From Accumulibacter sp. (GTDB taxonomy: Bacteria > Pseudomonadota > Gammaproteobacteria > Burkholderiales > Rhodocyclaceae): a DNA stretch of 40,720 nucleotides. Below are positions 1 through 40,720 of this stretch, in pieces. The number at the start of each line of letters is the position of its first letter. The first letter of the stretch is position 1. The translations under genes and the position numbers were made by a program. Location: positions 1 through 40,720 of the forward strand of contig JAISAZ010000121.1 of assembly GCA_031266435.1 (NCBI GenBank). Reading direction: 5' to 3'. Below the pieces are notes generated by a model. That model did no database searches and was not told the DNA's origin. It saw nothing but the letters and a program-made list of their open reading frames with translations.

Positions 1-159
1 CGGTATTTCTCCTCGCGTCTGACCTCAGGGGCCATGGAAGGCATCAATAGTCGAATTCAGGAGATCAAACGCAGGGCCAGAGGCTTTCGCAACATCGAGA
101 ACTTCATCTCCATGATTTACCTCGAAGCCGCTCACTTCAATTTCCAACCTCCTACTTAA
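1..159 (+). pseudogene. ISL3-family transposase, C-terminal fragment
   Basis: The first frame is open from base 1 to a TAA at 157-159 and encodes 52 residues. They include 'MEGINSRIQEIKRRARGFRN' followed by 'IENFISMIYLEAA', which matches the conserved C-terminal end of ISL3-type DDE transposases (the E-G-x-N...K-x-x-A-x-G-F-R-N block). The rest lies outside the window, so it cannot be told whether the gene is whole. The next gene starts only 16 bases after the stop and no terminal inverted repeat can be seen there, so the right end of the element may be lost. It marks the left edge of the polysaccharide locus as a site of past mobile element activity. Confidence 0.75.
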
Positions 160-175
160 AACAGCGAGAAACAAA

Positions 176-1084
176 ATGTTTAACCTTCAGGAAAATATCA
201 AAAAGGTCAATCTTGAAAAATTACTTGCAAAAAATACCGACAAGATCGATTCATTGAAAAATGTTTTTGGCGATAAAACGCGCTTTGATATTTATGATGA
301 TTACGATATATTTTTGAAGGTAAATAAAATAGTTTATGACGACAAAAGGAAATACCCGAGGTATGAAAAAGATCATCTTGTACAACATGCTTTTAGCGTA
401 TTAAAAGAGATCAGGCAGAAGCTTTTTCTTGAACAAATCGAATCATATTGTGATGTTGGCTGCGGTTGGGGGAATTTTCCTCGTGCAGCATATGAGCATG
501 GGGCCAAAAGTAGCCTGGGCATAGACATAAAGCAGCGCCCCATCTGGGAAGACTACGCTAGAGGAACAGATGGTCGAGTCGTCTACAAAAATGAAGACAT
601 AAGCCATAAAGAACATGGGCTTGGGAAGTATAAGCTTGTGACGTCTTTTGCTGCATTTGAGCATTTTGACACTCCAGGCGCTATGCTCAAAGCCATGTCG
701 TCTCTTGTAGAAGATGATGGGTATCTGTATATCAAATTCTCACCGATATATAATTCCTCGGATGGGTTTCACATGTATCGCCACATACATATTCCATGGT
801 ACCATTTGCTCTTTTCAGAGTCCGTTTGTAAACGCTTTTATAATGAGAATGGCCTTGAAGAACTTGTCAACGTAAATTATTTAAATAAATGGTCTGCTTT
901 TGATTTTATGGTTCTTTTCGGGAACTTCACAGATCTCAAACTTATTTCTCTATCGCCGCTTTGGAATTTTAATCATTACTGGTTTTCCAAAACATTCCCT
1001 GCAGTATTGCCTTGTCTTGGAATCGAAGAGCTTATGATTTCTGGTTTTGAGGTTGTTTTCAAAAATATTGCCAATACCATGTAA
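176..1084 (+). CDS. SAM-dependent methyltransferase of the polysaccharide locus
   Basis: This is a 302-residue class I methyltransferase. The glycine-rich SAM-binding motif I reads CDVGCGWGNF near residues 92-101, followed by an acidic motif (LGIDI) and a later aromatic F-S-P-I-Y segment with 'HIPWYHLLF'. No membrane segment is seen. The DNA is clearly more AT-rich than the neighbouring ugd and glycosyltransferase genes and uses many A/T-ending codons, which suggests separate acquisition. It sits between a transposase remnant and ugd. In Campylobacter, methyltransferases accompany the phosphoramidate genes, so this is a candidate methyl donor enzyme for the decoration proposed here. The sequence alone does not identify its substrate; it could equally methylate a sugar. 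Confidence 0.8.
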   Translation: MFNLQENIKKVNLEKLLAKNTDKIDSLKNVFGDKTRFDIYDDYDIFLKVNKIVYDDKRKYPRYEKDHLVQHAFSVLKEIRQKLFLEQIESYCDVGCGWGNFPRAAYEHGAKSSLGIDIKQRPIWEDYARGTDGRVVYKNEDISHKEHGLGKYKLVTSFAAFEHFDTPGAMLKAMSSLVEDDGYLYIKFSPIYNSSDGFHMYRHIHIPWYHLLFSESVCKRFYNENGLEELVNVNYLNKWSAFDFMVLFGNFTDLKLISLSPLWNFNHYWFSKTFPAVLPCLGIEELMISGFEVVFKNIANTM

Positions 1085-1129
1085 GTGGTATGTTCTCTTC
1101 GAGGCGAAGATTCCTAGGAAGATATTCGA

Positions 1130-2299
1130 ATGAAAATAGCCATCGCCGGAGTAGGTTACGTCGGGTTGTCAAATGGCATTCTTCTGGCCCGGCATAACGA
1201 GGTGGTTTGCCTCGATATCCTCCCTGAAAAGGTGGAGATGCTGAATCGCAGGGAATCGCCGATCGAGGACGCCGAGATCGAAGATTTTCTCAAGAACAAG
1301 CCGCTGAATTTCCGCGCTACGCTGGATAAAGCGGACGCGTATCGCGGCGCGGAATATGTCATCATCGCGACCCCCACTGACTACGATCCTGAAACCAACT
1401 ATTTCAATACCCGATCGATCGAGGCGGTCATTCGCGATGTCTTGGCGATCAATCCGCAGGCGGTGATGGTGATCAAATCGACTGTTCCGGTGGGCTACAC
1501 GATACGAACGCGCGAGGCGCTGGGCGCGCAGAATTTGATCTTTTCGCCTGAATTCTTGCGCGAGGGGCACGCCTTGTACGACAACCTCCATCCATCGCGC
1601 ATCATCGTCGGCGAGCAATCGGCGCGTGCCGAGACGTTTGCCCGATTGCTGCGCCAAGGAGCGGAAAAACAGGACATCCCGACGCTCTTTACGGGGAGTA
1701 CGGAAGCCGAGGCAATCAAACTATTTGCGAACACGTATCTGGCTATGCGCGTCGCCTATTTCAACGAGCTGGATACTTATGCCGCGACGCATGGCATCGA
1801 TACACGCCAAATTATCGATGGCGTCTGCCTTGATCCGCGTATCGGGGGGCACTACAACAACCCCAGCTTTGGGTATGGCGGCTACTGCTTGCCGAAGGAT
1901 ACTCGGCAGCTCCTGGCCAACTACCGCGATGTGCCTCAAAACCTGATTCGCGCCATCGTCGACTCCACTACGACGCGCAAGGACTTTGTCGCGGATGAGA
2001 TCATCCGTGCAAAGCCGAGGGTCGTGGGTGTCTATCGCTTGATCATGAAAGCCGGAGCGGATAATTTCCGGGCGTCGAGTATTCAGGGGGTTATGAAACG
2101 AATAAAGGCCAAAGGTATCGAGGTGATTGTCCATGAGCCGATGTTCAAGGAGGACGAGTTTTTCCATTCGCAGGTTGTAAACGACTTGGCGGCTTTCAAG
2201 CGCACGGCGGATGTTATTGTCGCCAACCGCATAAGCGACGATCTCGCGGATGTGGCCGAAAAGGTCTATACGCGCGATCTCTTTGGCGGCGATGCGTGA
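1130..2299 (+). CDS. ugd: UDP-glucose 6-dehydrogenase
   Basis: Oxidises UDP-glucose to UDP-glucuronate with two NAD+, supplying uronic acid for capsule or exopolysaccharide. At 389 residues it matches the short Ugd type of E. coli. The N-terminal Rossmann motif is [10 protein letters not shown] (residues 7-16). The STVPVGYT motif lies at 117-124, Lys197 and Asn201 are in '[10 protein letters not shown]', and the catalytic Cys253 is in [11 protein letters not shown]. The C-terminal UDP-binding domain contains '[12 protein letters not shown]'. An AGGAAG-type ribosome site lies just before the ATG. Its stop overlaps the GTG start of the next glycosyltransferase, so the two are probably translated together. 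The presence of ugd implies glucuronate or a derivative in the polymer, which fits the nearby polysaccharide-lyase-like gene. Confidence 0.96.
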
Positions 2300-3381
2300 A
2301 CGCTCCGCGTCCTTCTATCCTCTTTTTCAATATGAATGGTTCCGGCTTGGGCCATCTGAATCGTTGCTTGGCTTATGCACGGCGTTTGCCGGGGAAAGTC
2401 CGGCCCTGTTTCTTTTCTCTGGCCTCGGCGATCGAGGTCATCGAAAAGATGGGGTTCGAGGCGGATTACTTCGTCTCGCATTACTGGTCCGGGAGTCCGA
2501 GCTTTTCGTGGAACAGCGAATTGGCGCTTCGATTCGGTTTGATGTTGGAGCGGGTTCGTCCTGCCGTGGTCGTATTCGACGGCACGTGGCCATTTCAAGG
2601 CTTCATGGCGGCGTGCGCGGCTTGTGGGCCACTTGGTATGGTTTGGTCCAACCGGGGTTTACTCAAGGCGGATACAGCACCGGTGCCGGTGGATGAGAGT
2701 GCTTTCGACCTGGTCATTCAGCCGGGGGAGCTGGGTGCTTCGAAATGCGAATCGAAACTATCCGGCGGCGGTAGGCGGGTCGTCGTGCCGCCGGTATGTC
2801 TGCTGGAGGGCGGAGAGTTGATGCCACGGGCAGCCGCCAGGGAAGCTTTGGGTTTGGCCGCTGAAGGCCGCTATGTACTTTTTTCTCTCGGGTCGGGCAA
2901 TCTGAAAGATGTGACGAGTATCGGCCTGGGGCTGATCCGAATCTTCGAGGCCAAGGGGTTTCAAGTGGTTTGGGCGCGAGCGCCGATTTCTGTGCGGGAC
3001 ATCGAGTTGCCCTTCGGGGTGAAACCTGTGTCGGCGTATCCCTTGGCTCGCCATCTGCGGGCTTTTGATGCTTTCGTGGGGGCGGCGGGTTACAACACGT
3101 GTTGTGAGGTCGTGCTGGCGGGCATTCCGGCGCTATTGGTACCCAATGAAGAGTTGGTGGATGATCAGATGCGTCGGGCGTTGTTGGTGGCCGACATCGT
3201 GCCGGCGGTAGTTTCTGTTTGTGAAACGGATCGCCAACGGGAGGCTGCGGTTCAGAAGTTGTTGGAGATGATGACCAAGGGTGGGATAAATGAGCCGTAT
3301 CTACCTTCGATTCCAATGAACGGCGCTTCGTTGGGAGCGGAAGAGATTATGACCGTAGCGATGGCCAGGGGACGGCGTTGA
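2296..3381 (+). CDS. MurG-like GT-B glycosyltransferase
   Basis: This 361-residue protein has a two-Rossmann GT-B layout. The N-terminal loop '[17 protein letters not shown]' resembles the acceptor-side glycine loop of MurG/GT28 and related predicted glycosyltransferases. The C-terminal half has 'FSLGSGN' and '[20 protein letters not shown]', the usual nucleotide-sugar-binding region. There is no signal peptide or clear membrane helix, so it probably acts at the inner face of the membrane. The start is GTG within a GTGA overlap with the ugd stop. The end overlaps the next start as TTGA. Donor and acceptor are unknown; UDP-glucuronate from Ugd is a possible donor by context only. Confidence 0.8.
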
Positions 3382-3932
3382 ACATCGTCGAAGAAACATT
3401 TGCCTTGAGACGGGAGTTGGTCGCATTGGCTGCCAAGCCTGAATGGGACTTGCTGACGCGCTACGATTTGTTGAGCAAGAAGCGGTTGCCGTGTTTTCGT
3501 GATCGCGCGTTTCGACTGATGAGGAAATGCTTGGCGGCAACAGGCTTGTTTCCGCCGCATGTGACGAAATATCCATGGCTACCGACCCTGAAGCATCTTC
3601 CCTTGGCAACGAATGCAAAAGCGCTGTTGATTTGGGCGCTCAAAGTGGAACGTACTGAACTACGCCAGATTTGCGAGGGGTTTTTGCGGCGATTGGAGGA
3701 TAACCCTCTCTTCGCGCCGGTATTGGTGACCGATGTGGCGGATTTTGCTTATTTCTCGCGTCTTGGGTGGTTGGTGGAGTATCTGCCGGAATTGAGCGGC
3801 GAGGGGCCATCCTATGTGGAAAGAAAGCGGTGTTACCTGGCTTGGCGCTATCGCGGCGCCTTGATTGTTGCCGCGTCCGCTGGTATGGCAAGCGAGACGG
3901 AGTGGAGCGCTTTGATGGAGGCGGGATTATGA
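3378..3932 (+). CDS. Unknown protein between a glycosyltransferase and a heparinase-like gene
   Basis: A 184-residue protein that I do not recognise. It starts with TTG in a TTGA overlap with the stop of the glycosyltransferase gene and ends in an ATGA overlap with the heparinase-like gene. This tight coupling argues that it is real. It is rich in Leu, Arg and Trp, has no signal peptide or transmembrane segment and shows no catalytic motif that I know. Segments such as 'FAYFSRLGWLVEYLPEL' and 'RKRCYLAWRYRGALIVAAS' suggest a helical fold. Its position between a transferase and a lyase points to a role in the same polymer pathway, perhaps as a partner of one of them, but this is inference only. 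Confidence 0.65.
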   Translation: MNIVEETFALRRELVALAAKPEWDLLTRYDLLSKKRLPCFRDRAFRLMRKCLAATGLFPPHVTKYPWLPTLKHLPLATNAKALLIWALKVERTELRQICEGFLRRLEDNPLFAPVLVTDVADFAYFSRLGWLVEYLPELSGEGPSYVERKRCYLAWRYRGALIVAASAGMASETEWSALMEAGL

Positions 3933-5785
3933 TCCCGTTTGAAGAACTCAATAGTAGTATGACCATGCTAAGCCTTCTTTCCAAGGCCGATGAGATTCTT
4001 CTAAATGGATGGCGATACCGGGGTTGTGAAGCGATCGACCTTAATCGACCCATCTCATGGCAATTGAAAAATCAAGAACAGCGTTCGCATAATTATCATA
4101 CTCACAGTCTGGGTGTGTTTGATATCCTGCTACGGGCGCATTCGCATTCGCAGGATGCAAAATATCTGGTCGTTTCGCTACGCGTTGCCTTGGATTGGAT
4201 TCGCCAGAATTCCGATCCGCAGGCTGTGGGGATATCGCCCTTTGCCTGGTACGACATGGCGGTGGGTTTACGTGCCTATCGGCTCGCCTATCTGTTCCAA
4301 GCCGCTGATCAGGCTGGATTGCTCGACGAGGACGCGCACGAAGCGATCTGGTCTTCGCTGGAGCAGCACGCCGCTTATCTTGCGGACGACGCGAACATTG
4401 CGTTTCACAATAACCACGGTTACTACCAAGTGGTCGGGCAACTCGCCTTGGGGCGGCGTTTTTCCAGCCTGTCATCACTTATGGCCCAGGCCCAGAAACA
4501 GGGCAGGGAGCGCCTGCAGCGCATACTGAGGCAACAATTTTCCCCGGATGGCGTGCATCAGGAGCATTCTCCGGGATATCACCACATGGTGTACTGCACC
4601 TTGAAAGCGCTGATTGATTCAGGGCTGGTGGAAAATGAAGAAACCATCGTCTTTGCCCGACGCATCGAAGAAGCTCTGTCCTGGTTCGTGCTGCCCAATC
4701 AGCATATCGTGAACTTTGGTGATTCAGACGACATAGCGTTTGCTCGTTCGCCGCGTGAAGCCGAAGACAAATGGGTGACGTCCGGGATGCGCTTCTGGGG
4801 CAGTGGTGGCAAGCTTGGGGAGCTATCCGGAGGCGTGGTGCGCGTTTTCCCGAATGACGGCTACTGGATAGCCAGGAAAGCGGGCGAGAATGCGCGGAAT
4901 CCGGCTGTGTACAGCTATCTGGCGCTCAACGCGGCTTTTCATTCCCGAACGCACAAACACGCGGACGACCTGAGCTTCGTCTGGTCCGACCGAGGCGCTA
5001 ATATTCTGGTGGATGCCGGACGTTACGATTATATCGGTAAGACCGAGCAAGGTTCGGAGCTATGGCTCGACGGTCATTGGTACTCCGATCCTTGGCGAGT
5101 GTATTGCGAGTCCACCAAGGCGCATAACGCTTTGGAATTTGATGGGCGAAACTCCCCACGAAAAGGGGTCGATCCCTATGGGAGCGCTCTTGGGCGTTGG
5201 GGAGAAGATGATTCCGGCTTGGTTTATGTGGAAGCCGAGTGTAAGTATTTTGACTCAATCCGCCATGCGCGTATGCTGTTTTTCATGCCTGGGCAATGGC
5301 TTTTGGTCTTTGACTGGTTCAACGACAACGCCAACGCGCAACACACGGTCAGGCAATGGTTCCATATTGGACACAAACTGCAACTGACACTGGACCAAGA
5401 GCAATATCTGCTTGCTGTGCCGGGTAGCCCGGAAATATTGCGTATTGTTTCCTTGCTCGGCTCGTCCCTTCCTTCACGCCCGTACATTGGCGAGGAATAT
5501 CCAGTGATTCAGGGGTGGTGGTCTGGCAAGGCGCTGGATGTTGTTCCAAATTATGCCTTCTGTCATGAACTGTCCGGGAAGAGTAGCGGCGCATACGCGA
5601 CCTTGTTCAGTTTTTCGAACCAATTGCAGGCGGACACTGAGTGGTCGAAAGTTGATGCTTCCGGGCGTAAAGGGCAGTTCCGATGGGAGGACCAATCCGG
5701 CGTTCATGAGCTTCGTTTTGAACGACCCGTCGAGGGAGATTTGGCAGTCAAATATGTTTTGCGCGCGCGAGTTCGTGCAGCCTGA
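3929..5785 (+). CDS. Heparinase II/III-like polysaccharide lyase
   Basis: A 618-residue protein of the heparinase II/III superfamily, enzymes that cleave uronic-acid-containing polysaccharides by beta-elimination. The N-terminal alpha/alpha toroid region has 'NNHGYYQVVGQLAL' and 'FSPDGVHQEHSPGYHHMVY', where family members carry catalytic Asn/His/Tyr residues. The C-terminal beta-sandwich begins with 'HSRTHKHADDLSFVWSD' and 'DAGRYDY', the conserved metal- and substrate-binding block. No clear signal peptide is seen. The frame is open back to 3767, but ATG 3929 overlaps the upstream stop as ATGA and opens with a normal N-terminus, so it is the better start. Inside a biosynthetic locus such lyases trim or edit the polymer; ugd in the same operon is consistent with a uronate polymer. 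Confidence 0.88.
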   Translation: MIPFEELNSSMTMLSLLSKADEILLNGWRYRGCEAIDLNRPISWQLKNQEQRSHNYHTHSLGVFDILLRAHSHSQDAKYLVVSLRVALDWIRQNSDPQAVGISPFAWYDMAVGLRAYRLAYLFQAADQAGLLDEDAHEAIWSSLEQHAAYLADDANIAFHNNHGYYQVVGQLALGRRFSSLSSLMAQAQKQGRERLQRILRQQFSPDGVHQEHSPGYHHMVYCTLKALIDSGLVENEETIVFARRIEEALSWFVLPNQHIVNFGDSDDIAFARSPREAEDKWVTSGMRFWGSGGKLGELSGGVVRVFPNDGYWIARKAGENARNPAVYSYLALNAAFHSRTHKHADDLSFVWSDRGANILVDAGRYDYIGKTEQGSELWLDGHWYSDPWRVYCESTKAHNALEFDGRNSPRKGVDPYGSALGRWGEDDSGLVYVEAECKYFDSIRHARMLFFMPGQWLLVFDWFNDNANAQHTVRQWFHIGHKLQLTLDQEQYLLAVPGSPEILRIVSLLGSSLPSRPYIGEEYPVIQGWWSGKALDVVPNYAFCHELSGKSSGAYATLFSFSNQLQADTEWSKVDASGRKGQFRWEDQSGVHELRFERPVEGDLAVKYVLRARVRAA

Positions 5786-5821
5786 TAGCGTAGTCACTCA
5801 ATTTAGGGACTAGAACAAACC

Positions 5822-6034
5822 ATGCATGAACAATTTATACCAGAAAGCATATCATTTAGAATTAATGATGTCGGAACAATTACAGCAATAAATTATTGCT
5901 CTGCCAAAAAATATGGATTTATTGATTTCCTGAGTAGTTGCATCCAGAAGGCAAGGTATATCATCACAAGGCCGTTTCGGAGCGGTCTGGCCGATTGCAG
6001 CGTTATTGTCCTCTTTGATCATTTTGCGGGTTGA
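5822..6034 (+). CDS. Small unknown ORF in an AT-rich junction
   Basis: A possible 70-residue protein starting ATG and ending in a TTGA overlap with a TTG codon of the next large gene. The DNA from about 5790 to 6030 is AT-rich compared with both neighbours. The translation has no recognisable motif, signal peptide or clear membrane segment. It may be a remnant left where two gene blocks were joined, or it may not be translated. The main support is the stop/start overlap, an arrangement also seen at other junctions in this locus. Confidence 0.3.
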   Translation: MHEQFIPESISFRINDVGTITAINYCSAKKYGFIDFLSSCIQKARYIITRPFRSGLADCSVIVLFDHFAG

Positions 6035-8427
6035 ACATGTTTTACTTTGCCACAAAAGCCCAAACTCTCGAATCATTGCGTCCGGTTCTGCGCTTATCGA
6101 CCATCCCGCAAAGCTTTTCCTTTGCCGCGACTCGATGGATCGACGAACGTGGGGCGGTTCTCGCGGAACTGACGGGAATCTTTCCCGAAGGGTACTTGAT
6201 CGTCCGCAGCAGCGCCGTGGGTGAGGATGCGTACGCGGAGTCGCGGGCCGGCGTCTACGAAAGTATCCCCTTTGTCTCTGCTGTGGACGGCCAAGCCTTG
6301 GCGGGAGCGATCGACACGGTGATCGCCTCGTATGCGCGACGCAAAAGCGCGCGATCCTCCGACGATCTCGTCCTTGTGCAGCCGATGGTCGACAACATCA
6401 GCATGGCAGGCGTCGTCTTCACGCAGGAACTGCAAAATGGCGCACCGTATTATGTGATCAATTACGACGATATTTCCGGTCGTCATGATGCGGTGACCAG
6501 CGGCGCCGACCTGACGCGAACCCTGCTGATCCACCGAGGCTATGAGCGCCACATGCGCTCGAGTCGGTTCTCGCGGCTGATCGAAGCCGTGCAGGAGATA
6601 GAAGACGTCGTGGGTCTGCCGGGGATCGATATCGAGTTCGTCGTCAATACGGCGGAAGAAGTTTACATCGTTCAAGTACGCCCCTTGGCGGTACGCCGCA
6701 ACTGGAACCGCTCGACGGCGCGCCGCGTGGATCAGGCACTCGACCAGACGCGCGAATTCGTTCGTGACCGCCTTCGTCCCCTGCCGAACATTGTTGGGGA
6801 TCGCAGCCTTTACAGCCTGATGTCCGATTGGAATCCTGTCGAAATGCTCGGAGCCGCGCCGCGCCCTCTGGCTCTTTCGCTCTACCGGCACCTGATCACC
6901 GACAGCATCTGGGCAGAAGCGCGGGCCGGCATGGGCTACCGTGATCTTTCCGGGCGTTCTCTGCTCATCGAGTTCAACGGGCGTCCCTATATCGACGTAC
7001 GAGAAAGCTTCAATTCTTTTTTGCCCGCATCGCTTCCCGTTCCGATCGCGGAAAAACTCGTGAACGCGTGGCTGGATCGTTTGCAGGAACACCCGGAACT
7101 GCACGACAAAGTCGAATTTGAAGTGACGCTGACGACGCACGTGCCCGGTTTTGGCCGCTTGTACGGCGGCGTTTTGGCGGATTGGGGCCTCGGTTCAGAG
7201 GAACGCGGCGAGTTTGAAGGCTGCCTGAAAAATTTGACGCTGAATGTTCTCGCCGAGCGAGGGCAATTACTCGAAGATGAATTAGCCAAAACAATCCCAT
7301 TGCAACGGGTGGGCGCTTCGGACTGTGGACGCAATACGGACTGCCTGTATCAAGCGAAACAGTTGCTGACGTTGTGCCGCGAGTACGGAACGAAACCCTT
7401 CTCCGTCCTTGCGCGTTGCGCTTTCATGGCCGAGGCGGTCTTGCGAGCCTTGGTCGCCGGAGACGCGATTCTCCCGGAGCGGGCCATGGCTTTCCGCGCG
7501 TCCGTACGCACGGTACTCGCGGATTTTCTGGAAGACATGCGCCGAGTGCGGGAAGGCGGGATCGGCGAGAAGGAATTTTTTGACCGCTACGGTCATTTAC
7601 GGCCAAGCAGTTACGACATTCTTTCGCCGCGTTACGATCAGCGTCAGAATTTTTTGAGCCTCTTGGAAACGGAAAATGCCGTGCGAAACGAGGCATACGA
7701 ATTCAATCTTTCCGGCGAAGAACGGCGCGCCGTGGCAGCCTTGCTCGACGCCGAGGGCTACGCGCTGTCCCCGGAAGACCTGTTCCGTTTCATGAGTCGG
7801 GCCATCGCTGGGCGCGAAGAGGCGAAATTCAGGTTCACCCGCGCCCTGAGTCAGGCTCTGGAAGAGATTGCCCTCTGGGGCGAAGAGCTTGGCTTGAGCC
7901 GTGACGAGCTTTCGTTCCTGCGTCTGGAAGATTTATGGGGTTTCCTTTCTTCCAGCCCGATGCTTCCCTGGGAAGACCTGATGCGCTCAAAAGCGTGGGC
8001 CAACAGGGAGAATCATGAAATTTGTCAGGCGATTTGTTTACCCTATGTCATTTGCGGAGTCGCCGATGTGGATATCGTCCCGCTGCATAAAAGTCGACCC
8101 AATTTCATCACCAAGGGCGCGGTACGGGGGCTGGCACTGTATCTGACGGGGCATGAAAACGTGGCGGAATTGGATTTCAAAGGCGCCATCGTTTTTATCG
8201 AAAGCGCCGACCCCGGCTTCGACTGGATTTTTTCCCGCCCGATCGTTGGGCTGGTGACCAAATACGGCGGTGCCAATTCGCATATGGCGATCCGCTGCGC
8301 TGAACTGCGAATGCCCGCCGCGATCGGCTGCGGCGAACAGCTTTTTGAAAGCCTCAAGCATTCCCGTGAGGTCGGGTTGGACTGTGCGACCGAGCGCCTG
8401 TCCGCGCAAAGGAGTCCGCAATGGTAA
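6031..8427 (+). CDS. Putative L-glutamine kinase (PEP-synthase-like), phosphoramidate pathway
   Basis: A 798-residue protein with the layout of PEP synthase and pyruvate phosphate dikinase. The N-terminal ATP-binding domain has 'VRSSAVGEDAYAESRAGVY' and ends near residue 230 with 'VYIVQVRPL'. A long central region follows. The C-terminal mobile domain has 'GGANSHMAIRCAELRMPA', where His751 is the expected phosphohistidine. The PEP/pyruvate-binding barrel of true PEP synthases is absent. This is the organisation of C. jejuni Cj1418, which phosphorylates the amide nitrogen of L-glutamine as the first step to capsular phosphoramidate. Three further homologues of that pathway follow directly. The start may be TTG 6031 (TTGA overlap) or ATG 6037. 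Without the neighbours, only 'PEP-utilizing enzyme' could be claimed. Confidence 0.8.
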   Translation: MNMFYFATKAQTLESLRPVLRLSTIPQSFSFAATRWIDERGAVLAELTGIFPEGYLIVRSSAVGEDAYAESRAGVYESIPFVSAVDGQALAGAIDTVIASYARRKSARSSDDLVLVQPMVDNISMAGVVFTQELQNGAPYYVINYDDISGRHDAVTSGADLTRTLLIHRGYERHMRSSRFSRLIEAVQEIEDVVGLPGIDIEFVVNTAEEVYIVQVRPLAVRRNWNRSTARRVDQALDQTREFVRDRLRPLPNIVGDRSLYSLMSDWNPVEMLGAAPRPLALSLYRHLITDSIWAEARAGMGYRDLSGRSLLIEFNGRPYIDVRESFNSFLPASLPVPIAEKLVNAWLDRLQEHPELHDKVEFEVTLTTHVPGFGRLYGGVLADWGLGSEERGEFEGCLKNLTLNVLAERGQLLEDELAKTIPLQRVGASDCGRNTDCLYQAKQLLTLCREYGTKPFSVLARCAFMAEAVLRALVAGDAILPERAMAFRASVRTVLADFLEDMRRVREGGIGEKEFFDRYGHLRPSSYDILSPRYDQRQNFLSLLETENAVRNEAYEFNLSGEERRAVAALLDAEGYALSPEDLFRFMSRAIAGREEAKFRFTRALSQALEEIALWGEELGLSRDELSFLRLEDLWGFLSSSPMLPWEDLMRSKAWANRENHEICQAICLPYVICGVADVDIVPLHKSRPNFITKGAVRGLALYLTGHENVAELDFKGAIVFIESADPGFDWIFSRPIVGLVTKYGGANSHMAIRCAELRMPAAIGCGEQLFESLKHSREVGLDCATERLSAQRSPQW

Positions 8428-8711
8428 TATGGCTGGTTGGGCTTTCGGGTGCCGGCAAAAGCACTTTGGCCAAAGAAATCGTCGCGCTTGCGCGAGAACG
8501 GATTCCTAACGTCGTATTGCTCGACGGCGATAGCTTGCGCGAGGCTTTGGGAAACGATCTGGGGCACACGATCAAGGATCGGAAGCGGAATGCGGAAAGA
8601 CTCTGCGGACTCGGAAAGCTTCTTGACGGCCAAGGGATCCACGTCGTGTGCGCCGTGCTTTCACTATTCCCCGAATCACGCGAATGGAACCGGAAGCACC
8701 TCAAAAGCTAG
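8421..8711 (+). CDS. APS-kinase-like CDP-phosphoramidate kinase, truncated
   Basis: A 96-residue P-loop kinase fragment of the adenylylsulfate kinase fold. The Walker A is GLSGAGKST (residues 7-15), followed by 'LLDGDSLREAL', 'DRKRNAERLCGLGKLL' and 'SLFPESREWNRKHL'. In C. jejuni the homologous Cj1415 phosphorylates the 3'-hydroxyl of cytidine diphosphoramidate. Family members are about 170-200 residues, and this one stops at a TAG about half way, before the lid region and the C-terminal substrate-contact residues. None of the missing part is visible in another frame downstream, and the next ATG comes one base after the stop. This suggests a deletion rather than a simple frameshift. An AAAGGAG ribosome site precedes the ATG and the start overlaps the previous gene by 7 bases. 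Probably inactive unless completed elsewhere. Confidence 0.75.
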   Translation: MVIWLVGLSGAGKSTLAKEIVALARERIPNVVLLDGDSLREALGNDLGHTIKDRKRNAERLCGLGKLLDGQGIHVVCAVLSLFPESREWNRKHLKS

Positions 8712-8712
8712 C

Positions 8713-9360
8713 ATGAGTTACGTGGAAAATATGCCTTCTTGTATAAATATCGCCGTCACCCAACGCTGCGTTCGCCTTGACGACCGCGCCGAGCAGCGCG
8801 ATTGCCTCGACACGAGAATCACGCTGTTTCTCGAAGCCTGCGGTCTTGTCTGCATCCCCATGCCGACGCTCGTTGCGGACCCTGCTGGGTGGCTCCGCGC
8901 CGCCGGCATCCGCGGGCTACTCCTTTCCGGAGGCAACGACCTCAAGGAGACCGGCGAGGGCGATGTCTCACCGGAGCGGGACGCTTTGGAGCATGCGTTG
9001 CTGGGCTTGGCGCAAGAGAAAAACCTTCCAGTATTCGGTGTCTGTCGGGGCTTGCAGATCATCGCGAGCCACTATGGCGCGCGCGTCGTTCCGGTGAAGG
9101 GCCACGTCGGGCAGCCACACGTCATACAGGGCGCCTCTTATCCGAAAGCCGTGGTCAATTCTTTTCATAACTACGGCGTTTATGCTTCTGATATGCCAGA
9201 ACGGCTGTGTTCTCTGGCGCAGTCCGAAGACGGTATCGTCGAAGCCCTGCGAGTTTCCGGTCTTGCCCAAATGGCGGTCATGTGGCATCCAGAGCGAGAA
9301 CAGGGCTTTGCCTCCGCTGATATTGCCTTGGTCAAGAAATTTTTCAACGTGCAAGGATGA
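8713..9360 (+). CDS. Class I glutamine-amidotransferase-fold hydrolase, phosphoramidate pathway
   Basis: A 215-residue protein of the gamma-glutamyl hydrolase/GATase-1 fold. It shows 'LLLSGGNDL', the nucleophile elbow 'FGVCRGLQ' with Cys111, and 'MWHPERE' supplying the His-Glu part of a Cys-His-Glu triad. The start may be ATG 8713 or ATG 8731 (MPSCINIAVTQR, preceded by GTGGA); the second fits the family N-terminus better. In C. jejuni the homologue Cj1417 hydrolyses gamma-glutamyl-CDP-phosphoramidate to glutamate and cytidine diphosphoramidate. Other members of the fold cleave gamma-glutamyl-putrescine or folate, but the flanking glutamine kinase and cytidylyltransferase genes support the phosphoramidate role. 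It ends 3 bases before the next start. Confidence 0.82.
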   Translation: MSYVENMPSCINIAVTQRCVRLDDRAEQRDCLDTRITLFLEACGLVCIPMPTLVADPAGWLRAAGIRGLLLSGGNDLKETGEGDVSPERDALEHALLGLAQEKNLPVFGVCRGLQIIASHYGARVVPVKGHVGQPHVIQGASYPKAVVNSFHNYGVYASDMPERLCSLAQSEDGIVEALRVSGLAQMAVMWHPEREQGFASADIALVKKFFNVQG

Positions 9361-9363
9361 AAC

Positions 9364-10131
9364 ATGCAAGCGATTATTCTCGCCGCAGGGCAGGGCACTC
9401 GCCTACGCCCACTTACCGATGACCTCCCCAAGTGCCTTGTGCCCGTCGGCGCGCAAGCGCTTCTGGATCGGCATCTGGCTGTACTCGCCGCAGGCGGCGT
9501 TTCTCCCGTGACCGTCGTGGGTGGGTATCGGGCCGACTGCCTCGAAAATCGTGGATTCAGCTTGCTGCGTAATCCGGATTTTGCCTCGACGAACATGGTC
9601 TGGTCCTTGCGATGTGCCTTTGACACTTTTGCGAGCGGTTGTGTGCTGGCCTACGGCGATATCGTATATTCCCCGCCGGTACTGGAAGCCTTGTTGCGCC
9701 ATCCGGGGGACCTCTGCGTGGTCGTAGACCGGGGTTGGGAAGCCTACTGGAATGTCCGTTTCGATTCCCCTCTGGACGACGCCGAAACGCTGCGCGTCGC
9801 GCCCAGTGGCGTCTTGGTCGAAATAGGAAATAAAGCAAAAACGACCGACGAAATCCAGGGGCAGTATATCGGGCTGATGAAATTCAGCGCCCAAGGAGCG
9901 AAGATCGTTTGCGACCTGGTGGAAAAAACCTTGGCGGAGAACGGGACGCTCAACGGCAAAGCCGTGGAGAAGGCTTATACGACGGACTTGCTGCAAGAAC
10001 TCATTACGCTGGGCCACACCCTGCACCCCGTCTGGATCGACGGTGGCTGGGCGGAGATAGATACGCTTTCGGATATTCCCGTTGCCGAGGAACGCATGCG
10101 TTACTGGGCTAATATCCCCTCTAGCTTTTAA
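9364..10131 (+). CDS. Nucleotidyltransferase, putative CTP:phosphoglutamine cytidylyltransferase
   Basis: A 255-residue sugar-phosphate-type nucleotidyltransferase with a Rossmann-like NTP-binding domain. The signature LAAGQGTRLRPLTDDLPK is at residues 6-23. Asp in 'AYGDIVY' is a likely metal ligand, and 'NPDFASTNMVWSL' and 'GGWAEIDTLSDI' are typical of the choline-phosphate/phosphoglutamine cytidylyltransferase branch. In C. jejuni, Cj1416 joins CTP and L-glutamine phosphate, giving the substrate of the hydrolase encoded just upstream here. The 3-base spacing shows they share a transcript. It could instead make CDP-choline or NDP-sugar, but no choline kinase or sugar kinase is adjacent. Confidence 0.82.
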   Translation: MQAIILAAGQGTRLRPLTDDLPKCLVPVGAQALLDRHLAVLAAGGVSPVTVVGGYRADCLENRGFSLLRNPDFASTNMVWSLRCAFDTFASGCVLAYGDIVYSPPVLEALLRHPGDLCVVVDRGWEAYWNVRFDSPLDDAETLRVAPSGVLVEIGNKAKTTDEIQGQYIGLMKFSAQGAKIVCDLVEKTLAENGTLNGKAVEKAYTTDLLQELITLGHTLHPVWIDGGWAEIDTLSDIPVAEERMRYWANIPSSF

Positions 10132-10155
10132 TAAAAACTGTTATGCCATAAAATT

Positions 10156-10284
10156 ATGGGAGCTAGTATCAAATCTATCGATATTGCGTGCGGTAGCGGA
10201 CGCGATAGTTTTTTCTATTTCCCTGCAGTGTCTACCTCAAGGGCAGTACCTTTAGACAGTAGTAGGTTAGGTAGAGCGCGATGA
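10156..10284 (+). CDS. Possible 42-residue ORF with a methyltransferase-like motif
   Basis: A short open frame in the otherwise empty stretch after the cytidylyltransferase gene. It starts ATGGGAGCTAGT and ends in an ATGA overlap with the deacetylase start. It encodes 'SIDIACGSGRDSFFYF', which looks like SAM-methyltransferase motif I, but nothing else of such an enzyme follows. It could be a remnant of a methyltransferase gene or chance. No strong ribosome site is seen. Confidence 0.2.
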   Translation: MGASIKSIDIACGSGRDSFFYFPAVSTSRAVPLDSSRLGRAR

Positions 10285-11246
10285 GCAGGGAACGTTATGC
10301 ATTGATTACGGTCGATACCGAAGCGCAGCCCAAGCGCGCAGCCCAGAATCACGTTGAACACCTGATCTGGGGTAAGCATGAGAACGGAACCGCCGGTATT
10401 CGTGAAATGTGCGCCGCAGTGGGCGAGCTTGGTTCCAGATTGGTTTTTTTCGTCGATTCATGCGGAGTCTATCTTCACGGCGAACCTTTTGCAGAGGCGG
10501 TACGCTGGCTGGTGCATTCCGGGCACGACGTCCAATTGCATACCCATTCAGAGTTTTTGCCAGATTCGTTCTGGTTGAAGAATGGCTTTGCCGCTCGTCC
10601 GCACATGTTGAACGAGTACGACGAGGGAAGATCGGCTTTTACGATCCGGTATTTCAGCGAATATCTGGCGCGGATAACGGGTAAGCCGATCACGGCGTTT
10701 CGCGCCGGTTCGTTTCGATGGAATGTCGGTACTCTCAGGGCGCAAGGCGAGCTTGGCATTTCTTTATCCTTCAATAACTCGATGCGAGCGTTGCTCGATG
10801 GTGTTTGTCCTCATGCAGAAGCAACGAATCACCCTTTTGTTTGGTCGAATGGCGTTATAGAAGTCCCCATCACGGAAAGGAGATTCCCAACCTTCGGGGA
10901 TGACGTGTGGTGGGGAAGGCTGGCTTTTCCCTCGTCTCAGCGCTATCGCGATCCTCCTTGGCGTGTCTTGTGGCCGTATACCCTGGGCAGAGATATTCAG
11001 GTACTGGTCGTCTTGCTGCACTCGTGGTCGCTTTTGTATTGGGATGAAAACGGGTACGCGGTTTATCGGGACGACAAGCGTCACGAAGATTTCAGGAAGC
11101 TGGTGCGTCGGCTGGCGAAGGACTACGACATCATTACGACCGAGGATTTCCTCGATCTTCATGCGCATGGAAAAATCGTGACGACGCATACGGTCGATGT
11201 GAGCAGGGCGGAGATGAAGCCGTCGCTTGGGAAGAAGAAGGCTTGA
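10281..11246 (+). CDS. NodB-like polysaccharide deacetylase family protein
   Basis: A 321-residue protein with the short motifs of carbohydrate esterase 4/NodB-like enzymes: 'ALITVDTEAQ' with the metal-type Asp near residue 12, 'GHDVQLHTHSEF' with paired His near 86-88, 'TAFRAGSFRW', and a late 'LVVLLHSWSL' that supplies a His. There is no signal peptide, so it may act on a lipid-linked or nucleotide-linked sugar in the cytoplasm. In polysaccharide loci such proteins remove N-acetyl groups from the repeat unit. The next gene begins in a TTGA overlap with its stop, so they are co-translated. The substrate is unknown. Confidence 0.78.
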   Translation: MSRERYALITVDTEAQPKRAAQNHVEHLIWGKHENGTAGIREMCAAVGELGSRLVFFVDSCGVYLHGEPFAEAVRWLVHSGHDVQLHTHSEFLPDSFWLKNGFAARPHMLNEYDEGRSAFTIRYFSEYLARITGKPITAFRAGSFRWNVGTLRAQGELGISLSFNNSMRALLDGVCPHAEATNHPFVWSNGVIEVPITERRFPTFGDDVWWGRLAFPSSQRYRDPPWRVLWPYTLGRDIQVLVVLLHSWSLLYWDENGYAVYRDDKRHEDFRKLVRRLAKDYDIITTEDFLDLHAHGKIVTTHTVDVSRAEMKPSLGKKKA

Positions 11247-12583
11247 GCGTGCTTGCAGATGCTTATCGGGTTCTGTTGCGCGAGCCGTGGCTGGCGTTTA
11301 GTCGCTGGCTGACTGTTCGGTCACTGGAGAGACGTTTGCGCGTAGCGCCCGCTCCCTTGGCCTACGTGCCGGAAGGGGCTGGTCTGCTTTACGTGGCGGC
11401 GAGCGCGTTGCCGTATCATACGAGCGGCTATACGATCCGGACGCACGAAATCATTCGGGCGTTGATTCTGGCGGGAGGACGTGTGCATTCGCTGACACGC
11501 TCGGGTTATCCCGGAGATCGCCTGGATCGTTCGTGCGACGCCAGGAGTAATGAGACGAAGGTCGGGGAGGTGTGTTATTTGCATGTGGCCAAGCCAGCCA
11601 ACAATCGACCGGTTATTCTATACGGATTACAGGCTGCGCCGGTGATCGCGGCGGTGGCGGCGCGGCATCGGGTGGCGGTGATTCATGCTGCGTCGAATCA
11701 TGTGAATGCTTTGCCGGCCTTGCTCGCGGCGCGACAACTGGGTATCCCTTTCCAATATGAGATGCGCGGTTTGTGGGAACTCACCCGTGTGTCCCGCCAG
11801 CCTGATTTCGACGGTTCGCAGACGTATAAACAGGGTTTGCAGTTGGAAAACCTGGTGGCCCGGCATGCCGATCGCCTGTTCGTGATCTCTGGGCAGTTGG
11901 GGCGATACGTCGCCGAACATTGGGGCATTCCGGCCGAGCGCATTGCTTTGCTACCGAACTGTGTCGATCCCGATCGTTTTGCGGTGGCGGCTCCGGGGGA
12001 GGTGGAGGCGTGTAGCATCGGTTACGCGGGTTCGTTGATCGGCTATGAGGGCCTGGATACTTTGATCGAGGCGCTTGCCCGTCTGAAGGAGAGCGGAGTG
12101 GCGGTCCGGGTCCGTATCGTTGGTGACGGCGAGGCGCGCAGTTCTCTTGAATCCCTGGTCAGGCGGCTCGAGGTCGAGGATTGCGTGCAGTTTATGGGCA
12201 GACAAACGCCGGATGTCGCTCGCGAGGTGATTCGACGGTGCGCCGTCGTGTGTTTGCCGCGCAAGCCTTATGAGGTGTGCCGGGTCGTTCCGCCGATCAA
12301 ACTGGTGGAAGCCTTGGCGATGGGAAAATCGGTGATCGTTCCCGATCTGCCGGTGTTTCGAGAGGAACTCGGGGAGAATCCAGCCGGGTGGTTTTTCAGG
12401 GCGGGGGATTCGGCAGACCTGGCGAAGGTCCTTGGGGCGGCGCTGGGAAATCTTGATATTCTGAGGGCCTTGGGTGCGCGTGCGAGAGAATATGCTGTCT
12501 CGCAACGGTGTTGGAGCAAATTTGTCGGTAATATGTTGCCGGTGGTGCAGGGGGGTAGGGGCAGTGGAGGGACGGAGCCATGA
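11243..12583 (+). CDS. GT4-family glycosyltransferase
   Basis: A 446-residue retaining GT-B glycosyltransferase. The N-terminal domain includes 'PYHTSGYTIRTHEIIRAL', typical of group 1 transferases that bind a membrane acceptor. The C-terminal donor domain has 'IALLPNCVDPDRF' followed by 'IGYAGSLIGYEGLDTLIEAL', and the E-x7-E type region is 'PPIKLVEALAMGKSVIVPD'. No transmembrane helix is seen; such enzymes sit at the inner membrane surface. The start is TTG in a TTGA overlap with the deacetylase stop. It adds one sugar of the repeat unit; which one cannot be read from the sequence. Confidence 0.88.
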   Translation: MSVLADAYRVLLREPWLAFSRWLTVRSLERRLRVAPAPLAYVPEGAGLLYVAASALPYHTSGYTIRTHEIIRALILAGGRVHSLTRSGYPGDRLDRSCDARSNETKVGEVCYLHVAKPANNRPVILYGLQAAPVIAAVAARHRVAVIHAASNHVNALPALLAARQLGIPFQYEMRGLWELTRVSRQPDFDGSQTYKQGLQLENLVARHADRLFVISGQLGRYVAEHWGIPAERIALLPNCVDPDRFAVAAPGEVEACSIGYAGSLIGYEGLDTLIEALARLKESGVAVRVRIVGDGEARSSLESLVRRLEVEDCVQFMGRQTPDVAREVIRRCAVVCLPRKPYEVCRVVPPIKLVEALAMGKSVIVPDLPVFREELGENPAGWFFRAGDSADLAKVLGAALGNLDILRALGARAREYAVSQRCWSKFVGNMLPVVQGGRGSGGTEP

Positions 12584-12636
12584 GCGCTTGCGCATAATGA
12601 TGAAAGAATTTATATGATCGCCTTTGGGGAGCTTGA

Positions 12637-13722
12637 ATGGTCGGCAGGGTCATTAGAAGAATAAGCTCGCTTTTCTATGAGCATCCGACATTTCCAGAGG
12701 ATGTTGCGCATCATGGCGACTTCGTTCGCTTGAAGATTGCGCTGGTCGCGGATTATTTCACGAGCGATTGCTTGTCGGTTGAATGCCGAGTGCGTGCCCT
12801 GACGCCCGCGAATTTCAGGGAGCTGATCGACGAGTGGAAGCCGGATATGGTCTTTGTGGAATCGGCGTTTCATGGTGTGAACGGCGCGTGGCGCTATGAG
12901 TTGGCGAAGCAGCCGAAATGGTTGCGCCTCACCAGGCCGACGGCGATCTATCGCTTGGTCGAGTTTGCCAAGGCGCGCGGGATACCGACTGTTTTCTGGA
13001 ATAAGGACGATGATGTTTTTTTCGACGCTTTCATCGATGTGGCGAAGGCTTTCGATTTCGTGTTCACGGCCGACGCGGGTTGTGTGGCGCGCTATCGGCA
13101 GCGGGTGCCGGGGCATGTGGCGGTTAATGCGCTGGCCATGCCTTACCAACCGGCTTTCCACGAATTTACCGGTTTCGATTTCACGCGTGGCGAGGCTTGC
13201 TTTACGGGGAGCTATTATCGCCGAATCCTCGACGAGCGTCGGCATTTCCTCGATATGATGTTCGACGCTTGCGAGGATGCCGACATCTGCTTGAACGTTT
13301 TCGACCGGAATCATGATCGTTTATCGCGACACTTTGAGTTTCGTTTTCCCAAAAGGCCGCGCTTGCGCGTGCATGGTCGCGTGCCCTACCGTGAAACGGC
13401 CGGTATCTACAAGGCGCACGTGGCGTCGCTCAACGTGAATTCGATCATGGACTCCGAGACGATGTGTTCGCGGCGTCTCCTCGAAATCCTGGCGTGCGGC
13501 GGTATTGCGGTGACGAACCCGAGCCGCGCGGTCGATCGTCACTTCCGTGACTATTGCCACGTGGTGAGTTCGCGCGAGGAAGCGGCGGAGGTCCTGGCTC
13601 GGTTGCGCGCCGGCCCGTCGCGGGAGGATAAGGAGCGGGCCGAGGCGGGTGCCGTATACGTCAGGAAGAACCATACTTGGGCGCATCGGCTGGAGCAAAT
13701 CTGCGCTGTCGTAGGCATTTAA
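12637..13722 (+). CDS. CgeB-like glycosyltransferase
   Basis: A 361-residue protein similar in layout to the CgeB/glycosyltransferase group 1 branch. An N-terminal Rossmann-like domain has 'KPDMVFVESAFHGVNGAW' and 'IPTVFWNKDDDVFFDAF'. A C-terminal domain has 'HGRVPYRETAGIYKAHVASL' and 'SRRLLEILACGGIAVTNPS', the usual nucleotide-sugar-binding end of these proteins. A GGGGAG ribosome site precedes the ATG. It lies 53 bases after the GT4 gene and 13 bases before the GT2 fusion gene, in one transcription unit. Its donor and acceptor are unknown. Confidence 0.75.
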   Translation: MVGRVIRRISSLFYEHPTFPEDVAHHGDFVRLKIALVADYFTSDCLSVECRVRALTPANFRELIDEWKPDMVFVESAFHGVNGAWRYELAKQPKWLRLTRPTAIYRLVEFAKARGIPTVFWNKDDDVFFDAFIDVAKAFDFVFTADAGCVARYRQRVPGHVAVNALAMPYQPAFHEFTGFDFTRGEACFTGSYYRRILDERRHFLDMMFDACEDADICLNVFDRNHDRLSRHFEFRFPKRPRLRVHGRVPYRETAGIYKAHVASLNVNSIMDSETMCSRRLLEILACGGIAVTNPSRAVDRHFRDYCHVVSSREEAAEVLARLRAGPSREDKERAEAGAVYVRKNHTWAHRLEQICAVVGI

Positions 13723-13735
13723 ACGGCGCGACGCG

Positions 13736-15973
13736 ATGTTTCAGTGGCTTTCCTATTTCGTCCAAGCCGTTTTTTTGTTGGTCGTGGTTTATTTTGCGCT
13801 GTATGTGGCGCTGGAATTGCGCGTCCTCTTGATTTCACGTCGGGTTGAGCGCCGTAAACTGAGCGAGGTGGCCGTGCCGACCGAAGTGGGAGGCGAGTTT
13901 CATCCTCTGGTCAGCGTGCTGCTACCCATCTGTAATGAATCGACCGTGGTCGAGCGCTTGATCGATGCCGCCTGTCGCTTGCACTACCCGGCGAATGCCT
14001 TGGAAATCCTGGTGCTCGACGATTCGACCGACGGCACGTCGAAACTGGCACGGGCCAAGGTCGAGTATTACGCTGCGCGGGGCGTCGATATTCGGCTTAT
14101 CCGGCGCCAGGACCGGAAGGGTTACAAGGCGGGGAATCTGGTCAATGGAATCCGGTGCTCGTCCGGAGAGTTCTTCGCCATCTTCGACGCGGATTTCGTC
14201 CCGCCCGAAGACTTTCTGTTGAAAAGTATCCCGTGTTTCAAGGATGCCAGCTTGGGTTTTCTTCAGACGGGGATCGGCTACGAGAATCGCGACAAGTCGT
14301 TCTTGACCCGCTTTCAGGCCATGGAAATGGGGCATCAGCAATATGTTACGGTGGGTTTGAGCGAGGATGGGGATATGGCGTCCTTGAGCGGCAGTTCCTG
14401 CGTCTGGCGCAAGGCGTGTGTGGAGGCTTTGGGTGGGTGGAACGCTTCGACGGTCACGGAGGATGTGGATCTCGGCTACCGGGCGCAGTTCGGCGACTGG
14501 AAGTATGCCTATCTGCGTGATGTGGTCTCCATGTCGGTCCTCCCCGAGACCATCAGCGCGTTTCGCGTCCAGCGCGAGCGTTGGGGGCGCGGCTTGATCC
14601 ACAGTGCTTTCAAGCATGTCAGGCAGATGTTCGGTCAACCCATGCCGTTGATGAAGCGCATGCACGCGGTATCCATGATGTTTTCGTCCGCGTTGCTGGC
14701 TTCAATTTATGTTCTTGTGCTTCTGAGCCTGCCGTTGAATTATTTGATCGACTTTCGAGGCGCCAGCGTTCAGTGGGCGGCGCTGTCTTTCTTCGCGCTT
14801 GTCACCGTTTGGGCGCTCGATAACGCTTTTGGAGCGCGCAGGGGCGCGCGGCTCGCAGACAGGCCGGGAATCGTGCGGACGCTTTGGGATACTTATCTGT
14901 ACGTCACCATGTTCCCACCGATGGCGTGGTACTACTTTGCGGGTGGCGTCCGGGCGCTGTTTGGGGTGTATGGCGACTTTCACCGAACCCCGAAGGGCAG
15001 GGACGAGCGCCAGTCGCATCTGCCGCGTATCAATACGGTGTTGTATGCGGGGGAACTTTTTACTCTCGCATATTCGGCGCTGGCGATCCTGGTGATTTTC
15101 CGGGAAGGAAATTACTTTCTGCTTCCACTGAACGTGACCGTGTGTGTGGGGTTCGCCAGGGTATTGTATTGCTCCTGGAAAGAAAGGCACGAGCATGCGG
15201 AGGATTGTGATTCGAGACTTGACCGGGTTTTGATTACCGGTGCGACCAGCGCTATCGGCGCGGCGTTGGCGCTCGAATACGCTCAGCGGGGCGCGACGCT
15301 TTATCTGCACGGCCGCAATGCGGTAAAGCTGGCCGAGGTGGCCGAGCGTTGCCGGGCGAAGGGCGCCGAGGTCGAGACGCAACACATGGATCTGCGTGAT
15401 TTTTCCGCTTTGCAAGACTGGCTGAAATCTTTGGGGCCGCTGGACTTGGTGATCGTCAATGCGGGCATGAACACGCATGTCGGCGCGACCGGCGAACCCG
15501 AGCCTTGGGATGCGGTCGAAGCTTTGCTGGACGTCAATCTGAAGGCTGCGATGCTCATCGTTCAGTCGGTATTGCCGGCCATGCGGTCTCGGGGTTGCGG
15601 TCAGATCGCCCTGCTCAGTTCGCTGGCGGCGTATTTCGGTTTGCCCGTGACGCCGACGTATTGCGCGACCAAGGCCGGAGTCAAGGCTTATGGCGAGGCG
15701 CTGCGCGGTGGCTTGTCGCCGGAAGGGATTCGGGTCAATGTGATCATGCCGGGCTACGTCAAGTCGCCCATGTGCGATGACATGCCGGGGCCGAAACCTT
15801 TTATTTGGCTACCTGATCGTGCGGCCAAGGCGATTCGGCGAGGACTCGAGCAAAACAAGGCACGCATCAGTTTCCCTTTCCCATTGAATTGGGGAAGCTG
15901 GTGGCTCGCGGTATTGCCGGCTTCCATTTCTACCTGCATCGTGCGCTGGCTGGGCTTTGGTCGTGGTCATTGA
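13736..15973 (+). CDS. GT2 membrane glycosyltransferase fused to a short-chain dehydrogenase
   Basis: A 745-residue two-domain protein. Residues 1-30 form a membrane helix. A cellulose-synthase-like GT2 catalytic domain follows with DDS (95-97), DAD (151-153), TED (241-243) and QRERW (279-283). About four to five membrane helices lie between 313 and 480. From about residue 497 there is a complete SDR domain: cofactor loop TGATSAIG (501-508), NAG (575-577), Ser near 628, and YxxxK at Tyr642-Lys646. A hydrophobic tail follows. The GT2 part would polymerise or transfer sugar at the membrane; the SDR part would reduce or oxidise a sugar or lipid. The fusion is one continuous frame. It overlaps the next gene by 17 bases. 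Confidence 0.88.
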   Translation: MFQWLSYFVQAVFLLVVVYFALYVALELRVLLISRRVERRKLSEVAVPTEVGGEFHPLVSVLLPICNESTVVERLIDAACRLHYPANALEILVLDDSTDGTSKLARAKVEYYAARGVDIRLIRRQDRKGYKAGNLVNGIRCSSGEFFAIFDADFVPPEDFLLKSIPCFKDASLGFLQTGIGYENRDKSFLTRFQAMEMGHQQYVTVGLSEDGDMASLSGSSCVWRKACVEALGGWNASTVTEDVDLGYRAQFGDWKYAYLRDVVSMSVLPETISAFRVQRERWGRGLIHSAFKHVRQMFGQPMPLMKRMHAVSMMFSSALLASIYVLVLLSLPLNYLIDFRGASVQWAALSFFALVTVWALDNAFGARRGARLADRPGIVRTLWDTYLYVTMFPPMAWYYFAGGVRALFGVYGDFHRTPKGRDERQSHLPRINTVLYAGELFTLAYSALAILVIFREGNYFLLPLNVTVCVGFARVLYCSWKERHEHAEDCDSRLDRVLITGATSAIGAALALEYAQRGATLYLHGRNAVKLAEVAERCRAKGAEVETQHMDLRDFSALQDWLKSLGPLDLVIVNAGMNTHVGATGEPEPWDAVEALLDVNLKAAMLIVQSVLPAMRSRGCGQIALLSSLAAYFGLPVTPTYCATKAGVKAYGEALRGGLSPEGIRVNVIMPGYVKSPMCDDMPGPKPFIWLPDRAAKAIRRGLEQNKARISFPFPLNWGSWWLAVLPASISTCIVRWLGFGRGH

Positions 15974-17489
15974 TGTCGCATTCGTTTCGGTGCTTGCGGC
16001 ATCGCTGGCCGGCTTGGTGCTCATCGTCGTGATCGAACGATGGATGACGCCGTGTCCGCCGTTTGTACGTCCGTGGGCGTCGTGGGCTTTGCAGGGTGGG
16101 TTGTGGTTGTTGACCCACGCCATTCTAACCCTGGTTCTGGGGCGCTCCTGGTTTGCCGCCGCCACCGTGTCGGCGTTTCTGCTGATGCTGGTGCTGGTGA
16201 ATAACGCTAAAGTCATGGCTTTGCGCGAGCCTTTCGTTTTTCAGGATTACGAATATTTCACCGACGCGATTCGGCATCCGCGCCTCTACATTCCATTTTT
16301 GGGTTGGTGGAAATTCCTGAGCGCGGCAGCGGGGTTTGTATTGGCCGTGGTGATCGGTTTCTTGGGCGAGGCGGCACCTGCCCAACGTTTCGTTTGGTCG
16401 GGGCAACTCGGCGGGATTACGGTGACGTTCGTCGGGGGCGCGCTGTTGCTGCTCGCCGGAAACTGGCGAAACTGGAAAACACTCCCTGTCAGTTTCGAGC
16501 CGATACGGGATCTGCGTGCTCTGGGTTTTTTGGCCTACCTCTGGCGGTATGCTCAAGAGGAAAGTACGCCGCTGACAATCGCTTCTCCTTTCGACTTTCT
16601 TCCCGCGAGGCACCCGGAAGACGGTTTGCCGCATCTGCTTGCAATACAAAGCGAATCGTTTTTCGACCCGCGACCGCTGTATCGGGGGATTCGTCCCGAA
16701 GTGCTGGCTGAGTTCGACCGTCTCAAGGGCGACTCCGTGACACACGGCAAGTTGAAGGTTCCGGCCTGGGGGGCCAATACGGTGCGTACCGAGTTCGCCT
16801 TTCTTTCCGGGATCGGCGAAGACAAACTGGGCGTCCATCGTTTCAACCCCTATCGTGCCGTTGCCGCCGGTTACGATACCCTGTCGCTGGCGTCTTACCT
16901 GAAACGTCTGGGTTATCGTACGGTCTGCATTCATCCGTATCCGGCGAGTTTCTATCGGCGCGATCGCGTGTACCCGCGTCTGGGCTTTGATGAATTTCTG
17001 GATATTCGCGCGTTCGACGACACGATGCGCTTTGGCCATTACATCGGTGATACCGCCGTGGCCGACAAGGTTCCCGCACTCTTCCAGGATGCGTCAACGC
17101 CGGTGTTTGTTTTTGTCATTACGATGGAGAATCACGGGCCGCTGCACCTCGAACGAGCGTCTCCTTTGGATGCCAGTGTATTGTATTCCACGCCGCCTGC
17201 GGAGGGTTGCGACGACCTGACGATTTACCTGCGCCATCTGCGCAATGCGGATCGAATGATCGCTCAATTGCGCCAATCGCTCGACCGATGCGAGCGCCCC
17301 GCAAGTTTGTGCTGGTTCGGCGACCATGTGCCGATCATGCCTTCAGCGTATGAGACCCTCGGCGCGCCGAATGGTGAAGTCGAGTATGTCTTTTGGAACA
17401 ATCGGAAGACGAACCCCGGGGAAGAGCAGGGGCTTCATGCGCATGAGCTGTGCTTGAGTTGGCTGCGTGCGGCCGGCGTCGTCCAGTAG
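15957..17489 (+). CDS. LtaS/OpgB-type membrane phosphotransferase (sulfatase fold)
   Basis: A 510-residue membrane protein. Four to five hydrophobic helices occupy residues 5-170 (for example around 8-27, 44-62, 66-82, 119-137 and 151-168). A periplasmic alkaline-phosphatase-fold domain follows. It has 'LAIQSESFFDP' with the metal Glu233, 'WGANTVRTEF' with the likely nucleophile Thr275, 'FVITMENHGP', and 'WFGDHVPIM' with the Asp-His metal ligands. Relatives (LtaS, OpgB) move phosphoglycerol from lipid to polymer; others move phosphoethanolamine. At the end of a polysaccharide operon it should add a phospho-substituent to the polymer. The start is uncertain: TTG 15957 or GTG 15963, both inside the end of the previous gene. 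Confidence 0.82.
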   Translation: MVVVIDVAFVSVLAASLAGLVLIVVIERWMTPCPPFVRPWASWALQGGLWLLTHAILTLVLGRSWFAAATVSAFLLMLVLVNNAKVMALREPFVFQDYEYFTDAIRHPRLYIPFLGWWKFLSAAAGFVLAVVIGFLGEAAPAQRFVWSGQLGGITVTFVGGALLLLAGNWRNWKTLPVSFEPIRDLRALGFLAYLWRYAQEESTPLTIASPFDFLPARHPEDGLPHLLAIQSESFFDPRPLYRGIRPEVLAEFDRLKGDSVTHGKLKVPAWGANTVRTEFAFLSGIGEDKLGVHRFNPYRAVAAGYDTLSLASYLKRLGYRTVCIHPYPASFYRRDRVYPRLGFDEFLDIRAFDDTMRFGHYIGDTAVADKVPALFQDASTPVFVFVITMENHGPLHLERASPLDASVLYSTPPAEGCDDLTIYLRHLRNADRMIAQLRQSLDRCERPASLCWFGDHVPIMPSAYETLGAPNGEVEYVFWNNRKTNPGEEQGLHAHELCLSWLRAAGVVQ

Positions 17490-17500
17490 CCTTCTGGTAT

Positions 17501-17533
17501 GATGATGTTCTTTGATAAAAGGACGAAATCATC
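17501..17533. terminator. Hairpin between convergent operons
   Basis: GATGATGTTCTTT pairs with AAAGGAC plus ATCATC around a GATA loop, with a three-base bulge and one G-U pair. It lies between the end of the polysaccharide operon (17489) and the end of glnD (17574), where a bidirectional terminator would be expected. No T-tract follows on either strand, so intrinsic termination is not certain. Confidence 0.4.
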
Positions 17534-17573
17534 ACAATGCAGTCGGTGCTCGACTCCTCGTCCGCTGTGAAGA

Positions 17574-20192
17574 TTATGCGCCGATACGAGGCGCGGCCGC
17601 GTTCTCCGAAAGCTCGGCCAGAAGTTCGGTCTCGAGTTGAATCCGGCCGGCGCTGTCTTCGAGACCGCCGCCCGAGACGAGGAAGTTGTCTTCGACGCGC
17701 TCGCCGAGCGTGACGATCTTTGCCGTGTGGATATTCGCTCCGTGTTCGGCGAGTGCTCTGGAGATCGCGTAGAGCAGTCCCGGTCGGTCGGCGGCGCTGA
17801 TCGACACGATGCAGTAAATGCCTTTTTCATCCGGCTGGATCGAAACGTGCGGCTGAATCGGAAAATACTTGACCTGGCGGGAGACGCGGCTCTGCGCTGG
17901 CGCGTCCGGCGGCGCCTGCCGAAGCAGACGGTCGGAAAGCTCGTGTTCGATGTACGAAATCATGTTCCGGTCGCCGTCGCGGCCACCGACGTCGAAAATC
18001 AGAAAACTGTCGAGCGCGTAGCCGTGGCGCGTCGTTTCGATTTTCGCGTCGACGATGTCATACCCAGCGCGGCTGAAAAAACTCGCGAGGCGGAAAAAGA
18101 GATCGCTGATGTCCTTCGTGTAGACGAGGACCCGGATTCCTTCGCCGTGGAGTCGGGTGCGCGCCTTGACGACGGGGGCGTCGCTGTCTACGCGGTCATG
18201 GAGGGCGCGCGCGTGCCATGCGATTTCGTCGGGCGGATGGCGGAGAAAGTAAGTCGTGCCGAGTTCGTCCCAGAGCGCGTCCTGCGCGTTCTCTTCGACG
18301 GCGAAATAGCGCAGAATCGTCCGCGCTTCTTGCTGACGTTCGCGCAGGATCCCCTGCGGCGCGGGTTTGTGGTCGAGGAGCAGGAAGCGCGACGTTTCGC
18401 TGAAGAGGTCTTCGAGCAGACGCCCTTTCCAGCCGTTCCAGACTTTCGGCCCCGTGCCTCGGATGTCGGCGATGGTCAGAAGGCAAAGCGCGGTGAGACG
18501 CCAAGCGTCGCCGACAACCGACGCGAAGTCGGAGATGACGTCCGGGTCGGTGATGTCTCTTTTCTGCGCGACTCCCGACATGACGATATGGTTTCTGACG
18601 AGCCACGCGACGCGTTCGGTTTCTTCCTCCGAAAGGCCGTGGCTCTCGCAGAATTCGCGCGCGTCGACGGCGCCAAGTTCGGGGTGCCCGCCGCCGCGTC
18701 CCTTGGCGATATCGTGGAAGAGCGCGGCGACAGTGATCAGCCAGACGGCGTCGATCTCCGAAATGAGACGGCTGCAGAACGGGTATTCGTGCGCGAATTC
18801 GGGCAGCGAAAAGCGCCGCAACCCCCTGAGAACCTGCATCGTGTGCTGGTCGACCGTGTAAGCGTGAAAGAGGTCGTGCTGCATCTGGCCGACGATCGCG
18901 CCGAACTTCGGCAGATACGCGCCGAGGATATCGAGTTCATTCATTCTGCGCAGTTCGATCAGTACGCAGCGGTCGCGCTTGAAAATCCCGATGAAGCGCG
19001 CCTTGTTTTCCGGGTCCGCGCGGAAGGCGTCGTCGATCAGCGTGTGCGCCCGCCAGAGCGCGCGAATCGTCCGTGAGGTCAGCCCCTTGAGTTCGGAGTG
19101 TTCCTGCATCAGTTCGAAGGTCCGGAAAATGGCGTTCGGATTCGCGTTGAAGACATTTTCATGGACGATGTCGAGAAGCTGGTAGGTATTCTGGAAATTC
19201 TCGTCGATCGGGACAGGCTCGCATTCGCGCGCCGGGAAGATCGCCGTACCGAGGTTTTGCAGGAGAATCGTGTTGAACTGGACGACTCTTTTCGCCGTCA
19301 GGTAATATTCCCGCATCATCAGTTCGCTCGCGCGCTTCACCTCGGTCGCCTCGAATCCGAGTTCGTGGGCGAGCGCTTCCTGATAATCGAAAAGCAGGCG
19401 GTCCTCGTTGCGCTTCGTATGCAGATGCAGCAGGATGCGCACGCGCCGCAAAAAATTTTCCCCTTGCTCGATCGATTCCTTTTCGGACGGCGTGATGAAG
19501 CCGTGCCGAAGCATTTCTTCCCACGAATGCCCGAAGCCCGCCGCTTTCGCTATCCAGAGGATCATCTGAAGGTCGCGGAGTCCTCCGGGGCTTTCCTTGC
19601 AGTTCGGTTCGAGCGAGTAGGGCGATTCCTGATAGCGCAGATAACGCTCGTACTGCTCAAGTTTCTTGTCCGTGTAAAAACCTTGCGGGTCGACGCGCGC
19701 GCTGAATTTCGACTCGAAGTCGCCAAAGAGCGCGCGGTTCCCGACGAGAAAGCGCGCCTCGACGAGCGAGGTGCGGATCGTCAGGTCGCCCGCCGCTTCG
19801 CTCAAACAATCTTCGACCGTCCGCACGCTCTGCCCGACCTTGAGGCCGATGTCCCAGAGCAGGCGGATGAAGCCTTCGAGTTTCTCCGCCGTCGCGCCAT
19901 CCGGCGCTTCGGGCAGGAGCAAGAGGATGTCGATGTCGGAATGCGGCCACAATTCACCGCGCCCGTAACCGCCGACGGCGGCGAGCGCGAGCGTGTCGGG
20001 AATTTCCATTTCCGCCCACACGTCACGCAGAACGCCGTCGATCAGCGCGCTGCGCTCGAAGAGCAGGTGGGACGAAACCTCGGCGGGACACGCGCGATAA
20101 ATCGCCTCGCTCTTCACCGTCAAACGCGATTTGTACCGCGCCAGCGTCTCGTTCCGCGTCGCGGAAGTCGCTTCGAAGGATCGGTCGCTCAT
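17574..20192 (-). CDS. glnD: [Protein-PII] uridylyltransferase/uridylyl-removing enzyme
   Basis: An 872-residue sensor of glutamine that uridylylates PII proteins at low glutamine and removes UMP at high glutamine, setting nitrogen control. The nucleotidyltransferase motif GGYGRGELWPHSDIDILLL begins at residue 74, with the metal Asp pair at 86 and 88. The central HD domain has 'YTVDQHTMQVL' and 'ALFHDIAKGRGGGH'. Two C-terminal ACT domains sense glutamine: one around 'RVLVYTKDISDLFFRLASFF' and the other around 'ISAADRPGLLYAISRALAEH'. The length is normal for the family (E. coli about 890). It follows map on the same strand with a 161-base gap, a common arrangement in proteobacteria. Confidence 0.97.
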   Translation of the reverse strand: MSDRSFEATSATRNETLARYKSRLTVKSEAIYRACPAEVSSHLLFERSALIDGVLRDVWAEMEIPDTLALAAVGGYGRGELWPHSDIDILLLLPEAPDGATAEKLEGFIRLLWDIGLKVGQSVRTVEDCLSEAAGDLTIRTSLVEARFLVGNRALFGDFESKFSARVDPQGFYTDKKLEQYERYLRYQESPYSLEPNCKESPGGLRDLQMILWIAKAAGFGHSWEEMLRHGFITPSEKESIEQGENFLRRVRILLHLHTKRNEDRLLFDYQEALAHELGFEATEVKRASELMMREYYLTAKRVVQFNTILLQNLGTAIFPARECEPVPIDENFQNTYQLLDIVHENVFNANPNAIFRTFELMQEHSELKGLTSRTIRALWRAHTLIDDAFRADPENKARFIGIFKRDRCVLIELRRMNELDILGAYLPKFGAIVGQMQHDLFHAYTVDQHTMQVLRGLRRFSLPEFAHEYPFCSRLISEIDAVWLITVAALFHDIAKGRGGGHPELGAVDAREFCESHGLSEEETERVAWLVRNHIVMSGVAQKRDITDPDVISDFASVVGDAWRLTALCLLTIADIRGTGPKVWNGWKGRLLEDLFSETSRFLLLDHKPAPQGILRERQQEARTILRYFAVEENAQDALWDELGTTYFLRHPPDEIAWHARALHDRVDSDAPVVKARTRLHGEGIRVLVYTKDISDLFFRLASFFSRAGYDIVDAKIETTRHGYALDSFLIFDVGGRDGDRNMISYIEHELSDRLLRQAPPDAPAQSRVSRQVKYFPIQPHVSIQPDEKGIYCIVSISAADRPGLLYAISRALAEHGANIHTAKIVTLGERVEDNFLVSGGGLEDSAGRIQLETELLAELSENAAAPRIGA

Positions 20193-20353
20193 TTCATTCC
20201 CGAATCATTCATGAAAAGAAAAGTCAGTGCCCGACCGAGGTTTCCCTGCTTATTCCTTTTCCAGTTCGTTCCTACCGAGAAGACGAGCCGAAGACAGTAC
20301 AGGGTGTACGGCAAGGCGAAGTCGACAATGGCAGGGACGAACTGGGGATGGAA

Positions 20354-21154
20354 TTATGCGATCCAGTCGGGCTTGCCGCGTGCTCCAGGGGACAGCGTCA
20401 GAACTTCGTAAGCGGTTTCGGTGACGAGCACCGTATGTTCCCACTGCGCCGACAGGCTGTGATCCTTGGTGACGACCGTCCAGCCGTCGGCCATTTGCCG
20501 AATCGCCGCCTTCCCGGCGTTGACCATCGGCTCGATCGTGAAAATCATGCGGGGCTTGAGTTCGGGGCCGCTCCCCGCCATCCCGTAATGCAGTACCTGA
20601 GGGTCCTCGTGGAAGCCCGCGCCGACGCCGTGGCCGCAGAATTCACGCACGACCGAGCAAGCCGATTTTTCGGCGTAACGCTGGATCGCGTTCCCGATAT
20701 CGCCGAGACGCGCGCCGGGACGAACCTTTGCAATACCGAGCCACATGCATTCAAAAGCGATTTCGCAGAGACGTTTGGCCTGGATCGAGACCTCGCCGAC
20801 CAGATACATGCGGCTCGTGTCGCCGTGGTAGCCGTTTTTGATCGGCGTCACGTCGATATTGAGAATATCGCCGTTCTTCAAAGGTTTGTCGCCGGGGATG
20901 CCGTGGCAAATCTGGTGATTGATCGACGTGCAGATCGACTTCGGATACGGCGTGCAGCCCCTGGGCGCATAGTTGAGCGTCGCGGGAATGCAGCCCTGGA
21001 CATCGACCATGTATTCGTGGCAGAGCCGGTCGAGTTCGCCGGTCGTGACGCCGGGGACGACGAAAGGGGCGATGTAATCGAGCACGTCGGCGGCCAGACG
21101 GCAAGAGAGACGCATCTTCTCGATTTCTTCGGGAGTTTTCAGAATAATGTTCAT
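20354..21154 (-). CDS. map: Methionine aminopeptidase type I
   Basis: Removes the initiator methionine from new proteins; a two-metal cytosolic enzyme. The 266-residue form starting MNIILKTPEEIEKMR is chosen because it matches the family N-terminus and has a GGAATCG ribosome site. The frame is open 36 bases further upstream. Metal ligands are visible: Asp in 'ILNIDVT', Asp in 'HGDTSRM', His in 'FCGHGVG', Glu in 'FTIEPMV', and Glu in 'AQWEHTVLVT'. A conserved substrate His is in 'NHQICHGIP'. It is the first gene of the map-glnD unit. The usual rpsB neighbour is not seen upstream; a repeat-rich stretch and an autotransporter gene occupy that place. Confidence 0.96.
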   Translation of the reverse strand: MNIILKTPEEIEKMRLSCRLAADVLDYIAPFVVPGVTTGELDRLCHEYMVDVQGCIPATLNYAPRGCTPYPKSICTSINHQICHGIPGDKPLKNGDILNIDVTPIKNGYHGDTSRMYLVGEVSIQAKRLCEIAFECMWLGIAKVRPGARLGDIGNAIQRYAEKSACSVVREFCGHGVGAGFHEDPQVLHYGMAGSGPELKPRMIFTIEPMVNAGKAAIRQMADGWTVVTKDHSLSAQWEHTVLVTETAYEVLTLSPGARGKPDWIA

Positions 21155-21217
21155 TTCGATTCCGATCGGGGCGAATGAGCATTGAAGCATAAATCGCGCT
21201 GCGTTGCACGGAAATCG

Positions 21218-21387
21218 GTCAGAGGACAGAGGACAGAGGACAGAAGACAGAACGGCCTTCGGCCTCAGTAGTCAGGGATCAGAGGTGTAGGGGCACGGCG
21301 CGCCGTGCCCCTACGGTGGGATGGTATTCCTGGTGGGTTTTCGCCACTCCGGCGGCGCAGCCGCCGCTGACCGATCTGTCCTCTGAC
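21218..21387. repeat. Hairpin repeat unit with 13-base terminal inverted repeats
   Basis: About 170 bases bounded by GTCAGAGGACAGA (21218-21230) and its exact reverse complement (21375-21387). Inside are a short tandem array of a 9-base AGGACAGAG-type unit (21221-21251), a CGGCCTTCGGCC hairpin, a 28-base perfect palindrome (21287-21314, left half GTAGGGGCACGGCG) and a GGCGGCG/CGCCGCC hairpin near 21351-21365. No reading frame of interest lies inside. The core from 21287 to about 21378 recurs at 25280-25372. This has the build of a small non-autonomous, MITE-like or REP-like element. Confidence 0.65.
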
Positions 21388-21404
21388 GCAAAAAAACACC
21401 CCCG

Positions 21405-21424
21405 TATTACCCTTTCGGGTAATA
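21405..21424. other. Perfect 8-base stem-loop
   Basis: TATTACCC-TTTC-GGGTAATA forms an 8-base perfect stem with a 4-base loop just right of the terminal-repeat element. Read on the - strand, a T7 run lies about 8 bases beyond the stem, so it could weaken transcription leftward towards map. Its role is unclear. Confidence 0.35.
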
Positions 21425-21615
21425 GGCAGCCGAATAAAAAAGAGGTACAAAGCGAAGATCGCTTGATGAATCTTCGCCATGACCGCACACAAGCCTGATC
21501 GCGTTCCATCGCGCCGCCCACGCACGGCGGCGAGCGACCCGGTGCGATTGGGGACGCCTCGCACCCGAATCCACGCTGAAACATCTGCGCTGATCGCCCT
21601 GGCACGCTTCTTGCT

Positions 21616-21665
21616 ACACACACACACACACACACACACACTCTCTCTCTCTCTCTCTCTCTCTC
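21616..21665 (+). repeat. (AC)n(CT)n dinucleotide microsatellite
   Basis: Thirteen AC units run directly into about twelve CT units, 50 bases in all, ending about 176 bases before the autotransporter ATG. Such long pure tracts are rare in bacterial chromosomes and mutate by slippage, and they are often tied to phase-variable surface proteins. The autotransporter start at 21842 lies outside the tract, so slippage would alter promoter or leader spacing rather than the protein frame. Confidence 0.9.
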
Positions 21666-21717
21666 ATAGCTCGCATCGCCGCGAGCGTCCGCGCCTTTAC
21701 GCGCCGAGCCTCGTTCC

Positions 21718-21737
21718 GCCCCGGAACGGGGCTTTTT
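21718..21737 (+). terminator. Intrinsic terminator-like hairpin in the autotransporter leader
   Basis: GCCCCG-GAA-CGGGGC followed by TTTTT (then CGTTTT) is a textbook rho-independent terminator on the + strand. It stands 105 bases before the autotransporter start, with no gene directly upstream on the + strand. It may be a leader attenuator of the autotransporter gene, or the relic end of a lost gene. A second hairpin (GCTCGC/GCGAGC, 21669-21686) lies just before it. Confidence 0.6.
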
Positions 21738-21841
21738 CGTTTTCCGTCATCAATGCTCCGCGCCTCGGCTTGTCTTGCCAAGCCGACGGAAAGGCGGGGT
21801 CGAATTCCCGAAATCACTCAACACTTCATAAAGGAGTCGTC

Positions 21842-24832
21842 ATGCGTCACGCTTTGCCGCGTTCCATCCTCCACCTTGCCCTGCGTTCCGCTGTATTCGG
21901 CCTCGCGGCCCCGCTCTGGCTTCTTTCGTCCGCGCAGGCCGCCGATATTGCCGTTTCCGGCGGGAGCGGAGGAGGGGGTGGCGGCGGTGATGGAGCATCC
22001 ATAGGCTGGGCAAATGGTGGCGGCAATTCGCCCAGTGGATTGAGCGGCGGGGGCGGTCGAGGAGGGTCTGGCGCTTCCGGCTCCGGCAATGCCGGTGGCG
22101 GCGGCGGGGCCAGCCGGGTTGACGGAAGCGGATATGATGCGGCCAGACGTGGCGGCGATGCCTCCGGCGCCATTATCGGCGCGGCGGGGGCAGCCGTGGA
22201 AAGCGGCGAGACAGCGGGTGCTACCGGTTTCGCCAACAGCCTCAACGTGGGCGGCGCGGGCGGCGCGGGCGCAAGCGCCACACACTCTTCTTCCGCCGCT
22301 TCGGCTGATAGCATAGATGTTTATGGCGGCAACGGCGGGCGCGGCGGGCAAGGCGGCACGAGCAGCGGCTATGACGGCGGCAACGGCGGTGACGGCGGCG
22401 CGGCGAGCCTGACGCTGACCGGGAATATTGCCGTCTCTGGAGACGTGTATGTTGATGGTGGCGGGGGCGGCAACGGCGCTTATACCAGTGCGGGCGGCGG
22501 CACAAGCGGCACTGGGGGCAGAGGCGGTGACGCCAGCCTCAACACAAGCTACGTTTTGACGGCAAATACGGTTGTTGTTACCAGCGGCGCGAATGGTGGC
22601 TCTGACGGCTATGGCAGCGAGAACCCCGGCGCGGGCGGGGACGTGGGCTTTTTTGTGGGCAGCCTTGCCGCGCAGACAATTCAGTTGATGAAGAACCCCG
22701 GCGGCAAGCTCGCTTTCAACGTAACCACCTTGGACGTTACCAACGGCAACACAACCCTCCTCTTGGATAGTACAGCGGTAGGGACGTCAAGCACAACCAT
22801 GAACGGCGACGGCGTCTATATCGGCACGGCCCGGCTGGGCGACGGCCAATTGGAAGTCTACCAACTGTTCGATCCCGGCTCAGCCTCCATAGGCAACTTG
22901 CAACTGGAAGGCCGGGGCGTTTTTACCGACGCGGACAACCTTGCGACCGTGGGCAGCCTGAGCATCGACGGCGGCACCCTGCATGACGGCAACTGGAGCG
23001 GCTTGGTCGAGCGTACCTATACCACCCCGGAGATCACCCTCGGATCGGGCGGGGCAACGGTCGAACTGAACGCGGGCGAGGACAAGGACCTGGGCCGCGC
23101 GCTCATTGGCTCAGGCGGTCTGACCAAGACCGGCGCGGGAACGCTGACGCTCTCCGGCGCGAACCTCTACACGGGGAACACAGCGATCAACGTCGGGACG
23201 CTCGAAGTGACAGGCTCGCTGGGAGCTTGGGACGGCGGCACCTCAACGTATGTATACGCCGGAAATATCACCAACAACGCGACGCTGGTTTTCAGGCAGT
23301 CCGCGAATCAAACGCTCACCACAGGCGTTATTTCCGGTAGCGGAAGCCTGACCAAACAGGGTAACGGAACGCTCACCCTCTCCGGCGCGAACACCTACAC
23401 CGGGATGACGACCGTCGAAGGCGGAACACTCGCGCTTACGATAACCGGAACGATATCCGACAAACTTACCCTCCACGACGGCGCGAACTTCAACAACGGC
23501 GGGTCTTCCGCCCCTTTCTGGAACGGCGCCAGCGCGCAGGCAAACCTCGCGCAACTCGACGTACACGGCAGCGCGACCTATGACGGCAGCCTGAACGTGG
23601 CGGGCGGGGAAATGAATTTCTACGTACCGAGTACGATGAGCAGCGGCACCCTGCTCAACGTGAACGGTAACGCGGATATCTCCGGCGCGATCGTCAATGT
23701 AGGGGTCGCGGGTTCTTCTTCTCCTTTGGCGGTCGGAAATCAGATCACATTTCTGGACGCGACGGGAACGCTGAATGCAACGGGGGTCGTGCAGGGCACC
23801 GGAGTACAAGGCGTCACGCTCAAGTACGAATTCGGACTCGAAGCGGTGGGGCAGCAGTTGCTCGCCACCGTCACGAGCGCACCGACCCTCAACGAACGCA
23901 CCAAATCGCTTTCTGAGGGTTATCTCTCAGGAACCTCCTTCCTCAGTCAAGGCAGCGACTTCCTTCTCGGTAAAGGCGTCAGTGCGGCACGGACTGCTGT
24001 CGCCGAAGGAAGCCAGAATAGCCCCGAAGTCTTCGCCGCGCTCGGCTACGGAAAGGTGCACAACCAAACGGGTTCCAGTGTCGCCGTCAAGGGCTACAAC
24101 CTCGTCACCGGTCTTGCGTTTGGAAAACGTCTTGATTCGGGAGAACTCACCGCCGCCGCGTTCTTCGAATACGGAAACGGAGATTACAACGCCTACAACA
24201 GTGTTTCGGGTGGCAAGGTCAAAGGCAGGGGAGATACCGGATACAAGGGAATCGGTCTCCTCACACACTATCGTCTTGCCAATGGACTCATGTTCGAAGC
24301 CTCGGCACGTACCGGACGCGTCGACACCGACTACCGGTCGGACGACCTGAGAGACGCAAATGGCACCCGCGCCAGATACGACGCAAAGAGCGGCTACACG
24401 AGCGCACACGTCGGAGTCGGAAAGGACTGGACCCTGAATACGCAAAATGACCTCGAAACCTACGTAAAGGGTATCTGGACACGGCAAGCGAGCGACAAAG
24501 TACGCTTATCGACGGGAGACCGCGTCGAATTCGACAAAATCGACTCGAAGCGCATCCGGATCGGCGCGCGGCTCACGCACACGCTCAGCAGCAGCGTCAA
24601 AGCCTACGCCGGAGTAGCGTTCGACCGGGAATTCGACGGCGAAGCCAAAGCGACGACCAGTGGACAGAAAATCGACGCCCCGAAGCTCAAGGGCAATACC
24701 GGGATCGGAGAAATCGGAATCACCGCGACCCCGACCGCCGGCAAACCGCTCTTCCTCGACTTCGGAGTTCAGGGCTACGCAGGGAAGAGAGAAGGCGTGA
24801 CGGGAAGTCTGAGGGTCAATTATTTCTTTTGA
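21842..24832 (+). CDS. Autotransporter with glycine-rich passenger (type Va secretion)
   Basis: A 996-residue surface protein. The Sec signal peptide ends at SSAQA (residue 33). A very glycine-rich low-complexity passenger covers about 38-250. Two autotransporter-associated beta-strand repeats of the form 'GAGTLTLSGANLYTGNTAIN' lie near residues 425-455 and 503-535. A C-terminal beta-barrel spans about 690-996 and ends in Phe-Phe, as outer-membrane proteins do. ATG 21842 is chosen for its perfect AAAGGAG site and signal peptide; the frame is open back to 21479 through the dinucleotide tract. The passenger has no visible protease or adhesin motif, so adhesion or aggregation is only a guess. 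The microsatellite and terminator hairpin upstream suggest variable expression. Confidence 0.9.
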   Translation: MRHALPRSILHLALRSAVFGLAAPLWLLSSAQAADIAVSGGSGGGGGGGDGASIGWANGGGNSPSGLSGGGGRGGSGASGSGNAGGGGGASRVDGSGYDAARRGGDASGAIIGAAGAAVESGETAGATGFANSLNVGGAGGAGASATHSSSAASADSIDVYGGNGGRGGQGGTSSGYDGGNGGDGGAASLTLTGNIAVSGDVYVDGGGGGNGAYTSAGGGTSGTGGRGGDASLNTSYVLTANTVVVTSGANGGSDGYGSENPGAGGDVGFFVGSLAAQTIQLMKNPGGKLAFNVTTLDVTNGNTTLLLDSTAVGTSSTTMNGDGVYIGTARLGDGQLEVYQLFDPGSASIGNLQLEGRGVFTDADNLATVGSLSIDGGTLHDGNWSGLVERTYTTPEITLGSGGATVELNAGEDKDLGRALIGSGGLTKTGAGTLTLSGANLYTGNTAINVGTLEVTGSLGAWDGGTSTYVYAGNITNNATLVFRQSANQTLTTGVISGSGSLTKQGNGTLTLSGANTYTGMTTVEGGTLALTITGTISDKLTLHDGANFNNGGSSAPFWNGASAQANLAQLDVHGSATYDGSLNVAGGEMNFYVPSTMSSGTLLNVNGNADISGAIVNVGVAGSSSPLAVGNQITFLDATGTLNATGVVQGTGVQGVTLKYEFGLEAVGQQLLATVTSAPTLNERTKSLSEGYLSGTSFLSQGSDFLLGKGVSAARTAVAEGSQNSPEVFAALGYGKVHNQTGSSVAVKGYNLVTGLAFGKRLDSGELTAAAFFEYGNGDYNAYNSVSGGKVKGRGDTGYKGIGLLTHYRLANGLMFEASARTGRVDTDYRSDDLRDANGTRARYDAKSGYTSAHVGVGKDWTLNTQNDLETYVKGIWTRQASDKVRLSTGDRVEFDKIDSKRIRIGARLTHTLSSSVKAYAGVAFDREFDGEAKATTSGQKIDAPKLKGNTGIGEIGITATPTAGKPLFLDFGVQGYAGKREGVTGSLRVNYFF

Positions 24833-24896
24833 AGCCGCATACGTGTGAATCGACGACGCGTGGGCGTATGACGCCGTGGTTCCATTCATACACATG

Positions 24897-24995
24897 CGGA
24901 ATCGTTGGGCTTCGTTCCTCAGCCCAACCTATACCGCCGAGAACGGAGCGGAAACGGTATAGGTTGGGCTGAACGAATGTGAAGCCCAACGATTG
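24897..24995. repeat. Inverted pair of hairpin repeats after the autotransporter gene
   Basis: Two copies of a roughly 38-base unit (GGTATAGGTTGGGCT ... AGCCCAACGATT) lie head to head, at about 24897-24938 and 24955-24995, separated by a short GC-rich spacer. Each copy is itself a stem-loop through GTTGGGCT/AGCCCAAC, and the pair could form a long cruciform. The unit recurs at 25221-25276 and 35025-35080. It may also serve as the transcription end of the autotransporter gene. Confidence 0.7.
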
Positions 24996-25017
24996 CGGGG
25001 CGGTGTGAAAAGGCGGA

Positions 25018-25111
25018 TACCGGCGGCGAAGCCGCCGCAAATCAATCTGATTCCTGTCTCCTGATTCCTGATACCTGAAGGGCACGGCGTGCCGTGCCCC
25101 TACAAAAACCG
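25018..25111. repeat. Mixed repeat module: GC hairpin, CTGATTCCTG tracts, near-palindrome
   Basis: This stretch has a GGCGGCGAAGCCGCCG hairpin (about 25022-25037), a tract of CTGATTCCTG/CTGTCTCCTG units (about 25045-25078), and a GGGCACGGC/GCCGTGCCC near-palindrome (about 25080-25100). The same parts occur at 21218-21387, 25280-25402 and 35088-35205 in other combinations. No gene is seen here; 25112-25220 holds nothing that I recognise. Confidence 0.55.
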
Positions 25112-25220
25112 CGAATACGGCAACCCAACCCGCTTTCCCCCTGACAAGGGGGAAATGAAGGGGGTTTATGGCGTTTCGATAAGCATTGGCGCGTTTTCAA
25201 AGCATCCTTCACATCATTCA

Positions 25221-25402
25221 TGCGCATACGGAATCGTTGTGGCTCACACATTCGTTCAGCCCAACCTATACCGCCGATAGGGCACGGCGCGCCGTGCCCC
25301 TACGGTGGGATGATATTCCGGGTGGGGTTTCGTCACTCCGGCGGCGAAGCCGCCGGTAACTGATCTGATTCCTGATTCCTGAGGTCGAAGGCCGTTCTGT
25401 CC
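25221..25402. repeat. Dispersed repeat block forming the end of the trmB frame
   Basis: It contains one GTTGGGCT-type unit in reverse orientation (about 25221-25276). A copy of the palindromic core follows (GGGCACGGCG and its complement, 25280-25299), then the same downstream sequence as at 21315-21378, including the GGCGGCG/CGCCGCC hairpin. CTGATTCCTG units and a short CTGTCCTCTG end (about 25395-25405) close the block. The last 50 or so codons of the trmB frame lie in it. Confidence 0.65.
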
Positions 25403-26065
25403 TCTGCCAAGATCAACGCCCACCCGGAAGAGTTCGTGACCCGATTCGAGGTATTTTTTTTCAAACGGCGTTTGCGCGACATCGGGACGCCAGGTTTCGC
25501 AGCGCGCGTCGATCCCGGTCAAGTGACGGATCGAGAAACAGAATTCTTCGATGTAAATCCGCCAGTTGCTTCGGCATTCGAGCCGACCGCCGAGTTCGAG
25601 CATCGACGGGAAAACGGGGTGTGCGTGCCAGCGCCGCGAGAGCTGCCCGATTTTCGGCCAGGGGTTGGGGTAGAGGAGGTAATGACGCGCGACGCGGACG
25701 CTAGCGCTGTGCATCAGTCGCCAGTAGTCGGCGAGGTCGGCGCGAACGAGGTCCAGGTTGGGCGGCAAACATCGGGGGCGTTTGGCGAGCCGCGCCGCCG
25801 ACTTGTCGACGCCGATGACGTAGTGCTCCGGAAAGGCTTCGGCGAGCGCGACGGTGCTCGCCCCGTTACCGCAACACGAGTCGAGGATCAGCGGTTTCCC
25901 CGGCGCCGCGCGTTCGCGCCTTTCCATGCTTTCGAGGAAGGCGCGGCGGTTGTATTCGGCGCAGGGCTTGAGAAAGGGCGAGGCCGCGCGCCTCTCCAGA
26001 AGGCGCGGCAAGTCCTCGTGGAGGCCGGTTTGAGCGCTTGAAGGGGCGCGGGAGTTTGCGCGCAT
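25256..26065 (-). CDS. trmB: tRNA (guanine-N7)-methyltransferase, TrmB family
   Basis: A 269-residue class I methyltransferase of the TrmB family, which makes m7G in tRNA. SAM motif I is 'LDSCCGNGAST', the acidic loop is 'YVIGVDKSAARL', and the family signature 'HYLLYPNPWPK' is followed by 'RRWHAHPVF'. The C-terminal 'TPFEKKYLESGHELFRVGVDL' is close to where the family normally ends. The remaining 45-50 residues are encoded by dispersed repeat DNA, so the original stop was probably replaced when the repeat arrived. The start at 26065 lies within 5 bases of a TATAAA-like -10 box on the - strand, so a leaderless message or a later start is possible. Confidence 0.85.
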   Translation of the reverse strand: MRANSRAPSSAQTGLHEDLPRLLERRAASPFLKPCAEYNRRAFLESMERRERAAPGKPLILDSCCGNGASTVALAEAFPEHYVIGVDKSAARLAKRPRCLPPNLDLVRADLADYWRLMHSASVRVARHYLLYPNPWPKIGQLSRRWHAHPVFPSMLELGGRLECRSNWRIYIEEFCFSIRHLTGIDARCETWRPDVAQTPFEKKYLESGHELFRVGVDLGRGQNGLRPQESGIRSVTGGFAAGVTKPHPEYHPTVGARRAVPYRRYRLG

Positions 26066-26090
26066 TTATAATCGTGGAACCTATGGAATC

Positions 26091-26130
26091 GTCAAAAAGC
26101 AGGGTTTTACTTTTTGACGAACACTATAAT
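26091..26130. promoter_or_regulatory. Inverted repeat and -10 boxes between divergent trmB and Gcr-type genes
   Basis: GTCAAAAAG (26091-26099) and CTTTTTGAC (26110-26118) are perfect 9-base inverted arms, followed on + by a consensus TATAAT at 26125-26130. On the - strand TTGACG inside the left arm stands 19 bases before TATAAA next to the trmB start. The arms could be an operator or simply overlapping promoter parts. The rest of 26066-26316 shows nothing further. Confidence 0.35.
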
Positions 26131-26316
26131 GGACTGCCACGACATGATACGCCTTGTGCTGGATACGAAGGTCGTACTGGAGACGCTGCATTTCCGCGAC
26201 CCGCGATTCTCGTACGGGAGGCGGCGTGCGATTTCCTGAATAATCCGAAAAGTCCGGGAGTTTCAAAGGAGGGAGTTTAAAGGGGTAAACTTTGATTAAT
26301 TGACAATGGAATTTCA

Positions 26317-28323
26317 ATGGAAAGCCTTTTAGCATGTTTTGCCGAAACGGACGCGGACGCCGAAAAACTCCTCGCCGCGCTCGTTGCCGCCGTTCGCCCT
26401 GAGAATCCGGGCGACGCCGAGACGGCGCGGCGGAATCTGAAACGCATCGCACTGATCCTCGAAGAACACCCGCAGGTCCGTGCGGGGCTGCGCGAAGCGG
26501 TCTCGAGCATCCTGCGAATCCGGCGACACAGCATGCTTTACACGACGTCGGGAATTTTGCCGAATACCGGCTTTTTCAGCGAATTTTTCCGGCGGCTTGG
26601 GCACAAGTTCCTGCCCGACGTGCTCGACGCGGGGTATCTGCAAAATTTTCTCCGACGCGCTTTTTGCCGTTCGACGGACGGCGTCTGGGTCGTCGGCGTC
26701 GGCGAGGACGCCTGGCTCGAATTGATCGAGGTGCTGCGTTTCGGCGAGGAAGAGGGCGAAGCCGAAGGCGCGGGAGCCGAGTTTCCGCACGCCGTTTCCG
26801 AAATCCTGCGTTCCTTGCGGATCGTTTCGCATTGGATCGCCGCGTCGGGGCTCGAACCCGAACTCCTGCGCCTCGACCCGGACCTCGACGCGTACGAGTC
26901 ACCCTTTTCCGCGCAGTGCGGCGAACTCGACGACTACGTCGACACCTATCTTGCTTCGTGGAGGAATTCCGAAATTCCAGGAATCGACGACAAGCATTTG
27001 CGCGTGCTATTCGCGCAGTGCCGTGAGGTCATCGAGCGTCTCCACAATCGCGCCGCGCGCTTCGGGACGAGCGTACGCCTGACGTATATCCTCCAGCGGC
27101 TTGGCCAGCTCATCGAGCGCATGGAAAAGCTGCTCGACGTCGTCGAAGAACTGAGGGTCGAACCCGATGGCCGGAGCGCGCGATCCCCGATCGTCCGCCT
27201 TTTCACGTCGCTCGTCCGCGACGAATGCCGACGCGACGACCTCGCCCCGCACTGGCGGCGGAACACCGAACTCATCGCGCTGCGGATCACCGAGAACGCG
27301 AGCAGTCGCGGCGAGCATTACATCGCCGAAAATCGGAAGGAATACTTCGGAATGGCGCGTTCCGCGCTGATCGGTGGCTTCGTCATCGCGTTCATGGCCA
27401 CCCTGAAGCTGCTGCTCGGAAAAACGGGGATGCCGCCGCTGATGATGACATTTGCCTACTGCCTGAATTACGGCCTGGGCTTTTGTCTCATTCACATCAT
27501 CCACGGAAGCGTCGCGACCAAGCAGCCCGCGATGACGGCAAACGCCATCGCCGCCGGCGTCGAGCAGGTCGACGGGAAGCTCCGCCACCTCGATAATCTC
27601 GCGCTTTTGATCGCGCGAACCTTCAGGACGCAGACGATCGCGATCCTCGGCAACGTTTTCCTGGCGCTCCCGCTCGCCGCGCTCCTCGCGTGGGGTTTTT
27701 CCTTCCTGAGCGGCAGCCCCCTCGTCACGCCTGAAAAAGCCGCCTACCTCCTGGAAAGCCAGACGCTTACGCGGAGCGGCACCTTGCTCTACGCGGCGAT
27801 CGCCGGCGTCTGCCTTTTTCTGGCAGGCTTGATCAACGCGTACTTCGACAACTACGCGACGTACAACCGCGTCGCCGAGCGCATCCTTCAGCTCGAATGG
27901 CTGAGAAGAGCGTGGGGCGGCTACCGCGCGCAGCGAATCGCCGTGTACGTCGGCGAAAATCTCGGCGCGCTTTCGGGGAATTTCCTTTTCGGCTTCCTGC
28001 TCGGCGGCGCGTCCTTCGTCGGCGCCTTGACTGCGCTACCGATCGACATTCGACACGTGACGTTTTCCTCGGCCTACGTCGGCTTCGCGGCGGTCGGTCT
28101 CGACTTGGGTGGACAGGCGGCGTTCCGCGCGCTGATCGACGTGGCCGTTATCGGATTCGTCAATCTGGCGGTGAGTTTTGCGCTCGCGTTCCACATCGCC
28201 TTGCGCGCGCGCCGGATCGACGACGTTCCGTGGCGGCAGATCGCCTGCGCGTGTCTGCGTCTTCTGCGCGAGCACCCCGGAGAATTCTTCTTCCCGGCGG
28301 GCGAACCCAAAACGGAAGAATAG
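26317..28323 (+). CDS. Gcr-type 'site-specific recombinase' membrane protein (COG4389)
   Basis: A 668-residue protein matching the gonococcal Gcr/COG4389 family by length and layout. A soluble N-terminal half contains 'HSMLYTTSGILPNTGFFSEF' and 'LTYILQRLGQLIERMEKLLD'. The second half has about six to seven hydrophobic helices between residues 350 and 640, such as 'MARSALIGGFVIAFMATLKL' and 'NVFLALPLAALLAWGFSFL'. Despite the family name, I see no catalytic Ser, Tyr or DDE recombinase motif, and the helices argue for a membrane protein of unknown function. The family is mainly betaproteobacterial. GGAATT precedes the ATG. It stands alone on this strand. Confidence 0.82.
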   Translation: MESLLACFAETDADAEKLLAALVAAVRPENPGDAETARRNLKRIALILEEHPQVRAGLREAVSSILRIRRHSMLYTTSGILPNTGFFSEFFRRLGHKFLPDVLDAGYLQNFLRRAFCRSTDGVWVVGVGEDAWLELIEVLRFGEEEGEAEGAGAEFPHAVSEILRSLRIVSHWIAASGLEPELLRLDPDLDAYESPFSAQCGELDDYVDTYLASWRNSEIPGIDDKHLRVLFAQCREVIERLHNRAARFGTSVRLTYILQRLGQLIERMEKLLDVVEELRVEPDGRSARSPIVRLFTSLVRDECRRDDLAPHWRRNTELIALRITENASSRGEHYIAENRKEYFGMARSALIGGFVIAFMATLKLLLGKTGMPPLMMTFAYCLNYGLGFCLIHIIHGSVATKQPAMTANAIAAGVEQVDGKLRHLDNLALLIARTFRTQTIAILGNVFLALPLAALLAWGFSFLSGSPLVTPEKAAYLLESQTLTRSGTLLYAAIAGVCLFLAGLINAYFDNYATYNRVAERILQLEWLRRAWGGYRAQRIAVYVGENLGALSGNFLFGFLLGGASFVGALTALPIDIRHVTFSSAYVGFAAVGLDLGGQAAFRALIDVAVIGFVNLAVSFALAFHIALRARRIDDVPWRQIACACLRLLREHPGEFFFPAGEPKTEE

Positions 28324-28361
28324 CGTCCGCCGAGAAATTCGGGTTCAGCGCGTCCCGGGTA

Positions 28362-28646
28362 TCACGAATCGTCCTTCGCTTTCTTCCATTTTGCACGGAA
28401 CCAGCGAAAGAGCATGAATTTTTTTTCCTCCGCGACTTCTTTCTCGAAAAAGAGAATCCAGATCACCCATGGAAGCGAAATGAGAAAAACGCATAAAAAA
28501 TGATAGAACGCGAAATCCACAGAACTTCCGCTCATCATTTCACTGGACGAAAAAAATACGCATAGCACAAAAAATGTCGTGAAGAAATTGCTCACCACGA
28601 TCGCCGAAAACGCACGGAGGAGGCGATATGCACTTGGTTTTCGCAT
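28362..28646 (-). CDS. Small two-helix membrane protein of unknown function
   Basis: A 94-residue protein with two hydrophobic stretches, 'AIVVSNFFTTFFVLCVFF' and 'FLCVFLISLPWVIWILFF', and a basic lysine-rich C-terminus ('FRAKWKKAKDD'). The pattern of two helices and a charged cytoplasmic tail is common in small inner-membrane proteins. I do not recognise a family. It ends 38 bases from the convergent Gcr-type gene. The 28647-28832 gap upstream holds no other gene that I can support. Confidence 0.6.
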   Translation of the reverse strand: MRKPSAYRLLRAFSAIVVSNFFTTFFVLCVFFSSSEMMSGSSVDFAFYHFLCVFLISLPWVIWILFFEKEVAEEKKFMLFRWFRAKWKKAKDDS

Positions 28647-28832
28647 GGCATGAAATTCTTTTGGCGTATCGTTTCAATGAGGGAAGGCCGGCGACGGGTC
28701 AAACTCCCGACCAAGCCCTGGAATTCTCAAGACGAGAGTAGCAAAGTCTGATTCGTTTTCCAAATCGGTCGCACCGGAAAGCCGAGCGCGAGCGCGCAAG
28801 GCGAAATCGACCGGAGCGGTTTGGGCAGGGGA

Positions 28833-29708
28833 TCAGTGCTGGACGCCCCAGCGTCTGACCGTAACGCGTTCGAGCGACGAAAAAACCAGGTTTTCGACGG
28901 CCAGGCCGATCAGTATGACCATCGTGAGTCCGGCGAAGACCTTGTCGGTATACAGCTCGTTGCGGTTTTGAAAGATGAACCAGCCCAGCCCACCGTTCCC
29001 CGACGACGCGCCGAAAACGAGTTCGGCGGCGATCAGCGTGCGCCACGCGAACGCCCAGCCGATTTTCAGCCCGGAAAGGATCGAAGGTAGCGCGGCGGGA
29101 ATCAGGATGTGGACGATGTAGCGGACGCCCGAAAGCCCGTAATTGCGCCCGGTCATGCGCAGCGTTTCCGGGACGGACTGGAAGCCGGCGTGCGTATTCA
29201 ACGCGAGCGGCCAGAGCACCGAATGCACGAGGACGAAAACGAGGCTGCCCTGTCCAAGCCCGAACCAGAGGAGCGAGAGCGGCAAAAGCGCGATCGGCGG
29301 GAGTGGGTTGAACATCGACGTCAGCGTCGAGAGCAGGTCTTGCCCTGTCCGTGTCGAGACGGCCAGCGAGGTGAGCAGAAAGGCGCAGACGATTCCGGCG
29401 AGATAGCCCTTGACCAGGAGGCTCAGCGAAACGAAGGATTTGGAGAGCAATTCTCCGCTGCTCAACCCCTCGGTCAAGGCGCGAACGACGGCGCTGAAGG
29501 TCGGCAAGAGCAGTTCGTTGTTCTGAAAGCGTGCGAGCGTTTCCCAGAGCACGGCGAACAAGACCAGGATCAGGAATTTTCGGAAAGCGCCCCGCCTGAA
29601 AATCCGTTGCGCCAAAGACGTATCGCGCGCGTGCGCCGATGTTTCGCAGTTTTCCATCGTGCGGACGTATTCTTGCCGGATCGGCGGAAAGATCTTTTCG
29701 GCGGCCAT
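28833..29708 (-). CDS. ABC transporter permease, nitrate/sulfonate/taurine type
   Basis: A 291-residue inner-membrane subunit with about six helices, the first around 'KFLILVLFAVLWETLARF'. The family's EAA loop, which docks to the ATPase, is seen as 'GRNYGLSGVRYIVHILIP' followed by Ala-Leu-Pro. ATG 29708 is chosen: it follows the ATPase gene stop by one base and has a GTGGAATG site. The longer open frame upstream would overlap the ATPase gene by 200 bases. ATG 29657 is another option. It belongs to the SsuC/TauC/NrtB group, and the three genes are ordered binding protein, ATPase, permease. Confidence 0.9.
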   Translation of the reverse strand: MAAEKIFPPIRQEYVRTMENCETSAHARDTSLAQRIFRRGAFRKFLILVLFAVLWETLARFQNNELLLPTFSAVVRALTEGLSSGELLSKSFVSLSLLVKGYLAGIVCAFLLTSLAVSTRTGQDLLSTLTSMFNPLPPIALLPLSLLWFGLGQGSLVFVLVHSVLWPLALNTHAGFQSVPETLRMTGRNYGLSGVRYIVHILIPAALPSILSGLKIGWAFAWRTLIAAELVFGASSGNGGLGWFIFQNRNELYTDKVFAGLTMVILIGLAVENLVFSSLERVTVRRWGVQH

Positions 29709-29709
29709 A

Positions 29710-30738
29710 TCATTCCACGCATGCCACGCATTTCTTGGCCAGACCACCCGCGCCGCCGCGCGGGACGGAGTTTTCGGGAGGGCGATCGAACAGAATCGCT
29801 TCGATTCGCCGCGTGGCCGCCCGAAATTCCTCGCCGCCGCTGTCGTGACTCCAGTGATGGCTGTTGATCTCCGCGCGAACGCGCCCCGGATGCGGCGAAA
29901 GGATCGCAATCCGGTTACCGACGATCAGGGCCTCGTCGATCGAATGCGTGACGAAAAGGAGCGTGAAACGGACATCGTCCCAGAGCGCGAGGAGTTCCTC
30001 CTGCATTTTTCGCCGCGTCAAGGCGTCGAGCGCTGCGAAAGGTTCGTCCATCAGGAGAACGCGCGGCTGCATTGCAAGCGCGCGCGCGATTGCGACGCGC
30101 TGCTTCATTCCGCCGGATAATTGATGCGGGTAAGCGTCGGCGAAATGGGTCAGCCCGACCTTGTCGAGGAAATGCGCGGCGCGTTCGTTGGCCTCGGCGC
30201 GTGTCGCGCTCCGGGACGCAAGGAGCGGGAAAACGACGTTCTGCCGCACCGTTTTCCACGGGGGCAGTTGGTCGAACTCCTGGAAGACGACGATGCGGTC
30301 GGGGCCGGGGCCTTGTATCCGCTTTCCGTCGAGCAGCATTTCGCCTTCGGTCGGCGTGAGGAAACCCGCGACCGCTTTCAGGAGCGTCGACTTCCCGCAG
30401 CCGGAGGGGCCGAGCAGGACGAAACGGTCGGCGGGATAGACGTCGAGGTTGACGCGGTGCGTCGCGCGGACGACGCGCTCGGCGGTCTCGTATTCGAGGC
30501 TCAATCCCTTGATCGAAAGGATCGCGCGGTCCAGGGTATTTTGCGCTGGCGTCGAGGTACGCGCGTCGAAGGCCCCGAAAAGCGGTACGGCGAAGTCCGA
30601 TTCGCCCGCGCCGCGAAGCCGCGCCAAAGGGAAGGCTCTGGTGCGATAGAGTGAAGTCCGCGCGCTCACATCGCCTCGCGCAAAATCCTGAGGGAGGGCA
30701 CGGCGTTCAGCTCCCTTCGAGAACGTGGGCTTCTTCAA
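29710..30738 (-). CDS. ABC transporter ATP-binding protein, nitrate/sulfonate/taurine type
   Basis: The ATPase of the uptake system. Walker A is 'LLGPSGCGKSTLLKA', the Q-loop lies in 'VVFQEFDQLPPW', the signature is 'LSGGMKQRVAIARAL', Walker B is 'LLMDEPFAALD', and the switch His is in 'LFVTHSIDEAL'. The frame from 30738 gives 342 residues, about 70 longer at the N-terminus than usual, and overlaps the end of the binding-protein gene by 32 bases. The conserved domain begins near 'ILSIKGLSLEYE', so a later start, such as the GTG near 30669, is possible. It closely resembles SsuB/TauB-type ATPases. Confidence 0.9.
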   Translation of the reverse strand: MKKPTFSKGAERRALPQDFARGDVSARTSLYRTRAFPLARLRGAGESDFAVPLFGAFDARTSTPAQNTLDRAILSIKGLSLEYETAERVVRATHRVNLDVYPADRFVLLGPSGCGKSTLLKAVAGFLTPTEGEMLLDGKRIQGPGPDRIVVFQEFDQLPPWKTVRQNVVFPLLASRSATRAEANERAAHFLDKVGLTHFADAYPHQLSGGMKQRVAIARALAMQPRVLLMDEPFAALDALTRRKMQEELLALWDDVRFTLLFVTHSIDEALIVGNRIAILSPHPGRVRAEINSHHWSHDSGGEEFRAATRRIEAILFDRPPENSVPRGGAGGLAKKCVACVE

Positions 30739-31705
30739 AGAAGTAATCCTTCCAGGAATCCGCCTTGTTCTTGATGACGCCGAGGTCGTAGAGTTCGTCG
30801 CCTAATTTCTTCAGTCGCTGCGGCGCCGTCGTGAAGTCGTTTTCCGGGTCCTCGACGATCTTCGTGACGAGTTCGAGCGGAAGTTTCGACTGCTGCTGCC
30901 GGATATAGACTTCGGCGGCCTTCGCTTTGTTGTTCCGTATCCATTCGGCGGCCTCGCCGAGCGCCGCAAAAAGCGCCTTGTACGTCTTCGGGTTCTCGTC
31001 GTGGAATTTCTGTGTCGTATAAACCAGGTTGAAGGTGTGCGGCCCGCCGAGCACGTCGTAGGAACTCAGAATCTTGTGCACGTTCTTGTTCCCCGCGAGC
31101 GATTGGTAATAGAAAGGCGCGCTTGCGAAATGCGTGTTGATGTCGAGTCCGCCGGAGATCAGCGCCGCCGTCGCCTCGGGGTGGGGGAGGCTGACCGTGA
31201 TACTGTCGAAGCGCTTGAAATCCTGCTTGCCGTAGATTTTGGCCGTCTCGATCTGGAGCGTACGCGACTGAAAGCTGACGCCCGCGGCGGGCGTGGCGAT
31301 GCGGTCCTTGTCGCTCAAATCGCGGATCGATTTGACTTCGGGATTGTTCGTGACAAGGTAATTCGGCAAGGATCCGAGCGCCGCGACGACCTTGACGTTT
31401 TGCCTGCCCCGCGTGCGGTCCCAGATGACCAGCGTCGGCGGAGCGCCCGCCGAGACAACGTCGAGGTTGTTCGTGAGGAGTGCTTCGTTCATCGCGGTAA
31501 CGCCCGAGAGCTTCGCCCATTCCACGCGGATATCGAGTCCGGCCTTTGCACCGTGCTTCTCGATCAGCTTCTGCTCCCGGACGACGTCGAAGATCAGATA
31601 GGAAATGCCGAATTGCTGGGCGACGCGGAGATTTCCTTCCGCGTAAGCCGCGACGCTGGCGGCGGTCAGTCCCGCGCCCAAAAGGAGGGCGATCGTCTTT
31701 TTCAT
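30707..31705 (-). CDS. Periplasmic substrate-binding protein, NMT1/SsuA type
   Basis: A 332-residue secreted binding protein. The signal peptide is 'MKKTIALLLGAGLTAASVAA' with cleavage after AYA. The body has the SsuA/TauA-like pattern, with 'LRVAQQFGISYLIFD', 'TNNLDVVSAGAPPTLVIWD' and 'NYLVTNNPEVKSIRDL'. The start is chosen for the signal peptide and an AGGAG site; the frame is open 35 codons further. The family brings in alkanesulfonates, taurine, nitrate or thiamine precursors. The divergent desulfhydrase/sulfo-lyase gene favours a sulfur compound such as a sulfonate, cysteate or D-cysteine. It is the first gene of the transporter operon. Confidence 0.88.
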   Translation of the reverse strand: MKKTIALLLGAGLTAASVAAYAEGNLRVAQQFGISYLIFDVVREQKLIEKHGAKAGLDIRVEWAKLSGVTAMNEALLTNNLDVVSAGAPPTLVIWDRTRGRQNVKVVAALGSLPNYLVTNNPEVKSIRDLSDKDRIATPAAGVSFQSRTLQIETAKIYGKQDFKRFDSITVSLPHPEATAALISGGLDINTHFASAPFYYQSLAGNKNVHKILSSYDVLGGPHTFNLVYTTQKFHDENPKTYKALFAALGEAAEWIRNNKAKAAEVYIRQQQSKLPLELVTKIVEDPENDFTTAPQRLKKLGDELYDLGVIKNKADSWKDYFFEEAHVLEGS

Positions 31706-31792
31706 CTTGCGTGACTCCTGTGTAAGTGGTCGCGCTTTCGCGCTTGAAGCCCAAATGCTAAGAAGCCGGACTCGAAAGCGGAACGAATGTTT

Positions 31793-31823
31793 TTGTCTTT
31801 TCTTATGCACGATTGTTTATAAG
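31793..31823 (+). promoter_or_regulatory. Candidate promoter for the desulfhydrase/racemase operon
   Basis: TTGTCT (31793-31798) and TATAAG (31818-31823) stand 19 bases apart, about 70 bases before the ATG at 31894. The spacing is longer than ideal, so this is a weak prediction. The stretch 31706-31893 also has to hold the divergent promoter for the transporter. A CGCG-CTTT-CGCG hairpin lies near 31731-31742. Confidence 0.25.
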
Positions 31824-31893
31824 AGAAAAATCGTTCCATTTTTCGGCGCGCGGTTGTATCGTAAGCGCCTCTTCCGTTTTCAAGGATGCCTTC

Positions 31894-32922
31894 ATGAATC
31901 TCGCACGCTTCCCACGTGTTCGCCTGACGCACGCGCCGACGGCGCTCGAACACCTCGCCAATCTGACGCGTCTGCTCGATGGTCCCGATATTTTCATCAA
32001 GCGCGACGACAATACCGGTCTGGCGACCGGCGGCAACAAGACGCGCAAGCTCGAATTCCTGATCGGCGAAGCCCTCGCGCAAAAAGCGACGCGCGTCCTT
32101 ACCCAAGGCGCGACGCAATCGAACCACGTCAGGCAGACCGTCGCGGCGGCGCGCAAGTTCGGTCTCGAAGCGACCGTCCTGCTCGAAGAGCGTATCGGCG
32201 ACGGCAGCCCCGATTATTACGGCAGCGGGAACGTATTCCTCGACCGCTTGTTCGGCGCGACGATCGAAACGCGCCCCGGCGGACTCGACATGAACGCCGA
32301 AATCGCCGCCGTCGGGGAAGGTCTGCGTGAGAAAGGTGAAGTCCCGTACTTGATACCAGGCGGCGGGTCGAACGAGGTCGGCGCGCTCGGCTACGTCGTC
32401 TGCGCGCAGGAACTCGTCGCGCAGGCCAACGAAAGCGCGCTGAAAATCGACTGCGTGGTCCACGCCACCGGAAGCACCGGAACGCAGGCGGGTCTGCTCG
32501 TCGGCCTCGAAGGGCAGAACGCGCACATCCCGGTCCTCGGCGTCAGCGTCCGCGCGCCGAAAGAAAAACAGGAAGAAAACGTCGCGATTCTGGCGCGGAA
32601 AACCTGGGAATTCCTCGGCTGTCGCGGTGATTTTCCGCGTGGCACCGTCGTCGTCAACTCCGATTACGTCGGCGAGGGCTACGGGCGACCGACGCCGGCG
32701 ATGGTCGAAGCGGTGACGCTTCTTGCGCGGCACGAAGGGATACTGCTCGACCCCGTCTATACCGGGAAAGGCTTCGCCGGCTTGATCGACCTGATACGGA
32801 AAGGTTTTTTCCGCAAAGGGCAAAACGTCGTCTTCATCCATACCGGTGGCTCGGCGGGGCTTTGGGGCTACCGCGACGCCTTCGGTTTTGCCGATCCCTT
32901 GGCGCGTTCCGACCGGCGATGA
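31894..32922 (+). CDS. D-cysteine desulfhydrase / L-cysteate sulfo-lyase family PLP enzyme
   Basis: A 342-residue fold-type II PLP enzyme of the ACC deaminase/D-cysteine desulfhydrase family. '[20 protein letters not shown]' holds the PLP lysine. Other motifs are '[14 protein letters not shown]', '[14 protein letters not shown]', '[13 protein letters not shown]' and '[13 protein letters not shown]'. D-cysteine desulfhydrase releases sulfide, ammonia and pyruvate; the closely related CuyA releases sulfite from L-cysteate. The two cannot be told apart here by eye. The divergent sulfonate-type ABC transporter makes the cysteate reading attractive. The start at 31894 has AAGGA and a family-like N-terminus. 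It is coupled to the racemase gene by an ATGA overlap. Confidence 0.85.
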
Positions 32923-33650
32923 AAAAACCGCTCGTCGGCGTTCTCGGCGGAATGGGGCCTCTTGCGACGGTCGATTTTCTCGGAAAACTGATCGAAGAGA
33001 CGCCCGCCGAAATCGACCAGGAACACGTCCCCGTCGTCGTCTGGAGCGTCCCGCAGCTTCCGGACCGCCAAAAGGCGCTCGACGAAGCCGGCGAATCGCC
33101 GCTCCCCGCGCTCATCGAGGGAATCGACCGCCTGACGGACGCCGGCGCGACGCGGATCGTCGTCGCGTGCAACACCGCGCACGCCTGGTACGACGCGCTG
33201 AGCGCGCGGTCGCCGGTTCCCATTCTACATATCGTCGATGCGGTCGTCGCGTGCCTGAAAATCGAAGTCACCGCGCCCGCGCGCGTCGGCGTTCTCGCCA
33301 CGCGCGGGACGCTGGCCTCTGGAATCTATCAGACGCGCCTCGCGCGGGAAGGTTTCGACGGGCTATTCAACACCGACGAAGAACTCGACGCCTTGTTCAA
33401 GCCCGGCTGCTATTCCGTCAAACGCGGCGAAATCGACGCGGGAGGGCGCTTGTTCGAACGCGCCGCCGCCGCGCTCATTGATCGCGGCGCGACGCGCCTG
33501 ATCCTCGCCTGCACCGAAATTCCGATCGCGCTCGAAAGAATCCGCTCACGCCATTTGCCGGTCTGCATCGACTCGAACCGCGCGCTCGCAAAAGCCTGCG
33601 TCGATTATTGGCGCGGCGCGACGATGCACTCCGCCGAAAAGACCTCGTAA
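32919..33650 (+). CDS. Aspartate/glutamate racemase family protein
   Basis: A 243-residue cofactor-independent amino acid racemase. The N-terminus is '[20 protein letters not shown]'. The two catalytic cysteines are in '[12 protein letters not shown]' and '[11 protein letters not shown]', the pair that removes and returns the alpha proton from either face. The ATGA overlap with the upstream PLP enzyme sets the start and shows joint translation. Together they suggest that an amino acid stereoisomer is interconverted before or after desulfuration. The substrate may be aspartate, glutamate or a related acid such as cysteate, which resembles aspartate in charge and shape; that last point is inference. 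Confidence 0.9.
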
Positions 33651-33674
33651 CGGCAAAGCTTGGATGTTCCGGGA

Positions 33675-34838
33675 TCACGCATCGAGCGCGTCGAGCTTCA
33701 GAATCGTCGCGATGATCAGCTTCGCGCGCTCGAAGAGCGAATCGACGACGGCGTACTCTTCGGGCGAATGGTTTTTCCCGCCCTTGACGCCCGTCGCGCA
33801 GAGCGTCGGGACGCCCGCGAGGACGAGGTAGGCGGCGTCGGAAGAACCGCCCGACAAAACAGGCGCGGGCGTGCCGAAACCGTTTTCCTCGCTCGCCTCC
33901 TTCCAGAGCGCGAAGAGCTTCTCGACGCCCGCCGTCGTATTCATAGCCTGGAACCGGGGAGCGAAATCGACGAGTTCGGTCGTCGTGCCGTCGACATAGG
34001 TCTTTGCCAGCACGTCGTCGACCCGCGTTTTGAGCTTCGGTAAGACCGACGGGTCGACGAAGCGGACGTCGACGGCGATTTCGCAACGCCCCGGAACGGC
34101 GTTGACGACCGTCCCGCCCTCAATCGTCCCGACGTTCAAGGTCGTGCCCTCACCGCGCTGCGTCAGACTCTGCAAGTCTATGATTTTATGTGCCATTTCG
34201 AGTATCGCGCTGCGACCTCTCTCCGGGTCGCCTCCGGCGTGAGCGGCGACGCCATGCACGACGACTTTGAAATTCGCCATCCCCTTGCGGGCGACGACGA
34301 CCGAATTGTCGATGGAACCCGTTTCGCAGTTGAATGCGGCGGCGCATCCCTCGGCCTCTTTCATGAAAACGTCGGCGGCCCTGGAATTCCGATGCGCGTT
34401 TTCCTCGTCACCCGCGAAAAGCAGCTTGATCGGACGCTCGTCGTACCCCGCCACCTTCAAAGCCCGCGCGACAAAAAGCGCCGCGACGATTCCGCCCTTC
34501 ATATCCAGAACGCCGGGGCCGTAAGCGATTCCGTCGCGGACGGTGAAAGGGCGTTTTTCGACCTCGCCCGATTTGAAGACGGTGTCCATATGCCCGCTCA
34601 GCAGAACCGGCGGCTTTTCTCCGCCCGGAAAAACACCGAGCGCGATGCTTCCGGCGTTCTCGAATTCGATTTTCCGCGTCCGCGCACCCGCGTCGGCGAA
34701 GGCGCCGAGCAACTTGTCGGCGAGCGCGTTGACGCCCTCGATATTGTCGGACCCACTCTCCATGTTGACGATCTCGCGCCACAGATCGAGCATCTCGGCT
34801 CGGCACGCGTCGATGTACCGGAAGGCTCTGTTTTTCAC
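33675..34838 (-). CDS. M20-family metallopeptidase, carboxypeptidase G2-like
   Basis: A 387-residue di-zinc peptidase. The family metal ligands are visible in order: His in 'LLSGHMDTVF', the bridging Asp in 'GPGVLDMKGG', the catalytic Glu and zinc Glu in 'FAGDEENAHR', Glu in 'NCETGSID', and His near the end in 'GGKNHSPEEYAV'. The dimerisation domain lies between, from about residue 185 to 290. The GTG start at 34838 is chosen because AGGAGG lies 9 bases upstream and the protein then has the usual N-terminus; the frame is open 29 codons further. Carboxypeptidase G2 relatives release C-terminal glutamate from folates or peptides. Its convergent position next to the racemase suggests amino acid scavenging. 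Confidence 0.88.
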   Translation of the reverse strand: MKNRAFRYIDACRAEMLDLWREIVNMESGSDNIEGVNALADKLLGAFADAGARTRKIEFENAGSIALGVFPGGEKPPVLLSGHMDTVFKSGEVEKRPFTVRDGIAYGPGVLDMKGGIVAALFVARALKVAGYDERPIKLLFAGDEENAHRNSRAADVFMKEAEGCAAAFNCETGSIDNSVVVARKGMANFKVVVHGVAAHAGGDPERGRSAILEMAHKIIDLQSLTQRGEGTTLNVGTIEGGTVVNAVPGRCEIAVDVRFVDPSVLPKLKTRVDDVLAKTYVDGTTTELVDFAPRFQAMNTTAGVEKLFALWKEASEENGFGTPAPVLSGGSSDAAYLVLAGVPTLCATGVKGGKNHSPEEYAVVDSLFERAKLIIATILKLDALDA

Positions 34839-34939
34839 TGCCTGTCTCCTCCTGTTTCCAATCGGATCGGGCGGACACGCGGGCCTGACCCGCCGCCCCG
34901 CCTCGTTTTCCCGACATTCTCGCATAGGTTTGGGTGGGC

Positions 34940-35205
34940 AATGGTATAGGTTGGGGTGAGCGCAGCGAAGCCCAACATCAGGTATCAGGAATCAGATGAC
35001 AGGAATCAGATGAAAACCGATCGGTGGGTATAGGTTGGGCTGAACGAATGTGAAGCCCAACGATTCCGTATGCGCATATCATGGATTAGGAGACAGAGGA
35101 CAGGAGACAGAGAAATATGCGGCGCAAAGCGCCGGAAAATAATCTGTCTCCCGTCTCCCGTCTCCCGTCTCCTGATTCCTGATAGGGTGCCCGTGCCCCT
35201 ACGCA
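34940..35205. repeat. Cluster of dispersed hairpin repeats
   Basis: A gene-free block. It contains a GTATAGGTTGGGGTG ... AAGCCCAAC unit (34943-34976), CAGGAATCAGATG direct repeats (34985-35013), and a second GTATAGGTTGGGCTG unit (35027-35080). Inverted tracts follow: AGGAGACAGAGGACAGGAGA (35088-35107) and the CTCCCGTCTCCCGTCTCC type (35145-35173) on either side of a GGCGCAAAGCGCC hairpin. Last is a damaged copy of the palindrome (about 35184-35200). These are the same parts as near the autotransporter and trmB genes. From 35206 to 35280 no feature is seen. Confidence 0.65.
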
Positions 35206-35280
35206 GGACTTCGCTGGATACCGGGCTTTACTTCGATGCTGGACTTCAGCCCTTGACGATTCGCCGGATACACCAACGTA

Positions 35281-36027
35281 TCACTGTGGCATCAGCGCGA
35301 ACACGCCCCAGCCCAGGTATTCACGCGTGTAAGCGGCGTGGCGCACGGGTTCCGATCTCAGTTGAGATCGAACTTCTTCCACGAACTCGTCGTCGGGATT
35401 GGCTTCAAGCCATCGGCGCATGGTGAGCCATTTGGCAGCCTCGTATCTATCCCAGCCGTCTTGGTCAGCCAGAACCATTTCCACGATGTCGTAGCCAAGG
35501 CGGCCAAAAGACGCAAGAAGCTCCGGAAGCATGAGAAAGTCTGAGATCGCGTGGGCAAGACAGCCCTTGGCAACCTCTTCCGTCGGCGGTAAGCGCCGCC
35601 AGTAAGGCTCGCCGACGAGGATGATCCCTCCGGTGCGCAGGCTCCGCGCCAGAAGCTCGATCGTTCCGGCGAATCCCCCGGCGATCCAGGTGGCGCCGAC
35701 ACAGGCTGCCACACCGACCTTCTCGTCAGAGACGTAGCCCGTAGCATCGTCATGGATGAACTTGACTCGATCGGCAACGCCGAGTTCTACAGCACGGAGT
35801 TTCGCTTGCTCGGTGAACAACGGACTCATGTCGATGCCGGTGCCGATGACACCGTGATCACGTGCCCATGTGCATAGCATCTCCCCCGAACCGCTACCGA
35901 GGTCGAGCACTCGGCACCCCGATTCCAGACGCAATGCCGCGCCGAGCGTGGCGAGCTTTTCGGGTGTGATCGGGTTGTGGATGCGGTGAGCACTTTCAGT
36001 GATATTGAATATACGCGGGATGTCCAT
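35281..36027 (-). CDS. SAM-dependent methyltransferase, small-molecule type
   Basis: A 248-residue class I methyltransferase. SAM motif I is 'VLDLGSGSGEMLCTWA', the acidic loop is 'GTGIDMSPLF', motif II is 'FIHDDATGY', and the post-motif 'LRTGGIILVGEPYW' is typical of the UbiE/Methyltransf-25 type. The C-terminal 'DQDGWDRYEAAKWLTMRRWL' resembles a family seen in many environmental bacteria. Neither membrane segments nor a signal peptide is seen. It lies between repeat blocks and probably has its own promoter. The substrate is unknown. Confidence 0.82.
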   Translation of the reverse strand: MDIPRIFNITESAHRIHNPITPEKLATLGAALRLESGCRVLDLGSGSGEMLCTWARDHGVIGTGIDMSPLFTEQAKLRAVELGVADRVKFIHDDATGYVSDEKVGVAACVGATWIAGGFAGTIELLARSLRTGGIILVGEPYWRRLPPTEEVAKGCLAHAISDFLMLPELLASFGRLGYDIVEMVLADQDGWDRYEAAKWLTMRRWLEANPDDEFVEEVRSQLRSEPVRHAAYTREYLGWGVFALMPQ

Positions 36028-36072
36028 TGTGGAAGATTTCCTTGTGGGAGAAATTAATTTAGTCAGTTCGCA

Positions 36073-36187
36073 TAGCTTGGGGTGAGCGCAGCGAACCCCA
36101 ACCAGAAACGGTCAGAATAGTACCATGGATTGAAGCGGGCGTAGCACCTTGCTGTTTTGTTGGGGCTCGCTTTGCTCGCTCCAACTT
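36073..36187. repeat. Two GTTGGGG-type hairpins
   Basis: TTGGGGT (36077-36083) pairs with ACCCCAA (36095-36101) around GAGCGCAGCGA, and a second hairpin GTTGG ... CCAAC spans about 36159-36185. They resemble the unit at 34943-34976. They lie between the methyltransferase gene and the formaldehyde-activating-type gene. Confidence 0.55.
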
Positions 36188-36198
36188 GTGTGGGCTAG

Positions 36199-36606
36199 TC
36201 AGGGTGATTGCTCAAACTTGGGAATCGCCTGGTCAAAACATGTCCAATGCTGTGCCCGACTGGTCCAGATATCCAGCATTGGCTTGAAGTCAGTTTGCTT
36301 GTCCAAGGTAGAGAACCGAATGGACATGAGGTCTGGAACCACTTCTCCATGTGTGAATATTGGTGTGCCGCAAGTACTGCAGAACGAACGAGTAGTCTTG
36401 CCTCCGCTCGCTCCCGTCACGGTATAGGTGCTGGGCTCACCGGTGATTTGAGTAGATGCTACCGAAACGATAAAACCGGACGCGAACGGAGCACCACTTG
36501 AAATCTGGCAGTCCTGGCAATGGCAGTTCAGCGTCGCCACCGGGGCAGATGTGCATGTGTAGCGGATAGCGCCACAGGCGCAGCCGCCAGAAAATGGAAC
36601 CAACAT
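36199..36606 (-). CDS. GFA/CENP-V family zinc protein
   Basis: A 135-residue protein of the glutathione-dependent formaldehyde-activating (GFA) fold. Zinc cysteines are seen in 'GGCACGAIRY', 'NCHCQDCQ' and 'FCSTCGTPIF'. Members bind zinc and small thiols or aldehydes; most have no proven substrate. Its start lies 18 bases after the GTTAGAC end of an attC-like site (- strand reading), exactly where a gene begins in an integron cassette. Confidence 0.88.
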   Translation of the reverse strand: MLVPFSGGCACGAIRYTCTSAPVATLNCHCQDCQISSGAPFASGFIVSVASTQITGEPSTYTVTGASGGKTTRSFCSTCGTPIFTHGEVVPDLMSIRFSTLDKQTDFKPMLDIWTSRAQHWTCFDQAIPKFEQSP

Positions 36607-36623
36607 ATTGTAAGCCTCTTGCC

Positions 36624-36710
36624 GTCTAACGTCGAGGCATCCGACACTGCGCGGCTTTATCGCGCAGTGCCCAGCGACCGGAGGGAGCGAGGTTGAGCGC
36701 CATGTTAGAT
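36624..36710 (-). other. attC-like integron recombination site
   Basis: Read on the - strand, this 87-base stretch begins ATCTAAC (fits RYYYAAC), ends GTTAGAC (fits GTTRRRY) and can fold. The inner CACTGCGCG/CGCGCAGTG arms make a 9-base perfect stem around a 7-base loop, and the upstream CGCTCAACC and downstream GCCTCGAC are where the second pair of boxes would lie. It sits right between the stop of the upstream gene (TAA within the first box) and the start of the downstream gene, as cassette attC sites do. Confidence 0.7.
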
Positions 36711-37127
36711 ATCGTGCTCGTAATCATCGATGTAGTAAAAGTCGAGATCAAACGCCAACCCGAGCTGGGCTGCACTGCGAATTTGTTCGCGGTCGAAGTG
36801 CATGCCGTGGTCACCTGACGGGAAATAGCCTACGCACTGAAGAACGAGGTCATATTCAACCCATAATTTGCGCAGAGCTTCAGCTTTTGTGAACAATGCA
36901 AGAAACAGATGTTGGACATGCATCTCAAGCGGTTGTTTATCATCCAACCCGCTACTCAAACACCACAGCATGGATTTCCTGGGTTTGCCGTTACGAGGAT
37001 TGATATCCCCAACATTCCAAGCCTCTGATGGGGACAACCCAAGAATTTGAGTGATCTGCTCATGCGTTCCCGGCCCCGAAATGGATAGATATGCGTATTC
37101 GCGATCGGTGAGTGGTGGAGAGGTCAT
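36705..37127 (-). CDS. DUF4279-type protein in cassette-like context
   Basis: A 140-residue protein beginning 'REYAYLSISGPGTHEQITQI' and containing 'AWNVGDINPRNGK', the pattern of DUF4279 proteins, which have no known function. It is acidic and soluble, with no signal peptide. Its stop codon lies inside the first box of the attC-like site, which is typical of a gene cassette. The upstream lipoprotein gene ends 32 bases before it without an attC-like site between, so both may have arrived together. Confidence 0.72.
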   Translation of the reverse strand: MTSPPLTDREYAYLSISGPGTHEQITQILGLSPSEAWNVGDINPRNGKPRKSMLWCLSSGLDDKQPLEMHVQHLFLALFTKAEALRKLWVEYDLVLQCVGYFPSGDHGMHFDREQIRSAAQLGLAFDLDFYYIDDYEHDI

Positions 37128-37159
37128 AAATTGTCAGGCCACATTTGCATGTTTGCTTA

Positions 37160-37513
37160 TCAGCACTCAATGCCGATGAGCCATTGAGTTTTATTTGTGT
37201 TCGATTTATCTAAATCAGTTCGCCGGGAAATTGGCGTGGTGCAGCCTCTTGGTTTGATGTATTCCACGGCGATTGACGAAGCTTCATTTTTTGTAAACGG
37301 CTCATTGGAAGACTTGCGGACAAGAATGTAGTAGGGGCGTTGGAAAAGAATTATATAACTGTCGAGAACATAAGTTTCCCCTTCTTTGGTTATTTCAGCA
37401 TGATTCTCTTTGACAAGACTCAACCGGCTCGTATCAATTCTGCTTGGGTTTGATGCGCAGGCAGAAATTGTAAGGATGGCAATGGATGCTATAAGTATGT
37501 GGATTGGTTTCAT
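37160..37513 (-). CDS. Small predicted lipoprotein of unknown function
   Basis: A 117-residue protein with a lipoprotein signal, 'MKPIHILIASIAILTISAC', with Cys19 as the expected lipid-modified residue after the lipobox ISAC. The mature part has 'YVLDSYIILFQRPYYILVRK' and no family that I recognise. Its start lies about 40 bases after a lone GTTAGGC box (- strand, 37558-37552), a position like that of a cassette gene. The DNA is AT-rich compared with the core genes in the window. Confidence 0.75.
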   Translation of the reverse strand: MKPIHILIASIAILTISACASNPSRIDTSRLSLVKENHAEITKEGETYVLDSYIILFQRPYYILVRKSSNEPFTKNEASSIAVEYIKPRGCTTPISRRTDLDKSNTNKTQWLIGIEC

Positions 37514-37551
37514 GAAATTTCCTTAAAGTCATGTGTCTTGGTGCGGCTGCG

Positions 37552-37817
37552 GCCTAACACTCGGTATACACTTCGACAGATGTATTACTCCGCATTCAGC
37601 CCGCATAATTCGAGGTAAAAGAAGAAGCGAAACGGCGCAAGAGAAGAACACGAGCGGATGCGCCCGTGCGGACAAAAAGCCGCCATTCGGAATGTGATAA
37701 TTGGAGCTTGCCACAGACGGAAAATCGGAGCCAGATAACAACGGTTATACGAAGTGCAAAAGTCGGTGTCGGAGAGACGGTGAAAGGTGACGGACATGGG
37801 CGGTTGTGCGGCCTAAC
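37552..37817 (-). repeat. Non-coding cassette-like unit, copy 1
   Basis: Two GTTAGGC boxes in the same direction on the - strand (37817-37811 and 37558-37552) bound about 260 bases. The inside closely matches the stretch at about 38870-39050, including 'TGGCTCCG', 'GCTCCAATTA' and 'CACATTCCGAATGGCG'. Differences between the copies include indels that are not multiples of three, so the short open frames here are unlikely to be coding. Confidence 0.6.
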
Positions 37818-37830
37818 GCAAAATTAGTGA

Positions 37831-38754
37831 TCATTGGCTACACGGATCTGTATGAACACCGCGAGATACCCACCGCAAGCGTGCAATACAAACCAACGAA
37901 AACTTTACTTCTCCATCTGTTCGCGAGACATCGACGATTGCATAAGATTCCTTCCCCGCAGTTGACATCACCCCAACTTCATATCTGAATGGCATTGTAT
38001 CTGTGCTTCTGGTCGAGCCGTATTCTACCCAAGTGTTCTTGATTTCGCCGGCATTGCGGATGATGTCTTGATTATTCATTATATATTCGCCAATCAAGAC
38101 CTTTTCCTTGGCGGTTTCGCTCGCAACATTAGCCGGATCGACTTGGCCAGCACGACAATGCGGGTTGTTTTTCATGGAATACATCTGTTCGATTCTCGGT
38201 GCTGCTTTTCGCGCCTCGGTTTCTAGTTCCTCTTTTTCGGAAGCGATCTTGGTTTTCAGGTCGTTTAAACCCGCATAAACCTGCTCCAACTGTTTGTTGA
38301 TGGCGTCTGTTTTCGGTCTATTTCGATATGGATTTGGAGTTGCTTTATCCCATTCAAGTACGCGATCCAAGATTCGACCAAGATTTGAAACATCTTGAAA
38401 TGCGTAGTTATTGATTGGTGCGCCAGTGGTCATGCGCATGATGGATAGCAGTTGGCCTCTATCCCCTTTTTCAAATGCAAGTTGGTACTGGACGCGCAGT
38501 TGCGCTGCATAGAACCAAAAGACTGCCTCGTCCCTCTCGTCGTTTTGAAAGAGAACAAAGGCTGGGCCAAACATTTCGAGTGGTTCTTTAAGAGACTTGG
38601 GGCCGTTTAGGAGTTCTTTCGCAGCAGCCAGAGCAATGCGTGCGTCACAGGATTTCAGGCGAACTGCGACGGGTAGGTTTTCGTCTGCAGATGACGCAGA
38701 TGAAACGAGAGTAGCGAAAACAAACAATAGTGACACGAACAGGTTATGTGACAT
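37831..38754 (-). CDS. Secreted protein of unknown function with coiled-coil segment
   Basis: A 307-residue protein. The start at 38754 gives a signal peptide, 'MSHNLFVSLLFVFATLVSSA', with cleavage before the Asp-Glu; the frame is open 11 codons further. A helical, probably coiled-coil stretch lies near 'AINKQLEQVYAGLNDLKTKI' and 'ASEKEELETEARKAAPRIEQ'. Near the end, 'FRYEVGVMSTAGKESYAIVD' looks like a small beta domain. I recognise no family. It begins just after an attC-like site with a damaged second box, and a GTTAGGC box follows its stop by about 14 bases, so it sits like a cassette gene. Confidence 0.7.
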   Translation of the reverse strand: MSHNLFVSLLFVFATLVSSASSADENLPVAVRLKSCDARIALAAAKELLNGPKSLKEPLEMFGPAFVLFQNDERDEAVFWFYAAQLRVQYQLAFEKGDRGQLLSIMRMTTGAPINNYAFQDVSNLGRILDRVLEWDKATPNPYRNRPKTDAINKQLEQVYAGLNDLKTKIASEKEELETEARKAAPRIEQMYSMKNNPHCRAGQVDPANVASETAKEKVLIGEYIMNNQDIIRNAGEIKNTWVEYGSTRSTDTMPFRYEVGVMSTAGKESYAIVDVSRTDGEVKFSLVCIARLRWVSRGVHTDPCSQ

Positions 38755-38762
38755 GGTAGCTA

Positions 38763-38826
38763 GCCTCGCGTGAAAGCTCAAGGGCACGCCACCTGCGGCG
38801 CATCCCGCTGGAGCGTAATGTTAGGC
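38763..38826 (-). other. attC-like site with degenerate R' box
   Basis: Read on the - strand, this begins GCCTAAC (38826-38820), continues ATTACGCTCCAGCGGGATG, a pattern found in chromosomal-integron attC sites, contains GCGCCGC and GCTTTCACG parts, and ends GCGAGGC (38769-38763), where GTTAGGC would be expected. The next gene starts 9 bases later. It looks like an attC site whose last box has mutated. Confidence 0.55.
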
Positions 38827-39065
38827 GACGGCCTGCGATAAGGCAAGAAGGATTGAGTCCGCGAAGCGCACGTTGGAGCGAAACGGCGCAGGAGAAGAAT
38901 ACGAGCGGTTGCGCTCGCATGAACAAAACTTCGCCATTCGGAATGTGGTAATTGGAGCCTGCCACAAACGGCAAACCGGAGCCAGACAACAACGGCTGAA
39001 GTGAAGTGCAAAAAAACGGCGTTGGCAAGGTGGTAAAGGATGGCGAACATAGCCCAAGTTTAACA
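38827..39065 (-). repeat. Non-coding cassette-like unit, copy 2
   Basis: The second copy of the unit at 37552-37817. On the - strand it begins with GTTAAAC (39064-39058), which fits GTTRRRY, followed a few bases later by an ATGTTCGCCATCC stretch that matches the same place in copy 1, and it ends at the GCCTAAC of the attC-like site. From 39066 to 39280 nothing else is recognised. Confidence 0.55.
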
Positions 39066-39280
39066 CTCATAAAAAAATCGTTGTAAAAACAGTAAGTTAC
39101 AGACGTAAAAAGAGCTGTCTGGCACTACATTTGCGAGTTTTCCAGGAATCTGGAAGAGAGCGAGGGGTATGGAGAAGGGTGTGGAGAAAGGGTGTAGAAC
39201 ACAGCCGATCCATGATGGATTTACCACACCCAATTTACGTCGTACCGTTGGATGTTTTCATCCGCCGTAATGCTCCTTCT

Positions 39281-39700
39281 TTACTCCGGTTGAAAATTTT
39301 CCGACTTGAAGTTGCTGTAGTAACGCCCGGACTCCGCCGTGAAGCGCAGCACACAAAAATCTGGATCGGTAACGCCTTTAGAATAGTACATGGTGTCGCC
39401 TTCCCGCCAGATCATTTTTTTGCTGATGGTGTCTTCCGGCACTTCCATATGGCCCTTGAGCATGACACCCCGGAAAAAACGCTGATCGCAGAAGTAAATA
39501 CAGGCCTTGGGATTTTCGTGGTACTGCGCCACCCGTTTGGAGGATGTGTTGGTGGTGAAGTGGAAAACCTTGATGCCCTCGCGCTTGCGCGGGGTCAGCA
39601 TGGCCTTCATGTTAGGGAAGCCTTCGGCATCGACGGAGCCGATAAAGGCGATCTTCTGCTTGTCGATGAGCTTGCCGATGGTCTGGCTGGGGTCACGCAT
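39281..39700 (-). CDS. Pyridoxamine 5'-phosphate oxidase-like flavoprotein
   Basis: A 139-residue split-barrel protein of the PPOX/general stress protein 26 type, which binds FMN or F420. 'KIAFIGSVDAEGFPNMKAML' is the usual N-terminal strand pair, 'VFHFTTNTSSKRVAQYHENP' matches the flavin phosphate-binding region, and 'CIYFCDQRFFRGVMLKGHME' forms the core barrel. The true substrate is unknown; many relatives are general reductases. It lies 54 bases downstream of the VOC gene on the same strand and may be co-transcribed. Confidence 0.87.
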   Translation of the reverse strand: MRDPSQTIGKLIDKQKIAFIGSVDAEGFPNMKAMLTPRKREGIKVFHFTTNTSSKRVAQYHENPKACIYFCDQRFFRGVMLKGHMEVPEDTISKKMIWREGDTMYYSKGVTDPDFCVLRFTAESGRYYSNFKSENFQPE

Positions 39701-39754
39701 CTCGGATTGCTTCCTGTGGATTACAGTTTATGCTTTTTCATCAGCACTGGCTGG

Positions 39755-40195
39755 CTACTGTTTACCCCGCAGGAATGGTGTGTGGGTTACGGCCATGAGC
39801 ATACCCTCGGGGCTAAGGAAGCGCGTTACCGTCTGTCCCCAAGGTTCCTGTTGCAACCGAACCAGTAGGCGGTATCCAGCCTGTTCCAAAACGCGAGTCG
39901 CCACCTCAATGTCCGCCACGTCCACTTCCAACCATGCTTGCGGCACAGGCAGTTCTTTCGGCCATTCGTTTTTGCCGAAACAGGACAGAGCGGCCTTGTC
40001 CAGAGGCCAGAGGGCGAAGTGCTTTACCCCTTTGACTCTGGCGGTGTACAGGTAACCATCATAGCCTTCAATGGATTCCAGCGGCAACCGCAGCATGTCG
40101 CTGTAAAGGCGTTCGCTGGCCTTCTGGTTCGTCACGATAGGGCCGAAGCCCGCGATGAATAAAACGTCAATCTCTTCTGGAAACGTAGCATGCAT
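39755..40195 (-). CDS. VOC (glyoxalase/bleomycin resistance) superfamily protein
   Basis: A 146-residue protein of the vicinal oxygen chelate fold, with the paired beta-alpha-beta-beta-beta modules seen in 'ASERLYSDMLRLPLESIEGY' and 'AWLEVDVADIEVATRVLEQA', and 'SPEGMLMAVTHTPFL' at the end. Such proteins act as metal-dependent lyases or dioxygenases or bind drugs. The metal set cannot be confirmed by eye. It lies between the antitoxin gene and the PPOX gene, all on the - strand. Confidence 0.82.
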   Translation of the reverse strand: MHATFPEEIDVLFIAGFGPIVTNQKASERLYSDMLRLPLESIEGYDGYLYTARVKGVKHFALWPLDKAALSCFGKNEWPKELPVPQAWLEVDVADIEVATRVLEQAGYRLLVRLQQEPWGQTVTRFLSPEGMLMAVTHTPFLRGKQ

Positions 40196-40257
40196 GTTGT
40201 TCCCCGATTTTGTTCTGTCTTTTTCCTATCCTCGGTATGAATGAACTGGAAAAGGAA

Positions 40258-40539
40258 TCACATGTGTTCCCTGAAGTCCTTGAGCGGCACGTCGAAATCA
40301 TCCGCCATGCGGATTTTCCCCTTCAGGCAGTCATATCGCAGAGGGTGGCGCAGCGGTCGCTTTTCTCCCCGCGTGTCTGTGCGCGTCGTCAGGATAAACG
40401 GTATGTCTTGCTGGCGTACCGTCTGCCGCAGGAAGAGGTTGACCGCCGTCGTCATGTCCAGCCCGAGCGATTCGAAGATTTCTTGCGCCTGACACTTGAT
40501 TTCACTGTCTGTCCGGACGTTGATGGTAGTCGCTGCCAT
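40258..40539 (-). CDS. RelB/DinJ-family antitoxin without a partner toxin
   Basis: A 93-residue antitoxin. The N-terminal ribbon-helix-helix reads 'TTINVRTDSEIKCQAQEIFE' and continues 'SLGLDMTTAVNLFLRQTV', close to DinJ/RelB. The C-terminal 'GKIRMADDFDVPLKDFREHM' resembles the toxin-binding tail of antitoxins paired with PIN-domain or RelE-type toxins. No toxin gene follows: the next gene on the strand, 62 bases on, is the VOC protein. It therefore looks orphaned, or its partner lies outside the window. Confidence 0.82.
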   Translation of the reverse strand: MAATTINVRTDSEIKCQAQEIFESLGLDMTTAVNLFLRQTVRQQDIPFILTTRTDTRGEKRPLRHPLRYDCLKGKIRMADDFDVPLKDFREHM

Positions 40540-40618
40540 GATGGACCTCCGAGTCTTCGATCAGCACAGATTATGCAGACTTGCGCACACTGTCAAGGCG
40601 TAGTCTAGTCCAATATGA

Positions 40619-40674
40619 GGTGAGTCTGAAGGAAGAGACTGATTCCGACGTGAGGGGAGTCTGAAAGAAGAGCT
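40619..40674. repeat. Imperfect direct repeat at the right edge
   Basis: GTGAGTCTGAAGGAAGAG and GGGAGTCTGAAAGAAGAG lie about 35 bases apart. They stand just before the ribosome site of the last, partial gene and could be regulator-binding sites or the edge of a mobile element. Confidence 0.4.
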
Positions 40675-40701
40675 GTAAGGCGGGATCATTAGGAGATGAT
40701 C

Positions 40702-40720
40702 ATGACCTTGCAAGAAGAAC
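40702..40720 (+). CDS. Start of an unidentified gene cut by the window end
   Basis: AGGAG (40691-40695) is followed six bases later by an ATG that opens 'MTLQEE' and runs off the window. The ribosome site and placement suggest a real gene start. Six residues are too few to name it. Confidence 0.4.

Follow-up and report, generated by a model that had tools for sequence, protein, structure and literature searches.

The window, the whole analysed stretch of 40,720 nucleotides, carries a real but incomplete cassette for phosphoramidate donor synthesis: three intact-looking genes and a kinase gene without its back half. Four closely spaced open reading frames (ORFs) lie on the forward strand between 6031 and 10131, with the glutamine kinase first, then the kinase, the hydrolase, and last the cytidylyltransferase. 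A sequence-only reading had described four tightly coupled ORFs with a phosphohistidine block, a P-loop, GVCRGLQ and LAAGQG, all of which are present at the positions it gave. It had also called the cassette complete, which does not hold, since the P-loop ORF has only 96 codons and the companion genes beside the kinase in related clusters are missing here. The proposed four-gene pathway assignment survives for three genes, most firmly for the first, and fails for the kinase, which is truncated. We favor, with a probability of roughly 60%, a donor cassette that lost its 3'-kinase and companion genes by an internal deletion of about 1.5–2.5 kb. The features discussed below are as follows.

1130..2299, + strand: UDP-glucose 6-dehydrogenase (PF03721/PF00984/PF03720; NF011631 at 682 bits, cut-off 757)
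3767..5785, + strand: heparinase II/III-like protein (PF07940, PF16889)
6037..8427, + strand: L-glutamine kinase homologue (NF004508; PF01326 and PF00391)
8421..8711, + strand: CDP-phosphoramidate-kinase-like P-loop kinase, 5' part of 96 codons (from family-model alignment and ORF-length comparison)
8709..8730, + strand: the break, where only 22 bases, TAG stop included, separate kinase codon 96 and the hydrolase ATG at 8731
8731..9360, + strand: gamma-glutamyl-CDP-amidate hydrolase-like class-I glutamine amidotransferase (NF045546)
9364..10131, + strand: CTP:phosphoglutamine cytidylyltransferase-like NTP transferase (PF12804)
10281..17489, + strand: remainder of the polysaccharide locus, with the five genes below
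10281..11246, + strand: deacetylase-like protein (weak)
11243..12583, + strand: GT4
12637..13722, + strand: glycosyltransferase-like
13736..15973, + strand: GT2-SDR fusion
15957..17489, + strand: sulfatase-fold protein, weakly LtaS-like

The first cassette ORF (798 aa; TTG 6031 is a possible start, ATG 6037 a better one) combines an ATP-grasp/PPDK_N region with a phosphohistidine swivel domain, as in PRK05849/Cj1418-type glutamine kinases. The His of the swivel domain lies within GGANSHMAIR. The product matches NF004508/PRK05849, the model of the Cj1418 family, at 840 bits (cut-off 501) over positions 9–785 of 789; the next-best family, PEP synthase, reaches 44.8 bits. It keeps 98 of 101 conserved columns, the swivel-domain His included, and its three deviations compare with one in the median locus. 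Judged from these features, it looks like an intact member of the glutamine kinase family. Its closest relative comes from a KSB1 genome (sister, SH-aLRT 95, long branches) and not from the genome of the same genus. An AT-rich ORF of 70 codons 5' of this gene matched only itself among the loci (best other E 0.18).

The hydrolase ORF (8713–9360) has an alternative start at ATG 8713 and a better one at ATG 8731, with the Cys in GVCRGLQ and the His and Glu in WHPERE. All 26 conserved columns are kept with no deviations. Its best NCBIfam model, NF045546 for gamma-glutamyl-CDP-amidate hydrolase (the Cj1417 type), scores 123.7 bits, against 46 for the next model. In the hydrolase tree the window lies nearest a kinase-free group, a placement that the tree does not resolve. 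The cytidylyltransferase, a candidate for the Cj1416 type, has an NTP transferase fold, is linked with the other cassette genes, and has CTP:phosphocholine cytidylyltransferase (1jyk) as its best PDB relative; of its 30 NCBIfam matches, the top 25 include no pathway-specific model. It retains 40 of 43 conserved columns (three deviations, compared with zero in the median locus). Both genes look intact. Closer homology to ordinary families such as PEP synthase had been named as a ground for refutation; for the large ORF and the hydrolase the pathway families come out well ahead. PEP synthase, ordinary APS kinase, and PuuD-type hydrolase identities were rejected on such scores. Because the large ORF matches its family over its full length at 840 bits and the gene set recurs in other genomes, the cassette match is beyond chance. 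The expectation that standard annotation would obscure these genes was borne out for two of them. Among 14 relatives of the large ORF on plasmids, 12 carry the name "PEP-utilizing enzyme" or "PEP/pyruvate-binding domain-containing protein", another is called "pyruvate, phosphate dikinase", and the last has no annotation; automatic naming through NF045546 would overlook the hydrolase, which falls below the curated cut-off of 250 bits.

The kinase ORF ends early. It aligns to positions 8–101 of the 176-position best model and to positions 3–97 of 152 in Pfam APS_kinase. Of a kinase of about 170 residues it encodes residues 1–96, with the C-terminal ~75 absent. Among the 94 de-duplicated loci, 64 of the 65 that bear a kinase encode one of at least 165 aa; the window's alone has 96. 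In an alignment of 62 kinases, the stub lacks all six columns conserved in the C-terminal half. It keeps 16 of 16 in the N-terminal half, and the break therefore looks recent. In a predicted model of the intact L029 kinase (strands 2–6, 31–34, 74–79, 97–103, and 144–147), the part past the window's break contains four helices and two of the five strands, suggesting that the 96-residue piece is probably non-functional. Between kinase codon 96 and the hydrolase start lie 22 bases in the window, versus 1485–2550 in seven related clusters. A scan of 8380–9000 found one direct repeat only, of 11 bases and inside the kinase 5' part, and no repeat spanning the junction besides weak inverted pairs (three imperfect inverted pairs in all). 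Read in a different frame, the bases after the stop resemble the kinase strand that would come next, and five residues at the break are shared with the MT26 family; both resemblances are too short to use.

The seven related clusters (L029/L122, L023/L120, L022, L020, L035, L040, and L121), one of them from the window's genus, include loci from Propionivibrio sp. MAG Bin178 (L029/L122), Methyloversatilis (L023/L120), Denitromonas (L022), and KSB1 (L020). In each, the glutamine kinase is followed by the kinase, then by further genes, and then by the hydrolase and the cytidylyltransferase. They contain the window's five nearest cytidylyltransferases (from five of the seven clusters) as well as four of the five kinases nearest the stub, the nearest of all being that of L096, which has a different gene order. 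Unlike the window, they encode a full kinase (ORFs of 170–205 aa) and carry 1.5–2.55 kb before the hydrolase, comprising the rest of the kinase and D43 with FMT7 or S42, to which five of the clusters add MT26. These intervening genes are possible transfer/methylation genes.

Relatives of the glutamine kinase number at least 547 in bacteria and archaea (genome_contigs), and in a phylum sample they occur in 15 of 398 genomes, the window's counted. We compared the best 80 of these at least 547 relatives, so that the proportions given here are no census, together with 14 plasmid records and one phage record; no Campylobacterota title occurs among them. ORFs were called mechanically and families defined by clustering, with the window contributing its first 24 kb only. 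Before de-duplication, the 97 loci held 97 glutamine kinases, 91 cytidylyltransferases, and 86 hydrolases; removal of same-contig duplicates (L061 of L016, L120 of L023, L122 of L029) left 94. Family counts use 64 kinase loci (the window's included) and 30 others, the L088 kinase having been missed by clustering, and the ORF-length count, which includes it, uses 65 (the window among them) and 29. Related cassettes occur with and without the kinase, and their companion genes are largely different. For one companion absent from the window, D47, a Foldseek search with its model did no more than confirm a formyltransferase fold in the second part.

We propose that the window's cassette descends from the kinase-containing type, with its genes arranged as in the seven related clusters. 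This ancestral order is one that we infer and do not see in any near relative, since the glutamine kinase is nearest that of KSB1, the stub that of L096, and the hydrolase a kinase-free group.

An assembly artefact, in which the organism has an intact kinase and companions in an ordinary kinase-containing cassette, is unlikely. The assembly is a draft of 121 contigs (95.77% complete) of which the window is one entire contig, and the stub's full set of conserved N-terminal residues would fit an artefact. However, the break is internal to the contig and leaves a stop codon and a start that the hydrolase can use, the junction lacks spanning repeats beyond the weak inverted pairs, and searches of the rest of the assembly did not find the remainder of the kinase, MT26, or S42. 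No second full cassette kinase was found there, only a CysC-like APS kinase and the stub. Companion searches covered MT26, S42, FMT7, and PF04464: MT26 gave a best E of 0.156, S42 gave nothing (in a search run without a positive control), FMT7 gave only 26% and 28% matches, and no PF04464 protein was found. None of the genome searches for the kinase, MT26, S42, and FMT7 found a dedicated replacement.

It is more doubtful still that the cassette works kinase-free, with an unrecognised transferase of the locus taking CDP-phosphoramidate directly, as we propose for kinase-free cassettes. Such cassettes do exist (T14 occurs in 16 of the 30 loci counted as kinase-free and in none of the 64 kinase loci). 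When 11 of their genomes were searched for the kinase, 4 had no match at E 1e-6, and in the other 7 no match exceeded the range of 30–36% identity. Kinase-free cassettes (for example L084, L089, L094, and L071) combine the other three enzymes, glutamine kinase, hydrolase, and cytidylyltransferase, but have no 3'-kinase, and the same three genes look intact in the window. They differ, however, in a glutamine kinase ORF of ~1020 aa, compared with 798 aa here, whose N-terminal part is cytidylyltransferase-like by tblastn (in L089 without a Pfam NTP transferase there), and in carrying T14 (PF04464 in L084) and F17. The window's first 24 kb has neither these nor any other counted companion family, and the genome lacks PF04464.

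Substitution in trans by the CysC-like kinase, with a remote transferase completing the pathway, is very unlikely. That protein, on contig 20, is full-length (200.8 bits to PF01583) and 34% identical to an intact cassette kinase, but its sequence pattern is that of a sulfate-assimilation APS kinase, its neighbor reads by eye like a sulfotransferase, and the searches for MT26, S42, and FMT7 found no companion genes. Least probable of all is that the proteins are a PEP synthase, an APS kinase, a gamma-glutamyl-putrescine hydrolase, and a sugar nucleotidyltransferase in unrelated roles: their folds and Pfam domains belong to those families, the hydrolase is under its model's cut-off, and the cytidylyltransferase has no pathway-specific model among the matches listed, but the pathway families outscore these (840 versus 44.8 bits; 123.7 versus 46) and the three genes co-occur in most of the 97 loci.

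Under the deletion reading, family membership predicts the remaining chemistry. Glutamine kinase would convert glutamine and ATP to N-phosphoglutamine, the cytidylyltransferase would couple this to CTP, and the hydrolase would free cytidine diphosphoramidate. The three enzymes are probably still able to make CDP-phosphoramidate. With two of the five core strands missing, the stub is most likely inactive; the 3'-phosphorylated donor would then not be made, and the decoration is probably lost, stalled at CDP-phosphoramidate, or reliant on unrecognised enzymes. Against decay, the three intact genes argue for some remaining user of CDP-phosphoramidate. The MeOPN transferases of C. jejuni were themselves initially taken for glycosyltransferases (PMC9561416), so a phosphoramidate transferase could be among the window's glycosyltransferase-like genes. 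That the truncation is a switch, with the glycan decorated from CDP-phosphoramidate by such an enzyme and P-N chemistry being widespread with two donor types, is an improbable extension. If true, the PAPS-like donor 3'-phospho-CDP-phosphoramidate was abandoned here, as kinase-free cassettes seem to do, and each donor type has its own transfer genes in a widespread prokaryotic surface chemistry.

With the diagnostic gene set present but not whole, chemical evidence is needed before the organism is credited with an MeOPN-like polysaccharide. The wider survey outweighs the window itself: two cassette types with different companions make phosphoramidate transfer testable with purified enzymes. Novelty of occurrence outside Campylobacter, suggested from sequence alone, is weak given the breadth of relatives and the literature on P-N groups in the lipopolysaccharide of Xanthomonas and Shewanella (PMC3907429). 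A 2022 review termed glutamine kinase C. jejuni-specific (PMC9561416), against the at least 547 relatives counted here.

Among known systems, an MeOPN-like cluster has been proposed for archaeal Borgs, where a gene resembling CTP:phosphoglutamine cytidylyltransferase is reported from a region for surface glycoconjugates (PMC12660748); Borgs differ in being extrachromosomal elements of archaea. The window shares with C. jejuni Cj1415–Cj1418 its polysaccharide-locus setting. Those genes form the CDP-phosphoramidate 3'-phosphate pathway that supplies O-methyl phosphoramidate groups for the capsule, and by domains and best models the same four families appear to be represented here. In contrast to C. 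jejuni, the window has a different gene order, a 96-residue piece in place of a full-length Cj1415-type cytidine diphosphoramidate kinase, no recognised Cj1421/Cj1422-type transferase, and a locus with ugd and heparinase-like genes.

All four ORFs that the sequence-only reading had claimed are present and lie on the same strand, the first two overlapping by 7 bases and the others following after gaps of 1 and 3 bases:

6031-8427, same strand: glutamine kinase homologue (hereafter glutamine kinase)
8421-8711, same strand: stub of a P-loop, CDP-phosphoramidate (3') kinase-like protein of the Cj1415 type (hereafter kinase)
8713-9360, same strand: gamma-glutamyl-CDP-amidate hydrolase-like protein (hereafter hydrolase)
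9364-10131, same strand: CTP:phosphoglutamine cytidylyltransferase-like protein (hereafter cytidylyltransferase)

These proteins were assigned to the pathway through family models. The first matched NF004508/PRK05849 at 840 bits over positions 9-785 of 789, whereas PEP synthase models reached 44.8 bits at most, bearing out its proposed identity as a glutamine kinase rather than a PEP synthase. For the hydrolase, the top model was gamma-glutamyl-CDP-amidate hydrolase (123.7 bits, below its cut-off of 250), and the next model scored 46. The last protein belongs to the NTP transferases; by sequence, its nearest relative of known structure is CTP:phosphocholine cytidylyltransferase. APS-kinase models matched 8421-8711 with their first half only (best PRK05541, 91.9 bits). 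The pathway to which these families point converts, in C. jejuni, glutamine, ATP and CTP to CDP-phosphoramidate 3'-phosphate (PMC11800397).

The window is one entire contig of a 2.66 Mb draft genome (121 contigs, 95.77% complete). Directly upstream of the glutamine kinase lies an AT-rich ORF of 70 codons (5822-6034) with no relatives among the loci examined. A GT2 domain (cellulose synthase-related) and a short-chain dehydrogenase are joined in a single ORF at 13736-15973, and a 1117-aa ORF at 21479-24832 with passenger-associated-transport repeats (PF12951) is probably an autotransporter. The first 1000 bases, near the contig end, have a GC content of 0.39-0.40 (0.47-0.63 across the next 20 kb) and hold a methyltransferase-like gene. 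The UDP-glucose dehydrogenase (1130-2299) is 78% identical over 389 aa to its counterpart in L078, a Methylobacillus locus with a kinase-free cassette.

The cassette had also been called complete, a description that the kinase does not sustain. We compared 97 cassette loci, including the first 24 kb of the window (94 once three duplicates were removed). The glutamine kinase occurs in 97/97, the cytidylyltransferase in 91/97 and the hydrolase in 86/97. A kinase is present in 65 of the 94; its ORF spans at least 165 aa in 64 of these, whereas that of the window has 96. Seven loci share the window's gene order: L020 (KSB1), L022 (Denitromonas), L023 (Methyloversatilis), L029 (same genus), L035, L040 and L121. 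In these, 1485-2550 bases separate the equivalent of kinase codon 96 from the hydrolase start, compared with 22 in the window. The stretch holds the kinase remainder, followed in L020, L022, L023 and L040 by D43 and the formyltransferase-like FMT7, and in L029, L035 and L121 by S42, a weakly GDSL-like family under the Pfam cut-off; the methyltransferase MT26 also lies there in five of the seven.

Of the kinase's conserved columns, the stub keeps 16/16 in the N half and 0/6 in the C half. Mapped onto a predicted structure of the full-length L029 homologue (mean pLDDT 90.9), the window's break comes before strands 97-103 and 144-147 as well as the helices that start at 106. The other window proteins deviate at 3/101 (glutamine kinase), 0/26 (hydrolase) and 3/43 (cytidylyltransferase) conserved columns. 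Median deviations per locus are 1 for the glutamine kinase and 0 for the cytidylyltransferase, and for each, seven other loci deviate more than the window. An internal deletion that took the C-terminal half of the kinase and the genes behind it would explain the locus most simply. Misassembly of the contig, instead of a true deletion, is a less likely alternative.

Searches of the window's own genome gave an APS kinase of the CysC-like kind, encoded on contig 20, a best MT26 match at E 0.156 and only 26-28% matches to FMT7; neither an S42 protein nor a PF04464 protein (CDP-glycerol glycerophosphotransferases) was found there.

A conserved pair adjoins the kinase in several loci (L047:912-2357, L040:12881-14348 and others). 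It consists of FMT7 and a mostly helical D12 or D43 protein with no Pfam match above cut-off; in six loci the two are fused as D47. One or more of D12/D43, FMT7 and D47 occur in 28/64 kinase loci and 2/30 others. Formyltransferases were the best PDB matches of an AlphaFold model of one such fusion, and the pair may be a transfer module.

The proposed deletion would leave three enzymes leading to CDP-phosphoramidate, and the genes removed, judging from their families and place, would serve transfer and methylation. Decoration by this locus may or may not persist: the C. jejuni MeOPN transferases were initially annotated as glycosyltransferases (PMC9561416), and the window's polysaccharide locus has several glycosyltransferase-like genes. 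Among 13 Campylobacter strains that carry orthologues of cj1416-cj1418, no MeOPN was seen in four, most likely through missing transferases according to the authors (PMC3907429).

A setting outside Campylobacter, put forward as new, proved not to be so, given the relatives elsewhere, the published P-N groups and a proposed cluster. A scan of genome contigs with six homologues gave at least 547 glutamine kinase relatives. The best 80 of these come by title or taxonomy from Pseudomonadota, Thermodesulfobacteriota, Bacteroidota, Verrucomicrobiota, Actinomycetota, Patescibacteria, archaea and others. PMC3907429 cites non-methylated phosphoramidate in Xanthomonas campestris and Shewanella lipopolysaccharide, PMC8042644 also mentions the Xanthomonas group, and PMC12660748 proposes a Borg cluster; a 2022 review still terms the enzyme C. 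jejuni-specific (PMC9561416). Among the papers listed by our searches of the open-access literature, none is a survey of such cassettes. Counting the window's genome, NF004508 matched 9/300 genomes of the order and 15/398 of the phylum (0/14 controls each), and P0001 matched 12/199 of the family; 1/5 other listed genomes of the genus (G462) has the glutamine kinase. Fourteen plasmid records carry a homologue, 13 of them annotated PEP-utilizing, PEP/pyruvate-binding or pyruvate phosphate dikinase. A further homologue (98% query coverage, 33% identity) lies at 676-2988 of MT837632.1, which is 9540 bases long, comes from human faeces and is titled 'Bacteriophage sp.'; this homologue is either phage-borne or bacterial contamination.

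The nearest relatives differ among the cassette genes. In a 94-row tree, the window's glutamine kinase joins L020 of KSB1 on long branches (SH-aLRT 95), whereas same-genus L029 belongs to a group that does not include the window. The rows nearest the stub are L096, L020, L023, L040 and L022, and those nearest the cytidylyltransferase are L023, L029, L121, L022 and L020; placement of the hydrolase is unsettled, with Solirubrobacterales-type rows nearest. This patchiness suggests that the cassette may have been transferred between lineages. L075, titled a Bifidobacterium breve MAG, groups inside the Solirubrobacterales-type cassettes and is probably a mis-binned contig.

Companion families divide largely by kinase presence, with the reservation that several of the 30 other loci are contigs ending near the gene and that one, L088, was wrongly counted among them.

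Companion families in kinase loci and in other loci
MT6: 26/64 kinase loci, 0/30 others
MT26: 7/64 kinase loci, 0/30 others
S42: 5/64 kinase loci, 0/30 others
FMT7: 22/64 kinase loci, 2/30 others
T14: 0/64 kinase loci, 16/30 others
F17: 0/64 kinase loci, 15/30 others

T14 and F17 occur together in 13 kinase-free loci (L062, L064, L071, L075, L078, L080, L084, L085, L086, L089, L092, L094, L099), F17 alone in L074 and L097, and T14 alone in L056, L058 and L059. F17 is formyltransferase-like, below the Pfam cut-off in the sole member scanned. T14 of L084 belongs to PF04464, a fold that would fit direct use of a CDP donor. Family f19, found in 12/64 kinase loci, also has a PF04464 member (L015), which weakens a clean split by fold.

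The kinase-free type has a glutamine kinase ORF of ~1020 aa (about 1000-1075 aa in the 13 loci) whose N-terminal part aligns to the cytidylyltransferase by tblastn; Pfam found no NTP transferase domain in that of L089, the sole one scanned. Long ORFs occur together with a kinase in L088, L093 and L095. A kinase search of 11 kinase-free genomes gave no match in four and only 30-36% matches in seven; the two genomes searched as controls gave matches of 56% and 100%. L027, L052 and L055 carry glutamine kinase homologues with neither hydrolase nor full cytidylyltransferase within 2.5 to 10 kb on each side, and in L027 and L052 the homologue is accompanied by sugar genes of the NeuB, DegT or SDR type; these three loci possibly put N-phosphoglutamine to another use.

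Taken together, the division by kinase points to two kinds of donor in nature. The window belongs with neither of the two cassette types: the parts of the kinase branch have apparently been lost, and it has no parts of the kinase-free branch.
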